Assembly (NCBI GenBank): GCA_002723155.1
Contig: PBNO01000009.1
Location: 43,803 to 107,802, forward strand
DNA: 64,000 nt
Reading direction: 5' to 3'
DNA from: Ponticaulis sp.
GTDB lineage: Bacteria; Pseudomonadota; Alphaproteobacteria; Caulobacterales; Hyphomonadaceae
Below, piece by piece: positions 1 to 64,000 of this stretch (the first letter of the stretch is position 1; every line of letters starts with the position of its first letter). The position numbers and the translations under genes were made by a program. The notes beneath the pieces are model-generated. The model was not told where the DNA came from and did not search any database. It was given only the letters and a program-made list of their open reading frames with translations.

Positions 1-500
1 CTGGTGCAGCAGTAGCCGGGGGAGCGGGCGCACTGGCGTGGCCATTCATCGCTCAAATGCTTCCGGCGCTGGACACCCGTGCAGCTTCAAGCCTTGAGGT
101 TCCGATTACGGATATCCCTGAGGGCGGCGAGATTCGTGTGCTGATTGGTGGTAAGCCATTCTTCATCCGCCACCGTACAGCGGCAGAAATTGCAGCCGCA
201 GAATCCGTAGAAGCTGGCGACCTGCCTGACCCGCAAACTGACGAAGAACGTCTGGTTGCACGCGCTGACGGTACACTGAACCCGGCCATCCTGGTCGTTT
301 CCGGTTCTTGTACTCACCTTGGCTGCGTGCCGGTTGGTCCTGGATCGAACACCGGTGAGTTCGGTGGCTGGTATTGCCCGTGCCACGGTTCGCACTACGA
401 TACATCAGGTCGTATTCGCAAAGGTCCTGCGCCGACGAACCTTCCGGTTCCGACGTACGAGTACAATGCGGACGGCTCTGCCGTCACGATCTCACTCTAA
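1..500 (+). CDS. petA: Ubiquinol-cytochrome c reductase iron-sulfur (Rieske) subunit, 5' partial
   Basis: Rieske [2Fe-2S] subunit of the cytochrome bc1 complex, which takes electrons from ubiquinol at the Qo site and passes them to cytochrome c1. The gene begins before the window: the frame is open from base 3, and its first visible residues (Gly/Ala-rich, ending AWPFIAQM) look like the end of the membrane anchor, which in bacteria is Tat-exported. The cluster-binding boxes CTHLGC and CPCHGSH, which hold two Cys and two His ligands plus the disulphide Cys pair, lie around 309-395. It is followed after 21 bases by cytochrome b and then c1, the standard petABC order. Only the extreme N-terminus is missing. 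Confidence 0.97.
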   Translation, partial: GAAVAGGAGALAWPFIAQMLPALDTRAASSLEVPITDIPEGGEIRVLIGGKPFFIRHRTAAEIAAAESVEAGDLPDPQTDEERLVARADGTLNPAILVVSGSCTHLGCVPVGPGSNTGEFGGWYCPCHGSHYDTSGRIRKGPAPTNLPVPTYEYNADGSAVTISL

Positions 501-521
501 CCGCACGAATGGGGAGCTCCT

Positions 522-2012
522 ATGAGCGGACATGAATCCACATACAAGCCGGGTACCGGCATTGAGAAATGGATCGATGCGCGTCTTCCGATCGTGCGTC
601 TGGTCCATGATTCTTTTGTAGGTTTTCCGGTAGCGAAAAACCTGAACTACTGGTGGACGTTTGGCGCGATCCTCGCGGTCTGCCTCGTCACACAGATCAT
701 CACCGGTATCGTTCTCGCAATGCACTACGTTCCACACGTCGACATGGCGTTTGCGAGCGTTGAGCGCATTATGCGTGACGTCGAATATGGCTGGCTGATC
801 CGTTACATCCACGCGAACGGCGCTTCCATGTTCTTCCTCGCGGTGTACATCCACATGTTCCGCGGCCTCTATTACGGATCTTACAAAGCTCCGCGTGAGA
901 TCAGCTGGATCCTCGGTGTTATCATCTACCTTCTCATGATGGGTACAGCCTTCATGGGCTACGTTCTCCCATGGGGTCAGATGTCTCTGCACGGCGCGTC
1001 CGTTATCACAAACCTGATCGGTGCTATTCCACTGGTCGGTGAGCAAATCAAAATCTGGCTGCAGGGTGCACCATCTATCGGTAATGCTACGCTGAACCGC
1101 TTCTTCTCTCTCCACTACCTGCTGCCATTCATGATCGCAGGTGTTGTGATCCTTCACATCTGGGCGTTCCACACAACGGGCAACAACAACCCGACTGGTG
1201 TAGACGTCAAAGACGAGAAGAAAGACACAGTTCCGTTCCACCCGTACTACACAGTGAAAGACGGCTTCGCGATCATCGTCTTCCTGATGATCTTCGCTGG
1301 CTTCGTCTTCTACGCGCCGAACGTTCTTGGCCACGCTGACAACTACATTGAAGGCAACCCGCTGAAGACACCTGCGCACATCGTTCCAGAGTGGTACCTG
1401 CTTCCATTCTACGCGATCCTGCGTGCGATCACGTTCGACATCGGTCCGATCCCTGCGAAACTCGGCGGTGTTATCGCGATGTTTGGTGCGATTGCAGTTC
1501 TCTTCGTTCTGCCATGGCTCGACACGTCCAAGGTACGCTCTCTGCGTTACCGCCCACTGGCGCGTCAGTTCTTCCTTGGCTTCGTAGCTGTCTGCCTGCT
1601 TCTTGGTGTTGCTGGTGCGTCTAACCCGGACGACATCGTGATCAAGACTGGCGAAGACACACTCCGCTATGAAGTGTCTCTGGAAGAAGCTCCTGAAGCT
1701 GTTGCGGTTGCAGAAGCTCACCACGGTAAGATCGTGTCCAGCAATTCAGAGCGTGTGATTGTCGACTTCGCGCACTATGAAGATGCAGTGGAATTTGCAG
1801 AAGCGTCCGGCACAACGGCTGAGGCGACTGTGAAGCACCACGGTCTGACATGGCTGCCAGTCGCTCAGCTTCTGACATTCCTCTACTTCGCATACTTCCT
1901 GATCATCATTCCGCTTCTTGGTCTGATCGAGCGTCCGAAGGATGAACCAGAGTCCATCGCTGACTCTATCCACAAATCTAACGGCTCTGCTGACGCCGTA
2001 GCAGCAGAATAG
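522..2012 (+). CDS. petB: Cytochrome b of the bc1 complex, with an extra periplasmic insert
   Basis: Di-haem cytochrome b, the membrane core of the bc1 complex that forms the Qo and Qi quinone sites. Family signatures include [10 protein letters not shown] and the PEWY motif in [12 protein letters not shown], with paired helix histidines in [16 protein letters not shown] and FSLHYLLPF. The 496 residues exceed the usual 400-445. The excess is mostly one segment, about residues 368-441, between the last two helices, where other proteins have a short periplasmic loop. That segment is acidic and alternates strand- and helix-like stretches. The C-terminus adds a short hydrophilic tail. It lies between petA and petC, with GGGGAGC as ribosome site before the ATG. 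Confidence 0.97.
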
Positions 2013-2023
2013 GAGAGGCCTTT

Positions 2024-2932
2024 ATGAAAGCGTTTAAAGCCTGCCTCGCTGGTCTTGCCCTTCTCGGGCTTTCTCCAGCCGCTATGGCTGCCGGCGGCAC
2101 CATGCCACTGTCTGAAGGCGATGCTCCGCTTCCGGACTGGCCGTTTGAAGGTGTGTTCGGTAAATTCGACCAGGCATCTGTCCAGCGTGGCTTCCAGGTT
2201 TACACAGAAGTCTGTGCAGCATGTCACTCTATGGAACTTCTGTCTTACCGTAACCTCGGTGAGCCTGGCGGTCCGTTCTACAATGCTGACGATCCGGAAG
2301 CGACGGAAGCTGCTGTAGCTGAATTCGCGCGCCAGTACGAAATCACTGAAATCGATGATTACGGTGATGAAGTTTCTCGTCCGCGTCGTCCGGCTGACCG
2401 TTTCCCGAGCCCGTACCCGAACGTTCAGGCTGCTGCTGCAGCGAACGGCGGCGCGATCCCTCCGGATTTCTCGGTTATCGTGAAAGCTCGCCCAGGTGGC
2501 GCAGATTACATCTACCGTCTCATGACAGGTTACCCTTCTTATGAGGAGTTCCAGGGTGAGTACGGCGATGAGCTGCACTTCAATGACGACCACTCTCACG
2601 GTGTTCTGACCCAGCCTGCTGGCCTGTACTACAACCCGTACTTCCCGGGCGACACGTCTGGTAACTGGGATGGTGACCCACGCCACGCACCGGCTGGTGG
2701 TTACCTTGCAATGCCACCACAGATCACTGATGGCCGTGTCGACTATATGGACGGCACAGAAGCCACTCAGGAGCAGATCGCTTACGACATTTCTCAGTTC
2801 CTGGCGTGGGCGTCAGAGCCGAAAATGGAAAACCGTAAGTCTCTCGGCCTCGTCGTGATGATTTACCTCTTCTTCCTTGCGATCCTTGTATACTTCTCCT
2901 ACAAGGCAATCTGGCGGAATGTTGAGCACTAG
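2024..2932 (+). CDS. petC: Cytochrome c1
   Basis: Membrane-anchored c-type haem subunit that relays electrons from the Rieske protein to soluble cytochrome c. An N-terminal Sec signal (MKAFKACLAGLALLGLSPA) is followed by the haem attachment motif CAACHS at residues 64-69. A distal Met ligand is plausible in YLAMPPQITDG, and one C-terminal helix (LVVMIYLFFLAILVYFSY) anchors the protein. The 302 residues are somewhat longer than many c1 proteins, with an acidic stretch after the haem motif. It starts 12 bases after petB with AGGAGAGG as ribosome site, and a strong terminator follows, so it closes the petABC operon. Confidence 0.96.
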   Translation: MKAFKACLAGLALLGLSPAAMAAGGTMPLSEGDAPLPDWPFEGVFGKFDQASVQRGFQVYTEVCAACHSMELLSYRNLGEPGGPFYNADDPEATEAAVAEFARQYEITEIDDYGDEVSRPRRPADRFPSPYPNVQAAAAANGGAIPPDFSVIVKARPGGADYIYRLMTGYPSYEEFQGEYGDELHFNDDHSHGVLTQPAGLYYNPYFPGDTSGNWDGDPRHAPAGGYLAMPPQITDGRVDYMDGTEATQEQIAYDISQFLAWASEPKMENRKSLGLVVMIYLFFLAILVYFSYKAIWRNVEH

Positions 2933-2957
2933 GCTGCTCCAACAATAAGAAATCTCA

Positions 2958-2990
2958 GAAGGCTGCGAGTGATCGCAGCCTTCTTTGTTT
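2958..2990 (+). terminator. Rho-independent terminator of petABC
   Basis: An 11-bp perfect stem (GAAGGCTGCGA / TCGCAGCCTTC) with a 4-base loop, followed by a T-rich run, lies 25 bases after the petC stop. It ends the bc1 operon. Confidence 0.9.
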
Positions 2991-3035
2991 ACGGGCTGTT
3001 TTTTACGGCTAGGCTGGCTGTTCAGGGAGGCGGAT

Positions 3036-4262
3036 ATGCGAGCAGGCATCGACTTTGGAACATCCAACACAGCGATTGCTGCCGTGCACGGAAATGATGT
3101 TCGTCTGACCGAGATCGAGCCGGGCGAGACCTCTATCCCGACAGCCATTTTTTACGAAGCTGATACGCGCAGCTTCACCATCGGCAATGCCGCGCTGGAG
3201 ATCTACTCTGAGGGCGAAGAGGGCCGCCTGATGCGGTCTATCAAGTCGATCCTCGGCACTGAGCTGATCGAAGACACAACGCAGCTGGATGGTCGTCGTA
3301 TTCCGTTCCAGAAGGTGATCTCCGACTTCCTTGCGCGCTCCATCCACCAGATTGAGAAGACGGCTCAGGACAGTATTGATCTTGTCGTGCAGGGACGTCC
3401 TGTTTCTTTCAACGATACAGATCCCGCGCGGGACAAACGCGCACAGGATGTGCTGGAAAACTGCCTGAAGGAAATCGGCGTGAAAGATGTCTCTTTCATG
3501 CCGGAGCCTGTCGCCGCTGCGCATTCGGTAGATTTTCCGGTTGGGCGTGAGAACCTCGCTTTTGTCGTGGATATCGGTGGCGGTACCTCCGACTTCTCCG
3601 TTGTGCGCGTCAGTGATGACAATGAAGGCTTTGATGTGCTGGCGAGTTCCGGCGTCTATCTGGGCGGTAACGACTTTGACCGCATCCTCAGCTATTTCGA
3701 GCTGACACCGCTATTCGGGCGCTTGGAAACGCTCTCTGAAAATGGGCTGCCAGTCCCTGTCGCGCTTTACGTGACCCTGTCGGACTGGAAGAGCCATAAC
3801 ATGCTCTATCTGCCGAATATGCGCCGCGAGATTGACTGGCTGATCAAGCATAGTCCGCAAAGCCCGGGGCTTCGCGCATTTGACCATCTTATCCGCAATT
3901 TTGAAGGCGGGCTCTATGCCAGTAAAGTCGAGCAGATGAAGATTGACCTCAGCTCCGCAGACACGGCTGAGTTCAAGTACAAGGCTGCAACGGCAGATCT
4001 CACGCATACGATCGCGCAGTCGGCATTCAATGAGCTGATCGCTGAAACGATAGAAGCCATGGATGTGGCGGCGCAGGAGTGCCTCAAAAGCGCTGGCGTC
4101 ACGCATGATCAGGTGACCGATATCCTGATGGTAGGCGGCTCGACGCTTATTCCGGCTGTAGAGCGCCATTTCGTAGGCCAGTTCGCGCACGCGACCATGC
4201 TCGACAATGACCGGTTCAGCGCCGTTGCCAAAGGCCTTGCCCGTCACGCCGCGACGCTCTGA
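3036..4262 (+). CDS. Hsp70-family protein, YegD-like
   Basis: Putative ATP-dependent Hsp70-superfamily protein of the actin/Hsp70 ATPase fold. Phosphate-1 motif GIDFGTSNTA is at residues 3-12, phosphate-2 motif VVDIGGGTSDFSV near 175, and adenosine-binding motif ILMVGGSTLIPAVE near 360. The 408 residues stop after the ATPase domain, as in E. coli YegD, with no DnaK-type substrate-binding domain or lid, so a classical foldase role is doubtful. The ATG at 3036 is chosen because AGGGAGG sits 5 bases upstream. The earlier in-frame ATG at 2985 would fall inside the petC terminator. Cellular substrate unknown. Confidence 0.85.
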   Translation: MRAGIDFGTSNTAIAAVHGNDVRLTEIEPGETSIPTAIFYEADTRSFTIGNAALEIYSEGEEGRLMRSIKSILGTELIEDTTQLDGRRIPFQKVISDFLARSIHQIEKTAQDSIDLVVQGRPVSFNDTDPARDKRAQDVLENCLKEIGVKDVSFMPEPVAAAHSVDFPVGRENLAFVVDIGGGTSDFSVVRVSDDNEGFDVLASSGVYLGGNDFDRILSYFELTPLFGRLETLSENGLPVPVALYVTLSDWKSHNMLYLPNMRREIDWLIKHSPQSPGLRAFDHLIRNFEGGLYASKVEQMKIDLSSADTAEFKYKAATADLTHTIAQSAFNELIAETIEAMDVAAQECLKSAGVTHDQVTDILMVGGSTLIPAVERHFVGQFAHATMLDNDRFSAVAKGLARHAATL

Positions 4263-4369
4263 TCAGGGTATCAAAATTATCAATCTGTCTGTGAGGCGTC
4301 TGGACCTTCTACGTATTCCGGTGCAGGGAATAGGACGGTCTTGAAGCAATAAAAGTGTGGGATGACGAT

Positions 4370-5242
4370 ATGTCGAAATGGGTTCTGGGCGTTCTTGGTG
4401 GATCCGGCCTCTATGAAATTGACGGCCTTGAGAATGCGCGCGAAGAGCAGATTTCCAGCCCGTGGGGTGAACCGTCCGGCAGCGTAATGCGTGGCAATAT
4501 GGGCGATGTCGAGCTCGTCTTCATGCCACGTCATGGCAAAGGCCACCGCCTGTCGCCAACCCATGTGAACTATCAGGCTAATATTGATGTTCTGAAGCGT
4601 GCAGGCGTAACAGACATTCTGTCAATTTCGGCGGTTGGCTCGCTTCAGCAGCAATATGCCCCGGGCCATTTTGTCTTGATCGATCAGTTCATCGACCGCA
4701 CATTTGCGCGTGAAAAGAGCTTCTTTGGTGACGGCTGCGTGGCGCACGTGTCTATGGCGCACCCGATCTGCGAGCGCCTGTCGCAGCTTGCTTACGAGGC
4801 GGGGCAGGCTGTTGGCGCGACCTGCCATAAGGGCGGCACATATATCGTGATGGAAGGCCCGCAATTTTCGACTTACGCCGAAAGCCAGCTTTATCGCAGC
4901 TGGGGCTGTGATGTGATCGGTATGACCAACATGCCGGAAGCCAAGCTCGCACGTGAGGCTGAAATCCCGTACGCGACTGTTGCTATGGTGACCGACTATG
5001 ACTGCTGGCACGAAGAAGAGGACGACGTCTCGGTTGAGAACGTTCTCAAAATCATGGCGGCAAACTCGTCCAACGCGAAAGAGCTGATCAAAACGCTCTG
5101 TGCTGGCCTTCAGGGGACACCGCGCACGAACGGTACGCAGGGCATTGAGAGCTGCCTCGATTTTGCGATCATGACGCCTGCCGATGTCCGTAATCCTGAG
5201 CTTATGGCGAAGCTGGACGCCGTCGCCGGGCGGGTGCTCTGA
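4370..5242 (+). CDS. mtnP: S-methyl-5'-thioadenosine phosphorylase
   Basis: Splits methylthioadenosine with phosphate into adenine and 5-methylthioribose-1-phosphate, the first step of methionine salvage. PNP/MTAP family features are the N-terminal GVLGGSGLYEIDGL, the phosphate-site stretch FMPRHGKGHRLSPTHVNYQA, and the base/ribose-binding EGPQFST followed by GMTNMPEAKLAREAE. The 290-residue length is normal. I prefer the ATG at 4370; a GTG at 4355 is in frame and would add five residues, and neither has a strong ribosome site. A GST gene starts 1 base after the stop, and apt, which consumes the adenine product, lies 1.3 kb downstream. Confidence 0.93.
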   Translation: MSKWVLGVLGGSGLYEIDGLENAREEQISSPWGEPSGSVMRGNMGDVELVFMPRHGKGHRLSPTHVNYQANIDVLKRAGVTDILSISAVGSLQQQYAPGHFVLIDQFIDRTFAREKSFFGDGCVAHVSMAHPICERLSQLAYEAGQAVGATCHKGGTYIVMEGPQFSTYAESQLYRSWGCDVIGMTNMPEAKLAREAEIPYATVAMVTDYDCWHEEEDDVSVENVLKIMAANSSNAKELIKTLCAGLQGTPRTNGTQGIESCLDFAIMTPADVRNPELMAKLDAVAGRVL

Positions 5243-5243
5243 T

Positions 5244-5900
5244 ATGACCAAGCCTCATCTTATTCTCGGAAATGCCCGTTACTCCAGCTGGTCTATGCGC
5301 CCTTATCTCGTGCTGGAACGGGCTGGTATCGAGTACACGGCGGAGTTCCATCCGCTGCGGACGGACAAATTCCGCGAAGAGGTGAGGAAGGTCTCTCCAT
5401 TTGGGCTGGTGCCTGCGCTCATGCTGGGTGATGAGACGATCTCAGACAGTCTGGCGATCAGCGAATGGGCCGCAGAAAAGGTGCCATCGCTCTGGCCGAA
5501 GGATGAGGTCGCGCGCGGCATGGCGCGTATGCTGGCTGGTCAGATGCACGCCGGTTTTCAGCCGATCAGGCGCGAGCTGCCAATGGATCTCGGCCGTGAT
5601 CACAAGCCTCGCAAAGCGCTCTCTGATGAGGTGTTTGCAGAGATTGCCCGCATGAAGATTGGTTGGGGCATGGCGCTTCACCGGTCTGGCGGGCCGTTCC
5701 TGTTTGGCGACTGGTCCATTGCGGACGCGTTCTATACGCCGGTTGCCAGCCGGTTCCGCACGTTTGCGATCGAGCTCGAGCCGGAGTTTCAGGACTATTG
5801 CGATCTGCTTCTTGCGCAGCCTGAATTCCTGAAATGGGAAGCCATGGCAGCGGATGAAGACTGGGTGATTGAAGACTATCTTCCGCCGGATGAGGCCTGA
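5244..5900 (+). CDS. Glutathione S-transferase family protein
   Basis: Soluble GST-fold protein of 218 residues. The N-terminal thioredoxin-like half shows GNARYSSWSMRPYLVLERAG, with the Ser-rich glutathione activation region, then the cis-Pro segment FGLVPAL and the glutathione-binding ISDSLAISEW. The C-terminal all-helical half carries the N-capping-like FLFGDWSIADAF motif. It probably detoxifies electrophiles or isomerises a substrate, but the substrate is not readable. The start at 5244 follows the mtnP stop with one base between, so translation is probably coupled to mtnP. Confidence 0.88.
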   Translation: MTKPHLILGNARYSSWSMRPYLVLERAGIEYTAEFHPLRTDKFREEVRKVSPFGLVPALMLGDETISDSLAISEWAAEKVPSLWPKDEVARGMARMLAGQMHAGFQPIRRELPMDLGRDHKPRKALSDEVFAEIARMKIGWGMALHRSGGPFLFGDWSIADAFYTPVASRFRTFAIELEPEFQDYCDLLLAQPEFLKWEAMAADEDWVIEDYLPPDEA

Positions 5901-6398
5901 TCAAAGGCCTTCGAGACGGTAGAGTGTAAAGGTTTCGCACGCAGAGGTGCCGCGGCCTGTAGGACGCCCGGAAAACGTCATGCGTCCTGTTCTGTCGCGT
6001 TTGAATTCGCCTTCAACACCAGCGGAACCCCAGCTCGTTTCAGGTTCTTGTAGCCAGCCGGTTGGTTCCGCTTCGAGCCGGTCATGCCTGTAGATCCCGC
6101 TCAATGTGAACGCGCCAGACGGGTGACCGGGATTGCTGGCAAGATCATAAAACCACAGCCTTGCTTCAACGTTGGCTGATGGCGGCATGTTTGCGGCATG
6201 AATATCTTCTATCGTATCAAAGGATATGGTCATGCCGTTCTCGCCACTTGCGCAGATATAGCTGCCTGAATAGATGCCAGGATATTCGGAAAAATAGTCC
6301 AGAGGCGCAGGCGTTTCATGGTCCTGTCCCTGTGCGGATAGAGCGGCTGCTGCGATCATGAATGCAATGACAGCGCCTGATTTCAGACATTTCGACAT
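5901..6398 (-). CDS. Hypothetical secreted protein
   Basis: A 165-residue exported protein that I do not recognise. An N-terminal signal (KSGAVIAFMIAAAALSAQGQ) is followed by a Gly/Ser/Thr-rich, probably beta-rich domain with two cysteines (SYICASGENG and SACETFTLY) that could form a disulphide. The start at 6398 is chosen because GGAGGG lies about 6 bases upstream and the signal peptide then begins directly. The reading frame stays open to 6737, but that extension would cover the apt start and lacks signal-peptide sense. It converges with the GST gene and diverges from apt. Confidence 0.7.
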   Translation of the reverse strand: MSKCLKSGAVIAFMIAAAALSAQGQDHETPAPLDYFSEYPGIYSGSYICASGENGMTISFDTIEDIHAANMPPSANVEARLWFYDLASNPGHPSGAFTLSGIYRHDRLEAEPTGWLQEPETSWGSAGVEGEFKRDRTGRMTFSGRPTGRGTSACETFTLYRLEGL

Positions 6399-6533
6399 TA
6401 CGCCCTCCATTGCCGGAAGGTCTGCCACAAATGGAAATTTGTGACTTCCCCTGAATGGGGGACTCTGTCCACTTTCAATGCTAGGCAGGGCCGATATACT
6501 GACCCGAAATTCTAAACTGGTGAAACCACGCTT

Positions 6534-7061
6534 ATGAACCTGAAAGACACTATCCGCACCATTCCGGACTATCCGAAACCGGGCATCATGTTTCGTGACG
6601 TGACGACCCTGCTTGGCCAGCCGCGCGCATTCCGCCGTGCTGTGGACGAGATGGTTCAGCCTTATGCCGGGACGCGCATCGACAAGGTTGCGGGTATTGA
6701 GGCGCGCGGCTTCATTCTGGGCGGCGCAGCGGCTCACCAGTTGTCAGCCGGTTTCGTTCCGCTTCGTAAGAAGGGCAAGCTGCCATGGAAAACCATGACA
6801 GAGAGCTATGAGCTGGAATACGGCGTGGACGAAATGGAAATCCATGAGGATGCCATTCAGCCGGGCGAACGCGTCCTGCTTGTTGATGACCTGATTGCGA
6901 CGGGCGGTACTGCAGAAGCGGCGATCAAGCTGCTTCGTCGTGCCGGAGCCGAAATTGTAGCGGCTGCTTTTGTAATTGATTTGCCTGAACTGGGTGGTGC
7001 GGACAGGATTCGTGCCATGAATTGTGAAGTTCAGGCGTTAATGGCTTTTGAAGGGCATTGA
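6534..7061 (+). CDS. apt: Adenine phosphoribosyltransferase
   Basis: Converts adenine and PRPP to AMP in the cytoplasm, recycling adenine released by MtnP. The N-terminal hood [20 protein letters not shown] and [15 protein letters not shown] are characteristic of Apt, and the PRPP loop [17 protein letters not shown] is intact. The 175 residues match the family. No terminator separates it from the following clpP-like gene (46-base gap). Its location 1.3 kb after mtnP fits a purine and methionine salvage neighbourhood. Confidence 0.95.
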
Positions 7062-7107
7062 CGTAGAGGGTTCAACGTCACACCTATAAAAAAAATCTGG
7101 AGTTTGC

Positions 7108-7698
7108 ATGTATCGCCTCGACGAAGAAGAAGAATCCACACCGATTGCCGAACCGAACAGCTTTCTTGAGCAGGCGCTTTTTAAAGCTCGTACGATCCTG
7201 CTGACAGGTGGTGTTGACGACAAGCTGGCGCGCCGTGTGTGCGAACGCCTTCTTGCCCTGTCTGCTGAAAGCCAGGACCCGATCCTGCTGGTTGTGTCAT
7301 CTCCGGGTGGCCACGTAGAATCCGGTGACATGATCCACGACATGGTGAAGTTCGTTCCTGCGCCGGTGAAAATCCTTGGTACGGGTTGGGTTGCGTCTGC
7401 TGGCGCGCTGATCTACGCATCTGCGAAACCTGAGAACCGCTTCTGCCTGCCGAACACACGCTTCCTGCTTCATGAACCACGTGGCGGTGTTGGTGGTCAG
7501 GCGTCTGACGTTGAAATTCAGGCGCGTGAAATCATCAAAATGCGTGAGCGTCTGAACAAGATCTTCGCGAATGCGACTGGTAAGTCTCTTGAGCAGATCA
7601 AGAAAGACACCGAGCGTGACCATTGGATGACGGCTGAAGAAGCTGTTGAGTATGGTCTCGTAAGCAAGATCGTCACGAGTCAGAGCGAAATTCTCTAA
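7108..7698 (+). CDS. clpP: ATP-dependent Clp protease proteolytic subunit, ClpP paralogue
   Basis: Serine peptidase of the ClpP family (S14), expected to form a barrel that degrades proteins fed by a Clp ATPase. The triad is intact: Ser97 in GWVASAGA, His122 in RFLLHEPRGG and Asp171 in ERDHWM, the same numbering as mature E. coli ClpP. The oxyanion Gly pair SSPGG precedes it. The N-terminus is acidic and divergent (MYRLDEEEES) and there is no propeptide. No clpX, clpA or lon lies nearby, so this is probably a secondary ClpP, common in alphaproteobacteria. The gene ends at a strong terminator. Confidence 0.9.
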   Translation: MYRLDEEEESTPIAEPNSFLEQALFKARTILLTGGVDDKLARRVCERLLALSAESQDPILLVVSSPGGHVESGDMIHDMVKFVPAPVKILGTGWVASAGALIYASAKPENRFCLPNTRFLLHEPRGGVGGQASDVEIQAREIIKMRERLNKIFANATGKSLEQIKKDTERDHWMTAEEAVEYGLVSKIVTSQSEIL

Positions 7699-7721
7699 GC
7701 TGTAAGTGACAAGCTGAATTG

Positions 7722-7750
7722 AAAAAGCGGGCCGACTGGCCCGCTTTTTT
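7722..7750. terminator. Bidirectional terminator between convergent genes
   Basis: A stem AAAAAGCGGGCC / GGCCCGCTTTTT with a 4-base loop has an A-run on one side and a T-run on the other. It can end both the clpP-like gene (plus) and the hydrolase gene (minus). Confidence 0.9.
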
Positions 7751-7755
7751 ATTGC

Positions 7756-9423
7756 CTAAATGTGTGTGGCCTGTCCCGCCACGATGTACCAGGTGATGAT
7801 CAGAGCTGATAGCAGCGCGCCCGGCAGCACCGCTCTGGCTGACCGCCACGACGCGACAGTAATAAGCGCGGTGAACGTCAAAACCGGAACGAACTGCATG
7901 CCGACAATGCTGAACAGAGGATCAGCAAACGCAGGCAGCTTTCCATTCGCGAACAGATAGCCGTAAACGCCTGCCATCAGCACTGTTATGCCTGCAGCAG
8001 ACAGGAGCCACGCAACAGAGAATTGGGTGAGGAAGCTCTTATACCCTTTGAACAGGTTCGTTGCGGCCGCATTCGACAGATAGAAGAACATGAAGAAGGG
8101 CAGGAGATAGGCTGCAAAAATCGACCAGTGATGACTGCCCATCGGCTTGAGCGCGACAACGAAGAAGCGGAAGTCGACCAGCAAATGATTGTTGATCGCC
8201 GCTGAAATGCCGAACAGAACGCCAAATGTGATCAGGGCAGAGATCAGCCCGCCCGGAGACAGCCTGAAGCCGAACTGGCGGGAAATCAGAAGGCCGAGAC
8301 CTGCGATAAGGCCATTGCCCAGCGCCCATGCCATGATCTGCGTGGTGATGTTCTGACGGAAAATACCAAGGTTCGGGATATGCTCGCCCAGTGAGGTCAG
8401 CGGGAAGAAGAGCACTGCAGGCAATGCAGCGCCGACCAGAATGGCAATCAGCACAACAAGGCCGTTGCCGCTCTGGTCGACCGTGCCTGATGGCGCAAAG
8501 GCGATAACCCGATTGAGAGCTGAGAAGAGCGAGATTGCGAACATGGCTGCACCGATCAGGGCAATCAGCGTGCCAGCCTCTTTCAGATGCCAGACCTGAT
8601 TATCTATTGCGAGCATGTTTGGTGCGCCCAGCGTCATATCCATCCATGTGACAGCGTCTGCAGTGGCTTCAAACGAGAGATGGTCGCCCGGATGGGTGGT
8701 GTTTGGCTGGGTCAGCCAGCGCGCTGTGCCGGCTTCGATATCGCCATAGAGCTGGCGCGGAACGACTGTGTCGTCTGTACCGAACACGCTCTGGAGCTTG
8801 GCGCTGTCTGCTACATCGGCAGCCTGCTCGACCTCCCACATCAGGGTGGAGAACTCGTCAAAACGGCTGAAAATGACGGCCAGATTCCGCGGCCAGTCTG
8901 GTGTGCCCGGCGCGGCAAACGGGGCGCCTGTTGAGGAGCCGACAAGCGCGACGCTGTTATAGGCGTCCGGCATGGCCATCGCCGCTGCAAGGCTCGTCCA
9001 GCCGCCCATTGAGTGCCCCTCAAGGCCGATACGGCTCGTGTCTACGTTCGGGAGGCTGCGCAGATAGGCGAGGCCTGCAGGGCCGCCAAAACCGGCGGCA
9101 AATGCTGTGTTCGTGGAATAACCGTGTCCGCTCTGGTCAAGCGCGAGCACTACGAACCCGCGCCGCGCAAACTCGATAGCGAACGAGCTCTGCGTTTCAC
9201 GGGAGTTGATATAGCCATGCACTGCCAGAATGCCGGGCGCAGGGTTGGCTGCAGTCGCGTTTTCCGGCGTGTAGAGATAGGCGGAAAGCTCGCTGCCATC
9301 CTGAAGCGGGATGCGGACATCCTCGACAGTGACGCCATCAGACGTCTGAACATGCGAAGCGAAGAAACTGCCGCCCAGCATCAGTAACAGCCCGACGACG
9401 AGGCCGAGTAGTGCGCTTTTCAT
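7756..9423 (-). CDS. Alpha/beta hydrolase with C-terminal multi-helix membrane domain
   Basis: A 555-residue inner-membrane protein. An N-terminal hydrophobic anchor (KSALLGLVVGLLLMLGGSFF) is followed by a periplasm-facing alpha/beta hydrolase domain of about 260 residues with LAVHGYINSRE (oxyanion region), nucleophile elbow GHSMGGW and a probable catalytic His in NTTHPGDHLSF. Residues from about 285 to the end form at least six hydrophobic helices. It is probably an esterase or acyl hydrolase tethered to the membrane; the substrate is unknown. GGGAGG lies 7 bases before the ATG. The fusion of hydrolase and polytopic domain is uncommon but occurs in proteobacterial proteins of unknown function. 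Confidence 0.75.
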   Translation of the reverse strand: MKSALLGLVVGLLLMLGGSFFASHVQTSDGVTVEDVRIPLQDGSELSAYLYTPENATAANPAPGILAVHGYINSRETQSSFAIEFARRGFVVLALDQSGHGYSTNTAFAAGFGGPAGLAYLRSLPNVDTSRIGLEGHSMGGWTSLAAAMAMPDAYNSVALVGSSTGAPFAAPGTPDWPRNLAVIFSRFDEFSTLMWEVEQAADVADSAKLQSVFGTDDTVVPRQLYGDIEAGTARWLTQPNTTHPGDHLSFEATADAVTWMDMTLGAPNMLAIDNQVWHLKEAGTLIALIGAAMFAISLFSALNRVIAFAPSGTVDQSGNGLVVLIAILVGAALPAVLFFPLTSLGEHIPNLGIFRQNITTQIMAWALGNGLIAGLGLLISRQFGFRLSPGGLISALITFGVLFGISAAINNHLLVDFRFFVVALKPMGSHHWSIFAAYLLPFFMFFYLSNAAATNLFKGYKSFLTQFSVAWLLSAAGITVLMAGVYGYLFANGKLPAFADPLFSIVGMQFVPVLTFTALITVASWRSARAVLPGALLSALIITWYIVAGQATHI

Positions 9424-9507
9424 TGGATGTCCTCCCGATACGATCTGTGCCGTTTCAGGGGATTAGGACGCAGATTGCCTGATTTGTCGATATATGGATG
9501 ACGAACT

Positions 9508-10614
9508 TTACTGGCGCGCAACCGCCTCTGCGCCAACCGCCAGAGATGAGGTGAGGCCCGGGCTCTCAATACCGAACAGTGCAACAAGGCCTTCAATGCC
9601 GTGCACGGATGGTCCTTCGATGCGGAAGTCCGGTTGTTTTTCGTTCGGGCCGTGAAGCTTTGGCCTGATACCTGTGTAATCCGGCATGAGCGTCCCGTCT
9701 TTCAGGCCCGGCCAGAAGCGGCGTATCGTCTGATAGAAAAGCGGTTCACGGTCGAGTTCGACGTCATAATTCTCATGTTCGACGAAGTGCAGGTCGGGCC
9801 CGAATCGCGCCTGACCGCCAAGGTCGCGGCGATAGTGCGTGCCGAGCGCGCCTTTGATTGGCATCGGGTAGATCAGCTTGCGGAACGGGGCTTTACCCTG
9901 AAGCGAGAAGTAATTGCCCTTGCCGAAATGAATTGTCGGGATCAGTTCCTTCGGGAAGCCTTCCACGCGGTTTGCAACGTCTGCGCAGCTAAGGCCGGCG
10001 GCAAGGAAGAGGCGCTCCGTGGTAAGCTCCATCGGGTCGGCGCCGCCCGTGCGGACGAGGAAGCCGCCACCGGGCAGGGGCTCTGCATGTTCGAACGGCG
10101 TGGAGAGGACCACACTGCCGCCAACGTCTTCGATACGGCCTTCCAGAGCGGTCATATAGCCATGGCTGTCAAACGTGCCGCTATTCGGAGAGAGCAGGGC
10201 GCCAACGGTGCGAAGCTCAGGCTCCAGCGCTTTGGCTTGCGCTGCGCTCAGAACTTCCATTCCGGGCACGCCATTTATGTTGGCCTGTTCCAGAATAGCG
10301 TCCATCCGCTCCAGCTCATCTTCCTCGCAGGCGACAACGAGTTTACCGCAACGGTCATAATCGACTTTGTGGGCATCACAGAATGCATAGATTGCGTCTG
10401 CGCCTTCCACACAAAGGCGGGCTTTAAGAGAGCCTGTAGGATAATAGAGGCCTGCGTGAACAACTTCGGAATTGCGTGACGAGACACCGCTGCCGATCAG
10501 ATTGGCACGTTCGATAACGATTGGCGCAATGCCGCGCTGTGCGAGCGCATAGCCAATCGCCAGCCCGACGGCGCCAGCTCCAACAACAATAGCTTCGGTA
10601 TCAAATTCCGACAC
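9508..10614 (-). CDS. FAD-dependent oxidoreductase, L-2-hydroxyglutarate oxidase (LhgO) family
   Basis: Flavoprotein of the DAO family closest in pattern to L-2-hydroxyglutarate dehydrogenase/oxidase. The N-terminal dinucleotide-binding fold is IVVGAGAVGLAIGYALAQRG, with the downstream family signature SSRNSEVVHAGLYYPTGSLKA and a C-terminal FAD segment ending GLTSSLAVGAEAV. It may oxidise L-2-hydroxyglutarate to 2-oxoglutarate, but other 2-hydroxyacids are possible. A GTG start at 10614 is preferred because GGAG lies 6 bases upstream. A GTG two codons earlier would leave no spacing. Confidence 0.8.
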   Translation of the reverse strand: MSEFDTEAIVVGAGAVGLAIGYALAQRGIAPIVIERANLIGSGVSSRNSEVVHAGLYYPTGSLKARLCVEGADAIYAFCDAHKVDYDRCGKLVVACEEDELERMDAILEQANINGVPGMEVLSAAQAKALEPELRTVGALLSPNSGTFDSHGYMTALEGRIEDVGGSVVLSTPFEHAEPLPGGGFLVRTGGADPMELTTERLFLAAGLSCADVANRVEGFPKELIPTIHFGKGNYFSLQGKAPFRKLIYPMPIKGALGTHYRRDLGGQARFGPDLHFVEHENYDVELDREPLFYQTIRRFWPGLKDGTLMPDYTGIRPKLHGPNEKQPDFRIEGPSVHGIEGLVALFGIESPGLTSSLAVGAEAVARQ

Positions 10615-10821
10615 ACGCACCTCCGGTTCAGTTGTCCTGTACTGGAAGCAGGGCTGCCAGCAATCGCTTCCTTTCAGATATGACTGTAACTACCGTAACG
10701 ACAAGTCCCTAGCGGGCTTTCCTTTTCAGATGCGCTTGACTGACCTTACGTACACCATGCTTGATCATGTTTATATCGACGGAAATCGCGCCCGACAGAT
10801 GGCGCGAACGGGAGGAAAGAC

Positions 10822-12189
10822 ATGCAGCTCGTCAGCGAGAAAATTCTGACAGACAGCTTCAAACCGGACCCGAAGTTTGAGGCGGTTTATCCAAGGCTTG
10901 ATGGATACAAGCTCTGGGATCCGTCATCCTGGACGAATGGTCACCCTCATCAGTTTTACGCACGCATGCGCGAGGAAGCGCCTGTCATGTGGTCTGAAAT
11001 GGGCAAGCGGGGTTCAGGCTTCTGGTCTGTGACGCGCTATGAAGATCTCAAATCTGTTGAGCTGAACCCTGCCGTATTTTCTTCCGAACGTGGCAGCATC
11101 AATATGGCCATCCAGCCGCGCGAGAACTGGAAACCCGCCATTCTGATGGAAGCGGCGATGAACTCGCTGATCAATCTGGATGCGCCGCGCCATATGGAAA
11201 TGCGTATGCAGCAGCTGGATTTCTTCATCCCGCGCTATGTTGCCGAGCTGAAAGAGAAGGTTGAGAAAAAGGTCTCCGAACTTCTGGACAATGTCGAAGC
11301 GAACGGGCCGGAAGTCGACTTTGTGAAGCTGTTCTCTCAGGAGCTGCCGCTCTTCACTCTGTGCGAGATGCTAGGTGTAGACGAGGCAGACCGCCCGAAA
11401 ATCATCAAATGGATGCACTATCTGGAGCTTGCGGCTCAATACACGGCGAACCCGTGGAAAGTCATTATGAGCGAGCCACTCTTCCCGATGAAGTTCTTCA
11501 AGAATGTCGACGAGATGTTCGCTTACGGGAAGCAGGTCATGGCGGACCGCCGCGCGAACCCGCGCAATGATCTGCTCTCTGCGATTGCCAATGCCAAGCT
11601 GGACGGTGAGGAGCTGCCTCAGGAGTTTCTGGATGGCTCCTGGCTGCTGATCATCTTCGCCGGCAATGACACGACCCGAAATTCTGTTTCTGGCACGCTG
11701 CGGCTTCTGACGCAGTTTCCGGACCAGCGCGAAATGGTACTGTCAGATCGCTCAATGATACCAGCCATGTCGCAGGAAGCCCTGCGTCTTGTTTCTCCGG
11801 TGGTGCATATGCGCCGTACGGCAATGGAAGACACCGAGCTGAACGGCCAGAAAATCGCCAAGGACGAGAAGGTTGTCCTTTGGTATGGCGCGGCCAATCG
11901 CGATCCGGACATGTTCCCCGATCCGGACCGGATGGATATGACGCGTGAGAACGTCGATAAGCATCTCGCCTTCGGCCATGGCGTCCATAAATGTATGGGC
12001 TTTCGCGTGGCGCAGATGCAGCTGCGCATCGCCTATGAGCAGATATTCGACCGTTTCCCGAACATTCACTGGACGGGCAAACAGAAGATCGCGCCGAATG
12101 CGCTGGTCCACGCTATTTCCAGCCTTAAGGTCAATCTATACGGCCCGAATGGTGTGAAGCCGACACGCGTGTCTATGGCGTCGGCATAG
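10822..12189 (+). CDS. Cytochrome P450
   Basis: Soluble bacterial P450 monooxygenase of 455 residues. Diagnostic parts are the I-helix IFAGNDTTRNS (oxygen activation), the K-helix ExxR in SQEALRLVS, and the haem loop FGHGVHKCMGFRVA with Cys391 as thiolate ligand. Subfamily and substrate cannot be assigned by eye; the sequence recalls bacterial CYP108/CYP125-type terpene, sterol or fatty-acid hydroxylases. GGGAGGAAAG precedes the ATG. No ferredoxin or ferredoxin reductase gene is adjacent, so electrons must come from elsewhere. It is transcribed away from the LhgO-like gene. Confidence 0.93.
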   Translation: MQLVSEKILTDSFKPDPKFEAVYPRLDGYKLWDPSSWTNGHPHQFYARMREEAPVMWSEMGKRGSGFWSVTRYEDLKSVELNPAVFSSERGSINMAIQPRENWKPAILMEAAMNSLINLDAPRHMEMRMQQLDFFIPRYVAELKEKVEKKVSELLDNVEANGPEVDFVKLFSQELPLFTLCEMLGVDEADRPKIIKWMHYLELAAQYTANPWKVIMSEPLFPMKFFKNVDEMFAYGKQVMADRRANPRNDLLSAIANAKLDGEELPQEFLDGSWLLIIFAGNDTTRNSVSGTLRLLTQFPDQREMVLSDRSMIPAMSQEALRLVSPVVHMRRTAMEDTELNGQKIAKDEKVVLWYGAANRDPDMFPDPDRMDMTRENVDKHLAFGHGVHKCMGFRVAQMQLRIAYEQIFDRFPNIHWTGKQKIAPNALVHAISSLKVNLYGPNGVKPTRVSMASA

Positions 12190-12221
12190 CCGGTCTGTTA
12201 CCGGCTACGCCGTGTCGCCGG

Positions 12222-13472
12222 TTAGTTGAGCGCGTCTTCCAGCTGGGTCAGGTCGCCATCATTGGCGACCGGTTCAACGCCGGTCAGCTGTGCAAGCAGC
12301 GGATAGACTGAAACATTGTCGAACAGATCCACTGTGACGCCGTTCGCGATAGCTGGGCCGTTGGCAATGAAGAGTGCGTGCATAAGCGGGTGTTCAGGAT
12401 CATAGCCATGGCTGCCGCCGCTATTGCGCCAGACCTGCATGTCTGCCGTTTCCCAGCGCCATCCGATGTCGGACAGGCACACGATCGCAGGCACGCGCGG
12501 ATTGGAACCATATTCGAAGCGGGCAGGAAGGTTTTCTTTCAACCAGCACTCGCCATGATCGTGACGGCCGATCAGCGCCGCTTCGACTTCAGCCTCATGT
12601 CCTGCCAGAGGTGAAAGACCGACAAATTCTCCATTCCAGACATAATGAACGAGCGAAGGATCAATGAGCGTATCCATTGAGAAAATCTGCTCGTCTGAAA
12701 CGGGCGCCATGCCATGGTCTGACACCACGATGAGGTTTGTCGTGTCCCGAATGCCGAGTGCTTCAAGGCCCTCGATCAGACGGCCAATGCTGGCATCGAC
12801 CTGAGCTGTGGCAGAAACCGTGCGCGGATCATCCGGTCCGTAGATGTGGCCTGCTGTATCCACGATATCGAAATAGAGGGTCGCAAACTCAGGACGTTCG
12901 TTTTCCGCTACGTCCAGCCAGCGCAGAAGTTGATCAACACGTGCAAAATCCGGAAGGCGCTGGTCGAACGGCATGAAGTCCGACGGACGCTCGCCATGGA
13001 TTTCAAAATCGCTGCCCGGCCAGAACAGGGTTGCTGTGCGAATACCTTGTTGTTCGGCGCTTACCCAGAGCGGTGTGCCTTGTTCCCACCATGCCGCATT
13101 CGACGTGACGCTCGGATCGGAGAGCATGAAGGTGTCGCCAGGAATATCCGGGTCTTCCATCGTGTTATTGACCATTCCGTTATGGTCAGGACGCAGGCCT
13201 GTAATCAGCGTGTAGTGATTAGGAAAGGTCTTGGAAGGGAAGGAGGGCTGCATGCGGCCCGTCGCGCCCGTTTCAGCCAATCCGTTCAGAACCGGCGTGA
13301 CGCCGCGTTCGAGATAATCCGGGCGAAAGCCGTCAATGGAAATGAGGATAGTCAGTTCGCTTTCGGTTGCGCTGGGCGCAGCGTCGGAGACGGAGACTGG
13401 CGGCGATGTGGTTTCGCAGGCCGAAAGCAGCAGGGCTGCCGAGCATGCAAGAGAAGACAGGATGCGTATCAT
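12222..13472 (-). CDS. NPP-type nucleotide pyrophosphatase/phosphodiesterase, lipoprotein
   Basis: Periplasmic, lipid-anchored hydrolase of the alkaline phosphatase superfamily. A lipobox (LLLSAC, near residue 15) follows a short signal. Metal and nucleophile motif ISIDGFRPDYL is followed by the SKTFPNHYTL stretch with the catalytic Thr, and later metal ligands lie in DTAGHIYGP and VVSDHGMAP. This matches ectonucleotide pyrophosphatase/phosphodiesterases, which cleave nucleotide or lipid phosphodiesters. The start at 13472 is chosen so that the lipoprotein signal is N-terminal; the frame is open much further upstream but through the downstream edge of the chemoreceptor gene. Confidence 0.87.
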   Translation of the reverse strand: MIRILSSLACSAALLLSACETTSPPVSVSDAAPSATESELTILISIDGFRPDYLERGVTPVLNGLAETGATGRMQPSFPSKTFPNHYTLITGLRPDHNGMVNNTMEDPDIPGDTFMLSDPSVTSNAAWWEQGTPLWVSAEQQGIRTATLFWPGSDFEIHGERPSDFMPFDQRLPDFARVDQLLRWLDVAENERPEFATLYFDIVDTAGHIYGPDDPRTVSATAQVDASIGRLIEGLEALGIRDTTNLIVVSDHGMAPVSDEQIFSMDTLIDPSLVHYVWNGEFVGLSPLAGHEAEVEAALIGRHDHGECWLKENLPARFEYGSNPRVPAIVCLSDIGWRWETADMQVWRNSGGSHGYDPEHPLMHALFIANGPAIANGVTVDLFDNVSVYPLLAQLTGVEPVANDGDLTQLEDALN

Positions 13473-13528
13473 GGCGCGCACTCTACTCCCGCCGTGTGAC
13501 AACGCATTGAAAATCATCAGTCTATCAA

Positions 13529-13556
13529 CAAAAAAGCCCGGCACATGCCGGGCTTT
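13529..13556 (-). terminator. Terminator of the chemoreceptor operon
   Basis: Read on the minus strand, an AAAGCCCGGCA / TGCCGGGCTTT hairpin followed by a T-run lies 28 bases after the chemoreceptor stop. It should end transcription before the phosphodiesterase gene. Confidence 0.85.
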
Positions 13557-13584
13557 CTGTCTGGGTAGCAAGGGTGATTGCCGA

Positions 13585-15111
13585 TCAGGCAACCGCCTTT
13601 TTGAGGAAGTCCTCAACACGTGCCGTGATGCGCTTGCCTGCTTCGCGAACTTCATCAGAGACGCCGAGAATGGTTTTCGCCGCGTCGGATGTTTCTTTCG
13701 CTGTGCGTGCAGCGGTGCTGACCTCGTCTGCCGCACGGCGTGTGCTGTCAGATGCTGTTGCTACGTTGCGAGCGATCTCGTCTGTTGCAACGCCTTGCTG
13801 GTCGATTGCAGCTGACACCTGCAGAGTGAACGAGCTGATGCCGTCCATTTGCTCTGTGATCGCAGCAATCATGTCTGTTGTTTCTTTCGTGACAGACTGA
13901 ATCTGCTGAACCTGATCGGAAATCGTCTGGATCGCATTTGCAGTCTGATCGGCAAGGCCCTTCACTTCAGAGGCAACAACCGCAAAGCCTTTGCCGCTTT
14001 CGCCGGCACGAGCTGCTTCAATCGTTGCGTTGAGAGCAAGAAGGTTTGTCTGAGCCGCAATATCGCTGATCAGGTTTACAACGTCGCCGATCGCCTGAGC
14101 GCTTGTTGCGAGCTCCGTGACTTTCTGACGGGACGCGTGTGTGGAGCCCGTCGCCTTCTCAACCAGCTCTGTAGAATGGTTAATCTGGTTGACGATCTCA
14201 TTGATGCTGGACGCAAGTTCCTGAGCCGCGCTTGCCGCAGAGCCGACGCTTTCAAACGCGCTGGACGTCGCTGTGTCCATGCTTTGCGCTTGAGACCGTG
14301 ATCCATCAGCTGAACGCTCAAGCGTTGTTGCTGTGTTGTTGAGAGAGTCCATATCAGCTGCGAGCGCATCCAGAAGACCTTTAACTTCGGATTCGAACTC
14401 TGTGGCAGATTCCTGAAGTGCATTGTAACGCAGACGTTCGCTTACGGCTTTAGCTTCTGCGTCAGTCTTAAGGCGGTTCGCTTCCGCCTCAGCTTCTTCA
14501 GCTGTGTGAACTGCGCTTTCAGCTGTTTCAAGGGCGCCGCGAACAGCAGACAGAAGGCTGGTGATCTTTGTAGAGAGGAAGATCAGTGCGCCGCACTCAA
14601 TGATCAGAATGCCGCCGTGAAGCAGAACGCGAACGAGAGGCGCGCCATCCGGGAAGGCGAGCGTTGGCACGAACAGGGAAGCACCAAGGTGGTGTGCAGC
14701 AACCGCGAGCGTGTACGCGACCAGAGCTTTCCAGCACATCAGACCTGTCAGGATCGCAAGGCCCGCAAAGAAGGTCATGTGCATGTCGATCTGATATGCG
14801 ATGCCTTCGCCATTCCATTGGAAGTTATAGACGAGCAGTGCAAGGATACCAGCAACGCTGACGCCAGTGCTGACAGGCATTGCGCCGTAAAGCGGTTTTG
14901 AGAAGAACGCTACGGTTGGCAGTGCTGCAAGACCAATAGAGACCAGTGTCACGAAAGTCGCGTGGCCATGTCCGTTAAACATCGCAATCGCGCTAATCAC
15001 GGCAGCAGTCAGCCAGGTCAGAACCAGAATACCCTGCGCCACAGGGCGTCGAACCGCGTCGATTTTGAAATCGTCGCTGCTAAGTTTGGAAATGTCTTTA
15101 GTACCGCTCAT
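13585..15111 (-). CDS. Methyl-accepting chemotaxis protein with polytopic membrane sensor domain
   Basis: Chemoreceptor of 508 residues that signals through CheA/CheW. The first ~190 residues form about six hydrophobic helices with His-bearing segments ([19 protein letters not shown]) and no sizeable periplasmic ligand domain. A charged coiled coil (about 195-235) joins it to a cytoplasmic signalling domain with the hairpin tip [20 protein letters not shown]. No typical HAMP domain is evident. It probably senses within or near the membrane, for example redox state or a small hydrophobic ligand; that is inference. It lies 26 bases downstream of a small secreted-protein gene with which it likely shares a transcript. 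Confidence 0.9.
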
Positions 15112-15137
15112 AATTGTTCACCCAGTAATACCCGTTT

Positions 15138-15425
15138 CTATGGCTGACACATTTGCGCGTAGCTTGCGTCTAATACGTAATCCGCACCGAGGGCATAGAG
15201 CGCTCTGGACGTGTTGCCCGTTGGGTCGTTGACGATCAGGTGCCGGAAGTCCGGATTGAACGAAACGACCTCGAGACCGAGACGACGCGCCTCAGCCTCC
15301 ACGTTTTCAAGCGCAGCATCCTCGCCAAAAATAGCGAGTATGTCCTCTCCCGCCTTAGGGCTGAGATTCAGCGCCAAAACAGGCAGTAACGAAAAAAGTA
15401 TAGAAAACAGTATGTAAGTACGCAT
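15138..15425 (-). CDS. Small secreted hypothetical protein upstream of the chemoreceptor
   Basis: A 95-residue protein with a clear signal peptide (YILFSILFSLLPVLALNL) and a compact mature part of about 75 residues, mixed alpha/beta, with one C-terminal Cys. I do not recognise the family. The mature part (LEVVSFNPDFRHLIVNDPTGN) looks like a small globular periplasmic domain. Because the chemoreceptor start lies 26 bases downstream, the two are probably co-transcribed. A periplasmic partner of the receptor is conceivable but unsupported by any recognised homology. Confidence 0.65.
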   Translation of the reverse strand: MRTYILFSILFSLLPVLALNLSPKAGEDILAIFGEDAALENVEAEARRLGLEVVSFNPDFRHLIVNDPTGNTSRALYALGADYVLDASYAQMCQP

Positions 15426-15595
15426 TGTGTTTCCTTTGCGTACTCTTATCCCTTATTTCCATGTGGAATTAGTAAATGAGAATGTTCACATCTTACGTAA
15501 TCAGGGACGAAATTGTCGCAGCAGAAGTTGTAATCTGCATTTTAGTTTAACTTGAGGACGTTTTGATTTTGTCTTCAACTCTAAATTAAACTGGC

Positions 15596-15612
15596 ACTGG
15601 TGGGCCCGGAGG
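15596..15612. repeat. Distal copy of the tRNA 3' end (candidate attachment-site remnant)
   Basis: Seventeen bases (ACTGGTGGGCCCGGAGG) identical to the 3' end of the CAU tRNA gene, including its encoded CCA, at 16611-16627. The offset between copies is 1,015 bases. The match ends after 17 bases, so this is not a second tRNA gene. It has the form expected of an integration attachment core left at the far end of an inserted unit. Confidence 0.75.
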
Positions 15613-15712
15613 AAGCAGTACCAAACCGTCAAGGCTAATCACGAATGGGAATAACTGCTGCAGCCTTCGTCACTGGACACGGCTAAACCACCAGAGCTAG
15701 GCTTCTGGGATA

Positions 15713-16549
15713 CTAAAAAGGCAGATCTTGGGACGTTACGTCTTCTATGTGATCGACCACCGCAACAATAGCATTGATCGTCGACCGGACGTATGCATCA
15801 TCAAAATCGGTGAGCTTCTTGCCCTCCTTGTCGCATCCATTGCGATGCACGCAATGGTGCCTCTTCGCCATTGCGGGAAAAAGAATGTCGCTTTGCTCTT
15901 TCGAAGCAAAAGGTGTGACGCCGAAAGCGTCACGATAGAGCACGTTCACGACCGACAGATTGTGATAAAGGATGCCTTTTAATTCATGGACGACGCGTTG
16001 AGTTACCGCGCTTGGATCCGCAGCGAGATCAGCGGCAGAAATAGAGATTTCTCCCAGCTGCTTGTTGTTCCTAAGCAGTTCGTTGCGGACGCTCTCATTG
16101 CCCAACACGGCGTTGATGAGAGTATCGCCCAAGTATGCCTCAAGCGATGAGACGGCGCCAGCGAAGACCAATCTATTGGTGAATTGCGGATCTGCTTTTG
16201 GGCTGTTGGAACCCACCATGTCCATCAACAAATTCAATGATTCCTTGGCGATGGAATGCGGGTTGGACGGAGGCTCATAGTCTTCCTCCGGTTCATACAT
16301 CGGCATGTCACCGCGGATCGAGAATTCGTGCGGATCTTGCATTTCAATCTCAACGCCGCTGAAATCGACGAACACGTCCCCCGAGTACACGGTTTTGCAC
16401 TTATCGCATTCTATATCGATACAATCGTCAACGCCCATTCCAGACATTTTTTCGGCTGCGAAGTTTAATTCGGGAACGCTTACATTTTGGTCGTTGCCAT
16501 GCCCGCAATCTGGACAAGCCCAAAGAATATGTGATGTGAACTTTTGCAT
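15713..16549 (-). CDS. Zinc-ribbon protein with HEPN-like C-terminal domain
   Basis: A 278-residue protein without close family recognition. The N-terminus carries a four-Cys zinc ribbon (CPDCGHGN at residues 12-19 and CDKCKTVY about 37 residues later), then an acidic linker. The C-terminal helical half contains RHHCVHRNG, an R-x4-H motif like the catalytic pair of HEPN ribonucleases, followed by a long helix. HEPN domains occur in toxins, abortive-infection and RNA-processing proteins, so an RNA-cleaving defence function is a reasonable inference, not shown. No Shine-Dalgarno sequence precedes the ATG. The gene is alone inside the tRNA-bounded unit and is more AT-rich than its neighbours. 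Confidence 0.7.
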   Translation of the reverse strand: MQKFTSHILWACPDCGHGNDQNVSVPELNFAAEKMSGMGVDDCIDIECDKCKTVYSGDVFVDFSGVEIEMQDPHEFSIRGDMPMYEPEEDYEPPSNPHSIAKESLNLLMDMVGSNSPKADPQFTNRLVFAGAVSSLEAYLGDTLINAVLGNESVRNELLRNNKQLGEISISAADLAADPSAVTQRVVHELKGILYHNLSVVNVLYRDAFGVTPFASKEQSDILFPAMAKRHHCVHRNGCDKEGKKLTDFDDAYVRSTINAIVAVVDHIEDVTSQDLPF

Positions 16550-16612
16550 TTTGAGTCAAAAATTTCTCTATTTATCAATATCTTATAGAAAATTTATGCC
16601 TCGAAAATCTAC

Positions 16613-16689
16613 TGGTGGGCCCGGAGGGACTTGAACCCCCGACCAGACCGTTATGAGCGGTCCGCTCTAACCAACTGAGCTACAGGCCC
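16613..16689 (-). tRNA. tRNA with CAU anticodon (tRNA-Ile2 or elongator tRNA-Met)
   Basis: A 77-base cloverleaf with encoded CCA. Acceptor stem GGGCCTG pairs with CGGGCCC, anticodon stem GACCG/CGGTC encloses loop CTCATAA, and the T-arm contains GGTTCAAGTCC. The paired first acceptor base rules out the initiator. CAU is read either as methionine or, after lysidine modification, as AUA isoleucine. The stem sequences resemble alphaproteobacterial Ile2 tRNAs, but I cannot settle this by eye. Its 3' end is the duplicated 17-bp sequence. Confidence 0.93.
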
Positions 16690-16836
16690 GACGCAGTGAG
16701 ACGGGGAACTTACCTGTTTTTTTTCATCCGTCGAGAGGTAAAGCCCGCAATTTTCACATGAGCCGAGAATGAATGGAACCGTCATTCTCCTGCCCGGATT
16801 AGTATCTAGTCAAAGGGGCAGAAAAGGAGACTCACT

Positions 16837-17571
16837 ATGACTATCGTCAAACCGCTCGCCAGCGTTGCCGCCATCGCGCTGGCATTTACCGCTATCCCCG
16901 CAACGGCTCAGAGCATGCAACATATGAATCATAATTCCATTCAGCCTGAAACGACGCTGAATATCTCTGCGACATCGTCTGTAAGTGCTGCGCCTGACAT
17001 CGCTTTTCTTTCCGGTGGCGTGACGACCGAGGCGCGCACGGCTGCAGAAGCCATCCGCCAGAATGCTGCTGACATGGCCGGCGTTTATGCTGCCCTTGAG
17101 CGTGCCGGACTTGAGCAGGCCGACATTCAAACATCGAACTTCTCGCTGAACCCGCGTTATAACTATCCGCAGAATTCAGAACGCGTTCTGGTCGGTTATA
17201 CGGCCTCTAACCAGCTGCGCGTGACCGTACGCGACATGGATAAAGTTGGCGGCGTGATTGATGCCATGGTTGCCGAGGGCGGCAATACGTTCTCTGGCGT
17301 GCAGTTCGGCGTGGAAGATCCGAGCGAGCTGCTGGATGAAGCGCGCCGCGATGCCATGCGTGATGCCATGTCCCGCGCCAATCTGTTTGCAGATGTATCA
17401 GGTCTCAGCGTTGCGCGTATCGTGACGATTTCGGAGAACACACAGTCTGCACCATCGCCGCAGCCAGTCATGATGCGTGCTGCGGCTATGGAGGCTGCAC
17501 CAACCCAGATTTCAGGTGGTGAACTCAGCTTCTCTGCGACAGTGAATGTCGTCTTCGAATTGGAAGAGTAA
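16837..17571 (+). CDS. SIMPL domain (DUF541) periplasmic protein
   Basis: Secreted protein of 244 residues. A signal peptide (PLASVAAIALAFTAIPATAQS) precedes a SIMPL/DUF541 domain with the typical opening LNISATSSVSAAPDIAFLSGGV and central NPRYNYPQNSERVLVGYTASNQL. Members form oligomeric periplasmic or surface assemblies and have been linked to oxidative stress in some bacteria; the exact role is uncertain. AAAAGGAG lies 7 bases before the ATG. The TfoX-C gene follows after 4 bases, so the two are probably co-transcribed. Confidence 0.88.
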   Translation: MTIVKPLASVAAIALAFTAIPATAQSMQHMNHNSIQPETTLNISATSSVSAAPDIAFLSGGVTTEARTAAEAIRQNAADMAGVYAALERAGLEQADIQTSNFSLNPRYNYPQNSERVLVGYTASNQLRVTVRDMDKVGGVIDAMVAEGGNTFSGVQFGVEDPSELLDEARRDAMRDAMSRANLFADVSGLSVARIVTISENTQSAPSPQPVMMRAAAMEAAPTQISGGELSFSATVNVVFELEE

Positions 17572-17575
17572 AAAG

Positions 17576-17848
17576 ATGGGGGCCGGGGTGACGGACAGAC
17601 TTGAAGACGTTCGAAATCTCGGCCCGAAATCTGCCTGGGTTCTGCGAGAAGCCGGTATAGAAACGCAAACGGCGCTGAGAGAGCTCGGCGCCGTAGAAGC
17701 ATATAGACGTGTGAAGTTTCAGTTCCCGCGCTATGCGAGTCTCAACCTGCTATGGGCACTGGAGGCCGGGCTGCGAGGCACAGACTGGCGCGCCCTGACT
17801 GGAGAGGACAAGGCTGCGCTATTGCGGGAGCTTGAAGAAAAGGCTTAG
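17576..17848 (+). CDS. TfoX/Sxy C-terminal domain protein
   Basis: A 90-residue protein consisting of the TfoX C-terminal domain only. LGPKSAWVLREAGIETQTALRE and ELGAVEAYRRVKFQFP lead into LNLLWALEAGLRGTDWRAL, the helix-hairpin-helix-like signature of that family. Full Sxy/TfoX proteins control competence in gammaproteobacteria, but stand-alone C-terminal domains occur widely with unknown function. The start at 17576 is used because it follows the SIMPL stop closely and the frame upstream overlaps that gene. Confidence 0.82.
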   Translation: MGAGVTDRLEDVRNLGPKSAWVLREAGIETQTALRELGAVEAYRRVKFQFPRYASLNLLWALEAGLRGTDWRALTGEDKAALLRELEEKA

Positions 17849-17851
17849 GGC

Positions 17852-18208
17852 CTAGTTCGGGCGGACGACGTCGTTCTTTTCGTTCAGCAGAACAACATTC
17901 GGAGAATAGTTGCGTGCTTTTTCCGACTCGACCTGACCGAATGTGCAGATAATGACGCGATCACCGACCTGAAAATGACGTGCGGCCGCGCCGTTAACGC
18001 CAATGGTTTTCGAGCCACGTGGGGCTTCGATCGCATAGGTCATGATGCGGGAACCTGCCGTCACGTTCCAGATGTAAACCTGCTCGTGCGGAAGAATGCC
18101 AGCCTCGTCGAGAAGATCCTGGTCAATGGAAACAGAACCCTCATAGTGCAGGTCACATTGAGTGACTGCCGCGCTGTGAAGTTTCGCTTTCATCATCGTC
18201 AGAAGCAT
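17852..18208 (-). CDS. panD: Aspartate 1-decarboxylase proenzyme
   Basis: Pyruvoyl-dependent enzyme converting L-aspartate to beta-alanine for pantothenate and coenzyme A synthesis. The 118-residue proenzyme has the self-cleavage site YEGS with Gly24-Ser25 at the same positions as E. coli PanD. Other conserved parts are Lys9 in MKAKLH, the [19 protein letters not shown] core and [20 protein letters not shown] lies 8 bases before the ATG. It converges on the TfoX-C gene with 3 bases between stops. Upstream, a TATAAT box at 18259-18264 (minus) is a plausible -10 element. Confidence 0.95.
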
Positions 18209-18502
18209 ATTCGAGTCTCCAGAACACCACTGATATCAGGGGATTAGCTTCCCCGTTTATTATATATAAGGACGAGGTTGACGCTAGGTAAGGGTCTCAC
18301 TGCTTTCGCGTGTGCGAAGTCCTGAGCGCCTTATGCACGATGGAACATGCTCCGTAAAGCGATATTACAGTAATTCCGGATAGAGATAATGCTGTAACGC
18401 GGCAAGAAACTGTAAAGAAACAGCCTGTTTGACTGTTTGTATTGTGGTTTTACATGATGCTGCATTGCAGCAATGCTTGCTGCGCAAAGGCGTTTGACTT
18501 GA

Positions 18503-18916
18503 TCACTTTTCCGCAAGAACGGGGTGTGTGACCACCAGATCCTGATGCAAAAGGCCTGCTTCACGGTGCCGTGCAGCATCTTTATAGTCGGCATGGTTGA
18601 GCGTCGCGATGAAGGCTTTCCGGTTCGGGAACTGGTTGATCCAGACCATGTCCCAGTCGCCGTCGCCAATGAAGAAGCGTTCTGCCTTGCCTTTGAAGAC
18701 GCATTTGCCGCCAGCTTCTTCTGCCATGACCTCGAAGGCGTCAGCATAACGCATATAAGCTTCCTGGCCGGTTGAACCATCTTCAAATTCGGGGTCTTCC
18801 GGCTGGTAAATAGCCTTATCCTTGAACTTCAGAAGGTTCACCTGCGCGACGGGGCCATCATGGTCGAAGTCGCGAAAAGCACGGAACTGGTCGGCGGTCG
18901 GTTGGAAAGCAGGCAT
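18503..18916 (-). CDS. DUF1330 domain protein
   Basis: A 137-residue cytoplasmic protein of the ferredoxin-like alpha/beta-barrel type (DUF1330). The pattern VAQVNLLKFKDKA, EAYMRYADAFEVMAEEAGGKCVFKG and a WDMVWINQFPNRKAFIATLNHADY core with paired DAARHREAGL is typical. Function in this family is unknown. A 294-base stretch lies between it and panD with no convincing gene; it holds a TGCTGCATTGCAGCA-type hairpin around 18460 just after this gene's stop, possibly a weak terminator. Confidence 0.8.
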   Translation of the reverse strand: MPAFQPTADQFRAFRDFDHDGPVAQVNLLKFKDKAIYQPEDPEFEDGSTGQEAYMRYADAFEVMAEEAGGKCVFKGKAERFFIGDGDWDMVWINQFPNRKAFIATLNHADYKDAARHREAGLLHQDLVVTHPVLAEK

Positions 18917-18935
18917 GGCGTGTCTCGTATCGGTA

Positions 18936-18965
18936 AAAAGGCGCGCCGGACTGATGCCCGGCGCG
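18936..18965 (-). terminator. Terminator of the CocE-family hydrolase gene
   Basis: On the minus strand, CGCGCCGG / CCGGCGCG with an 8-base loop and a following T5 run lies 13 bases after the hydrolase stop. Confidence 0.85.
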
Positions 18966-18977
18966 TTCCATAAGAGC

Positions 18978-20654
18978 TTAGTTCGGATCGTAAATGATCG
19001 GAAGGATGATCGCGCTCGGGCGGTCTTCCGTCATATAGATCGTGTTCTGCGCAATACGTGGTGTTTCTGCATCGGATGGATGCTCACCGGTATTCGGGTT
19101 CACATCAAAGCGCGGATAGTTGGACGATGTGACGTGAACAGCGATGCGGTGGCCTTCTTCAAAGGTAATCGCCGTGTCCCAGAGGTCGATGGTCAGTTCG
19201 ACCGGTGCATTTGGGGTCATCATCTCGATCTGGTCAGGCTCGCGGCCATTCCGGTAACGCGTACGGATGGCGCTATCGAGGATGATGGCTTCATATCCGT
19301 CCGGATAGACGTCGATGAGCTTGACCATGAAATCGGTGTCCGGCCCATCCGTCGCTGCATATAGCTGCATGGTGACAGGGCCAGCCACCATAACGTCTTC
19401 GGTCAGAACGTCTGTTTCGAAGCGCAGATAGTCGCCGCGCTCTCCAATCTGGCGCTGGTCCATCGGGCCACGCTCAAAGGTGAGGTTTGCACCACCAAAA
19501 GTCGGCACCGGATTTTCTGGGTCAAACTCATAGCTCACCATCTCGTCACCAGATGGCGCACGCGTAGAGAGGCTGCCATTCGGGTGGAGATAATATTCGC
19601 TATAGTTTGGCGCTGGCGGCCAGTTGCCAAAGCTCATCCAGCGGTTCTGGTCAGAGAGTTCATCTGTACGCGCAGAAGCCATCATATAGGCCTGCACAGG
19701 CGCCTCATCCATAATGCCGTTGTCGATGTCTTTGAGCCAGTAATTAAACCAGCGAAGTTCCTGATCGACGCCTTCAATCGTCAGAACGCCTAGGCCGCCG
19801 CCATTCGGATAGGCGAGGTCGCCAGAGAGCGGACCATGCCCGAACGGGCCCATGGTCAGGCGTTGATTGCCACGAGCGCCGTCGCGGCCTTCATTCTGCA
19901 GGTATTGGAAATTGCGGACATTGCCTTCGTTGAAGATGTCGTACCAGCCGCCATAATTATACATCGGAATATCGATGAAGCGGCGATTGTCGCCAATCTC
20001 GGTGTTCGACCAGTAGGCGCTGTCCGGATAGTTGCGGGCGGTGTTTGCAATCACCTCTTCGGAAATGCCCTGACGGCGGGACCAGCCGCCTGAGTCCTGC
20101 TCTTTGAATGCGCCGCCAATATACGAGCCGGTAAGTCGGGTGGAGGGCGCAACAATCACATAGGCCGCATCGAGGTGAGGCGGATCATAGGTCGCGGCGA
20201 GGTTGGAGGTGATGCCCATGGCGGAGCCGCCAGTAATGCCGACGCGCCCATTGCACCAGTCCTGCTCGGCCATCCATTCAATCGTGTCATAGCCGTCCGG
20301 GCCATCATCAATGAAGGCGCGATAAAAGCCTTCAGATCGGCCCTTGCCGCGCACATCCTGAACTAGGAAGGCAAAACCTGCATCAGTGTAGCGATCACCA
20401 GCGCCAGGTTGGCCATAGCGGGCGTCTTTCAGATAAGGCGTGCGCGTCACGATGCATGGCCATGGGCCTTCACCTTCCGGAAGATAGAGATTGCCCGCCA
20501 GTACCGTCTCATCGCGCATTGGCGTGAAGACTTCGATCGCGCCCTCAGGCGCGGTGTAGCTTTCTGATTGGGTGGCAGTGGCCTGCGCGATAACGGCGGG
20601 CGCAAAAGCAAAAACGGAGAGTGCCGCGAGCGCCGCGGAAAATGATCTTTTCAA
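18978..20654 (-). CDS. CocE/NonD-family hydrolase (X-Pro dipeptidyl-peptidase-like), secreted
   Basis: Exported serine hydrolase of about 558 residues. A signal peptide (KRSFSAALAALSVFAFAPAVIAQ) precedes an alpha/beta hydrolase domain with nucleophile elbow GITGGSAMGITSNLA, then a C-terminal jelly-roll domain (VAGPVTMQLYAATDGPDTDF). The family includes cocaine esterase, glutaryl-acylase and X-Pro dipeptidyl-peptidases; the natural substrate here is unknown. I favour a TTG start at 20654 because GGGAGG lies 5 bases upstream and the signal then starts the protein. The frame extends 14 more codons to an ATG at 20696. Confidence 0.85.
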   Translation of the reverse strand: MKRSFSAALAALSVFAFAPAVIAQATATQSESYTAPEGAIEVFTPMRDETVLAGNLYLPEGEGPWPCIVTRTPYLKDARYGQPGAGDRYTDAGFAFLVQDVRGKGRSEGFYRAFIDDGPDGYDTIEWMAEQDWCNGRVGITGGSAMGITSNLAATYDPPHLDAAYVIVAPSTRLTGSYIGGAFKEQDSGGWSRRQGISEEVIANTARNYPDSAYWSNTEIGDNRRFIDIPMYNYGGWYDIFNEGNVRNFQYLQNEGRDGARGNQRLTMGPFGHGPLSGDLAYPNGGGLGVLTIEGVDQELRWFNYWLKDIDNGIMDEAPVQAYMMASARTDELSDQNRWMSFGNWPPAPNYSEYYLHPNGSLSTRAPSGDEMVSYEFDPENPVPTFGGANLTFERGPMDQRQIGERGDYLRFETDVLTEDVMVAGPVTMQLYAATDGPDTDFMVKLIDVYPDGYEAIILDSAIRTRYRNGREPDQIEMMTPNAPVELTIDLWDTAITFEEGHRIAVHVTSSNYPRFDVNPNTGEHPSDAETPRIAQNTIYMTEDRPSAIILPIIYDPN

Positions 20655-20818
20655 AATGTCCTCCCTTGTGGTGAGCGCCTCTGTCGTGCGGCTCATCCTT
20701 CGGGGAGGAGATTATACGGTGTTCACTACACCGACAAGGATGGCAGATAGCCTTTCATGAGCGAAGAAGGGGCAGGCTGGCCGACCATGCAACGCCCAGC
20801 CTGCGGCCAGAGTTACAG

Positions 20819-21493
20819 CTACTCTCGCTTGTGACCTGTAACCATGGCTTTTGCGAGATTCTCACTATGCGCGCGGCTGGAAACGATCACGCCGATGACG
20901 TGGAGGCCGGCAAGGCCGAGCGTGAGATAGGTGAAAATCTTATGGATGTTGTAGAGCGTGCCCAATGAACCGGAGGCATGGCCTTCATGATCTTCGCCCT
21001 CATGATCGTCATCATCGTCTTCATGGCTCTCAAAGCCTGAAGTGGTCGCGGGCGCTGCTGCGCCGTCTGTGTCAGCCTGCATGGCGATAACCGGTGCGAG
21101 CGGGCCTTTGCCTTCATCCATGGCGTACATGGCCATGCCGGACCCTGTCGTCACCAGCATGGAGAAGAGCAGGGCCAGGATCATCGCGCCGCCAGCGGGA
21201 TTGTGGCCGATGAAGCGTTTGCCCTTACCTGAGGCGATATCTTTCAGATAGCCGATCACAGCGCCGGGGCCGCGCACAAAGTCTGAAAAGCGCGCATGCC
21301 TCGTTCCAGTGACGCCCCAGAGCAGACGGAAGATAACAACGCCGGCCACGACATATCCGGCCGTTGTGTGGACGCTGCGCGATTCATCGCCAGAGAAATA
21401 AGCGGTGAGTACTCCGATCACGATGGCCCAATGGCCTATGCGTACAATCGGGTCCCAGACTTTGAGGCTTTTTGGCTCATTGTGTTCTGTCAT
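20819..21493 (-). CDS. Membrane b-type cytochrome (cytochrome b561-like) with His/Asp-rich loop
   Basis: A 224-residue four-helix di-haem cytochrome of the Ni/Fe-hydrogenase b-type or b561 group. Haem-ligand histidines are likely in IVRIGHWAIV, SVHTTAGYVV, LYNIHKIF and AGLHVIGVI, with RLLWGVTGTRHARF after helix 2. Before the last two helices is a loop rich in Asp, Glu and His (SHEDDDDDHEGEDHEGH) that could bind divalent metal. It probably carries electrons from a soluble c-type donor or to quinone. GGAG lies 5 bases before the ATG. It is divergent from a membrane-tethered regulator. Confidence 0.85.
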   Translation of the reverse strand: MTEHNEPKSLKVWDPIVRIGHWAIVIGVLTAYFSGDESRSVHTTAGYVVAGVVIFRLLWGVTGTRHARFSDFVRGPGAVIGYLKDIASGKGKRFIGHNPAGGAMILALLFSMLVTTGSGMAMYAMDEGKGPLAPVIAMQADTDGAAAPATTSGFESHEDDDDDHEGEDHEGHASGSLGTLYNIHKIFTYLTLGLAGLHVIGVIVSSRAHSENLAKAMVTGHKRE

Positions 21494-21600
21494 GTCTGTC
21501 TCCAGTATTTACCGGAACAGAATGGCAATGCGGGCTCAAATAGCTATTCGTCAAATGACGTAAGCAATAAAAGCATCGTGTTTACAGCGGAGTATGTCGT

Positions 21601-22104
21601 GTGAGTGTGGGTAATCGCCTGAGCGTTTTCACAGTGATTGTCTTCGTGGGGATCGCCTTTCTGATCGCGCTGGACCTTGCGACCGATCAGGGGGAAGGGG
21701 CAGGCATCGTTCACCTCGCCATTGAAGGCGCTGCGCTGATTGCGGCTCTTGTAGGCGCCATTCTCACTCTGCGCACACTTCGCCGGACGACCAGCCAGCT
21801 AACCTTGGCGCGCGCGGAAGCAGACCGCTGGCAGAGCGAAAACCGCGAGTTGCTACGAGGGCTGTCCGAGGCGATCGGGAGGCAGTTTGTCCAGTGGGAA
21901 CTATCACCGGCAGAGCAGGAGATCGGCTATCTGCTTCTGAAAGGGCTCAGCATGGATGAGGTCGCGAAAGTGCGTGGCACGAGCGAGCGCACCGCGCGTG
22001 ATCAGGCGCGGGCAATCTATCGCAAGGCGGGTGTATCAGGTCGCGCCGAACTGTCTGCGTTCTTTCTGGAAGACCTCTTGGTCGCGCCGGTTAATCAGGC
22101 CTGA
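21601..22104 (+). CDS. Membrane-tethered helix-turn-helix (LuxR-type) regulator
   Basis: A 167-residue protein with two N-terminal transmembrane helices (LSVFTVIVFVGIAFLIAL and IEGAALIAALVGAILTL), a short coiled coil (residues 60-95) and a C-terminal GerE/LuxR-type HTH (LSPAEQEIGYLLLKGLSMDEVAKVRGTSERTARDQARAIYRKAG). There is no receiver or ligand domain, so the membrane segment or its partner must be the sensor. It starts with GTG, with GGAG 9 bases upstream. It diverges from the b-type cytochrome, which it may control (inference). Its end overlaps the next minus-strand gene by 10 bases. Confidence 0.8.
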   Translation: MSVGNRLSVFTVIVFVGIAFLIALDLATDQGEGAGIVHLAIEGAALIAALVGAILTLRTLRRTTSQLTLARAEADRWQSENRELLRGLSEAIGRQFVQWELSPAEQEIGYLLLKGLSMDEVAKVRGTSERTARDQARAIYRKAGVSGRAELSAFFLEDLLVAPVNQA

Positions 22105-22328
22105 CGGCTCAGTGCCATCCGCGCGAGTTTCACCACGAGCAAAAGCCATGGCCAGGCGTGCCAGAACAGATCGAAAATATCGATGGGTTTGGTGAGTGTA
22201 CCCGCGCTCAGCATTTTCAGTTTTTCCCAAAGGTGAGGCTCAGGCACGAAGGGCGCGAGCCCGAGCGTGAGGCAGGCGAGGACCACAAATCCAATCGGGA
22301 TCTGATCAAGAAGGGCAATAATATTCAT
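22095..22328 (-). CDS. Small conserved two-helix membrane protein
   Basis: A 77-residue inner-membrane protein with two hydrophobic helices joined by FVPEPHLWEKLKMLSAGTLTKPIDIFDLFWH. I recognise this as a small conserved proteobacterial protein often annotated, on weak grounds, as RND-transporter associated. Function unknown. No Shine-Dalgarno sequence precedes the ATG. The 3' end overlaps that of the HTH regulator on the other strand. Confidence 0.7.
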   Translation of the reverse strand: MNIIALLDQIPIGFVVLACLTLGLAPFVPEPHLWEKLKMLSAGTLTKPIDIFDLFWHAWPWLLLVVKLARMALSRQA

Positions 22329-22453
22329 ACATTCTAATAATACGAAATACGAGAAGAAGGGAATAGGCAGTTTGTCTCAGTCCGGCAGTTTTCAGGAACA
22401 TGCAGAGACCGCACCCGTTGGTCTGGGAGAACAAGGAAAGAAAGGACAAACTC

Positions 22454-23092
22454 ATGAATATTCTGATCGCAGGTGCACACGGAACTACCGGCCAGATTCT
22501 GACAGAACGCCTCGTGAAACATGGTCACGCTGTGAAGGGCGCTGTGCGCAAGCCCGAACAGGTCAGCACGATCAGAGATATGGGCGCAGAGCCGGTGATG
22601 ATGGATCTCACACAGCCTGAAACTTTCCCTCAAAATCTGGAAGGCATCGATGTCGTCGTATTCGCGGCAGGCTCCGGTGGTAAAGCCGTAGAAGCCGTAG
22701 ACCGTGACGGCGCGATCAGCCTTGTCGATGCAGCCAAAACAACCGGCGTAGACCGTTTTGTGATGCTGAGCTCCATGCTTGCTGACACACCAGAGGCTGG
22801 CCCGGAATATCTGCAGGACTATCTGCGGGCAAAAGGTGAGGCAGACGCTTACCTTAAAAAGTCAGGGCTGGATTATGCCATTGTGCGTCCGGTCGCTCTG
22901 ACGAACGAGGCCCCGACCGGCAAGGTGAAGGTTGAGGACATCAACCACAATGGCGGTGAGATTCCGCGAGCTGACGTCGCCCATGTGCTTCAGGCCGCGG
23001 TCGAGCGTCCAGAGGCAAAGAACACGCTGTTTGAACTGCAATCAGGCGATAAGCCGGTTGACCGGATCTTCGAAGAAGAGCTGGTTGCGTAA
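22454..23092 (+). CDS. NAD(P)-binding atypical short-chain dehydrogenase (NmrA-like)
   Basis: A 212-residue Rossmann protein. The glycine motif ILIAGAHGTTGQILTERLV begins at residue 3, RKPEQ suggests phosphate binding, and VDRFVMLSSMLAD with YLRAKGEADAYLKKSGLDYAIVRP matches atypical SDRs that bind NAD(P) but may lack catalysis. It is probably a redox sensor or epimerase-like enzyme; substrate unknown. ATG 22454 is preferred because AAAGGA lies 8 bases upstream; the frame is open from 22400. A terminator follows. Confidence 0.88.
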   Translation: MNILIAGAHGTTGQILTERLVKHGHAVKGAVRKPEQVSTIRDMGAEPVMMDLTQPETFPQNLEGIDVVVFAAGSGGKAVEAVDRDGAISLVDAAKTTGVDRFVMLSSMLADTPEAGPEYLQDYLRAKGEADAYLKKSGLDYAIVRPVALTNEAPTGKVKVEDINHNGGEIPRADVAHVLQAAVERPEAKNTLFELQSGDKPVDRIFEEELVA

Positions 23093-23098
23093 CAGAAC

Positions 23099-23125
23099 AA
23101 AGCCCGGCGACTGAGCCGGGCTTTT
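23099..23125. terminator. Terminator between convergent SDR and phosphatase genes
   Basis: AAAGCCCGGC / GCCGGGCTTT hairpin with a 6-base loop and a T-rich 3' side lies directly after the SDR stop and 8 bases before the phosphatase stop. Confidence 0.85.
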
Positions 23126-23133
23126 CCTTTTGT

Positions 23134-23796
23134 TCAGGCTGCGCCCTGTTCCCCGAGCGGCAGGCCGGCATGCGGGCCAATGCCGCCCACAAAGTGATCT
23201 ATGATCGTTTCGCCGTCCGACTGGCGCACACGAATAACCGTATCATTGGTCTGCTTCACGGCCAGAACATCGGCCTGAGACAGGCCTGCAAGCCGGCTGA
23301 CCATAACGCGAATGATAAAGCCGTGCGCAAGCACAGCGACGGTCTCAGCGTTCACCTTTGAGGCGTCCTTGAAGAAGCTGTCCGCGCGGACTTCAAGATC
23401 GACAAAGTTCTCACCGTTTGGCGGGCGGTAATTATACCGGTCCTCGACCCATTTGGCCCATTCGTCAGGGCGCTCTTTGGCGATGTCTGCGTAGAGCATT
23501 CCGGACCAGTCGCCCGAGCTCCATTCTTTCAGCCGGTCATCGAAATTTGGGTTGGCCGCGAGTGGTACATGCTTTGAGATGATCTCCGCAGTCTGGCGCA
23601 CACGTATCTGAGGCGAAGCCCAGATGTGCTCGATAGGCAGTGTGGCGAGCCAGCGGCCGTTTACGTCTGCATGGCCTTTGCCATTCTCGTTGAGATTGGA
23701 TTCCCACTGGCCCTGCATACGCTTTTCAGCGTTCCAGTCTGTCTCGCCATGGCGAACGAAATACCAGGTGCGATTCTGCGTGTTCGTATCTGTCAT
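23134..23796 (-). CDS. Histidine phosphatase family protein
   Basis: A 220-residue phosphoglycerate-mutase-like phosphatase. The catalytic motif YFVRHGETDWNAEKRMQG at residues 12-29 provides the phosphorylated His, and the second His lies in VAVLAHGFIIRV, with Glu in LKEWSSGDWSG. Substrate (sugar phosphate, nucleotide or protein) cannot be read. The C-terminal tail is short and Gly-rich. It converges with the SDR gene. Confidence 0.88.
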   Translation of the reverse strand: MTDTNTQNRTWYFVRHGETDWNAEKRMQGQWESNLNENGKGHADVNGRWLATLPIEHIWASPQIRVRQTAEIISKHVPLAANPNFDDRLKEWSSGDWSGMLYADIAKERPDEWAKWVEDRYNYRPPNGENFVDLEVRADSFFKDASKVNAETVAVLAHGFIIRVMVSRLAGLSQADVLAVKQTNDTVIRVRQSDGETIIDHFVGGIGPHAGLPLGEQGAA

Positions 23797-23824
23797 GGGA
23801 CCGTCTCTACGACGGATTCTGTGA

Positions 23825-24382
23825 TCAGAATACCCAATCCTGAATGACAGAAGAGAAAGACAGATCGAAAGAGAGGTCTTCGGCTGGCGTAAAGCGCTCT
23901 CCCACGTGCGGCGGTGCCCACATCACCTGTCGCATGCCTTCGCGAATAGGCGATTTGAACAGCGGATTGGTGCAATCGACATTTACATTCTGGGCAGGGC
24001 CCGCCTGAGGAAGGTCGAATCTGACGGTGCATTCTGAGCCGAACCCATCATTTGCAGCAGCTCTCGGGTAGCGAACATCCAGAGGACTGCGGCTCCAGTT
24101 TTCCCACTGAACCATGATCGAACTGTCTTCGCTTTGAGATGCGCGAACATAGGCTTGTTCGAAAATCTGGCGGTCAGCGCAGGCGTCAGCTGACTGGGCG
24201 TAGGCCACTAAAGCGAGGTATCCTGCGAACTGAACATAGCCGTCATCAAGCAGGGTGTTCAGTTGCGCCTGAGATTCCAAAGCTCCATCCGACGGCGTTG
24301 CAGTGCAGTCCTGCGCCAGAGCTGGTGCCGCAAATAGAGTTGTAGCCGCAAGACCGGCAAACAGACCAGATTTCATGCTCAT
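23825..24382 (-). CDS. Secreted protein with TonB C-terminal-like domain
   Basis: A 185-residue exported protein: signal peptide (LFAGLAATTLFAAPALAQ), an N-terminal part with paired cysteines, and a C-terminal half (GFGSECTVRFDLPQAGPAQN followed by a Cys and MRQVMWAPPHVGERF) that follows the TonB/TolA C-terminal beta-alpha-beta pattern. Stand-alone secreted proteins of this type are common in Caulobacterales-like bacteria and have unknown function. There is no N-terminal anchor or Pro-rich linker, so it is not a classical TonB. GAGGGG lies 6 bases before the start codon. Confidence 0.7.
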   Translation of the reverse strand: MSMKSGLFAGLAATTLFAAPALAQDCTATPSDGALESQAQLNTLLDDGYVQFAGYLALVAYAQSADACADRQIFEQAYVRASQSEDSSIMVQWENWSRSPLDVRYPRAAANDGFGSECTVRFDLPQAGPAQNVNVDCTNPLFKSPIREGMRQVMWAPPHVGERFTPAEDLSFDLSFSSVIQDWVF

Positions 24383-24431
24383 GAACTTCCCCTCTTTTCA
24401 GAGCGGACCGTGCACAATCACGGGTTTAAGC

Positions 24432-24989
24432 TCAAGGCCTTTTCTCAGGATGTTTCGCAAAATAACGTTCTGCATAATGAAGCGCCGCTGCGTGGTGGCA
24501 CTGGTTCGGCGTAATGCCCTCAAAGTTCAGATAGTCCTCGTATTTCATGGTGAGGACTTCGATCTCTTCGGTCGCGTCAAGGTTTTGCTCGGCGACCTTT
24601 TTCGCGCCAAATGCGAGGAAGAAGTGCACCTGATTGTTCTGGGTCGCCCAGTTGGAATAGGCCTGTCCTGTTTTTACCCATTCAGCGGCTTCATAGCCGG
24701 TTTCTTCGAGCAGTTCGCGCTGTGCGACTGAGAGGAAATCCGTCTCGCCTTCTTCGGCGCTGCCCGCCGGCAGGCCCAACGTGATGGACTGGCAGCCATG
24801 GCGGTATTCGCGAATGACGATCAGTTCGCCATCCTCGGTGAAGGCCAGAATGGCAGCCCATTCTTTGTATTCAATGATGTGAAAATCCGGAATGACTGCG
24901 CCATTCGCCAGCTCTACCGTGTCGGTACGAACGCCGAGCCATTTGTCTTTATACGTCTGGCGCGATGATAGAATTTTCCAGGGCTTCAT
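24432..24989 (-). CDS. Nudix hydrolase (ADP-ribose pyrophosphatase-like)
   Basis: A 185-residue Mg-dependent pyrophosphohydrolase. The Nudix box is GSAEEGETDFLSVAQRELLE followed by ETGYE, with one extra residue between the first Glu and the REL segment relative to the textbook spacing. The flanking pattern (VIPDFHIIEYKEWAAILAF upstream, VREYRHGCQ before the box) fits ADP-ribose or sugar-nucleotide pyrophosphatases. Start 24989 is used because AAAGGA lies 7 bases upstream; the frame continues 10 codons further. Confidence 0.85.
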   Translation of the reverse strand: MKPWKILSSRQTYKDKWLGVRTDTVELANGAVIPDFHIIEYKEWAAILAFTEDGELIVIREYRHGCQSITLGLPAGSAEEGETDFLSVAQRELLEETGYEAAEWVKTGQAYSNWATQNNQVHFFLAFGAKKVAEQNLDATEEIEVLTMKYEDYLNFEGITPNQCHHAAALHYAERYFAKHPEKRP

Positions 24990-25151
24990 GTCCGGTCCTT
25001 TGATCCACCAGACTGTCATTCCTCACACTGCGGTGCGGTGCAAGGTGTGGGCCCTGAAAAATTCCGAATTGGCGTCTTAATGCAACGCGAAGATGCGTAA
25101 AACCGCCCGGATATACAGTCCGGACGGTTCATGCTGAATGACGCGGCGGGA

Positions 25152-26099
25152 CTAGTAGCGAGAGGCTGAGATTCCGCGATCTTCCAGCATTTCAAACACG
25201 CTGTCCGGCCCGACGAGATGGCCACCACCAACGGCGATGAATTGGACGCCTTCACCAGCGAGCATGTCTTCGATTTGCTCTGCCCAGTCGGCGTTGCGGT
25301 CAGCGACCATGCGCTCGTATGGCAGCGGTGATAGTGCGGAGTCTTCATCTTCGGCCCATGCCGTGAAGAGTGCTTCCATGCCTTCGACGTCGCCATTTGC
25401 CCAGCCCTCAAAGGCGGAGGTTGCCATGGTCACCATCTCTTCGGTTTCTTCCTCGGAGACCCGTAGCAGATCGCGCAGCGCCTGTTCCTGATCTTCATCC
25501 GGAATGCCTGCGAAGAACTGGATTTGTTGTTCCAGAGTTTCAAACCCGTGAACGCTGTCGCCTTGCTCGATGGCCATACGAACGAGTTGAACATCGATGC
25601 CTTGTTCCGGGTCGTATCCGGCCTCGGAGAGCGGTGCCATACCAACGGCCTGCAGTACGACCCACGGCTTGAGATATTCCATTCCGGCGCGCGCTTCGGC
25701 TGGCATGTTCGCCCGTTCCATCGCGGCGTTGAGGAGTTCGAGTTCTTCGGCGTTCAGGCGGGAAGACAGCGGTGCGTCGACAGATAGCGCATATTGCATC
25801 ATCAGGGGCGCGGCTTCGGCCTGCATGTCGGCGACTGAGCCGGTCAGTGGAATTTCGAGCCAGATTTCGGTGGCTTCGTCGAGCGCTGCATCCAGCTTTT
25901 CGCCGTGCCATTCGGTGCCTTCCGGCAGCATGTGAACCGTGCCGGTCACGTAGATAGTGGAGTCGGCGTCTTCGATCACCCAGATCGGAACTTCGGCTTG
26001 GGCGGGTGAGGCGATAAACGCTGCGGCGGCCAGTTCCAGAGACGCGACCGCAAGTGCCGCACCGAGTTGGGGTAGGTTTGTCTTCAAACACGAGAGCAT
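25152..26099 (-). CDS. TraB/GumN family protein
   Basis: A 315-residue exported member of the TraB/GumN (Tiki-like) family. A signal sequence ending ASPAQA is followed by the N-terminal GTVHMLPEG motif and, near the C-terminus, AVGGGHLVGPDSV, the two His-containing GxxH signatures thought to form a metalloprotease site in Tiki relatives. The middle is Glu-rich and helical. Start 26099 has AAAGGA 8 bases upstream. A longer frame to 26144 would cover a palindromic site. Function in bacteria is unknown, possibly a periplasmic protease. Confidence 0.85.
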   Translation of the reverse strand: MLSCLKTNLPQLGAALAVASLELAAAAFIASPAQAEVPIWVIEDADSTIYVTGTVHMLPEGTEWHGEKLDAALDEATEIWLEIPLTGSVADMQAEAAPLMMQYALSVDAPLSSRLNAEELELLNAAMERANMPAEARAGMEYLKPWVVLQAVGMAPLSEAGYDPEQGIDVQLVRMAIEQGDSVHGFETLEQQIQFFAGIPDEDQEQALRDLLRVSEEETEEMVTMATSAFEGWANGDVEGMEALFTAWAEDEDSALSPLPYERMVADRNADWAEQIEDMLAGEGVQFIAVGGGHLVGPDSVFEMLEDRGISASRY

Positions 26100-26129
26100 G
26101 ACATGTGTCCTTTTCTTTGAGTAAAGCTT

Positions 26130-26190
26130 ACTTGTCATATGCACAAGTGAGAGTCAAGCTAGCTTGTCAAAAAACAATGTGTGCTTGTCA
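26130..26190. promoter_or_regulatory. Palindromic operator-like sites upstream of the TraB/GumN gene
   Basis: A perfect inverted repeat ACTTGT-N7-ACAAGT (26130-26148) is followed by the palindrome CAAGCTAGCTTG (26155-26166). The heptamer CTTGTCA recurs three times (26131, 26163, 26184). These sit 30-90 bases upstream of the start codon on the minus strand, where a repressor or activator would act. The binding protein is unknown. Confidence 0.5.
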
Positions 26191-26202
26191 TGTTAGGCAA
26201 AG

Positions 26203-26230
26203 AAAAAGCCCTCTCCGGCGGGAGAGGGCT
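26203..26230 (-). terminator. Terminator of the dipeptidyl-peptidase gene
   Basis: On the minus strand, AGCCCTCTCC / GGAGAGGGCT with a short loop and a T5 run lies about 25 bases after the peptidase stop. Confidence 0.85.
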
Positions 26231-26255
26231 CTGTTTCTATTGGTGTTCTGGAAGC

Positions 26256-28673
26256 CTATTCGGCAGCATCTGGCATCAGATGACGGTTCAGGAACTGCAT
26301 ACGGGTACGCATGAGGTGCGTGCTGAGTGCCTCACCGCGAATGCCGTGTCGCTGGCCCGGATAAGTCATCAGGTCGAACAGCAGGCCGCGTTGTTGCATC
26401 TCCGCCATCAGACGGGTCGTGTTGTCGAAGGTGACGTTGTCGTCTGCCATGCCGTGCATAAGCAGAAGCGGCGTCAGCTCACCTTCCCAATTGTCGAGAT
26501 GGTAGAACACAGATGACCTGTCATAACCGTCTGCATTGTTCTCCGGCGTGCGCATGTAGCGCTCTGTGTAGAATGTGTCATAGAGCGTCCAGTCCGTGAC
26601 CGGCGCGCCGGATGCGGCCGCTGCGAATGTGCCGGGCTCGGCCTGCAGCATGGTCATCAGGGTCATATAGCCGCCATAGCTCCAGCCCTGAATGGCGATA
26701 CGATCAGGATCTACAAACGGCTGTTCTTTCAGCCATGCAACGCCTGCCAGCTGATCGCGTACTTCTGGTGCACCGGTGAGCTGGAAGATCGCGTCTTCAA
26801 AGCGCTTGCCGCGATAGTATGAGCCCCGGTTATCAAGGCGGAACACGATATAGCCCTGATGTGCGTAGAACTGATCGCCCATGCGTTCCCAGTTGCGGTC
26901 GACGCGCTGGACGTGCGGGCCGCCATATACCTCCACCAGAACCGGATATTGCTGGCTCGGATCGAAATCAGGTGGCGTCTGGATCGAGTAGTACAGCGTT
27001 TGTCCGTCGTCGGCTTCCAGTGTGCCGTATTCTGGTACGGTATGGTTCGCCAGATACGGATAGTATGGATGGCTTTCGTCGAGGCGGTTCTCTTCAATCC
27101 ATGTGATCAGTGTGCCGTCAGCATGGTAGAGGCCGGTCTGCGATGGCTGGGTTGGTGAGGAAGACGTGCCGACAAAGCTCTGGCCATCCGGTGCCATTGT
27201 AATGGACCAGCTTTTGCCCGCTTCGGTGATACGCTCATAATGGGCGCACTCGATGCGCGTGCGCGGCGCTTCCGGCGAACGGTCAATGCACGCGGCGCCC
27301 GGTATCCATTCAGCACCCATTTCTGCGACCTCTTCATCAGAAGGCGGAAGCTGAACGCGATAGAGGTGTGTTTCCAGCGGCGTGTCGAAATTGGCCGTAA
27401 AGTACAGGCGGCCATTATCGCGATTCAGCGCAGAGAAACCGCGTACGACGCCTTCTTCCGTCTGCAGAACCGGCTGCGTGCCGTCACGCGTGACGATCAC
27501 CGGCATGCGGAAGCCGTTTGCTTCTGTGGTTGTCAGGACTGCAATGTCACCCTGTCGGTGAATGCTGCCGCCAGTAGAGCTGAGCGTGATGAAATCGTTT
27601 GAGAGGTTCACCCAGTTCGGCTGGGTTTCCTCATAAAAGCGTTCCTGGGCAAACAGGGTTTGTGGCCAGTGCTGGGTCCAGCGAATGACGGTCTGGTCAC
27701 GGTTCACAGATTGAACCACAAGCGCTTCACCAGCCCAGTTCACGCGTGCCAGATACTGGTCTGTGGCCGGGCCCCAGTCGTCTGTGCGCCAGTTGGCATC
27801 ATGGGTCTGGCTGGTTTCCAGGCTGAAGACTTTCAAGTCGACGATGGCGTTCGGGCGGCCCGCACGTGGATAGCGCTGGTTGATCACCGTCACTTCGTCA
27901 GCGGCAATATCAAAGCGCGGAATGATATCGACAGTGCTTTCATCTACGCGGGTGAAAGCGACGTATTTTTCGTCCGGGCTCCACCAGTAACCGGTATAGC
28001 GGCTCATCTCTTCCTGAGCGACGAATTCAGCTACACCATAAGAAATTGCGTTGTCAGGATCTGCGTCAGGCGTGATCTGCTTTTCCTCGCCGGTTGCCAG
28101 ATCAATGATGAATACGGCGCCGTCGCGAATGAAGCTGACAAAATTGCCTTGCGGGGAGACTTTGGCGTCATACTCGAAGGCTTCGGTATCGGTGAGCTGG
28201 CGTGCTTCAACGTCATCGCCATTGAGTGTGATCAGGTGAAGGTCGCCGCCAATCGGCACGAGGATCGTATTCGCTGTGCCCCAGTCATAAGACACGATAC
28301 CGCGCTGGCCCGCGATACGGCGGCGCTCGCGCAGGGCGATTTCTTCTTCAGAGAGCTGGACTTCCTCAGGCTCGAGGATCTGGGAATCCACCAGAAGGCT
28401 CTGTTCGCCGGTTTCGACATCGAATTGCCAGAGGTCATAGCGTGACGCATCGGTCTCGCGGGCTTTCAGGAAGGTTACGCGGGAACCGTCCGGAGAGAAC
28501 TTGACGCCGCGCGGGCTTGGTCCGGAAAGGGAAGGCGACGCGTAGAGACGCTCAATCGTCAGACGAGGTGATTCGGTCATTTGGTCCGTAGAGCTGGTTT
28601 GAGAGAGGGCCGGGCTGCTCAGAGAGGCAGCAATCCCCAGAAAAAAGGCGGGCAGAAGAGAAAGTTTGTTCAT
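26256..28673 (-). CDS. S9 family serine peptidase, dipeptidyl-peptidase IV-like
   Basis: Exported 805-residue prolyl oligopeptidase-family enzyme. After a signal peptide (LSLLPAFFLGIAASLSSPALSQ) comes an N-terminal beta-propeller, then a catalytic alpha/beta hydrolase domain with Ser in QGWSYGGYMTL (around residue 665), Asp in GMADDNV and His in GQRHGIRG. A Glu-Glu-type motif (AEFVAQEEMSRYTGYWWSPD) matches the amino-terminus anchor of DPP-IV, so release of X-Pro dipeptides in the periplasm is likely. The length is typical. Confidence 0.93.
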   Translation of the reverse strand: MNKLSLLPAFFLGIAASLSSPALSQTSSTDQMTESPRLTIERLYASPSLSGPSPRGVKFSPDGSRVTFLKARETDASRYDLWQFDVETGEQSLLVDSQILEPEEVQLSEEEIALRERRRIAGQRGIVSYDWGTANTILVPIGGDLHLITLNGDDVEARQLTDTEAFEYDAKVSPQGNFVSFIRDGAVFIIDLATGEEKQITPDADPDNAISYGVAEFVAQEEMSRYTGYWWSPDEKYVAFTRVDESTVDIIPRFDIAADEVTVINQRYPRAGRPNAIVDLKVFSLETSQTHDANWRTDDWGPATDQYLARVNWAGEALVVQSVNRDQTVIRWTQHWPQTLFAQERFYEETQPNWVNLSNDFITLSSTGGSIHRQGDIAVLTTTEANGFRMPVIVTRDGTQPVLQTEEGVVRGFSALNRDNGRLYFTANFDTPLETHLYRVQLPPSDEEVAEMGAEWIPGAACIDRSPEAPRTRIECAHYERITEAGKSWSITMAPDGQSFVGTSSSPTQPSQTGLYHADGTLITWIEENRLDESHPYYPYLANHTVPEYGTLEADDGQTLYYSIQTPPDFDPSQQYPVLVEVYGGPHVQRVDRNWERMGDQFYAHQGYIVFRLDNRGSYYRGKRFEDAIFQLTGAPEVRDQLAGVAWLKEQPFVDPDRIAIQGWSYGGYMTLMTMLQAEPGTFAAAASGAPVTDWTLYDTFYTERYMRTPENNADGYDRSSVFYHLDNWEGELTPLLLMHGMADDNVTFDNTTRLMAEMQQRGLLFDLMTYPGQRHGIRGEALSTHLMRTRMQFLNRHLMPDAAE

Positions 28674-28726
28674 GGAACCCGTTTTAGCGTTGTTTTCGAC
28701 TGTGTCATCGTCACAGTATAGAATTT

Positions 28727-29176
28727 ATGAGCGACGCAAATGCCCTTTATGAGACCGCGCGCCGGATCGCTTCAGTGGCGGAAAGCCATGAAGAAGCTTG
28801 CACGGCGTCGGGGCTCATGCATCAGGCCGCTGAACTGGGACACGGTCCAGCCGCAGGTGCTTACGCGAATATGTTGATGAGCGGCTTCGGTTGCGGTCAG
28901 GATATTGAAAAAGCCATCCATTACTGGACACGCGCTGCCCTTGATGGCGCAGATGCAGACAGTGCTTTCAGGCTCGGTCTCATCTGTCGTGACGGACAGA
29001 TCGCGCATGAAGACATGCCACTGGCGCTGGCTTGGTTCCTCATCGCGCGTGACCTCGGTTGCGATGTCGTGCTGCCGGATATTGATGAAGTGCAATACCA
29101 GATGAATGAGGGTGAGGCCGCGGACGCCTATCTTCGTTATGACGAGCTGCGTGCGAGCTGCGAAGCCCTGCGATAA
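28727..29176 (+). CDS. Sel1-like repeat protein
   Basis: A 149-residue cytoplasmic helical protein. About three Sel1/TPR-type repeats can be read: LMHQAAELGHGPAAGAYANM, KAIHYWTRAALDGADADSAF followed by RLGLICRDG, and MPLALAWFLIARDLG. Such repeats scaffold protein-protein contacts. No partner is evident. The ATG has no clear Shine-Dalgarno sequence. It diverges from the dipeptidyl-peptidase gene. Confidence 0.75.
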   Translation: MSDANALYETARRIASVAESHEEACTASGLMHQAAELGHGPAAGAYANMLMSGFGCGQDIEKAIHYWTRAALDGADADSAFRLGLICRDGQIAHEDMPLALAWFLIARDLGCDVVLPDIDEVQYQMNEGEAADAYLRYDELRASCEALR

Positions 29177-29213
29177 GGGGCATTCGAGCGACAGGTGATG
29201 GCCGGTCTGAGTT

Positions 29214-29957
29214 TTAACTGCCCAATCCCATGACACGACCGGCAATCATGCTTGCGACCATGATGCAGAGCGAGTTTGCGATCATCCCGGTCACATTTGA
29301 GGATACGGCAAACAAACCTGATTCCATGACCCGGACAGCTCGTTCACCGCTTACCCCGCCGCGATAGGACGTTATGAAGTCCAGCACCAGCGTGACGCTC
29401 ATCATGGCAAAAGAATATTTGAGCATTTCTTCGGCCGTCATGAACTTCATTGCGGGCAGCATGAAAAGCGTAGCCAGACCATTTGGTAGCAAGGCCAGCA
29501 TATAAAGCCTCACACGGACAATGGCGTTCGTACCCTTACCCCAGATGGGTAACAGCAATGCTGCGATGGACTGAAACAGCATGAAGCTGAAGGGAAACAA
29601 CAACAGGTAATAATTGATGATTGTTTCAGTTGCATCTTGCAGCGCTTCTTCGGTCTCAAACAGTTCCATACTGGCAAGCTGAACTTCGATGAGTTCGTAC
29701 ATGGAACTATCTGCGCCAGCCCAGAGAAAGCGCACAGCCGTCATAACCGCCAGAAGCGAGAACAAAAGCCGGATCGAAGGTGTATAGCTTCGGTCCATCC
29801 AGTCTGGCGAGCGTGCGGCCTCATATCCCTTTCGGGGTGAGGCGAACATCACCCACAGCGTTTTCAGGCCCCGCAGATTGAGGCCGAACATGTCTTCGAT
29901 CAGGTCGTCGCCGCCGACCTTGCGTGATTTTAGCTGATTGCTTTCGTCATCTGACAC
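29214..29957 (-). CDS. Hypothetical polytopic membrane protein, paralogue A
   Basis: A 247-residue protein with a charged N-terminus (LIEDMFGLNLRGLKTL) and about five transmembrane helices. It is clearly paralogous to the gene at 31295-32032: both share the pattern S-x-DW-x3-SYTPSIRLLFS-x-LAV with FLWAG-x-DS, and TSYRG near the C-terminus. I do not recognise the family. It overlaps the end of the upstream b561-YceI gene by 11 bases, so the three genes 32032 to 29214 form an operon and probably one functional unit. Confidence 0.75.
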   Translation of the reverse strand: MSDDESNQLKSRKVGGDDLIEDMFGLNLRGLKTLWVMFASPRKGYEAARSPDWMDRSYTPSIRLLFSLLAVMTAVRFLWAGADSSMYELIEVQLASMELFETEEALQDATETIINYYLLLFPFSFMLFQSIAALLLPIWGKGTNAIVRVRLYMLALLPNGLATLFMLPAMKFMTAEEMLKYSFAMMSVTLVLDFITSYRGGVSGERAVRVMESGLFAVSSNVTGMIANSLCIMVASMIAGRVMGLGS

Positions 29958-31209
29958 GGTCTGCCCCCACCTGTACCGAAACGGTCACAGATGTGTTTTC
30001 AGGTTGTGCGTCGCCAATGTCAAAGTCTGCGCGGTCGAATTCCACAAGGCCGTTTGCCAGCGCGTGATTGTCTTCCAATGCCACGCTGAATGTGAGCGTT
30101 ACGGGCGCAGTGATGTCACGCAGGGTGAGGTCGCCGGTGGCTTCGAATTCAAGCTCGCCCGTGCGCGTGATGTTTCTGGATACGAAATGTGCTTGCGGGA
30201 AGCGCGGTGTGTTCAGCCAGCCTGCCGCTGTGGCCTGCATGCGAACATTGCTGTCATCGCTCTCAAGGCTACGCGTGCCAATCAGCACGTCGATATAATC
30301 GTCGGGCTGTGGCTCATCGAGGTTCAGCTCGATAGCGCCCTGAACATCATCCATACGGGCGATGCGCGGTGCGCCGTTTGCGAAGGCGGTGACCTCGATG
30401 AAGGTTTCATCTTCGATGATCGTCCAGGCGTTCGGGCCTGTCGCGACTGCCGGTACGAGCAGGCCTTCGTCGTCAGTCGCGGTCTCTGTTGCTGCTGGTT
30501 CGGCAGGTTCCGTAGCATCTGCTTCCGGTTCGGCAGATGTGGCCTCCGCCGCAGCATGATCATGGCCTTCTTCCTCGTGGCCGCCCTGATAGCTCACCAT
30601 GGAATAGGCAACGCCGCCGCCCATCACGGCTGCAAATAGCAGCGCCAGAAGCGGGCCAAAGCCGCGACCGGCCATGCGTTGCATGATGTTGTCGCGTGAA
30701 ATGAAATAGTGTTTCGCCGCCGCGCCCACATGGAGGACGAACAGGCCAAGCGTCGCGAACGCAAAGAATTCGTGGAAGCCGGAGAAGAGCTCGGCAACAC
30801 CTTCGTCCACTGGTACCGGCAGGTGCGGCACAGGGATGGTGAAGAACAGCTTGGTCGGAATATCCAGCGGGCTGGCAGAGACGTAAATCCAGCCAATCAC
30901 CGGCACGCCAATCATCAGCACATAGAAGGCGATATGAGTGATCTTGCTGATCACCTTCTCCCAGACCGGCATTCCGATTGGTGTTGGCGGAGCGCGGTAA
31001 GCAACGCGCCAGAACAGACGGAAGATCGACAGGATCAGCACAACAAAACCGAAGCTCTTATGAAGCTGGAAGGCATTGAACTGGAAGTCTTCAGACAAGC
31101 CCTCGTGGGTCATCAGCCATCCGCCGATGAAATTGCCCAGAATGAGAAAGGCAATCACCCAGTGGAGGAAGCGGGCAACGCTATTATATCTCGAAGTGTC
31201 TGCGTACAT
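29947..31209 (-). CDS. Cytochrome b561 - YceI domain fusion protein
   Basis: A 420-residue membrane protein. Residues 1-180 form a four-helix cytochrome b561 with haem histidines in RFLHWVIAFLI, FQLHKSFGFVVL, ITHIAFYVLM and LFVLHVGAAAKHYF. A fifth helix follows, then an Ala/Glu/Pro-rich linker (210-245) containing GHEEEGHDHA, and finally a periplasmic YceI-like lipocalin domain (AWTIIEDETFIEVTAF to the end) that in relatives binds polyisoprenoids such as ubiquinone. The fusion suggests electron transfer to or from a bound quinone-like lipid. It lies between two paralogous membrane proteins in one operon. Confidence 0.87.
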   Translation of the reverse strand: MYADTSRYNSVARFLHWVIAFLILGNFIGGWLMTHEGLSEDFQFNAFQLHKSFGFVVLILSIFRLFWRVAYRAPPTPIGMPVWEKVISKITHIAFYVLMIGVPVIGWIYVSASPLDIPTKLFFTIPVPHLPVPVDEGVAELFSGFHEFFAFATLGLFVLHVGAAAKHYFISRDNIMQRMAGRGFGPLLALLFAAVMGGGVAYSMVSYQGGHEEEGHDHAAAEATSAEPEADATEPAEPAATETATDDEGLLVPAVATGPNAWTIIEDETFIEVTAFANGAPRIARMDDVQGAIELNLDEPQPDDYIDVLIGTRSLESDDSNVRMQATAAGWLNTPRFPQAHFVSRNITRTGELEFEATGDLTLRDITAPVTLTFSVALEDNHALANGLVEFDRADFDIGDAQPENTSVTVSVQVGADRVR

Positions 31210-31294
31210 GTGACCTGTCCGATTTGTGTTTGCCGAGATATGGCAGCTTCAACTCATATTACCAGCCGTCATCGCGTCACACCGTACGAAATCA

Positions 31295-32032
31295 TCAGCC
31301 TGTGAGCGCGGCAAATTTGAGAGATACAAACAAACTCGCAATGGCAAATCCACCTGTGTTTGCAACAAGTGATGCCACCAATGCCGTCAGGCCCAGAAGG
31401 CAGGACTTAAATAAACGAGTTAAGCGTTCGCTTCCTGCGACCGCGCCGCGATAGCTGGTCAGCACATCCAGAAGGTAGGTCACGACGAACATCAGCACCG
31501 TGTAATGCCAATAAAATGACAGTGGGATCATCGATAAAAATGGCAACATGATCAGCGTGACGAGTGTGCTGGGCGTGATTGCCAGAAAGTAAAACCGGAT
31601 GCGTAAGGTCGTCTTTGTTCCGGTTCCCCAGATATGAAGGCTGAGTGCAGCGAGTATCTGAGCGAGCATGAAGGTGAACGGAAACATGAGTAGGAAAGCG
31701 CTCATGATCTCGTTTCGGATCAGATCTGCTACGGCCGGGTCGTTGATTGCAGGCGACGCCATCAACTGGTCAAACGTCGACTGGCTCATATAGCTGTCAG
31801 GACCCGCCCAGAGAAAACGGATAGCTGCAATTACAGCCAGGATAGAGAATACGAGACGAATTGAGGGCGTGTAGCTTCCACCTGACCAATCGGCGCTTCG
31901 CGATGCTTCGAAAACAGTTTTTGGTTGTGTGAAAAGGTGACTGATTGTTTTGAGCCCTCGCACGCTCAGGCCAAACATATCCTCAGAGAGGTCGTGAACA
32001 CCAAGAGGTGTGTTTCCTTGCGTGCTGGGCAT
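31295..32032 (-). CDS. Hypothetical polytopic membrane protein, paralogue B
   Basis: A 245-residue protein with about five transmembrane helices, paralogous to the gene at 29214-29957 (shared DLSEDMFGLSVRGLKTI start, SADWSGGSYTPSIRLVFS, FLWAGPDS and TSYRGAVAG). First gene of the three-gene operon with the b561-YceI fusion; the gap to that gene is 85 bases. GAGGAG precedes the ATG. Function unknown; the duplicated arrangement suggests the two may form a heteromer around the cytochrome (inference). Confidence 0.75.
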   Translation of the reverse strand: MPSTQGNTPLGVHDLSEDMFGLSVRGLKTISHLFTQPKTVFEASRSADWSGGSYTPSIRLVFSILAVIAAIRFLWAGPDSYMSQSTFDQLMASPAINDPAVADLIRNEIMSAFLLMFPFTFMLAQILAALSLHIWGTGTKTTLRIRFYFLAITPSTLVTLIMLPFLSMIPLSFYWHYTVLMFVVTYLLDVLTSYRGAVAGSERLTRLFKSCLLGLTALVASLVANTGGFAIASLFVSLKFAALTG

Positions 32033-32128
32033 TGTTTCTCCTCAATCGCAGTCGCGTATTGAATTCATCGATTAACTCAGGCAAAACGCAGCCTTTGAAA
32101 TTCTTGGAATTCAGAGAGCACGCAGTCA

Positions 32129-33796
32129 ATGGCATCTTACCAGTATATCTATCAGCTTCAGGGCCTGTCCAAAACCTATCCGGGCGGCAAGAAGGTGTTT
32201 GAGAATATCCACCTGTCATTCCTTCCGGACGCCAAAATCGGCGTTGTCGGTGTGAACGGTTCTGGTAAGTCGTCCCTTCTGCGCATCATGGCGCAGCAGG
32301 ACACAGAATTTAACGGCGAAGCGCGCGCTGCAGATGGCATCAAAATCGGCTATCTGCCGCAGGAGCCGCAGCTCGATCCGAACAAGTCCGTGTTCGAGAA
32401 CATCGCGGCTGAATGCCCTGAAAAGCAGCTCTTCGACAAATACAACGAAGTCTCCATGAAGATGGCGGAAGACTATTCCGACGAGCTTATGGAAGAGATG
32501 ACGACGCTGCAGGAGCAGATCGACGCGGCTGATGCATGGGACATCGATTCCAAAATCCGCATGTCCATGGACGCGCTGCGCTGCCCGGATGAGGACGCTG
32601 ACGTGACCAAGCTCTCAGGTGGTGAGATCCGCCGCGTAGCCATCGTGCGTCTGCTGCTCTCCAAGCCTGACATGATCATCATGGACGAACCGACCAACCA
32701 CCTTGATGCGGAAACGGTTGCGTGGCTCCAGAACTATCTGGTCAACTTCACAGGCTGTGTAATCCTCGTAACCCACGACCGTTACTTCCTCGATCAGGTG
32801 ACCGGCTGGATCCTCGAACTCGACCGTGGTCGCGGCATTCCATACGAAGGCAACTATTCGGCATGGGTCGAGAAGAAAGCCAAGCGTATGGAGCAGGAAG
32901 CGCGCGAAGAAGCCTCCAAGAAGCGCACGCTCTCCAAAGAACTTGAGTGGGTCCGCGCCGGCGCGAAAGCCCGTCAGGCCAAATCCAAAGCCCGTATCCA
33001 GCGCTATGAAGAAATGGCGTCCAAGGCGGAGGCTGAGAAGGTCTCTACAGCTCAGATCCGCATTCCGCCTGGTCCGCGTCTTGGCGGCGTGGTTCTGGAA
33101 GTCGATCACCTCTCCAAAGGCTTTGGCGAGCGTCTCCTGATTGACGACCTCTCCTTTAAACTGCCTCCGGGTGGTATCGTTGGTGTCATCGGTCCGAATG
33201 GCGCGGGTAAATCTACGCTGTTCCGCATGATTATCGGTCAGGAAACCCCTGATGACGGTACGCTGCGTGTGGGTGACACGGTGAAGCTCGGCTATGTTGA
33301 CCAGTCCCGCGACGCGCTCGACCCGAAAGCAACTGTCTGGCAGGAAATCTCCGGCGGTACAGATGTGATCGACCTTGGCGGTGTGGAAGTGAATTCACGC
33401 GCTTATGTTGGTGCGTTCAACTTCAAAGGCTCTGACCAGCAAAAGCCAGTAGGTATTCTTTCCGGTGGTGAGCGTAACCGCGTCCACCTCGCGAAAATGC
33501 TGAAATCCGGCGCCAACCTGCTCCTCCTCGACGAACCGACCAACGACCTCGACGTGGAAACCCTGCAGGCGCTTGAGGAAGGTCTTGAGAACTTCCCGGG
33601 CTGCGCCGTGGTCATCTCGCACGACCGCTGGTTCCTTGACCGTATGTGTACGCACATTCTGGCCTTTGAAGGCGACAGCCATGTTGAATGGTTCGAAGGT
33701 GACTTCTCGTCTTACATTGAAGACAAGAAGCGTCGCCTCGGTGCCGAGGCTGTCGAGCCGAAGCGTCCGAAGTTCAAGAAGTTCTCTCGCGACTAA
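32129..33796 (+). CDS. ettA: Energy-dependent translational throttle protein EttA (ABC-F)
   Basis: A 555-residue ABC-F ATPase that binds the ribosomal E site and gates translation by energy state. Two ABC domains are present: Walker A GVNGSGKSSLLRI and signature KLSGGEIRRVAIVRLLL in the first, GPNGAGKSTLFRM and ILSGGERNRVHLAKML in the second. The interdomain P-site tRNA motif is Lys/Glu-rich (EEASKKRTLSKELEWVR). Both Walker B boxes (LDEPTN type) are intact and there are no membrane helices. Length matches E. coli EttA. It ends at a strong terminator. Confidence 0.94.
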   Translation: MASYQYIYQLQGLSKTYPGGKKVFENIHLSFLPDAKIGVVGVNGSGKSSLLRIMAQQDTEFNGEARAADGIKIGYLPQEPQLDPNKSVFENIAAECPEKQLFDKYNEVSMKMAEDYSDELMEEMTTLQEQIDAADAWDIDSKIRMSMDALRCPDEDADVTKLSGGEIRRVAIVRLLLSKPDMIIMDEPTNHLDAETVAWLQNYLVNFTGCVILVTHDRYFLDQVTGWILELDRGRGIPYEGNYSAWVEKKAKRMEQEAREEASKKRTLSKELEWVRAGAKARQAKSKARIQRYEEMASKAEAEKVSTAQIRIPPGPRLGGVVLEVDHLSKGFGERLLIDDLSFKLPPGGIVGVIGPNGAGKSTLFRMIIGQETPDDGTLRVGDTVKLGYVDQSRDALDPKATVWQEISGGTDVIDLGGVEVNSRAYVGAFNFKGSDQQKPVGILSGGERNRVHLAKMLKSGANLLLLDEPTNDLDVETLQALEEGLENFPGCAVVISHDRWFLDRMCTHILAFEGDSHVEWFEGDFSSYIEDKKRRLGAEAVEPKRPKFKKFSRD

Positions 33797-33805
33797 GATA
33801 TTCAG

Positions 33806-33830
33806 ACGGGCTCTTCGGAGCCCGTTTTTT
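33806..33830 (+). terminator. Terminator of ettA
   Basis: ACGGGCTC-TTCG-GAGCCCGT hairpin with a stable UUCG tetraloop and a T6 run lies 9 bases after the ettA stop. Confidence 0.93.
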
Positions 33831-33918
33831 ATTGCCGGACGTCCACCTGCTCACGCTCGGGCGACCATGTTTCTGATTTCTCTTGCAGGTTGTGCGTGTT
33901 TCACCCATGCTTCGATGC

Positions 33919-34314
33919 ATGAGTCAGAACACTGTTATTCGTGAGTGCGGGTCGATTGAGGAGGCGGTTGTCCTCGCCGGGTATCTGCAGGCAAACGGCA
34001 TTCCAGCCATCGTTCCCGATTACAATATGGCGATCAATCAGTGGATGATGAGCATGGCAAATTCATGCCGTGTTGTTGTTCCGTCCGCCACCGGGGATGA
34101 GGCGAACGCTCTGCTCGCAAAGGCGGAGTCCGGCGAAACGGTTGCCATGGCTGGCGATGAACAGGCTACGCAGCAGGTAAAGCGCCGCGACCGCTGGAAA
34201 GTCTGGGTCTTCGAGACCTTGTCCCTGAACTATGTATTCTACGTTCTGATATTTGGATTGATCGCGTTCGATCGTGTGCGCCGCGGCGAGCGGTATATGT
34301 TCAAGCAATTCTGA
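33919..34314 (+). CDS. DUF2007-like small protein with C-terminal membrane helix, copy 1
   Basis: A 131-residue protein. The N-terminal domain (IEEAVVLAGYLQANGIPAIV) resembles DUF2007, a small alpha/beta domain with PII-like topology often called putative signal-transducing. A linker ends in RRDRWKVW, followed by one hydrophobic helix (YVFYVLIFGLIAF) and a basic tail. A paralogue with the same order lies at 35337-35720. The start at 33919 is inferred by alignment to that paralogue; no good ribosome site is visible and the frame opens at 33883. Confidence 0.7.
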   Translation: MSQNTVIRECGSIEEAVVLAGYLQANGIPAIVPDYNMAINQWMMSMANSCRVVVPSATGDEANALLAKAESGETVAMAGDEQATQQVKRRDRWKVWVFETLSLNYVFYVLIFGLIAFDRVRRGERYMFKQF

Positions 34315-34324
34315 AGGGCCAATC

Positions 34325-34579
34325 TTGTCAGATCTCCGCATTCAGAAGGTCGTTCCGGTCTATGTGCTGCCGCCTGAAGATGGTGCCGGCATCGCAGTCG
34401 GAGCAGATTTCTGGGTGGAAATAGATGTCATGGGCAAGGCCGCCACGCGCATTGTCACGATCATGTCTGGAGAAAACATCAAAGTTCCTTCTCCTGAGTG
34501 GGATGAGTTTGTCGAGGCTCACTGCCACAGCGCCATCGTGAAAGGTGAATCCATGATGGGCCGCGAATACTGGGGGTAG
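34325..34579 (+). CDS. Small hypothetical protein
   Basis: An 84-residue cytoplasmic protein, unrecognised, with a beta-rich middle (AGADFWVEIDVMGKAATRIV type pattern) and a charged end. A TTG start at 34325 is suggested, 11 bases after the DUF2007-like copy 1 stop and with GAAGG upstream; the frame extends back to 34274 inside that gene. It probably forms an operon with it. No function can be proposed. Confidence 0.5.
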   Translation: MSDLRIQKVVPVYVLPPEDGAGIAVGADFWVEIDVMGKAATRIVTIMSGENIKVPSPEWDEFVEAHCHSAIVKGESMMGREYWG

Positions 34580-34600
34580 TGCCTGCTACTCTGCCCGATA

Positions 34601-34690
34601 ATGCCCGTGCATACGGGCATCCAAGCTTGAATCGTGAGGCCGACATAACCGCGGTCATCTAAGCATGGATACCCACCTTCGTGGGCATCT
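34601..34690. repeat. Composite palindromic intergenic repeat
   Basis: Two hairpins in inverted arrangement: ATGCCCGT-GCAT-ACGGGCAT at 34601-34620 and a second ATACCCAC / GTGGGCAT at about 34669-34688. They are joined by arms GGGCATCCAAGCTT and AAGCATGGATACCC that are imperfect reverse complements. This has the form of a BIME/REP-type unit common between alphaproteobacterial genes, probably transcribed as RNA structure or a relic of a non-autonomous repeat. Confidence 0.65.
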
Positions 34691-34760
34691 TCGGACATAT
34701 CTCGACGCCTTCTCAAAACCGGCCTAACCTCAACGCATCTTGATATTGTGGAGGTCTCCC

Positions 34761-35285
34761 ATGCGCGCAGTTCTGATTTCATGTCTTATGGGTGCGAGCT
34801 TCGCGCTGACGGCTCACGCTGGGCCTGAGGACTTCGTGCCGGGCACGGTTATTACCGGCTTTGGTGATGTCGCCGCCGTAGAAGATGCGCGCCTTGGTGC
34901 CGATACCGAGTTCCACATTGCTTACGATATTGCGCAGGCCGCAGCCCAGGGCGAAGTAAGCCGCGCGCTCGTCACGCCAGCCCGTTTCCTAAACATGCAT
35001 GTCGCGGCAGGTGTGCCGGAAGAGAATATCCATCTGGCCGTCGTCGTGCATGGCGGGGCGTATCGCGATCTTCTGAACGCCGAAAGCTATGGCGCGGAGA
35101 ACCCGAATGCGCCGCTGATTGAACAGCTCATCGCGCATGGTGTGACCATCGAGCTGTGTGGGCAGACTGCCGCCTACCGCGATGTGAGCGAAGATGACCT
35201 TCTGCCGGGCGTCACCATTTCGCTTTCTGCGATGACGTCTCACGCGCTCCTGCAGCAGCAGGGCTACACGCTGAACCCGTTCTAG
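34761..35285 (+). CDS. Exported DsrE-family protein
   Basis: A 174-residue protein with a signal peptide (RAVLISCLMGASFALTAHA) and a DsrE/F-like domain. Recognisable parts are FHIAYDIAQAAAQGEV, ALVTPARFLNMHVAAGVPEE, the strand LAVVVHGGAYRDLL, and the conserved Cys region VTIELCGQTAAYRDV. DsrE relatives carry persulfide sulfur on that Cys; periplasmic forms are of uncertain function. GGAGG lies 7 bases before ATG 34761, which is preferred over the ATG at 34740. Confidence 0.8.
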   Translation: MRAVLISCLMGASFALTAHAGPEDFVPGTVITGFGDVAAVEDARLGADTEFHIAYDIAQAAAQGEVSRALVTPARFLNMHVAAGVPEENIHLAVVVHGGAYRDLLNAESYGAENPNAPLIEQLIAHGVTIELCGQTAAYRDVSEDDLLPGVTISLSAMTSHALLQQQGYTLNPF

Positions 35286-35336
35286 GGCGGGTTCTGATTT
35301 CCTTGTTGGCACTCAGAAATTGTGTAAGCTGAAGGC

Positions 35337-35720
35337 ATGAGCAAAAGCATTACTATTCGTAATTGCGCCTCTAACGAGGAAGCGGTTGTGATCGCAGGTT
35401 ATCTGCAAGCTAATGGCATTCCGGCCGTCGTTGCGGATTTCAACATGGCCCATAACGACTGGATGATGAATATGGCGCTTGGCGGTCGTGTCTCCATTCC
35501 TGAAGGCTATGAAGACGAGGCGCGTGCTTTGCTCTCTGAAGCATACATGCAACCTGCCGAAACCGAGACAGAAAACGAAGAGGCCGCATCGGTGACGCGC
35601 CGCGACCGTTGGAAGGTCTGGCCTCTGCTTGTCGCAGGTGGCTTTGTGCTTAGCCTGCCTCTGATGGTTGGCGTCTGGGTGGCGGAGCGTTTCCGTCGCG
35701 GGCAGAAAACGTCTGCGTAA
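35337..35720 (+). CDS. DUF2007-like small protein with C-terminal membrane helix, copy 2
   Basis: A 127-residue paralogue of the gene at 33919-34314. It shares SNEEAVVIAGYLQANGIPAV, a WMMNMA segment and RRDRWKVW, then a hydrophobic helix (PLLVAGGFVLSLPLMVGVWV) and basic end. The two copies sit 1 kb apart on the same strand, so a local duplication with two unrelated genes between them is likely. Likely a membrane-anchored small-domain protein of unknown function. Confidence 0.75.
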   Translation: MSKSITIRNCASNEEAVVIAGYLQANGIPAVVADFNMAHNDWMMNMALGGRVSIPEGYEDEARALLSEAYMQPAETETENEEAASVTRRDRWKVWPLLVAGGFVLSLPLMVGVWVAERFRRGQKTSA

Positions 35721-35765
35721 ACGTGTCCAATGGCTTTTGAGAGTGAATGCCCCAAATACTGAGGC

Positions 35766-36119
35766 ATGTACCAGCTAACGGTCTTCTATGATGGCGCATG
35801 TCCCCTCTGCCGGCGCGAGATCTCATTCCTGCGACGTATGGATAAGCATGACCGTGTGGCGTTCGAAGATGTCTCACCGCCGGATGCTGCTGAATATTGT
35901 CCGATACCTCAGAAGAAACTGCTCGCGCGGTTTCATGTGCGCGACACAGACGGGCGTATGATAGACGGCGCTGAGGCCTTCACGCGGCTTTATTCTGAGT
36001 TTCCGGGCTTTGCATGGGTGCGCCCGATCGGCCGGTTTGGCCCGAGCCGGTGGCTTCTGAACAGGCTCTATGATGTGTTTCTGTTCATCAGGCCGGGCAT
36101 TCAGCGCCTGTTCCGCTGA
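35766..36119 (+). CDS. DCC-family thiol-disulfide oxidoreductase (DUF393)
   Basis: A 117-residue protein with the thioredoxin-like DCC signature YDGACPLCRREI at residues 8-19; its CxxC (CPLC) is the presumed redox centre. The rest, with FHVRDTDGRMIDGAEAF and the C-terminal FGPSRWLLNRLYDVFLFIR, is typical of DUF393. Cytoplasmic; substrate not known. Its end lies 4 bases before a fragmentary DUF389 remnant. Confidence 0.85.
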   Translation: MYQLTVFYDGACPLCRREISFLRRMDKHDRVAFEDVSPPDAAEYCPIPQKKLLARFHVRDTDGRMIDGAEAFTRLYSEFPGFAWVRPIGRFGPSRWLLNRLYDVFLFIRPGIQRLFR

Positions 36120-36122
36120 CGC

Positions 36123-36215
36123 TTAGGCCAGGACCATAACAATCAACGCAATCAGGCCAGCAAGCAGCGTGCCCCAGACGGCGAGATTGATCTGTCTTGA
36201 TCCCTTCGCCGAGCA
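36123..36215 (-). pseudogene. Remnant of the 3' end of a DUF389 gene
   Basis: Read on the minus strand, the sequence encodes SAKGSRQINLAVWGTLLAG and continues to a stop with a hydrophobic tail (LIALIVMVLA). This aligns with the last 29 residues of the intact DUF389 protein at 37930-38928 (SATRSRQINLAVWGTLLAA). A 31-base core is identical in DNA; the remainder differs, and a stop lies a few codons upstream. It is therefore an old or foreign-derived fragment, not a gene. It brackets the catalase gene with the intact copy. Confidence 0.8.
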
Positions 36216-36351
36216 TGTCTGAATACTTCATAGCCAATTATAAAATAGGTTTATGTCTTCTATTGGGGTTATTGATGGAACAGAGATGAGGCTTTCCCCG
36301 TTGTGAAACTCGAGACCTTCAGTCAAATCGCAGATTTCCAGGAGCAGCATC

Positions 36352-37866
36352 ATGGCCGACAAGCCAATCCTCACTTCTACATCCGGCAAACCTTATCCGA
36401 CGAATGAAACCTCCCAGACCGCGGGTCCGCGAGGACCGGTGATGATGCAAGATCATTATTTGATGGAGAAGTTAGCACACCAGAACCGAGAGCGGATACC
36501 GGAACGGGTGGTTCACGCCAAAGGCTGGGGGTTGCAGGGCACTTTCACGGTCACACATGATATTACGCAATATACCTGCGCCGATCTGTTCTCTGAAATC
36601 GGCAAGCAGACAGAGGTCCTCTCTCGCTGGTCAACTGTTGCCGGAGAGCGCGGCGCGGCCGACGCCGAACGCGATGTGCGTGGCTTTTCGCTAAAGTTTT
36701 ATACCGAGGAAGGCAATTGGGACATGGTGGGCAATAACACACCTGTCTTCTTCGTGAGGGATGCTTTCAAGTTTCCGGATTTCATTCGCACGCAGAAGCG
36801 TCACCCAAAGACCAATATGCGCTCACCTGAAGCTATGTTTGACTTCTGGGCGGCGCAGCCGGAAAGCGTGCATCAGGTCACAATCCTGATGTCTGATCGC
36901 GGCATTCCGCGGTCCCCAGCACATATGAATGGTTATGGCAGCCATACTTTCTCTATGTGGAACAAGGATGGTGTTCGCCATTGGGTGAAGTTTCATTTTA
37001 AGACACAGCAGGGGAATGAGTGGTACTCTGATGACAAGGCGGCCGAAATCATTGGTCAGACCCGTGAGAGTTATCAAGAAGAGCTCTGGAACATGATCGC
37101 TGATGGCAATTTCCCAAAGTGGAGGCTGTTTATTCAGGTCATGACTGAAGAACAGGCCATGGAAACCGAGTTCAATCCGTTCGACCTCACGAAGGTCTGG
37201 CCACACGGCGATTACCCGCTGATAGAGGTGGGGGAGCTGGTGATGGACACGATCCCAGAAAACTATTTCCAGCTGGTCGAGAATGCGGCATTCAACCCGA
37301 ATAACATTGTGCCGGGTATAGGCTTCTCGCCTGATAAAATGCTACAGGCGCGCGTCATGTCTTATGCTGATGCGCACCGCTATCGCATTGGTACGCATTA
37401 TGAGGCGTTGCCGGCCAACGCGCCGAAGAAAGCAAAGGTGAATCATTATCACAAGGACGGCGCGATGCGTTTCTTCACAAATGATTTTGGCAATCCGAAC
37501 GCTTACTATGAGCCTAATCAATATGAAGGGCCTGTCGCTGATCCGAGTGTTGAAGAGCCTCCGTTGAAAATTGATCCGGACGCCGTAGTCTCGCGTTTCA
37601 AGCAGGAAGAAAGTGAAATTGATTATGTTCAGCCGCGAGCGCTGTATTTAGACGTATTCAATGATGAAGAACGCGATCGGCTACACAAAAATATGGCTGG
37701 TGGCATGGCGCCGGTGTCTGACTCGGTGAAAGAGCGTTGGTTAGCTATCCTGAAAAAGGTTCACCCAGATTATGAGGCTGGCGTTCGTAAAGCTATGGAA
37801 ACGGGTGATCACGGTGATCCATCGTTGCCTGTAACGGATAATACGCCTCTCCAGGCAGCTGAATAA
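36352..37866 (+). CDS. kat: Monofunctional haem catalase
   Basis: Cytoplasmic catalase of 504 residues that dismutates hydrogen peroxide. The distal His lies in RIPERVVHAKGWG, the Asn region in NNTPVFFVRDAFKFPDF, and the proximal haem Tyr in VMSYADAHRYRIG (about residue 337). This size is that of small-subunit catalases. GGAG lies upstream of the ATG. The gene has more A/T-ending codons than its neighbours and is bracketed by DUF389 3'-end sequences, so it was probably acquired or replaced by recombination. A clear OxyR site is not evident. Confidence 0.95.
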   Translation: MADKPILTSTSGKPYPTNETSQTAGPRGPVMMQDHYLMEKLAHQNRERIPERVVHAKGWGLQGTFTVTHDITQYTCADLFSEIGKQTEVLSRWSTVAGERGAADAERDVRGFSLKFYTEEGNWDMVGNNTPVFFVRDAFKFPDFIRTQKRHPKTNMRSPEAMFDFWAAQPESVHQVTILMSDRGIPRSPAHMNGYGSHTFSMWNKDGVRHWVKFHFKTQQGNEWYSDDKAAEIIGQTRESYQEELWNMIADGNFPKWRLFIQVMTEEQAMETEFNPFDLTKVWPHGDYPLIEVGELVMDTIPENYFQLVENAAFNPNNIVPGIGFSPDKMLQARVMSYADAHRYRIGTHYEALPANAPKKAKVNHYHKDGAMRFFTNDFGNPNAYYEPNQYEGPVADPSVEEPPLKIDPDAVVSRFKQEESEIDYVQPRALYLDVFNDEERDRLHKNMAGGMAPVSDSVKERWLAILKKVHPDYEAGVRKAMETGDHGDPSLPVTDNTPLQAAE

Positions 37867-37878
37867 CTTCTTTTGAAT

Positions 37879-37906
37879 GAAAGGGTCGGACCTGTCCGAC
37901 TCTTTC
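37879..37906 (+). terminator. Hairpin after catalase
   Basis: A 12-bp stem GAAAGGGTCGGA / TCCGACTCTTTC (one G-T pair) with a 4-base loop lies 12 bases after the catalase stop. It lacks a T-run, so it is a weaker terminator or an mRNA-stabilising structure. Confidence 0.55.
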
Positions 37907-37929
37907 AGGGCTCAAATCGCTCCTGCGGC

Positions 37930-38928
37930 TCATCCTAGTACCCATAGAATTAGAACGATCAGCGCCGCCAGCAGCGTGCCCCAGACGGCGAGATTGATCT
38001 GCCGTGACCGCGTTGCCGAGCGTCGCTCCAGCCAGGTGCGCGGGCGAATGCCCCGCAGCGCAAAAACCAGAAGGCTCGCAATATTCACGCAGATAATATT
38101 GGTCGCGAGCAAAATACCGGCGCGCGCCGACAGCGTGAACTCGCCAGCGCCCAGATAAACGGCCATAGCGACAGATGGCGGCAAAAGGGCGACAGCAACC
38201 ATCACGCCGACAAGCGTTGATGACAGGCCCCTTGTAACAGAGAGCGCCGCTGCGCCACCCGACGCGAGCGCCAGCGCAACGCTATCCAGACCAATATTCG
38301 TCCGGTCGATCAGTTCGGTGCTATCGAAGTCCACCTCGATCAGAAAGCCGATCAGAAAGGCGGTGGCAAAGCCGAGGGCGAGACCTGCCAGAGCGGTCTT
38401 GGACGATTTCAGCATCAGCTCAGCATCGCCAATGGCCGAGCCAAATGAGAACGCCAGTAGCGGGCCGAGCAGCGGCGCGATCACCATAGCGCCAATCACA
38501 ACGGCGATATTGCTGGCATTCATGCCGATGGCGGCAACAATCGCAGAGAGGAATGTCAGGACCAGAAAGCTGGAGTCTATCTTCGCGCCTTCTGCGACGT
38601 CCTGATAAATCTCCTCACGCAGGGCAACTTCGCGCGACTTCTCTTTGGTTTCTGTGTCCGGCTCGGGCGCAATCTCCGTTGTGTCGGATTTGGGCGTAAT
38701 GCACGCCTCGACCGGCACGATCACCAGCCGCCATTTCTTGAACGGTGAAAGCCTGCCCTGAAGCGCGTCGACCAGTTTCTGGCCATCGCTGTCCGGTAGG
38801 ACGACACGCGCATCTATTTGCTGATCATTCGCGTCAATCACCGACCAGTCCAGCTGTTCCCACTCTTCGAGAATGCTGGCGACTGATTCCCTCGCTTCGG
38901 GAGGGTATGACACGAACATCATACGCAT
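37930..38928 (-). CDS. DUF389 (TIGR00341) polytopic membrane protein
   Basis: A 332-residue inner-membrane protein. An N-terminal cytoplasmic domain of about 110 residues precedes six or seven helices; the conserved core is SSFLVLTFLSAIVAAIGMNA followed by AVVIGAMVIAPLLGPLLAFS, and GVMVAVALLPPSVAMAVYLG lies further on. Function in this family is unknown. Its last 29 codons are repeated as a remnant at 36123-36215. It is 6 bases downstream of a small membrane protein gene, likely the same operon. Confidence 0.85.
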   Translation of the reverse strand: MRMMFVSYPPEARESVASILEEWEQLDWSVIDANDQQIDARVVLPDSDGQKLVDALQGRLSPFKKWRLVIVPVEACITPKSDTTEIAPEPDTETKEKSREVALREEIYQDVAEGAKIDSSFLVLTFLSAIVAAIGMNASNIAVVIGAMVIAPLLGPLLAFSFGSAIGDAELMLKSSKTALAGLALGFATAFLIGFLIEVDFDSTELIDRTNIGLDSVALALASGGAAALSVTRGLSSTLVGVMVAVALLPPSVAMAVYLGAGEFTLSARAGILLATNIICVNIASLLVFALRGIRPRTWLERRSATRSRQINLAVWGTLLAALIVLILWVLG

Positions 38929-38934
38929 GCTGGG

Positions 38935-39252
38935 TTAGCCGGCTTTGGCTTCCGATTTGAACAGCTGGCCGAAGCACCAGGCGATAACTTCAATAATGGC
39001 GCGTGAGATCAGCGTCATCAGAATACCGAAAATCGTGTTCTCATTGACCAGTGTCCGGTAAAGGATAAGCCCCTGATCATCCAGCATTGGCGGCGTCCGC
39101 AGCTGGTCGTTCAAAAGCTCGATCCAGTCCTGAAAGCCGCGAACCCAGCCCGGTTCGAACGCAAATGCGAGTACGAGGATAACGATGACGAGGGCGAAAC
39201 TTGCAACAAGCTTTGCCGATGCACGGGTCATGGACCCCAGAAGTGAAAACAT
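38935..39252 (-). CDS. Small hypothetical membrane protein
   Basis: A 105-residue protein with two hydrophobic helices (AKLVASFALVIVILVLAFAF and ILMTLISRAIIEVIAWCFGQ) separated by a polar loop. Unrecognised. Start 39252 follows AGGAGGGG by 9-10 bases; the frame extends to 39276. It precedes the DUF389 gene and may work with it. Confidence 0.7.
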   Translation of the reverse strand: MFSLLGSMTRASAKLVASFALVIVILVLAFAFEPGWVRGFQDWIELLNDQLRTPPMLDDQGLILYRTLVNENTIFGILMTLISRAIIEVIAWCFGQLFKSEAKAG

Positions 39253-39354
39253 GTTCTCAGACCCCTCCTGAAACAATTAACGGTATTGAACACGAGGAAA
39301 GGGGTCCGGTCCATCTGTTTGGCCGGATTGGGGTTTTGAGCGTTGTGAACTCGC

Positions 39355-39930
39355 CTATTGAGCGTCCCTTGCGGTGTAGCTGCTGTGACAGGTGACGCAG
39401 TTCTGCAGCGTGTCGGCAAAGGCGCGCTGAATATCCTGCATCTCAGCGGGGTCTGACATAGCCGCTATCTCTTCAAAGCTGATGCGTGTGCCGCGGCCAA
39501 GTGTGTGGAAGGGCGCAGGCATGCTCGCCATCATGCCGCCCATGCCTTGCCCCTGATGCATACCCTGTCCGCCGCCATGGCCCATGCCGCGCCCCATGCC
39601 ATTGCCTTGACCGTGGCCGTGTCCCTGACCCATCTGGCCATTCATGCGACCGGGGCGTCCCATGGACGATGCGGCTTGGGCAATCGCGGCGCGGTCTTCT
39701 TCAGCGAGCGCGGCGGTGAGTGCCTGAACGCCCGTAATAAACATACGCATTTCCTCGCGCACATGGGTGCGCTGCTCAGGTGTCAAAAAGAGAATCTCGC
39801 GCCCATCATCTGCGATAGCGGGCTGTTGCTGCGCCATGTCAGCCTGTCCGGCTGCGGGCATGGATGCGAAGGCGATCGCGCAAGCAGACAATGCGGCAAG
39901 GCCGGCGGGCAGAACAGATTTCAGGCGCAT
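39355..39930 (-). CDS. Cytochrome c' -like protein with Met/Gly/His-rich linker
   Basis: A 191-residue periplasmic protein. A signal peptide (LAALSACAIAFASMPAAGQA) leads to a helical region resembling a four-helix bundle, and a CVTCHSSY haem motif near the C-terminus is the position of cytochrome c' family haems. Between helices (about residues 95-140) is a low-complexity stretch almost entirely of Met, Gly, Gln and His (for example GHGHGQGNGMGRGMGHGGG), which could bind copper or other metals. Haem attachment is secure; the metal role is inference. GGA lies upstream of the ATG. Confidence 0.8.
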   Translation of the reverse strand: MRLKSVLPAGLAALSACAIAFASMPAAGQADMAQQQPAIADDGREILFLTPEQRTHVREEMRMFITGVQALTAALAEEDRAAIAQAASSMGRPGRMNGQMGQGHGHGQGNGMGRGMGHGGGQGMHQGQGMGGMMASMPAPFHTLGRGTRISFEEIAAMSDPAEMQDIQRAFADTLQNCVTCHSSYTARDAQ

Positions 39931-40153
39931 GGAGAACGTTCCTTATTTTATTATGATATTCTTATATTAAGGCGTCTTCGCTTTTCTGGCCATCAGTTTT
40001 GCCTGCGCAATATTGACGCTGAAACGGGGTGGGCCAGAAATGACCTTTTTGCGGCCCGAAAGGGTTAACACACTGTTAACCCAATAAGTATTTGAAACTA
40101 AAGGGCTGGCGGGGCGTCTGTACTGTAAGAGTTCAGACGAAAGGAGACCCGTT

Positions 40154-40348
40154 ATGCCAGATACAACACCCGCATCTGCAATGTTCGCGACCAGCCTCGC
40201 GCGGTCCATCTCGCCTCGTGGCAATGGAGGCCGAGATAGCGCCTTATCACGCCTGATGCTCCAGCATCGAAAACTGCGTAGCGCCCCTTTGGCAGAATTG
40301 ATCGAATTTGTTTCTGAACAGAATGCTCGCCGTAATCAGGAGCATTAG
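40154..40348 (+). CDS. Small basic hypothetical protein
   Basis: A 64-residue cytoplasmic protein without recognised family. It has a strong ribosome site (AAAGGAG, 7 bases before ATG) and a C-terminal helical stretch with Arg and Gln. It converges with the DinB-like gene, 3 bases between stops. It may be a small DUF1127-like basic protein, but the match is not secure. Confidence 0.6.
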   Translation: MPDTTPASAMFATSLARSISPRGNGGRDSALSRLMLQHRKLRSAPLAELIEFVSEQNARRNQEH

Positions 40349-40351
40349 GAT

Positions 40352-40864
40352 TTAACCGACGCAAACCTCGCGTGGGGTCGTCGGGTTATAACCGAATTCG
40401 GCGGCTGGCATATTGATGCCGAGGCAGGAGTTTATATAGCCGAGTGCCGCAAAATGGTGAATGGCATGGCTGTGAGCCTGAACGAGCAGAGCACCGAGCG
40501 TATATTTACAGGTGACGGCACCAAGGCCGAGATCATCAGTTACATCGATGAGGCGTTCCAGATTCGCGCTGCGCAGATCATTGAGGCCACCCAGAACCTG
40601 CTCTAGATATTCGTGGCAGACATCGCGGTCGGTTTCGACCTTCACGTTGCGCGTTCTCGCCGTCAGATCGACCTTACCGGCATCAAGTCCGGTTAGAATA
40701 CAATCGAAGATATCCAGAATATGGCGCATGTGGCAGCCAATGCTGGAGTGATACGGTGGAACAGTTTTGTCGTTGAACTGATCATCGGAGATAAATCCGA
40801 TTAGATCGGCTCCTAGATTCAAATTCTTTTCGATCGCATCAAACATGCAGGCCTGACCCGGCAT
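40352..40864 (-). CDS. DinB-like domain protein
   Basis: A 170-residue helical protein of the DinB/YfiT type. The presumed metal-binding histidines lie in SSIGCHMRHILDIFD (residues 40-54) and QAHSHAIHHFAALGY near the end. Members are often metal-dependent thiol- or maleylpyruvate-related enzymes; activity here is unknown. AGGAG lies 6 bases before ATG 40864. Confidence 0.8.
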   Translation of the reverse strand: MPGQACMFDAIEKNLNLGADLIGFISDDQFNDKTVPPYHSSIGCHMRHILDIFDCILTGLDAGKVDLTARTRNVKVETDRDVCHEYLEQVLGGLNDLRSANLERLIDVTDDLGLGAVTCKYTLGALLVQAHSHAIHHFAALGYINSCLGINMPAAEFGYNPTTPREVCVG

Positions 40865-41356
40865 ACGTTACTCCTGTTCCGTCCTCGCCAGCATATTCAT
40901 TCTGCCCGCTAAAGAAACCGTGTGTCTGATCACTTCCGCGGGTTTTTTCGTGATATCGCGTGTGTATTCCGCGAGCCGCACAATTTTAGAGCGGTTCGCG
41001 AGGGGCGTACAGGCCGGATGCGGCCCGCAGAATGACGTCTGATTCTATACATTATTCCTTTTTGGAATATTTGTTTTAAAGTATTATTCCAATAAAGATA
41101 GAAAGTGTTGCGCACCTAATCTGAAAGCTTATCCGCTATATTGGCGTATTTCTTGCCTTAAATTCAAATGTATTGAGTTTTTTGTCTTTCCTTGGAACAT
41201 ATATTCTGGTTAATCAGTATTAAGGATAGCGTGAGACCAGCGGTGAAAGCCGGTTTCCAGGGTTTCAAAAGCCGGAAAATTCAGACGGGGCCTCAGAGCC
41301 TGCACGCTAACGAATGACTACAGGATCGCCAAAGCAGCGGTTCAAGGGAGGAATTA
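40865..41356. other. 492-base intergenic region with palindrome and possible structured leader
   Basis: No gene found. It contains an AT-rich stretch with the inverted pair TTGGAATA (41062-41069) and TATTCCAA (41085-41092), which could be a binding site. At 41228-41308 the sequence is bounded by AGCGTG and CACGCT, with internal pairing such as GGC/GCC, and could fold as the 5' leader of the 41357 gene. No known riboswitch class was recognised. A TTG start with GGGAGG upstream ends the region. Confidence 0.5.
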
Positions 41357-42247
41357 TTGGTTAAATCCATTCTCGCCGCAGGTGCGGTACTGTCCGGACT
41401 TTTCTCATTTCCAGCACTGGCTCAGTCTGAAGAGCTGGTCTCCCCACGTGATTTTCGTAATGCCATTATCCAGTCCATGCAGGAAACAAGCGAGGACACG
41501 CTTTGCTTTGTGCGTATCTCCGACGAAGCATTCCGCGCTGGCCCATCTGCCGATAACTGCGACTATCAGGCGTACACTAACGTAGCTTACGAGCAGTACG
41601 AGCTTGCACCTGAAACACTGAACCAGATCGTTGATGAACAGGCGCAGCGCTATGTCTCGCTCATCGAGGCTGGCGTGGACATGGAGAACTTCTCCGAGCG
41701 CCTCGTCGTTCAGCTGCGTTCGCGCGCTTATGTGCGTAATGCAAACCTCACCAGCGAATCAGGTCTCGTTGTAGAGCCGTTCACAGGTGACCTGGTTGCC
41801 GTCCTGATGCTGGACAGCCCGCAGACGCTCGCAGCTGTTTCAAATGAGCAGCTGGCATCTCAGGGTGTTACCCGCGAGCAGGCTTTCGAGCTTGCAATCG
41901 GTAATACGCGTGACCTCATGGGTGATGTGCGCGCTGATGATTATCGCCGCATTCACTTCACATCATCGTCCAACGGTCTCATCTCCGGTCAGATCTGGCT
42001 GCCGGAAATGTGCAATGCGGAAAGCGAAGACGCAGCCTACTTCCTTTATGACCGCAACGGTCTGATGTCTGTTGAGATGGACGATGCGCTCGGCGTTTCG
42101 AATCTGCTGGCGATTGCCAACGGTTTTGCACTTCAGGGTGAAGGCGTGAGCAATTCTGTCGTGCGTTGCTCGGGCGGCGAATGGTCTACCCTCTGGCCTG
42201 CTGCTTCTGCAGACAGTTCTGCCTTTAATCCGTACGTTACCGGTTAA
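41357..42247 (+). CDS. Hypothetical periplasmic protein
   Basis: A 296-residue exported protein with signal peptide (KSILAAGAVLSGLFSFPALAQS). The middle (RLVVQLRSRAYVRNANLTSE and FTGDLVAVLMLDSPQTLAAVSN) looks like DUF1444 (YtpQ)-type proteins, but I hold this loosely. Four cysteines are present. It starts with TTG, five bases after GGGAGG, and is followed 74 bases later by the amidase gene. Function unknown. Confidence 0.7.
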   Translation: MVKSILAAGAVLSGLFSFPALAQSEELVSPRDFRNAIIQSMQETSEDTLCFVRISDEAFRAGPSADNCDYQAYTNVAYEQYELAPETLNQIVDEQAQRYVSLIEAGVDMENFSERLVVQLRSRAYVRNANLTSESGLVVEPFTGDLVAVLMLDSPQTLAAVSNEQLASQGVTREQAFELAIGNTRDLMGDVRADDYRRIHFTSSSNGLISGQIWLPEMCNAESEDAAYFLYDRNGLMSVEMDDALGVSNLLAIANGFALQGEGVSNSVVRCSGGEWSTLWPAASADSSAFNPYVTG

Positions 42248-42321
42248 TTCTTCTGTTTGGTGCTTGCCTCTTTTTCAGGGGCAGCGCAGTCTCCGTCCCG
42301 TAAATTCAGGGAGCGGATCTG

Positions 42322-43962
42322 ATGATCAGAAAACACCTTACTGCCTTGAGTGCAGCGGCAATTCTTGCGGCTGCATGTGGCTCGGACACTCCACCGGCTG
42401 TCGACGATACGACGCTTGAAACGCCACCCGTCATGACCGACTATACGGCTCTTACACTGCCTGAACTCGCCGAAGCGCTTGAGTCCGGCAATGTCACGTC
42501 CGAGATGCTGGTCACTGCCTATCTTCAGCGCATTGAAGCGATCGACGAGAACGGCCCTGCCATCAATGCTGTGCTTTCTATCAATCCGGATGCAATCGAG
42601 CAGGCACGCGGGATCGATGCGCGCCGTGCGGCTGGCGAAGAGGTCGGCATTCTGGCGGGTGTTCCGGTCCTCCTGAAAGATAATATCGACACCGCCGACA
42701 ATATCCCGACGACGGCTGGCTCGCTGGCACTGGCGCAAAACTATGCGGAAGCAGATGCGCCACTGGTTGAAGGGCTTCGCGGCGCTGGCGCCATCATTCT
42801 CGGTAAAACCAATCTCTCTGAATGGGCAAACTTCCGCTCTAACGGTTCGCTTTCCGGTTGGTCCGGTGTTGGCGGTCACACGCGTAACCCGCACGTTCTG
42901 AACCGCCAGACCTGTGGGTCCAGTGCCGGTTCCGGCGCGGCTATGGCAGCGATGCTCGCAGCGGGCACAGTTGGTACAGAAACGAACGGCTCCATCATTT
43001 GTCCGTCACAGGGCAATGGCGTGGTTGGCTTCAAGCCGACTGTCGGCCTCGTCTCTCAGGCGGGTATCGTGCCGATTTCATCCTCACAGGATACAGCAGG
43101 CCCGATGACACGCACGGTCGAAGGCGCAGCCATGATGCTGACCGCCATGGCGACAGGCGAGGGCGCAACAGACTATGTATCTGCGCTCAGCGATACATCA
43201 CTTGAAGGCGTGCGCATCGGCGTTCTGCGCTATTCGGTGTCAGATCAGCCGGGCATGGCCGACACATTCAACGCCGCGCTTGAAGTTCTGGAAGCTCAGG
43301 GCGCTGAGCTTGTCGAAATCGAAGCCTTCGAATCCCAGATCGAGAATTTCGGCCAGAAGGCATTCACGGTTCTGATCCATGAGTTCAAGACAACGCTCAA
43401 CGAGTATCTGGAAGGCACGCCTGAAACGGTCGAAAGCCGTACGCTGACCGACCTGATCGCTTTCAATGAAGCCAATGCCGAAACAGAGCTTTCCATCTTC
43501 GGGCAGGATCTGTTCACGATTGCGGACGCAACGAACGGTATTGAAGACGAAGCCTATGTCACGGCCTCTGCTGATGTTCTGCGTGGCACACGTGAACTCG
43601 GCATCGATCTTCTGATGTCGGACTATGGCGTTGATGTTCTTGTCTCGCCAAGCGGCCCGATCATGCCGGTTGCTATCCCGACTGAGCCGGACGTCTGGCC
43701 GTCATGGTCAGGTGCAGGCGGTCTGGCGGCTGTTGCCGGTTATCCGCATCTCACCGTGCCAATGGGTACAATCGGTGACGTGCCGGTGGGTATCTCCTTC
43801 ATGGGCACGGCCGGTCAGGACGCGCAAATCCTGTCCTTCGGTTATGACTATGAGCAGGCAAGCATGATGCGCGCTGATCCTCAATTCCTTGAAAGCTCTG
43901 ATGCGCCAACGCCGGATCGCGGCGGTGAGGAAGAGGCTGAAGAGGACTCTGGCGAAGAATAA
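42322..43962 (+). CDS. Amidase family protein, lipoprotein
   Basis: A 546-residue periplasmic amidase-signature enzyme anchored by lipid: lipobox LAAAC near residue 19. The Ser-cisSer-Lys triad is visible: Lys in VPVLLKDNIDT, Ser residues in QTCGSSAGSGAAMAAMLAAG and the GTETNGSIICPSQ stretch. It hydrolyses an amide or peptide bond; substrate unknown. The C-terminal tail is strongly acidic (GGEEEAEEDSGEE), which is unusual. GGGAG precedes the ATG. Confidence 0.9.
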   Translation: MIRKHLTALSAAAILAAACGSDTPPAVDDTTLETPPVMTDYTALTLPELAEALESGNVTSEMLVTAYLQRIEAIDENGPAINAVLSINPDAIEQARGIDARRAAGEEVGILAGVPVLLKDNIDTADNIPTTAGSLALAQNYAEADAPLVEGLRGAGAIILGKTNLSEWANFRSNGSLSGWSGVGGHTRNPHVLNRQTCGSSAGSGAAMAAMLAAGTVGTETNGSIICPSQGNGVVGFKPTVGLVSQAGIVPISSSQDTAGPMTRTVEGAAMMLTAMATGEGATDYVSALSDTSLEGVRIGVLRYSVSDQPGMADTFNAALEVLEAQGAELVEIEAFESQIENFGQKAFTVLIHEFKTTLNEYLEGTPETVESRTLTDLIAFNEANAETELSIFGQDLFTIADATNGIEDEAYVTASADVLRGTRELGIDLLMSDYGVDVLVSPSGPIMPVAIPTEPDVWPSWSGAGGLAAVAGYPHLTVPMGTIGDVPVGISFMGTAGQDAQILSFGYDYEQASMMRADPQFLESSDAPTPDRGGEEEAEEDSGEE

Positions 43963-43992
43963 TTCCGTCAGTCATCTTGTAGGAATTTTGAG

Positions 43993-44027
43993 AGCGCCGG
44001 GTTGCAACACACCCGGCGCTGTCTTTT
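43993..44027 (+). terminator. Terminator of the amidase gene
   Basis: AGCGCCGGGT / ACCCGGCGCT (10 bp perfect stem, 8-base loop) followed by a T-rich run, 31 bases after the amidase stop. Confidence 0.9.
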
Positions 44028-44056
44028 TGTGGGCACCGGATTGAGAGGAAGATATC

Positions 44057-44944
44057 ATGGCGAAGATTGCAGTTGTCGGGCCGGGCGCGCTTGGTGGAAC
44101 GCTTGCCGCATGGCTCGCAAATGATGCCCGCCATGACGTCACGCTGTGTGCGCGGACAGGCTTTGACCGTCTCATCGCTGAAACGCCGGAAGGTGTTCTG
44201 AACGTCTCGCCTACGGTTCTGACTGACCCGGCAGAGGCAACACCGGTCGACTGGGTGTTCGTGGCGGTAAAGACTTATGATTCTGTGGCTACTCTGCCCT
44301 GGCTTGAAAATCTGGCAGGTGAGGGAACACGCATTGCGATTGTCCAGAACGGTGTCGAGCATGTCGCCCGTTTCAATGCGCTGATGCCGGGCCGTGAGAT
44401 CGTGCCGGTGGTGGTCGATCTGCCCGCAGGCCGCAAAGCGCCGGGGCATGTCGTGCAGAACGCCATTGGCTGGATTGTGGTGCCGGATGGTCCGCATGGC
44501 GCAGACTTTGTCGATCTGTTTGCTCATGCGCCGATGGATGTGCAGGCTGTCTCAAACTGGACGTCGCGCGCGTGGCAGAAGCTGTGTCTCAACTGCGTGG
44601 GTGCTTTCTCGACGCTGACCATGAGGTCCACAGGCCCCGTCTGGAATCAAGACGTCGAACGTATGGTGCGCGGACTCGTGACAGAGTGCGCCGAGGTCGG
44701 GCGCGCAGAAGGCGCAGACATTCCTGATGAGCTGGTTGAAGGTCTGATCGAGCGGGAGCGAAACTCAGCGGAAGGTGTCGGCAATTCGCTCTACACAGAC
44801 CGGCTGAATGGTCGCCCGATGGAGATTGATGCCCGCAATGGCGTGATTGTGCACCTTGGCGCAAAGCATGGCATTCCAACGCCAATGAATGAGCTATTCG
44901 TGACGCTACTTAACGCGTCAGGTAGCCCGTGGGCTACAAAATAA
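44057..44944 (+). CDS. 2-dehydropantoate 2-reductase family protein (PanE/ApbA)
   Basis: A 295-residue NADPH-dependent reductase of the ketopantoate reductase fold. Rossmann motif IAVVGPGALGGTLAAWLAN, conserved VFVAVKTYDS and central VQNGVEHVARF, with the C-terminal helical domain carrying a catalytic Lys in RAWQKLCLNCVGAFS and NGRPMEIDARNGVIV. It may make D-pantoate in the pantothenate pathway that PanD also serves, but paralogues with other 2-keto acid substrates exist, so I leave the symbol open. GAGGAAG precedes the ATG. Confidence 0.85.
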   Translation: MAKIAVVGPGALGGTLAAWLANDARHDVTLCARTGFDRLIAETPEGVLNVSPTVLTDPAEATPVDWVFVAVKTYDSVATLPWLENLAGEGTRIAIVQNGVEHVARFNALMPGREIVPVVVDLPAGRKAPGHVVQNAIGWIVVPDGPHGADFVDLFAHAPMDVQAVSNWTSRAWQKLCLNCVGAFSTLTMRSTGPVWNQDVERMVRGLVTECAEVGRAEGADIPDELVEGLIERERNSAEGVGNSLYTDRLNGRPMEIDARNGVIVHLGAKHGIPTPMNELFVTLLNASGSPWATK

Positions 44945-44951
44945 AACAGCC

Positions 44952-44980
44952 TCGGCTGGCGGGGTATGAGCGCCAGCCGA
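44952..44980. terminator. Hairpin between convergent genes
   Basis: TCGGCTGGCG / CGCCAGCCGA (10-bp perfect stem) lies between the PanE-like and nitronate monooxygenase stops. T-runs are weak on both strands. Confidence 0.65.
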
Positions 44981-44994
44981 AACCTGAATAAGGC

Positions 44995-45972
44995 TTAGCC
45001 TTTGAGCATGCCACCCATGCGCTGGGTGATGATCTCTTCAGCTTGCGCCATGATACGGTCGATCAGTTCCTGACAGGTCGGGATGTCGTTGATGAGGCCT
45101 GCGACCATGCCGCAAGACCATGCACCTGCATCCATATCGCCTTCTTTCATGATGCGCGGATAAACGCCGGCAACTTCAGCTGCGATGTCTTCAAACTTGA
45201 GGTCAGAACCGAGTTCTTTCTCTTTCACGAGAAGGCGCTCAACAGCATCGTTCGTCAGAACGCGTTCTGTGTTGCGAAGCGGACGCATAACCAGACGTGT
45301 GTCGAGCTCGGAAGCTGCGAGGATTGCCTGCTTCACGTTCTCGTGGACTGGTGCTTCTTTCGTCGCGATGAAGCGTGTGCCCATATTCATGCCTTCTGCG
45401 CCGAATGCGAGAGAGGCAACCAGCGAACGGCCGTCAGCCTGACCGCCTGAAGATACGAATGGAATTTCCAGCTCGTCTGCTGCGCGTGGCAGAAGGATAA
45501 AGTTCGGAACGTCGTCTTCGCCCGGGTGACCGCCGCACTCGAAGCCGTCGACAGAAACCGCGTCACAGCCAATGGACTGAGCTTTCAGCGCGTGGCGGAC
45601 AGCAGTACATTTGTGAATGACCTTCACGCCTGCGTCTTTCAGGTAAGGCAGAACGGCAGACGGGTTGTTGCCCGCTGTTTCAACAGCTTTCACACCGCTA
45701 TCGATAACCGCTTTCACGATTGCCGGATAATCAGGTGCGTTGAGGGAAGGCAGGAATGTGATGTTCACGCCGAACGGCTTGTCCGTCATGTCTTTACAGC
45801 GCGCGATTTCGTTCGCCAGAGCTTCCGGAGATGGCTGTGTCAGCGCGGTGATGATGCCAAGGCCGCCAGCGTTGGAAACAGCTGCCGCCATTTCAGCGAG
45901 GCCCACATGGTGCATGCCGCCCTGAATGATCGGATGTTCGATGCCGAATAGTTCGGTGATCCGTGTCTTCAT
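44995..45972 (-). CDS. Nitronate monooxygenase family FMN protein
   Basis: A 325-residue TIM-barrel flavoprotein of the 2-nitropropane dioxygenase/FabK group. N-terminal IEHPIIQGGMHHVGLAEMAA, then DAVSVDGFECGGHPGEDDV with the catalytic-like His, and the FMN phosphate region VSSGGQADGRSLVASLAFGA followed by NMGTRF. It probably oxidises alkyl nitronates, toxic compounds made by some organisms. Whether it is nitronate monooxygenase or an enoyl reductase cannot be settled by eye. GGGAG lies upstream of the start. Confidence 0.88.
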   Translation of the reverse strand: MKTRITELFGIEHPIIQGGMHHVGLAEMAAAVSNAGGLGIITALTQPSPEALANEIARCKDMTDKPFGVNITFLPSLNAPDYPAIVKAVIDSGVKAVETAGNNPSAVLPYLKDAGVKVIHKCTAVRHALKAQSIGCDAVSVDGFECGGHPGEDDVPNFILLPRAADELEIPFVSSGGQADGRSLVASLAFGAEGMNMGTRFIATKEAPVHENVKQAILAASELDTRLVMRPLRNTERVLTNDAVERLLVKEKELGSDLKFEDIAAEVAGVYPRIMKEGDMDAGAWSCGMVAGLINDIPTCQELIDRIMAQAEEIITQRMGGMLKG

Positions 45973-46202
45973 GATGTTTATCTCCCTCGATCCGAGTATT
46001 TATGGCGTGAGTTTTAGCCGTCAGATTTCTCTCTGTCGCCCCTTAACCAAGGGTAAGGCCAGTAATTTTTTTGAAGTCGGGTTTTATTCTTCGCGGGCAT
46101 TTATCTGATTACCGCGCTAGGTTTTATCACGTGTAAGGATTGCGCCCAGGCGTGTGACGCGCTCTATTCCGGGTTTGGAATTTGTCTGGGGAGTAGTGAG
46201 AC

Positions 46203-47855
46203 ATGAGCGACGTGCCTGAAACACAGGATCACGCGAAAGGATTTCTCGGTTTTGTCGAGAGAGCGGGCAACAAACTGCCTGATCCGGTTTTTATCTTTTT
46301 GTTCCTTCTGGTCGTACTGGTCATCATTTCGGTGATTGCGAGTCTCACAGGTTTGACGGCAACGCTGTCAGATCAGGTGCTTGGCGGCATGTCAGATGCA
46401 AACAAGGCGCGCTTTGCCATTGGTGCAGATGGCGTGATCCCGGCCATCAGCCTGCTATCGCCGGATAATATTCAGCGTCTCTGGACCGAAATGCCAGCAA
46501 CCTTCACTCACTTCCACCCGCTGGGCTATGTGCTCGTCGTGATGCTGGGTGCAGGTGTGGCGGAACGTACAGGCTTGTTCGGCGATGCAATGCGTGCGGC
46601 TGTTCGCGGCGCGCCGAAATTTCTGCTTACGCCAGTCGTGGCCTTCGTCGCCATGGCAGGCAATCACGCCGCAGATGCTGCATACGTTGTGCTCATTCCG
46701 CTCGCAGGCATTCTGTTTGCGTCTGCCGGGCGTCACCCTATCGCGGGTATCGCGGCGGCCTTTGCGGGCGTTTCTGGCGGTTTCTCCGCTAACTTCGCGC
46801 CGGGCCAGCTCGATGCACTTCTCTACGGTATTACCCTTGAAGCTGCCGAGATTCTGGTGCCCGATTATCAGGTCAATATCGCAGGCAACTGGTATTTCAT
46901 TGCAGCGATGATGGTGATTTTTGTGCCGGTCATCTGGTTTGTCACAGACAAGATTATCGAGCCTAAGCTTGGTGCCTGGGAGGGCGTTGACGGCTCTACT
47001 GAAGACGATGCCGACAAGCCGCTCAATGACGATCAGAAAAAAGGCCTTATGTGGGCTGGTATTGCCGTGCTTGGCGTGTTTGCGCTCTGGACGTTTTTTG
47101 TCATCGGGCCGGGTACGCCGCTCTACATTACTGATGCAGAATACATGGCTCAGGGCCTGACGGCGGATGAAGCTGCCGCGAAAGAATGGTTTGAACGGTG
47201 CGGGCCATTGTTTAACTCGCTGGTAGCGGCATTCCTCGTTCTCTTCCTGGCTGCAGGTGTCGCCTACGGCGTATGCGCCAAGACCATCAAATCAGGCGAT
47301 GACCTTGTTGGCATGATGGCTGATGCGATGAAAGACATGGGGTATTATCTCGTTCTGGCATTTGCAGCGGCGCATTTCGTGGCCATGTTCGGCTGGTCCA
47401 ATCTGGGTCTGATTTCGGCGGTTCATGGCGCGGCGGCCATTGAAAGTGCAAATCTGCATCCGGCGCTCATTCTGGGCCTGATTGTTCTGTTTACCGGCTT
47501 GATCAATCTGTTCGTCGGCTCGGCCAGTGCGAAATGGGCGCTTCTTGCGCCGGTCATGGTGCCGATGCTTATGCTCGCAGGCATTTCTCCTGATGCTTCG
47601 ACGGCGGCCTACCGTGTGGGCGATTCGGCCACGAACATCATCACGCCTCTGATGGTCTACTTCCCGCTCATCCTGATCTTTGCCCAGCGCTGGAAAAAGG
47701 ATTTCGGTATCGGATCTCTGACCGCGATCATGATCCCTTATTCGATCTGGATCCTGATTTCCGGCCTCGCGCTGATGATCGTATGGGTCGCGCTTGGAAT
47801 TGACCTCGGTCCGGGTGCGCCGGTTGGCTATGAGCTGCCGACTGCGGGTGGCTGA
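46203..47855 (+). CDS. AbgT-family transporter
   Basis: A 550-residue inner-membrane transporter with about 11-12 helices and two internal hairpin-like regions. The AbgT family signature is strong: SVIASLTGLTATLSDQVL, VVMLGAGVAERTGLFGDAM, and SASAKWALLAPVMVPMLML with YRVGDSATNIITP. Members take up p-aminobenzoyl-glutamate, a folate breakdown product, or export sulfonamides by proton-driven antiport. AGTGAG and GGGGAG precede the ATG. A strong terminator follows. Confidence 0.92.
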   Translation: MSDVPETQDHAKGFLGFVERAGNKLPDPVFIFLFLLVVLVIISVIASLTGLTATLSDQVLGGMSDANKARFAIGADGVIPAISLLSPDNIQRLWTEMPATFTHFHPLGYVLVVMLGAGVAERTGLFGDAMRAAVRGAPKFLLTPVVAFVAMAGNHAADAAYVVLIPLAGILFASAGRHPIAGIAAAFAGVSGGFSANFAPGQLDALLYGITLEAAEILVPDYQVNIAGNWYFIAAMMVIFVPVIWFVTDKIIEPKLGAWEGVDGSTEDDADKPLNDDQKKGLMWAGIAVLGVFALWTFFVIGPGTPLYITDAEYMAQGLTADEAAAKEWFERCGPLFNSLVAAFLVLFLAAGVAYGVCAKTIKSGDDLVGMMADAMKDMGYYLVLAFAAAHFVAMFGWSNLGLISAVHGAAAIESANLHPALILGLIVLFTGLINLFVGSASAKWALLAPVMVPMLMLAGISPDASTAAYRVGDSATNIITPLMVYFPLILIFAQRWKKDFGIGSLTAIMIPYSIWILISGLALMIVWVALGIDLGPGAPVGYELPTAGG

Positions 47856-47866
47856 ATTTAAAAGAA

Positions 47867-47896
47867 AAGCCCCGCCGGTCTGGCGGGGCTTTTTTT
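47867..47896 (+). terminator. Terminator of the AbgT-family transporter gene
   Basis: AAGCCCCGCC / GGCGGGGCTT hairpin and a T7 run, 11 bases after the stop. It also faces the convergent mlaC gene. Confidence 0.93.
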
Positions 47897-47919
47897 ATTC
47901 GGGAGGAAAGGCTGCGATC

Positions 47920-48603
47920 TTATCGACCAGCCTGAACCGAAGAGGCACCGGTGACTTCGCCAGCATCAGTACGCTGCGTCAGTGCGCGGGCTTCAAGACG
48001 TGCCGTCATCTCATTGATCGTGCGGATCAGCTCTGCAGATGACCCGTTAGAGCGGTCAAGCAGCGCCATGAACTGGGCGCGTTGTTCGATGGCCAGCCAG
48101 AGGAGGTTGCCATCAAGCTCGAGCGCAACGTCGACAACCTGATACTCGCCATCGTCTGTGCTCAGCACGCGCCAGCGCACGGGCAGGTCACCTGTCGGAC
48201 GACGCACAACGGTCTCAACGATAGAGTCGCGGTCGTTGCGGTCGGTTGAGCCGGTCACAACAATCTCTTCGCCGCGATACTTGTCCAGCTCGGCTTCATA
48301 GGTCGCCAGCGCGTAGCGGGCATAGGCATCGTAATACGCGTCGAATTCCTGATCATTGAACACGCGCGCATAGCGGCCGATGACGAAGCGGGACACGCGT
48401 TCCAGATCAGTGAACTGGTTCATCAGACCCTGAAACGCTTCACGGCGCTCGAGCGAGTCGAGTTCAGGATCGTTCAGCATAGAGAGCGCGTGATTGGCGT
48501 TCTCACGTACATAATCTTCAGACGCCTGGTCTGCGAAAGCCGGAAGGCTGACGCTCAGGGCGAGGCTGGCAGCAACGGTCAGCGATTTAAACAGCGGTGT
48601 CAT
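47920..48603 (-). CDS. mlaC: Phospholipid-binding protein MlaC
   Basis: A 227-residue periplasmic chaperone that shuttles phospholipids between the MlaA complex in the outer membrane and the inner-membrane Mla ABC transporter. Signal peptide (VAASLALSVSLPAFA), then the MlaC pattern VSRFVIGRYARVFNDQEFDA, RYALATYEAEL and WRVLSTDDGEYQVVDVALEL. It lies 20 bases after mlaA, with which it forms an operon; the ABC components are not in the window. Confidence 0.9.
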   Translation of the reverse strand: MTPLFKSLTVAASLALSVSLPAFADQASEDYVRENANHALSMLNDPELDSLERREAFQGLMNQFTDLERVSRFVIGRYARVFNDQEFDAYYDAYARYALATYEAELDKYRGEEIVVTGSTDRNDRDSIVETVVRRPTGDLPVRWRVLSTDDGEYQVVDVALELDGNLLWLAIEQRAQFMALLDRSNGSSAELIRTINEMTARLEARALTQRTDAGEVTGASSVQAGR

Positions 48604-48623
48604 AGAAATATCCCTCCTACACT

Positions 48624-49361
48624 CTAGAAATCATCAAAATCGGGCAATTCTTCGTACGCATCTGGGTCAGATTGCCCATTTCTAATGGCGGCATCCCTCT
48701 GAGAGGTATGCGCACGTCGAAGTGCCACATAAGGTTCAGGCTGATCGCGCAGAGTTTCGATCTGTCCCTGTGCGCGAGAGCGAGCATTTAGGCCGTTGAG
48801 AATGGCAAGTCCGCTGCGAACCGCGAGCTCGTCATCATCATTGGTCGTGTAGTTCACGTAATTGGTGGGTGTTATCGCCCGATCAACTCCAAAACCGAGC
48901 AGATCACGCGGATTTGTAGAGCCGAGAAGTGGCAGCACCAGATATGGGCCGCTGTCTACACCCCAGACGGCGAGCGTCTGGCCGAAGTCTTCATCATGGG
49001 CTTCAACGCCGCGGAAACGGGCCATATCGAACAGTCCGCCAAGACCAACGGTGGAGTTCACAACAAAGCGGGCGCCGGTTTCTGTCGCGCCGTCGACATT
49101 GCCTTGCAGAAGTTCGTTCACAAAGGTGACCGGCTCGCCAAGATTGGTGAAGAAGTCGCCAACGCGGTCACGGCCCCAGCGCGGCGTCACAGCTGTATAG
49201 GCTTCTGAGGCTGGTTCCAGAACGGCTTCATCCAGCGCCAGATTGAAGCCCAGCATGGAGCGGTTGAAACCCTCATACGGGTCGTTGCGAGACGTTTCAC
49301 CAGGAGCTGTTGCGCATGCCGCGAGGCTGCAGGCGAAGGCGAGTGCCAGAATAGGTTTCAT
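48624..49361 (-). CDS. mlaA: Outer-membrane lipid asymmetry lipoprotein MlaA (VacJ)
   Basis: A 245-residue lipoprotein that removes mislocalised phospholipids from the outer leaflet of the outer membrane. Lipobox LAAC near residue 16 (SLAACATAPG). Family signature NDPYEGFNRSMLGFNLALDE, ARFVVNSTVGLGGLFDMARF, and FGQTLAVWGVDSGPYLVLPLLGS lead to a C-terminal acidic tail. mlaC follows directly. The order mlaA then mlaC is common in alphaproteobacteria. Confidence 0.94.
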   Translation of the reverse strand: MKPILALAFACSLAACATAPGETSRNDPYEGFNRSMLGFNLALDEAVLEPASEAYTAVTPRWGRDRVGDFFTNLGEPVTFVNELLQGNVDGATETGARFVVNSTVGLGGLFDMARFRGVEAHDEDFGQTLAVWGVDSGPYLVLPLLGSTNPRDLLGFGVDRAITPTNYVNYTTNDDDELAVRSGLAILNGLNARSRAQGQIETLRDQPEPYVALRRAHTSQRDAAIRNGQSDPDAYEELPDFDDF

Positions 49362-49534
49362 GATGTCCCTCTTGTCTTCGCCAACGTTAGCGGCGCTATC
49401 CGTGTATTTGAAACGAGAAATTGGTTTATAATTTGTCGTTTCAAGTCACGGCTATGTGAGTTTCGAAAACACCTCCCTTTATGTGCTTTTATCGCAACAC
49501 GATAAAAGAGGTGCCTATAAACGCGCTTGACAAC

Positions 49535-49560
49535 ATCATATAAATATATGTTTATATGAT
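49535..49560 (+). promoter_or_regulatory. Perfect palindromic operator before the ArsR-methyltransferase/metF operon
   Basis: ATCATATAAA-N6-TTTATATGAT is a perfect 10+10 inverted repeat 19 bases upstream of the start at 49580. A TTGACA box at 49527-49532 lies directly upstream, so the palindrome covers the promoter. ArsR/SmtB regulators bind AT-rich palindromes of this kind, so the natural candidate is the gene just downstream. Confidence 0.75.
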
Positions 49561-49579
49561 CTGAATAAGTGAGAGCGTC

Positions 49580-50536
49580 ATGGATCTAATCGAAGCCCTT
49601 CGCAGTATTGGTGAGCCAACACGCCTGCGCGTGCTGGCTTTGCTTGCGCATGGAGAGCTTGCAGTTGGGGAACTCGTCGACATTCTGGCGATGAGCCAGC
49701 CGCGGCTCTCGCGACATATGAAATTCCTGACGTCAGCGGGTCTCGTGGAGCGTCTGCCGGAAGGCGCATGGGTGTTTTATCGCCTGCCAGCCGTTGGTAA
49801 AGGCCGCGAACTCGTGGATGCAATTCTGCCATTTCTGCCTGCCGAACACCCTGAATATGTTCGTGATTTGGAACGTCTCACCGTTGTCAAGCAGGCGCGC
49901 GCACAGGCGGCAGAGGATTACTTTAACCGTCAGGCTGAGAGCTGGGATGATGTGCGCGGCCAACACTATCCAGCCGAGGCCGTCGAGGCGGCGCTTCTCA
50001 AAGCAGCAGGCGATGTGCCGGCGAAATTCATGGTCGATCTCGGCACCGGAACTGGCCGTATGCTGACCCTCTTTGCGGACAAGGCAGAGCGCGCGGAAGG
50101 TATCGATCTCAGCCATAAAATGCTGACCATCGCGCGTTCTAATTTGGCTGAAAGCGGCGCTCAGAATGCCAGCGTCCGCCATGGTGACGTTACGGCACCG
50201 CCATTTGAGGATGGTGTGGCTGACCTCGTGATTATTCATCAGGTGCTCCATTATATGGACAGGCCTGAACGCGTCATTTCTGAAGCTGCGCGCATTCTGA
50301 AGCCGGATGGACGCCTGCTTGTGGTGGATTTTGCGCCCCATAAGCACGAATTTCTGCGCACCGAACACGAACACAGACGGCTCGGCCTGTCTGATGAAGA
50401 GATCACACGCTGGACCGGCGCAGCTGGCCTTGTGTCACTCGACCCGATCCGTTTCCAGTCGTCTGAAGAAGACGGCCTGACAGTCAACATATGGACCGCT
50501 GACAAGCGCTCTGAAACCGAGGAACAGGCAGCATGA
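49580..50536 (+). CDS. ArsR-family regulator fused to a class I SAM methyltransferase
   Basis: A 318-residue two-domain protein. Residues 1-95 are a winged helix of the ArsR type (LRVLALLAHGELAVGELVDI then MSQPRLSRHMKFLTSAGL). Residues 120-318 form a methyltransferase-like domain with VDLGTGTGRMLTLFA as SAM motif I, GIDLSHKMLTIAR and LVIIHQVLHYMDRPE. There are no typical metal-binding Cys pairs, so it probably senses a methyl-cycle metabolite such as SAM or SAH, not metal (inference). It is translationally coupled to metF (ATGA overlap) and preceded by a palindromic operator. Confidence 0.88.
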   Translation: MDLIEALRSIGEPTRLRVLALLAHGELAVGELVDILAMSQPRLSRHMKFLTSAGLVERLPEGAWVFYRLPAVGKGRELVDAILPFLPAEHPEYVRDLERLTVVKQARAQAAEDYFNRQAESWDDVRGQHYPAEAVEAALLKAAGDVPAKFMVDLGTGTGRMLTLFADKAERAEGIDLSHKMLTIARSNLAESGAQNASVRHGDVTAPPFEDGVADLVIIHQVLHYMDRPERVISEAARILKPDGRLLVVDFAPHKHEFLRTEHEHRRLGLSDEEITRWTGAAGLVSLDPIRFQSSEEDGLTVNIWTADKRSETEEQAA

Positions 50537-51429
50537 GCCTGCAGCACGCACCAAAAGACATTCATGTCTCTTTCGAATTCTTCCCGCCAAAATCTGAGAA
50601 AGCGGAAGATACGCTATGGGAATCCGTTCGCCGTCTTGAACCGGTCCACCCGAAATTCGTGTCAGTGACCTATGGTGCGGGTGGCTCCACCCGTGACCGC
50701 ACGCACCGCACGGTGAAGCGCATGGTGGAAGAGACAGACCTCACGCCAGCAGCGCACCTGACCTGTGTGTCAGCGTCGAAAGACGAAGTCATGGGCGTTG
50801 TCGATGATTATCTCGATGCGGGTGTCCGCCACATCGTGGCTCTGCGCGGCGACCCGCCTGAGGGCATGGGCGCTAAGTTCACACCGCATCCGGAAGGCTT
50901 TCAGTCCAGTGTCGATCTGATCTCGGCTATCCGTCACTACCGTCCGGAGCTTGGTAAGCGTTTCGAGATTTCCGTTGCAGCCTATCCGGAGCCGCATCCA
51001 GATAGTCTTGGTCTTGCGAAGGATCTGGAGATCCTGAAGGCCAAGCAGGATGCGGGCGCAGACCGTGCCATCACCCAGTTCTTCTTCGAGCCGGATCATT
51101 ATTTTGAGTTTCTGGATGCTGCGCGTGGCTATGGCATCGATATTCCGATTGTGCCGGGCATTATGCTGCAGCCGAACTTTAATGGACTCAAGCGCATTGC
51201 GACCCTCTGCGGCGCAAGCCTGCCTGCATGGCTGCACGAGCTTTATGAAGGGCTGGAAGGCGATGCTGAGCAGCGCGAGCTGATTACGGCGAATGTCGCA
51301 GCGGACCTGACTATGAAGCTGGCCGATCGCGGCGTGAAGGATTTTCACTTCTACACGCTGAATAAAGCTGGATTATCTCTCGCAACGTGTAGACTATTGG
51401 GCATCAAACCGGAGAAACAGGCGGCTTAG
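50533..51429 (+). CDS. metF: Methylenetetrahydrofolate reductase
   Basis: FAD enzyme of 298 residues that reduces 5,10-methylene-tetrahydrofolate to 5-methyl-tetrahydrofolate, the methyl donor for MetH. The catalytic Glu lies in HVSFEFFPPKSEKAEDTLW, and FVSVTYGAGGSTRDRTHRT, HIVALRGDPPEG and GADRAITQFFFEP are classic family motifs. Length is normal. The ATG overlaps the upstream stop by four bases, so the regulator and enzyme are co-translated. Confidence 0.96.
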   Translation: MSLQHAPKDIHVSFEFFPPKSEKAEDTLWESVRRLEPVHPKFVSVTYGAGGSTRDRTHRTVKRMVEETDLTPAAHLTCVSASKDEVMGVVDDYLDAGVRHIVALRGDPPEGMGAKFTPHPEGFQSSVDLISAIRHYRPELGKRFEISVAAYPEPHPDSLGLAKDLEILKAKQDAGADRAITQFFFEPDHYFEFLDAARGYGIDIPIVPGIMLQPNFNGLKRIATLCGASLPAWLHELYEGLEGDAEQRELITANVAADLTMKLADRGVKDFHFYTLNKAGLSLATCRLLGIKPEKQAA

Positions 51430-51450
51430 GTAGCGCGGGGAGGCCACAGA

Positions 51451-51954
51451 ATGAACAGCGTCGCAGCAGACTGGCTCGACCGTGTGCTTAATGCGGCGCT
51501 CACTGTTCTGGTTATCGTGTCTGTGGCCGTGGCCATTGAGAATCCGGAAAAGCTGGGGTTTGAACCTCGCCCGGAGCGCCCTTCAGTTAGAACCGTTATG
51601 GCTGCGATTGAGCATGGGCGGAAATGTCTGAGCGTCTATGAGCAGTACGAGTATTTCAATGCCTGCCAACAGGCCGGTTCAGAAAGTGGAGGATCGCTTG
51701 TAAGCTGCCCTGAAGACGTGCCTCCGGAGACGGCCGTCCCCGCTACGCTGGCGTCAGCGCAGATTTTTGCGGCAACGCAGCTGTCGCAGATGGAATTGCT
51801 GGCCTGTCCGCCGCCGGAAGAGATGGCCCGTCAGTTGAATTCAGCGCGTGAGGCCGTAGAACGAGTTAACTCACGTCGCGAAACTGGCTTGTCGCATGTG
51901 GAAGAAATTTTGAGCCGTCGCAATACGAGTGAGGGTGCCGGACCAGATAAATGA
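51451..51954 (+). CDS. Small hypothetical membrane protein in the met operon, copy 1
   Basis: A 167-residue protein with an N-terminal WLDRVLNAALTVLVIVSVAVAI anchor and a periplasmic or cytoplasmic tail holding at least four cysteines and a Glu/Arg-rich helical end. Unrecognised. It is distantly paralogous to the next gene (both begin WLDR-x-LN, followed by a helix, with a Pro-rich patch and CP-x-E-x-P type segment). GGAGG precedes the ATG. Located between metF and the MetH N-terminal half. Confidence 0.7.
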   Translation: MNSVAADWLDRVLNAALTVLVIVSVAVAIENPEKLGFEPRPERPSVRTVMAAIEHGRKCLSVYEQYEYFNACQQAGSESGGSLVSCPEDVPPETAVPATLASAQIFAATQLSQMELLACPPPEEMARQLNSAREAVERVNSRRETGLSHVEEILSRRNTSEGAGPDK

Positions 51955-52433
51955 TTGAGTGGCTCGACAGGTTTCTGAACCGGATCATCTTTCTTCTGAT
52001 TGGTGTTGCAGGGTTGATTGCCATGTTTCAGGCCATGAGTTCTCCGCGGCCACCACCAATTCGTGAGTTGGGCTTAGATAGTTCGGCGCTTTTGTCTGTC
52101 ATGAATCCGAGTTGCTATCGCGTGGCAGAAACACTGGCCTTCGTCAGAGCCTGTGCGGATGTTCCAGAGGGTGAGACGGGCGTTGCCTGTCCATTAGAGG
52201 CGCCAGAATGGGTGAGGTTCAGGCCGGAGACCAGTACAATGGCCGACCTGCTTGTCGAGCAGCTCGAAGCGCGGCAGGCATCTGCCGAATGTCAGGCGCT
52301 GGCGCGTGACCCTTTTGAGGGTTTGACGGCTGAAGAACGGAATATGAGCTGGAGCGAGCTTCAGCAGCGTAGATTGGAATTACAGGCCGAGATTGAGGCC
52401 AGAGAAGAGAATGAGACCGATGACCAGAACTGA
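51951..52433 (+). CDS. Small hypothetical membrane protein in the met operon, copy 2
   Basis: A 160-residue protein starting WLDRFLNRIIFLLIGVAGLIAMF, a single membrane helix, then a Pro-rich segment (SSPRPPPIRELG), four cysteines and a long Glu/Arg-rich C-terminal helix. It overlaps the preceding gene by four bases and the start of the MetH N-terminal half by 14 bases, so expression is coupled. Function unknown. Confidence 0.7.
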   Translation: MIEWLDRFLNRIIFLLIGVAGLIAMFQAMSSPRPPPIRELGLDSSALLSVMNPSCYRVAETLAFVRACADVPEGETGVACPLEAPEWVRFRPETSTMADLLVEQLEARQASAECQALARDPFEGLTAEERNMSWSELQQRRLELQAEIEAREENETDDQN

Positions 52434-53484
52434 ACGTGTTGCAAAACTGAAAGAACTCGCTCGTGAGCGCATTCTGGTGTTTGACGGCTCATGGGGCGTG
52501 TTGATCCAGAATAAGGGCCTCGTTGAAGAGGATTATCGCGGCGACCGCTTCACGGCTTTTGCAGGTCAGATGAAGGGTAATAACGACATTCTCAACGTCA
52601 CGCGCCCTGACATTATCGAAGACATTCACAACGCTTATTTTGGCGCTGGCGCGGACATCTCAGAAACGAACACGTTCTGTTCGACGACCATTGCGCAGGA
52701 TGACTATGAGCTGGATGCGCAGTCCGTTTATGACCTCAACTATGAGGGCGCGAAAATCGGCCGTCGCATCGCCGATGAATGGACGGCCAAAGAGCCGGAC
52801 AAGCCGCGCTTTCTGGCTGGCGCAATGGGCCCGCTCAACAAAATGCTCTCCATGTCTCCGGATGTGAATGATCCGGGCGCGCGCGCTGTCACCTTTGATG
52901 AGGTCTATCAGACCTACCGCCATCAGGTGAAAGCGCTCTATGAGGGCGGCGTGGACATGTATGTGATCGAAACCATCACGGACACGCTGAACTGTAAGGC
53001 TGCAATCAAGGCGATCCGTGATCTGGAAGCAGAAGGTCAGGAAGAGCTGCCAATCTGGATTTCAGGAACGATTACAGACCGGTCCGGTCGTACACTGTCT
53101 GGTCAGACGGTGTCTGCGTTCTGGAATTCCATTCGCCATGGCCGTCCGTTTGCGGTTGGCTTTAACTGCGCGCTCGGCGCAGAGCTCATGCGTCCGCACG
53201 TGGCAGACCTGGCGCGTCAGGCAGATTGTTTCGTGTCAGCTCACCCGAACGCGGGATTGCCGAACGAGATGGGTTCGTATGATGAAACACCAGAGCAGAC
53301 GGCCGCCCATATCGGAAACTGGGCGCGTGATGGTTTGCTGAACATTGTTGGCGGCTGTTGTGGGACAACGCCGGCGCATATCGAAGCGATTGCCAAAGCG
53401 GTTGAGGGCGTAAAGCCGCGTCAGCCTGCCGAGGCAAAACACACGCTTCGTTTGTCCGGACTGGAGCCATTCGAAGTCGCCTGA
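52420..53484 (+). CDS. metH: Homocysteine S-methyltransferase half of MetH (N-terminal fragment)
   Basis: A 354-residue protein matching the N-terminal homocysteine-binding TIM barrel of cobalamin-dependent methionine synthase. Zinc-ligand Cys residues lie in [10 protein letters not shown] and [14 protein letters not shown]. It begins [17 protein letters not shown] and holds [20 protein letters not shown]. It ends after the barrel, so it needs the other MetH half at 59547-62165 for activity. The start at 52420 is preferred over 52393, which lies in the previous gene. Split MetH is known in alphaproteobacteria, usually with the halves adjacent. Confidence 0.93.
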
Positions 53485-53504
53485 TCCGCTAAGGAGGGTG
53501 GGGC

Positions 53505-54182
53505 ATGACAATTAATGGTGAGGTGAAGGCGGGCGATCTGTTCGTCTTCTACGGGCTTTTGCAGCCTGTATCTGAAAGCTTTCCGCATGCGATTGATCTG
53601 GCGGGAAGCGGCGCGTTTCTGGGGGAAGCGCGCATTCGCGGCGACCTTTACGATGTCGGTGGTTATCCCGGCATGGTCGCGGGAGATGGTCTGGTCAGCG
53701 GCACACTCTACCGGATTGATGACCCTGTTATTGTTCCTGAAATCGACGCGTTTGAGGATATCATTCCGGGTGAGGAAGCTGAGTCGCTTTACCGCCGGGA
53801 ACAACATCCGGTTCTGAATGCAGACGGCGCGCCCACGGGCCCGTCGGCATGGGTGTATGTCTTCAACAAGCCGCTCGCTGAAGACCCGAAGATTGAGAGC
53901 GGCGACTGGCTTAAAGAGGGTGAGCCGAGATACCGAAAGCGCAAACGCACACCGCTTCAATGGGTGGTCCGCTGCGTGTTTGCGACGCTATTTGCGCTGT
54001 TCGCATACGTGCTTCTGAGCCTCGTCATCGGGATCATTTTCGACAATCAGCTGCTAACGCTTGTCGTTGGTGTTGGCGGGGCGCTCGGAGTCTTTCTGAT
54101 TGCGCTGTTCGGAAATGCGCGGAATGATGGGCATCATTCAGGGCCCGATGCATCAGACATGATAAACATGCGGATGGATTGA
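53505..54182 (+). CDS. Gamma-glutamylcyclotransferase-like protein with C-terminal membrane segment
   Basis: A 225-residue protein. The first ~125 residues form the AIG2/GGCT fold: LFVFYGLLQP at the start, GEARIRGDLYDVGGYPGMVA and DAFEDIIPGEEAESLYRREQ with the catalytic Glu. Two membrane helices follow (VVRCVFATLFALFAYVLLSLVI and LLTLVVGVGGALGVFLIALF), and a hydrophilic tail. The usual YGTL is YGLL here. Enzyme activity is plausible; the membrane fusion is unusual. GGAGG precedes the ATG, 21 bases after the MetH fragment. Confidence 0.75.
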   Translation: MTINGEVKAGDLFVFYGLLQPVSESFPHAIDLAGSGAFLGEARIRGDLYDVGGYPGMVAGDGLVSGTLYRIDDPVIVPEIDAFEDIIPGEEAESLYRREQHPVLNADGAPTGPSAWVYVFNKPLAEDPKIESGDWLKEGEPRYRKRKRTPLQWVVRCVFATLFALFAYVLLSLVIGIIFDNQLLTLVVGVGGALGVFLIALFGNARNDGHHSGPDASDMINMRMD

Positions 54183-54213
54183 GGCGCTTAAACAGATGTC
54201 TTGGGAGGGGCTC

Positions 54214-54456
54214 ATGTTTAAAGGACCAAAGATTGTCTGGGTGATTATCTTCACCGGCATTTTCTATTACGGCGCAAATTTCGCACTTGGCGGTTTCATT
54301 GGCGATGAAACAATCCAGCGTGTTGTCTCAGGTGTGATCGCACTGGGGATTGGCGCGATCATGCTTTTCAGCAAAGGTGAGGCCAGTTCTGATGGCGCGT
54401 CGCGTACAGAACGTGACAGCGATTTTGACGGTTTTGATGGCGGCATAGGCGACTAG
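54214..54456 (+). CDS. Small hypothetical membrane protein
   Basis: An 80-residue protein with two hydrophobic helices (IVWVIIFTGIFYYGANFALGG and VSGVIALGIGAIMLF) and an acidic, Ser/Asp-rich C-terminus. Unrecognised. ATG 54214 is selected because GGGAGGGG lies 4-5 bases upstream; the frame is open from 54196. It is part of a run of closely spaced genes. Confidence 0.65.
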   Translation: MFKGPKIVWVIIFTGIFYYGANFALGGFIGDETIQRVVSGVIALGIGAIMLFSKGEASSDGASRTERDSDFDGFDGGIGD

Positions 54457-54499
54457 CCTTTTCTGAGTGTCTCATCCGGCCGGTTCTGGAGGGAGAGAC

Positions 54500-55051
54500 A
54501 TGGGCAAGACATTCGAACGGCTTGATGAGAAGCTGATCAGCTTCATCGAGAAACAACCTATGTTTTTCGTGGCGACTGCGCCGCTCTCAGCTGATGGCCA
54601 TGTGAATGTGTCGCCCAAAGGCTATGACAGCTTCCGCGTCATTGATGACATGACGGTGGCCTGGCTGGATCTTGGCGGGTCCGGCATTGAGACGATGGCG
54701 CACCTGAAAGAGAATGGCCGCATCACAATCATGTTCTGCGCGTTCGAGGGCGCCCCGAATATTCTGCGCCTTTATGGCAAAGGTGAAACCGTCACGTTTG
54801 ATGACCAGCGTTTCCCCGAGCTTCTGGCGTTATTCCCTGATTTCAAGAAAGCCCGCTCGATCGTTCTGGTAAAGCTGGAGCGTATTCAGGACAGCTGCGG
54901 CTGGTCTGTGCCCTTCATGGATTTCAAGGGCGAGCGAGACCAGCTCAAGCGGACATGGGATCACCGCTATGAGACTATGGACGATGTTGAAGGCTTTATC
55001 CGCCAGCGCAATGCGCGCAGCATTGATGGCCTGCCAGCTTTTGAGGACTAA
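54500..55051 (+). CDS. Pyridoxamine 5'-phosphate oxidase family protein
   Basis: A 183-residue flavin-binding split-barrel protein. Pattern ADGHVNVSPKGYDSFRVIDD, MTVAWLDLGGSGIETMAHLK and NGRITIMFCAFEGAPNILRL matches PNPOx-like general stress proteins; the LYGKGETV segment and C-terminal helices are typical. It may bind FMN or F420 rather than act on pyridoxamine phosphate. GGAGGGAG precedes the ATG. The stop overlaps the next start (TAATG). Confidence 0.85.
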   Translation: MGKTFERLDEKLISFIEKQPMFFVATAPLSADGHVNVSPKGYDSFRVIDDMTVAWLDLGGSGIETMAHLKENGRITIMFCAFEGAPNILRLYGKGETVTFDDQRFPELLALFPDFKKARSIVLVKLERIQDSCGWSVPFMDFKGERDQLKRTWDHRYETMDDVEGFIRQRNARSIDGLPAFED

Positions 55052-55245
55052 TGTCTGACTTCTGGAAATTCTTCACCGGTGTCTCGGTTGCCGTCGTCGT
55101 TTATGCGGTCAGCTATGTCGTTATTAAGCTGATGGGCGGGAATATCTTTCTCGCCGGTTTGCTGGCGGGCGGGTTTGCAGCCATCGCATTTTACGGCATG
55201 GGGCATGTGCTCGGCTATTCGACGCCGGAAGATATGGACCAATAG
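55051..55245 (+). CDS. Small hypothetical membrane protein
   Basis: A 64-residue protein with two hydrophobic stretches (VAVVVYAVSYVVIKLMGG and LAGLLAGGFAAIAFYGMGHV) and a short polar tail. Unrecognised. Its start overlaps the PNPOx-family stop, and DUF4259 follows after 9 bases, so it is translationally coupled. Confidence 0.65.
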   Translation: MSDFWKFFTGVSVAVVVYAVSYVVIKLMGGNIFLAGLLAGGFAAIAFYGMGHVLGYSTPEDMDQ

Positions 55246-55254
55246 GAGAGCCGC

Positions 55255-55638
55255 ATGGGTGCCTGGGGTGTTGGAAGTTTCGAAAATGACGGCGCGCTGG
55301 ATTATCTGGCAAGCGTGGAAGAGGTTGGCGCTTCTCTGATTGCAGGCTCGCTAGGGCAGCCCTTTGTTGAGCCCGATCTGGAAATGGATGACGCGGTTGA
55401 AGTGCTGGTTGCAGCAGAGATTGTTGCGGCGGCGGAGACTGGCAAGCTGGACCGGATGCCTGAGGGCGCTGACGCATTTCTGAAATCGCTGGGTGATCTG
55501 TCCGGACTGAAGGCGCGGGCCCGCGCAGCGGTCACCATCGTGCGCGACGGTTCCGAGCTCAGCGAGGTCTGGGCGGAAACTGATAGCCATCAGCAATGGC
55601 TGGATGACGTCAACGTACTCCTTTCGCGGCTTAATTAA
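55255..55638 (+). CDS. DUF4259 domain protein
   Basis: A 127-residue cytoplasmic protein with the DUF4259 opening MGAWGVGSFENDGALDYLA. The rest is helical and acidic. The family function is unknown; members are scattered and often lie in accessory clusters. GGAGAG precedes the ATG. It is the last gene before a terminator facing the TonB-dependent receptor. Confidence 0.8.
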   Translation: MGAWGVGSFENDGALDYLASVEEVGASLIAGSLGQPFVEPDLEMDDAVEVLVAAEIVAAAETGKLDRMPEGADAFLKSLGDLSGLKARARAAVTIVRDGSELSEVWAETDSHQQWLDDVNVLLSRLN

Positions 55639-55659
55639 ATAATTGGATTTTCGAGTAAA

Positions 55660-55692
55660 GAAAAAGCCCGCCGGTATATCGCCGGCGGGCTT
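55660..55692. terminator. Terminator between DUF4259 and the TonB receptor
   Basis: AAGCCCGCCGG / CCGGCGGGCTT hairpin with an A-run on the left side; on the minus strand this gives stem plus T5, suited to ending the receptor gene. Confidence 0.88.
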
Positions 55693-55722
55693 CGGTGCAG
55701 TTTGTGGAGGATCGATCAGGGC

Positions 55723-58700
55723 TTAATAGTTGATCGTTGCACCAATAGAGAATGTACGACCCAGAGCATTACCTACGAACGGGTTGTAGGAGAGCTCGAG
55801 CTGCGCAGCAGCCGGGTCTTCATCTGTGATGTTCTCGATAGAACCTGTGATGGACACATCAGCGAACTCGACAGGCACTTCCCAGAAGACGTGCAGATCG
55901 TGCTGGATGTAGTCTTCACCGTCCGCACCGTAGATGATGCCAGCTCGGGTGTCTTCAACACCGGAGATGTATTCCATCTGGTAGCGGAAGTTCCACGCGT
56001 CCATGTTGTAGTTCGCGTAGAGGTTACCTTTCAGGTCGGAGATAGACGGAGCAGAGCGAGCGAAGTTCGCAAAGCCAACCGCATCAAAACCAGGTGTTAC
56101 AACAACGCCGTTGATAGAGATGTCACGTACATCATACTCGAGCGTGTATGTGCCTGAGCCGCCAACTTCCATGAAGCCCGGGCCGAGATCCCAGCCATAG
56201 CTTGCAGTGAAGTCGATACCAGATGTTTTGATACCTGGGCCGTTGATGATGTCAGTGCGAACACGAGAGATATCGCTACCGATTGTTACGCCCTGCGTAC
56301 AGCCGCCCTGGAATGTGACGAGGTAAGCAAGTGGGTGTGTACAATCGACGAGCTGTGTGCCGTCACCCGGGCCGTTTGCAACGAGGTTCGCGATACCTTG
56401 AGCAGGTGTCGTTGTGATCTCGTCTTCGAAGTCATAGCTCCAATAGTCGAAGCTAGCCTGGAAGCCTTCATAGTTGAAGACAGCACCGATGTTGTAGGTG
56501 AATGCAGACTCTGGTGCGAGGGCAGGGTTGCCGTAGATATCAACTGATTTGAAGTTGTTACCTGCAGCCTGAATGCCTGCCAGCGTTGTCGCTGTGTTGC
56601 CGTTGAAGACGTTGCTTGGAAGCGGACCACGGAAGGTCGTACCAGCAGAACCACGAACGACGAGGTAGTCGTTAGCTTCCCAACGGACAGAGACTTTAGG
56701 GTCTGTCGTTGCGCCAACCTGACCGCCGTAATCTTCGTAACGAAGAGCGACAGTTGCTTCGAGCGTGTCGAGAAGCGGGATCTGAACCTCTGCGAACGCA
56801 GCGTAGACGCTTTGTTGCAGACGGGATTCAGTTGTCTGGCCGAGGAAGACGAATGGACCGGTCTGAACCGCACCGTTTGTCAGGCAAGAGTTGTCGCCTT
56901 CAACACCGCAAGGGTTGATCGCTGCGTTAGACAGATCGTTGATCGGGTCGCTGCGGAAGTTGGAGTGACGGTACTGGCCACCAACAGCGTATGCGATGTT
57001 ACCAGCGCCGAGGTCGAAGTCAGTTACACCAGCATAGACAGAGTCGATGATGACAACGTCTTCTTGCTGCTCTGTGCCGTTTGGCTGGATCATCCAGCCG
57101 AGGACTGCTGCAGAGTTCTCGTTACCTGGAATGTAGTTCGCATTGTTCAGGCCAAGCGCAGGGTTAGACGCCTGCGAGTTGATGAACGGGTTGAAGTAGA
57201 GACAGTCGCCAACACCGGCTGTGCCAGTTGTGCGGTCACAATCCGGGCCACCGAAGCCTTCAAGAGCTGCCTGCATACGAGAGCCGACAGTGTCCGGTGT
57301 CCAGAAGAGACGACGGGACTGGTAGAAGGTGATGTCGTTGGTCCATGTGGAGTCTTCTGTGACGTCCCACTCAAAGCCTGCAGACATACGGAAAGCGTCG
57401 TTTTCAGCTTTACCAATGCCGCCGCCAAGGCCGCCTGTGAGTTCTTCAAGACCACCCGCGCCAACTGGACGGCCGAGAAGGATCGCAGCGTATGTGCCGA
57501 GCGCCTGAGCTGTCGGGTTCGTCGGGTCAGCAACGCTACCTGCGAAAGGAAGGCCTGTGCTGAGGTTCAGAGACTGGTCGATGAAGCCCTGATAGCCCGG
57601 GTTTGAAGACGGTACGAAGAAGGCGAAAGACGAACCTGGGCCGTTAGGGCCCTGGGTTGGCGGGAATGTTGGAGAGTAACGGTTCGCGTTTTGGTGCGTT
57701 TGTGCCCAGAGAGCGTTCGCGTTGATGCGGAACTCAGGAGAGAGGTCAGCGTCGAACTGAGCGTAGATCTGTGTGCGCTCTGTATCCTCAACGAGGTTAC
57801 CGAACGGGATGTAAGAGAAACGACAGATTGGAACGCCGCTTGTAGAACCGACTTCACCGCCAGTGTCGACACATGCGTTTCCTGCAGGGCCGAGACCATC
57901 AATACCAACGCCGAGCGCGATACCGCCCTGGCCCTGAGAAATGTCGCCGAGGTAAGGCAGGTAAGTTGCCGGGTTACCCAGAACGGACCAGCCAGCTGGG
58001 TTTGTGCTGAATGGTTGGAAGACGAAGTCACGCTCGAGGTTAGACAGTTCGGAACGTGTCTGGTGGCCGATGCCAACCATGATGTTGCCGTTGTCGAAGT
58101 TGCGGCCCCAGAGAGCAGACACTTCGTAGTCGCCGTCAGAACCGTCAATGGCTGTGTAGTCGCCAGAAAGCTCGAGGCCTTCAAAGCCTGTACGTGTGAT
58201 GAAGTTCGCAACGCCTGAGATCGCGTCAGAACCGTAAGTCGCCGCAGCGCCTTGCTTCAGAAGCTCGACGCGCTCGAGAGCGAACATCGGGATGAGCTGT
58301 GTGTCAGCGAAACCGTCGCCAGGGGAGGCGATTGTACGGTGGCCGTTCAGGAGAACGAGGTTACGTGTCGCGCCGAGGTTACGCATGTTGATCGAGCCAG
58401 AGCCCTGAGAGCCTTGCGCGCCTGGTGCGAACTGGTTGGAGTCACCAAGAACAGAACCAACAGATGGAAGAGACTTGATCAGTTCCAGAGGGGAGCTGAT
58501 GCCTGTTTCTTCGAGTTCCGCGCGGCCGTAAACGTCAACCGGCAGAGCAGAGTCTTCTGGTGTACCAGCGATGAAAGAACCAGTTACAACAACACGCTGT
58601 TGAACCGCTGCGTCTTCTTCAGCTATTTCCTGAATACGTTCCGGAGCATCTGCGCTCTGAGCCATAGCTGGGACAGCCATGGAGAGGCCGAGCGCCAGCC

Positions 58701-58740
58701 AAAGTGCCGAGCGGGCACACGTCGAGTGTAGGTTTTTCAT
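55723..58740 (-). CDS. TonB-dependent outer-membrane receptor
   Basis: A 1005-residue outer-membrane transporter powered by TonB. Signal peptide (ALWLALGLSMAVPAMAQSA), a TonB-box-like QQRVVVTGSFIAGTPED, the plug domain with NMRNLGATRNLVLLNGHRT and GSDAISGVANFITRTG, then a long beta-barrel ending in NALGRTFSIGATINY with a terminal aromatic. The length and plug are of the large carbohydrate/peptide-type receptors of Caulobacter-like bacteria; the ligand is not known. Cobalamin is tempting because of MetH but unsupported. GGGAG precedes the ATG. Confidence 0.92.
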   Translation of the reverse strand: MKNLHSTCARSALWLALGLSMAVPAMAQSADAPERIQEIAEEDAAVQQRVVVTGSFIAGTPEDSALPVDVYGRAELEETGISSPLELIKSLPSVGSVLGDSNQFAPGAQGSQGSGSINMRNLGATRNLVLLNGHRTIASPGDGFADTQLIPMFALERVELLKQGAAATYGSDAISGVANFITRTGFEGLELSGDYTAIDGSDGDYEVSALWGRNFDNGNIMVGIGHQTRSELSNLERDFVFQPFSTNPAGWSVLGNPATYLPYLGDISQGQGGIALGVGIDGLGPAGNACVDTGGEVGSTSGVPICRFSYIPFGNLVEDTERTQIYAQFDADLSPEFRINANALWAQTHQNANRYSPTFPPTQGPNGPGSSFAFFVPSSNPGYQGFIDQSLNLSTGLPFAGSVADPTNPTAQALGTYAAILLGRPVGAGGLEELTGGLGGGIGKAENDAFRMSAGFEWDVTEDSTWTNDITFYQSRRLFWTPDTVGSRMQAALEGFGGPDCDRTTGTAGVGDCLYFNPFINSQASNPALGLNNANYIPGNENSAAVLGWMIQPNGTEQQEDVVIIDSVYAGVTDFDLGAGNIAYAVGGQYRHSNFRSDPINDLSNAAINPCGVEGDNSCLTNGAVQTGPFVFLGQTTESRLQQSVYAAFAEVQIPLLDTLEATVALRYEDYGGQVGATTDPKVSVRWEANDYLVVRGSAGTTFRGPLPSNVFNGNTATTLAGIQAAGNNFKSVDIYGNPALAPESAFTYNIGAVFNYEGFQASFDYWSYDFEDEITTTPAQGIANLVANGPGDGTQLVDCTHPLAYLVTFQGGCTQGVTIGSDISRVRTDIINGPGIKTSGIDFTASYGWDLGPGFMEVGGSGTYTLEYDVRDISINGVVVTPGFDAVGFANFARSAPSISDLKGNLYANYNMDAWNFRYQMEYISGVEDTRAGIIYGADGEDYIQHDLHVFWEVPVEFADVSITGSIENITDEDPAAAQLELSYNPFVGNALGRTFSIGATINY

Positions 58741-59546
58741 GATCTACGTCTTCTCCCTAAGATATTACTTGTATTTACACCAAAATACTTTGGTTTTTTC
58801 TGCATGTGCCTCGAGTATATAAAGTAGTCAAGTTTAGGGAGTGTAAGCGCCAATCCGGCGACTTCAGAGCGCAATCGGCTCATCTGCTTTTGATAAAAAG
58901 ATATTTATAATCAGATATTTAATGGAGTCTCATTGCCGTGAAGGTGGCTAAAAATGCACGTCTGACCACCGAATTTGTATGACATGATATTCTTTAAAAG
59001 AATAACCATTATTCTGTATTCGTTGTAATATATGCTGTATAACTGGAAAAGTTTCAGAAAATTATATTCTAACCGAAGTATTAAATGTGGAGAAATATTG
59101 GTGAGGTAGTGCTTTGGCTGAAATTGCGACTTCTAATGTAATATATGGCGTATTCAGCCTATTTGCATAGAGCTGGCTATCGCGAAATGCACTGGCGTGC
59201 AACAGCGTAAAAACGCATTATTGGTGAGATTGTAAAGTTTTAGCCATTAAGGAAGCCTTTCAGATGCCCGGTGACGGCGTGGATTCCGTTAATGCGCCAA
59301 AAATGGCAGCTCAGAACGAATTTTCGGGCAGCGTGATATAAAACGCACAATTTGGAATGAGAGTTATTCTTCTTGGTTATTCCGCCAAAAGATCATCATT
59401 CCTCAGGCGACTAAACATTGCCGCCGCGACAGAGTTGAGATTCTCTGTTTCGACCTTTGAGGAAGAAAGTGTCACTGCGGGCTTTGTAATAGGCGTGTTA
59501 CCCTCTATGAGAGGGCAATCAAAAAAACATATGCGCCAAGGTTTAT
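58741..59546. other. 806-base intergenic region between TonB receptor and metH C-terminal half
   Basis: Divergent promoter region, AT-rich, with no convincing gene. It contains a perfect palindrome TATTCTTT-A-AAAGAATA (58988-59004), a 9-base direct repeat AGATATTTA (58900 and 58913), and a CCCTC-TATGA-GAGGG hairpin (about 59500-59514) close before metH. I saw no SAM, SAH or cobalamin riboswitch core. A 75-codon frame at 59357 is unlikely. Confidence 0.55.
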
Positions 59547-62165
59547 ATGACCAAACAATCTGCCAGCTTCGTCAATGTCGGTGAACGTACAAACGTCACG
59601 GGCTCTGCTAAATTCCGGAAGCTCATCGAGAAGGATGATTACACGACCGCGCTCGACATTGCGCGCGAGCAGGTGGAGAATGGCGCTCAGATCATCGACA
59701 TCAATATGGATGCGGGCCTGCTCGATTCCGAGAAGGCGATGGTCACCTTCCTGAACCTCATCGCGTCCGAGCCGGATATCGCCCGCGTGCCGGTGATGAT
59801 CGACAGCTCTAAATGGGATGTCATCGAGGCCGGCCTGAAATGCGTGCAGGGCAAGGCGGTGGTGAACTCCATCTCGCTGAAAGAGGGTGAAGACCAATTC
59901 CTCGACCATGCCCGCAAGTGTCTGGCTTATGGTGCGGCTGTCGTCGTCATGGCGTTTGACGAGAACGGGCAGGCCGATACCGAAGAGCGCAAGGTCGAGA
60001 TCTGCCAGCGCGCGTTCAAAATCCTTACAGAGACAGTCGGCTTCCCTGCTGAAGACATCATCTTCGATCCGAACATTTTCGCTGTCGCGACCGGTATTGA
60101 AGAACATGACAATTACGCGGTGGACTTTATCAATGCTGCGCGCCGCATTCGCGAGACATGCCCGGGCTGTCATATCTCCGGCGGCCTGTCGAATGTGAGC
60201 TTCTCATTCCGCGGCAACGAACCTGTGCGCCGCGCCATGCACTCTGTCTTCCTCTATCACGCCATTCCGGCGGGCATGAATATGGGCATTGTGAATGCGG
60301 GCCAGCTCGACATTTATGACGAGATCGACCCGAAGCTTCGTGAGCGCGTCGAGGATGTCATCCTCAATCGTCGTTCTGATGCCACCGAGCGCCTGCTGGA
60401 AATCGCAGACGAGTATCGCGGCCAGAAAGGTAAGACGGTCGAGAAAGACCTCGCCTGGCGCGAAAAGCCGGTGGCGGAACGCCTCAAGCATGCGCTCGTC
60501 CACGGCATTACTGAATTCATCGTCGACGACACCGAAGAAGCCCGCCAGTCCGTTGCGCGCCCGCTGCATGTCATCGAAGGCCCGCTTATGGATGGCATGA
60601 ATGTCGTCGGTGACCTGTTCGGCGCGGGTAAGATGTTCCTGCCGCAGGTGGTGAAGTCTGCCCGAGTGATGAAGGCGGCCGTCGCGCACCTCATTCCGTT
60701 CATGGAAGAAGAAAAGCGCCTGATGGGCACCGAAGGCCAGTCCAATGGCAAGGTCGTGCTCGCCACGGTGAAGGGCGACGTCCACGATATCGGTAAGAAT
60801 ATTGTCGGCGTGGTGCTTGCCTGTAACGGCTATGAGATTATCGACCTCGGCGTGATGGTGCCTGTCGAAACCATTCTCGACACGGCCGAGAAAGAAGGCG
60901 CGGATATGGTCGGCCTCTCCGGTCTGATCACGCCGAGCCTTGATGAGATGGTGGTTGTTGCCGCTGAGATGGAGCGCCGCGGCATGGATATTCCGCTGCT
61001 GATTGGCGGCGCGACGACGTCTCCTGCGCACACCGCGATCAAGATCGAGCCGGCTTTCAAACGCCAGCCGGTCATCCATGTGACGGACGCGTCCCGCGCA
61101 GTCGGCACAGTGTCAGCGCTGCTCGGTGAAGATAAAGCCCATTACTGGGAAACCGCGCGCGCCAAGTATGACCGCATCCGCGAGAGCCGCGCCGGTGGCC
61201 CGCCTAAGCCGCGCCTGCCAATTGCTGAAGCGCGCGAAAAGCATGTGCCGATCGACTGGGCGGCCTACACCCCGCCAGCGCCGAGCTTTACCGGTGTGAA
61301 AGAAGTCGAATTCGATATGGGCGACCTCAAACGCTATATCGACTGGACGCCATTCTTCGCCAGCTGGTCACTGGCCGGTCGCTACCCGATGATCCTTGAA
61401 GACAAAGTGGTCGGCGAGGCGGCAACCAGCCTCTGGAATGATGCGCAGGCCATGCTGCAGCAGATTCTGGGCGAAGGCTGGCTCACCGCGAGAGGCGTTT
61501 GCGGCTTCTGGCCTGCAAAGTCTGTCGGCGACGATATCGCGCTCGACAATGGTGAGACGCTCTACACGCTGCGCCAGCAAATGGTGAAAGATAATCAGAA
61601 GCCGAACTTCGCACTGGCAGATTATGTCTCCCCGAATGGCGGGGACCATGTCGGCGCGTTTGCTGTGTCTGTCTTTGGTGAGGCCGAACACGCCAAACGC
61701 TTTGAAGACGCAGGCGATGATTATTCCTCCATCCTCGTCAAGTCTTTGGCTGACCGGTTCGCCGAAGCGGCTGCCGAATGCCTGCACGAGCGCGTGCGCA
61801 AGGAATATTGGGGCTATGCGAGCGATGAAGCCTTCACAAATGAAGAGCTGATCAAAGAGGCCTATTCCGGCATCCGCCCGGCGCCGGGCTACCCATGCCA
61901 GCCGGACCATACAGAAAAAGAGACGATTTTCCGTCTGCTGGACGCAACCAACCGCATCGGCACAGAGCTGACGACCAGCTTTGCCATGACTCCGCCAGCG
62001 TCTGTTTCGGGCCTTTATCTCTCACATCCGGAAAGCGTCTATTTTGCCGTTGGCCGGATCGAGCGTGATCAGGTGGCGGACTATGCCGCCCGCAAAGGCT
62101 GGGATTTGCATAAGGCTGAAAAATGGCTCGGCCCAATCCTCAACTATGACCCGAATGAGGGGTGA
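59547..62165 (+). CDS. metH: Methionine synthase, cobalamin- and SAM-binding half (C-terminal fragment)
   Basis: An 872-residue protein with the rest of MetH: pterin-binding domain ([16 protein letters not shown] start), four-helix cap, B12-binding domain with cofactor His in [15 protein letters not shown] (about residue 413), and activation domain with [15 protein letters not shown]. With the fragment at 52420-53484 it should transfer the methyl group of methyl-tetrahydrofolate through cobalamin to homocysteine. The two halves are 6.06 kb apart. AAGG lies 7 bases before the ATG. Confidence 0.96.
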
Positions 62166-62224
62166 ATTGAAAATCAATTCAATTGGTGCTTGTTTGATCG
62201 TGAGTGACCGATAGTTAGGGGCGA

Positions 62225-62833
62225 ATGAGAATGGCATTGCTGAGTAATATTGACTACCCGTCAAATTCGCCCGCAAGCGAATTTCTGAATCGTAGTTCGG
62301 AGGATAAAGTTCAGATTGCCGCTCTATTGGCGGACAAGCTGGAAGAGGGCAGCGCATTTGATGCGATGGAGCGCCAACTGGTGTTCCGAGCTTCGCTACT
62401 CTTAGGAAGGCAGTTGAATTACTCAGAAACCGTGAATGCACTTCTCGAATATGTTTTTGCTAACGTCAGCGAGAGTAATGAAAAGCTGATTATGATGTCT
62501 GTTGATCAGCCCTTCAGAGATGAAATTCGAGGGTTAACCCGCAAAATAAGGGGTATCATCAACCAAGTTGAGATCGATGACAACGTTCGGCACCTTTTGA
62601 TAAAACGTCTAAATGCTTTTGAAAATGATTTAGATCGAACTCGAACTCGTGCAGATTCGTTTTTTCGGTTCTTCCTCGATTTAACAAAGACGGTGGGGGA
62701 TGGAGCAGATAACCTCAAGCCAGCGATCGAGCTTGCTGAAAAGGTTTCCGGGAAAATAGCTGGTGCAGTTGAAGCAGAAGAAACGAAGCAGATCGAGTTT
62801 AAGCCAACCGATGATAATGAATGTCCTTTTTGA
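62225..62833 (+). CDS. Hypothetical helical protein
   Basis: A 202-residue protein, mostly alpha-helical and charged, with coiled-coil-like middle (residues 60-170). I do not recognise it. Codon use is more AT-rich than its neighbours (many A/T third positions, e.g. aaa, gat, gaa), and it lies between metH and a cluster of palindromic repeats, suggesting accessory or acquired DNA. A second ATG at 62231 could also be the start. No domain or function can be proposed. Confidence 0.6.
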   Translation: MRMALLSNIDYPSNSPASEFLNRSSEDKVQIAALLADKLEEGSAFDAMERQLVFRASLLLGRQLNYSETVNALLEYVFANVSESNEKLIMMSVDQPFRDEIRGLTRKIRGIINQVEIDDNVRHLLIKRLNAFENDLDRTRTRADSFFRFFLDLTKTVGDGADNLKPAIELAEKVSGKIAGAVEAEETKQIEFKPTDDNECPF

Positions 62834-62850
62834 GTTTCTCAATTTAACAA

Positions 62851-63207
62851 TCCGATGCGTTGCATCGGATAGGGTGCATTACGCGTCGCAGAACAAACAA
62901 GCCCGCGAAACGTTGTTTCGCTGTAGGGCGTACTGAGGAGCGAAGTGCGCCGGATAGAGCATCATCATCTCATCCTTACCTGTCATCCCGGGCGAAGACC
63001 CGGGACCCAGAAAACACAAACTTAGTTCTGGGTCCCGGATATGTCCTTCGTCCATTCCGGGATGACAGACAGGGGGTCAGCCTTGAGCGGGTTCTATGCG
63101 ACGCACCACGTCGCGAGAACGAACAAGATTGTAGGGTGGATTAGCGAAGCGTAATCTACCGTTTGGCGGCCATGGTGCATTACGGCTGGCGCCTAATGCA
63201 CCCTACG
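62851..63207. repeat. Cluster of palindromic intergenic repeats
   Basis: At least five inverted-repeat units follow in 357 bases: TCCGATGC / GCATCGGA (62851-62869), GCGAAAC / GTTTCGC (62905-62921), GGCGTACT / AGTGCGCC (about 62926-62951), a nested 87-base unit with TGTCATCCCGG outer arms and CCGGGACCCAGAA inner arms (62981-63067), GGTGGATTA / TAATCTACC (63134-63160), and GGTGCATTA / TAATGCACC (63174-63202). A GAACAAACAA-like motif recurs three times. These look like REP/BIME-type dispersed repeats, not CRISPR. Confidence 0.8.
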
Positions 63208-63330
63208 TTTTTTAACGGGTTTGCGAGAACAAACAAAAAAACAGCCCTGAGCGCCTTCCATGTTCGCGAAACGCGAACGGGAACTACCAAATCTAATCCC
63301 ACGCCGCGCACGCCAACATATACTCGAGGC

Positions 63331-63987
63331 ATGTGTTCTGCGCCCGCCTCTTTCTCAAACCTTGCCTCGCACGACCCGCGTCGTGTGATCGGCCTGTTTC
63401 TGACGAGACTGCTGGCGTATCTGGTTCGCCTTCATGCGGCGGGCGAGGCGGTCGTTCCGAAAGACATTGCTGCAATGGCCCACTCGGCTGAGGCGCTGGT
63501 CAGTCAGTTCATCCGTATGCGCGCCGCTGCCCGGCTGAAAGCGTGCGGTTTTACCTTTGCCGCCAACGCCATGCGCGCGCCGGACATTCCTGTTGGCGCT
63601 CACCAACCTATGGCACGCACAGAGCGCGATCAGAACTGTGAGCCGGTCACGCCCGCCGAGCTGATCGGCCGTCTTCAAACCACAATCGAAACCTTCGAAC
63701 GCGCGGAAGACATGGCGAGCCTGCTTGCCCGCGTGATTGTCTGCGCTCTGGCCTATATCTTTCCGGAAGTGCGCGAGCCTTCACGGTACGCGTCACCAGA
63801 GGTCGAGGCGATTTTCTCCTCAACCGATTTTGACGGGCAGGTCATTAAGCCGTGGCCACCGCCTGCGCATCGTCAGCTGGAGCTTTCCGCCGCGGCCTGT
63901 GCTCTGCCCCACAGGGGTGGTCCACCGGTAATGTTAGTCCGGCGGTTTCCACGTAGCGGCGTTCATGCCGCTACCTCGTCACAGTAA
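63331..63987 (+). CDS. Hypothetical protein
   Basis: A 218-residue, largely helical protein with Arg/Ala-rich stretches (ARLKACGFTFAANAMRAP, ELIGRLQTTIETFERAED) and a C-terminal Pro/Gly-rich tail. Unrecognised. The start 63331 is preferred over an open frame from 63163 that runs through repeats; a weak GAGG precedes it. Near the 3' end a GTAGCGGC / GCCGCTAC inverted repeat (63953-63974) lies inside the frame, so the last ~20 residues may be repeat-derived. Confidence 0.5.
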   Translation: MCSAPASFSNLASHDPRRVIGLFLTRLLAYLVRLHAAGEAVVPKDIAAMAHSAEALVSQFIRMRAAARLKACGFTFAANAMRAPDIPVGAHQPMARTERDQNCEPVTPAELIGRLQTTIETFERAEDMASLLARVIVCALAYIFPEVREPSRYASPEVEAIFSSTDFDGQVIKPWPPPAHRQLELSAAACALPHRGGPPVMLVRRFPRSGVHAATSSQ

Positions 63988-64000
63988 GGCGGTATGAACG

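Follow-up and report, generated by a model that had tools for sequence, protein, structure and literature searches.

The 64-kb stretch of DNA analysed here (the window) contains a single tRNA gene by ARAGORN, an intact gene with the anticodon CAT on the minus strand at 16613–16689, which served as an integration target. A repeat search showed that its 3′ end is duplicated: the 17-nt sequence ACTGGTGGGCCCGGAGG is present as an exact direct repeat at 15596–15612 and 16611–16627, 1,015 bp apart from start to start, and these two copies lie on one strand of the window with none on the other. The original prediction had taken all 17 bases as the end of the tRNA; the exact repeat is confirmed, but by the ARAGORN boundaries the tRNA-proximal attachment-site core (16611–16627) consists of the last 15 bases of the tRNA and two bases beyond it. 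The copy at 15596–15612 is the displaced tRNA 3′-end copy and forms the distal core, as placed by the repeat search and by alignment with empty sites. A search of the organism's own genome with up to two mismatches returned the two exact copies and one site with two mismatches, of which only the exact copies are informative because a reversed control pattern gave four matches at the same setting. Rfam gave 40 tRNA matches in this genome, and as a control 39 distinct tRNAs were read for up to 12 kb downstream, with just 1.4–5.6 kb before the contig end for five of the others and 2.6 kb for the window tRNA. The window tRNA was the only one of the 39 with a same-strand 3′-end copy reaching the CCA, and three others had internal matches of 14, 11 and 11 nt. 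A chance repeat was ruled out by the exact 17-nt identity, by the empty sites in relatives and by the lack of such a copy at the other 38 tRNAs. Three CAT tRNAs were among those read in the genome, and the label ‘tRNA-Met’ given to the window tRNA is mechanical; it is probably a tRNA-Ile2, since its sequence features are presumably those of the lysidine-bearing isoacceptor. Elsewhere in the same genome (contig C17, L191), the intact tRNA-Thr is followed 1.4 kb downstream by a degenerate copy of its full length, with an ORF between the two that is named a GNAT-like acetyltransferase by sequence alone; five congeners showed tRNA-sized matches only to this unit.

Between the two cores there is one ORF of 278 aa (15713–16549, minus strand), and no integrase match was found among the ORFs of the unit, using an integrase profile built here and single integrases; the unit thus has the one-gene content without integrase that had been predicted. 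The gene had also been described as AT-richer, which holds for its overall GC content (0.498 versus 0.532–0.570 in six neighbour genes) but not for its third positions, where the GC content of 0.577 falls inside the range of the six neighbours (0.558–0.691). The inner non-coding end on the distal side (15613–15712) resembles the 3′ flank of a Maricaulis relative in the first 71 bp past the gene (blastn). On the tRNA side, the inner end is an AT-rich stretch of 61 nt (16550–16610), whose sole non-self match among the loci collected was 22 nt in L151 (E 0.19). The two inner ends have no 7-mer in common and no repeated arm-like motif, with only a single TACCAA located 6 nt inside the distal core. 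Resident genes lie on both sides, namely a 95-aa ORF and a methyl-accepting chemotaxis gene on the distal side (13585–15425, minus strand) and a SIMPL/DUF541 gene on the tRNA side (16837–17571, plus strand). Several familiar kinds of element were considered and rejected: an IS or MITE, as the inverted pairs listed are not at the two ends of the unit; a prophage remnant, as there is one gene only; and a PICI-like phage satellite, which needs an integrase, a regulator and packaging or interference genes, as the unit is a single gene without integrase.

To compare occupancy of the site, the SIMPL gene was used as an anchor in six congeners (G001–G006). In G001 and G003 the chemotaxis-side flank continues straight into the tRNA, with the chemotaxis-side genes directly adjoining the tRNA and with one core copy. 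Colinearity is retained across the site in both: window positions 15521 and 16611 correspond to 11434 and 11508 of the G003 locus (L014), and 15443 and 16611 correspond to 5071 and 4919 of the G001 locus (L015). Right of the core, 130 of 130 bases are identical to the window in both congeners, and none of the 985 14-mers of the unit is present in the empty-site locus of either. Because the sites in G001 and G003 are empty, carry one core copy and lack the 14-mers of the unit, site-specific recombination must have added 1,015 bp to the window, of which 998 bp lie outside the extra core. The other three anchored congeners apart from G002 are not clean tests of occupancy: G004 has the tRNA but a different gene order and no displaced core in its genome by the pattern used, in G005 the tRNA is on one contig and a displaced core is on another, where it adjoins a chemotaxis gene, and in G006 the anchor is weak and there is no displaced core copy. 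A homologue of the cargo gene was found in two of 105 family genomes at E<=0.001, the own genome included; the other (G055) has 24% identity, and no tRNA was found in the 17.7 kb read at that locus. Hence the relatives do not all carry the gene and the second repeat at a site that is never empty, an arrangement that would have spoken against insertion.

Deletion between two direct repeats gives the same empty site as one never occupied, and the arrangement in the window could in principle be ancestral, with the gene lost from the congeners. We consider this very improbable, as both close relatives are without any trace of the unit among the 985 14-mers and 103 of the 105 family genomes lack a homologue at E<=0.001. 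The gene and the distal core could also have arrived as the tip of an island by homologous or transformation-type recombination between tRNA-end copies, with no integrase acting in this lineage. In favour of this, the resident flank beside the distal core has diverged from both congeners, as if its edge had been replaced before. However, the junctions are exact at the core, and RecA-type exchange would have had little homology to work with in a core of 17 bp; such an exchange seems quite unlikely to us. The diverged flank itself comprises 68 bp of resident DNA (15528–15595), which is identical to G003 at 21 and 19 positions in two bins of 34, compared with 31–33 of 34 in the bins before 15528; this is perhaps the scar of an earlier occupancy.

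The same tRNA end is occupied by a different element in G002. Here the core recurs 15.1 kb from the homologous tRNA and is followed by the homologous chemotaxis gene, and the island in between (L028, contig C12, 1233–16443) has, next to the tRNA, a gene for a 409-aa tyrosine integrase with an Arm-DNA-bind_3 domain. Its cargo includes TerB, BrxC/D and DEAD-helicase genes, which PADLOC assigned to SngA, SngB and SngC, the genes of the Shango system. TACCAA(C) is repeated near both cores of this island, twice on the distal side and three times on the tRNA side (two of the three inverted). No homologue of the cargo gene of the window was found in the G002 genome (E<=0.001). The two elements share the tRNA, the core sequence and the homologous resident flank, but differ in size, in integrase, in the repeated arm-like motifs and in cargo. 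The original prediction of tyrosine-recombinase integration had pointed to relatives with empty sites and with other cargo at the same tRNA as the places to look, and both kinds were found, in support of such integration: two of the six congeners are empty, and the integrase-bearing island of G002 carries other cargo between copies of the same core. We conclude that this tRNA(CAT) site is an insertion hotspot at which cargo differs among congeners.

Further traces of the core were found by pattern searches. The pattern TGGTGGGCCCGGAGGH matched three of the 105 family genomes versus two for its reversed control, so that it is the positions of the matches that carry weight: one is that of the window and the other two lie beside a chemotaxis gene. 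Among 385 class genomes, four matches including the own one, against five for the reversed control, are at chance level, and no tRNA was present in the three matching class-genome stretches that were read. The displaced core of G005 lies near 9964 of L029 (contig C10), beside the chemotaxis gene, and the DNA that continues from it is 87% identical to the end of the G002 island over its first 61 nt, core included. The G005 draft (87% complete, 6% contamination) may mix strains, its tRNA being on another contig than the core. In viral data, three IMG/VR contigs (L060, L061 and L062) have AAACCAYGG and paired TTCCAACA repeats after the tRNA core; these look like putative phage attP sites, and because of them phages may use the tRNA(CAT) site too. 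An attP-like pattern with the neighbour bases of the unit and of the G002 island matched 0 viral contigs and a looser one matched six, of which L059, L063 and L064 look coincidental.

The protein encoded by the unit has two CxxC pairs near the N-terminus, forming a zinc-ribbon-like part, and the motif RHHCVH (R230-x4-H235) near the C-terminus, and is a predicted RNase. In an AlphaFold2 model (pLDDT 92.6) the N-terminal part is rich in beta structure and the C-terminal part is helical (helices 97–273), and the R-x4-6-H motif that characterizes the HEPN superfamily thus lies within the helical domain. R230, H231 and H235 are invariant in eight proteins found by similarity, that of the window included, and also in a 36-member set, where the invariance is partly by construction as the set was gathered partly by a HEPN-motif pattern. 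RiboL-PSP-HEPN (PF18735) matched 12 of the 36 members at E<=0.01, the window protein not being among them; L057, a relative on a Spartinivicinus plasmid that is annotated as HEPN domain-containing, matches above the Pfam cut-off. The window protein has no significant match in Pfam, NCBIfam or PADLOC; its best Pfam hit, Polyoma_coat2 (E 0.0029), is below the cut-off and was taken as chance. It is similar to phrog_29321, a family with function not assigned (E 2.4e-9). At E<=0.001 Foldseek matched nothing, and it ranked a connectase, not a HEPN protein, first; the weak matches below it included chains of 5yep (probability up to 0.80) and of 6m6u, 6m6w and 7bxo (0.41–0.54), with TMt of 0.42–0.54. 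The latter three are MntA toxin–antitoxin entries, and the matching chains of all four are presumably HepT-type HEPN toxins.

In its R-x4-H motif in a C-terminal helical domain, and in having relatives that match PF18735, the protein is thus like the RiboL-PSP-HEPN group of the HEPN superfamily as that group is described in PMC3710099. It differs in having no PF18735 match of its own, in its N-terminal two-CxxC part and in that the unit has no second gene that could be an antitoxin. With the motif intact, the protein is probably a stand-alone RNase, and the gene is a candidate stand-alone defence gene. Compared with its nearest relative (L078), the gene has a dN/dS of 0.16, at a dS of 1.26 that is near saturation, and appears from these values to be under purifying selection.

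Relatives of the gene were collected from genome contigs, and 80 loci were kept of 85 relatives. A tRNA is present in 21 of the 80 loci, and in 10 loci a same-strand copy of the 3′-part of the tRNA (>=12 nt exact) was found, with the HEPN gene between tRNA and copy in each, a position somewhat favoured by the fact that the HEPN gene is near the middle of most loci. After L119 was dropped, as its 12-nt repeat is too short, and L137 was added (17 of 20 nt), the count remained 10 of 80. The tRNAs of these ten loci are those for Met, Phe, Arg (three), Lys, Leu, Thr (two) and Asn. The profile built here detected an integrase in seven of the ten, six clearly and one weakly (L080, backed by a Pfam SAM-like domain), and none in L079, L100 and the first unit of L083. 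The HEPN gene lies 134–280 bp from the distal repeat in three loci, with the opposite orientation in L100, and 2.6–9.9 kb from it, not at the tip, in the other seven. As 10 of the 80 loci have the HEPN gene bracketed by a tRNA and a copy of its end, we conclude that this family is recurrent cargo of tRNA-bounded islands, though not always at the tip. Further relatives are encoded in the Pseudomonas phage LKA5 and on plasmids; no relative was confirmed by a HEPN search of viral contigs. G341 has a half-HEPN fragment that contains a stop (62% over 77 aa), for which no tRNA repeat of 14 nt was found.

One G220 contig (C5; L030/L083, L073 and L077) has five same-strand copies of a tRNA-Arg end, at 66856, 73704, 74413, 82030 and 92045, the last of which is inside a tRNA called as Cys. 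These copies bound stretches of ∼6.8, 0.7, 7.6 and 10 kb, and their flanking motifs are partly common; the first stretch contains a weak STAND/NACHT gene below the cut-off, a weak DzbB-matching gene and the HEPN relative. In L079 (Stappia sediminis), a stretch of ∼10.5 kb (1815–12360) lies between tRNA-Met and a 36-nt repeat of the 3′ part of this tRNA. It contains the HEPN relative, a HATPase gene and a reverse-transcriptase match just below the cut-off, and no integrase was detected in it.

The nearest relative of the protein, with 71% aa identity over the full length, is that of Maricaulis alexandrii (L078), and its surroundings bear on the origin of the unit. DNA similarity between this locus and the window extends 71 bp past the gene (blastn) and is followed by weakly similar bases, 35 in the window and 40 in L078, that are hardly alignable, after which GGCCCACCA comes next in both. 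This 9-mer is the tRNA-end sequence at the boundary of the window's unit, and it is the sole one in the 20.8-kb L078 locus, at 10949. It was spotted by eye, and a change point in GC content, computed later without using the 9-mer, was placed by the best single fit at 10942 (from 0.54 to 0.65), 7 bp before it. The low-GC side carries a TIR gene and a gene of a MobA/VirD2-type relaxase, with two kilobases (7–9 kb) at 0.60. Hence the Maricaulis gene appears to sit at one margin of a larger block that bears a relaxase gene and has an end similar to that of the window's unit. Neither tRNA nor integrase was found in the 20.8-kb locus, and therefore the Maricaulis island would be either longer than 10.9 kb or itself decayed.

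The original prediction had left open whether the unit is a satellite or cassette mobilised in trans or the deletion relic of a larger island, and the second reading is the one that we favour, with the deletion event itself being inferred. The unit would be what a deletion left of an integrative (mobilizable) island that targeted the tRNA and was once larger, namely its distal tip, and thus an extremely small CIME, to which we give a probability of roughly 0.65. This reading is favoured because the closest relative is at the edge of a relaxase-bearing island beside the same tRNA-end sequence, and because the unit is without recognisable paired arm-type sites. A larger element with the same tRNA-side end was not found among the loci and congeners compared. 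Also against this reading are the lack of a tRNA and an integrase in the L078 locus, its core match of only 9 nt after a hardly alignable stretch, its two richer kilobases, and the seven tRNA-bounded loci in which the HEPN gene is away from the tip. As the empty sites show, an element recombined its tRNA-end copy with the chromosomal one at the 3′ end of tRNA(CAT), which rebuilt the tRNA and left the displaced 17-bp copy at the far end; this element was probably an integrative mobilizable island like that of Maricaulis. The interior would then have been lost in a deletion that started within ∼60 bp of the tRNA-side end and reached the upstream side of the terminal gene, taking the integrase and any transfer genes with it and sparing one gene and both att cores. 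The remaining CIME would not move by itself but might do so once a compatible island had inserted beside it. The retained zinc-ribbon HEPN endoribonuclease would most likely act as a stand-alone anti-phage or abortive-infection effector, and would have been kept since it is beneficial to the cell.

The alternative in trans is that the unit never had an integrase and is a one-gene cassette moved by the integrases of co-resident islands or prophages, a ‘hitcher’ in the term under which helper-dependent elements have been reviewed (PMC11389934). Other elements do use the same core (the G002 island, the G005 contig and the IMG/VR contigs L060–L062), three of the ten tRNA-bounded HEPN units had no detected integrase (L079, L100 and the first of L083), and the five same-strand copies of one tRNA-Arg end in G220 delimit stretches as small as 0.7 kb and as large as 10 kb. 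Nevertheless, we found no second small unit with these ends, no other tRNA of the own genome with a 3′-end duplicate reaching the CCA within the stretches read, and, at the unit ends, neither a common 7-mer nor the repeated TACCAA(C) of G002 beyond the single TACCAA. The lack of arm-like repeats would argue against mobility by integrases of the G002 type, and the Maricaulis relative sits in a larger low-GC block. A cassette of this kind is therefore an unlikely origin, and it is doubtful that the unit is a minimal solo defence cassette (core, HEPN RNase gene, core) that still moves in trans. If it were, the integrases moving it would be those of islands and phages competing for tRNA(CAT), and island finders that require an integrase and >=2 kb would overlook one-gene units of this sort.

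As a decayed island the unit has known counterparts. CIMEs are described as decayed ICEs or IMEs that have lost the integration and transfer genes and retained attL and attR (PMC5704250), and in Dehalococcoides 15 ssrA islands that lack an integration module have been suggested to be such elements (PMC3146451). The unit resembles these as far as the two accounts define them: it keeps both att ends, as two exact 17-nt cores at which arm sites were not recognised, carries no integration or transfer genes, is site-specific at a (t)mRNA gene and has a proposed origin in the decay of a larger element. In contrast to them, it measures just 1,015 bp with one gene, no integrase-bearing island adjoins it, and parent-type islands are seen only in its relatives. 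It also shares with islands of the Islander type an intact tRNA and a displaced 3′ fragment in the same orientation, but differs by the selection rules given in the Islander description, under which an integrase gene is required and candidates <2 kb are rejected (PMC4383910). Integrase-only defence islands of unclear mobility have been noted in E. coli (PMC10121019), and no one-gene tRNA-bounded unit was recognised within the literature searched. Since CIMEs and decayed islands are already known, the distinctive point here is the size, one gene in 1,015 bp.

The locus provides a base-precise case of how small an integrated island can get, with both ends and one apparently selected gene surviving, and names a tRNA site at which congeners vary in cargo. 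Because Islander, by its published rules, demands an integrase and >2 kb, it would miss this unit, and comparable one-gene remnants may be common and go uncounted. The zinc-ribbon HEPN family, which is carried by many tRNA-bounded islands, provides a candidate stand-alone defence gene.
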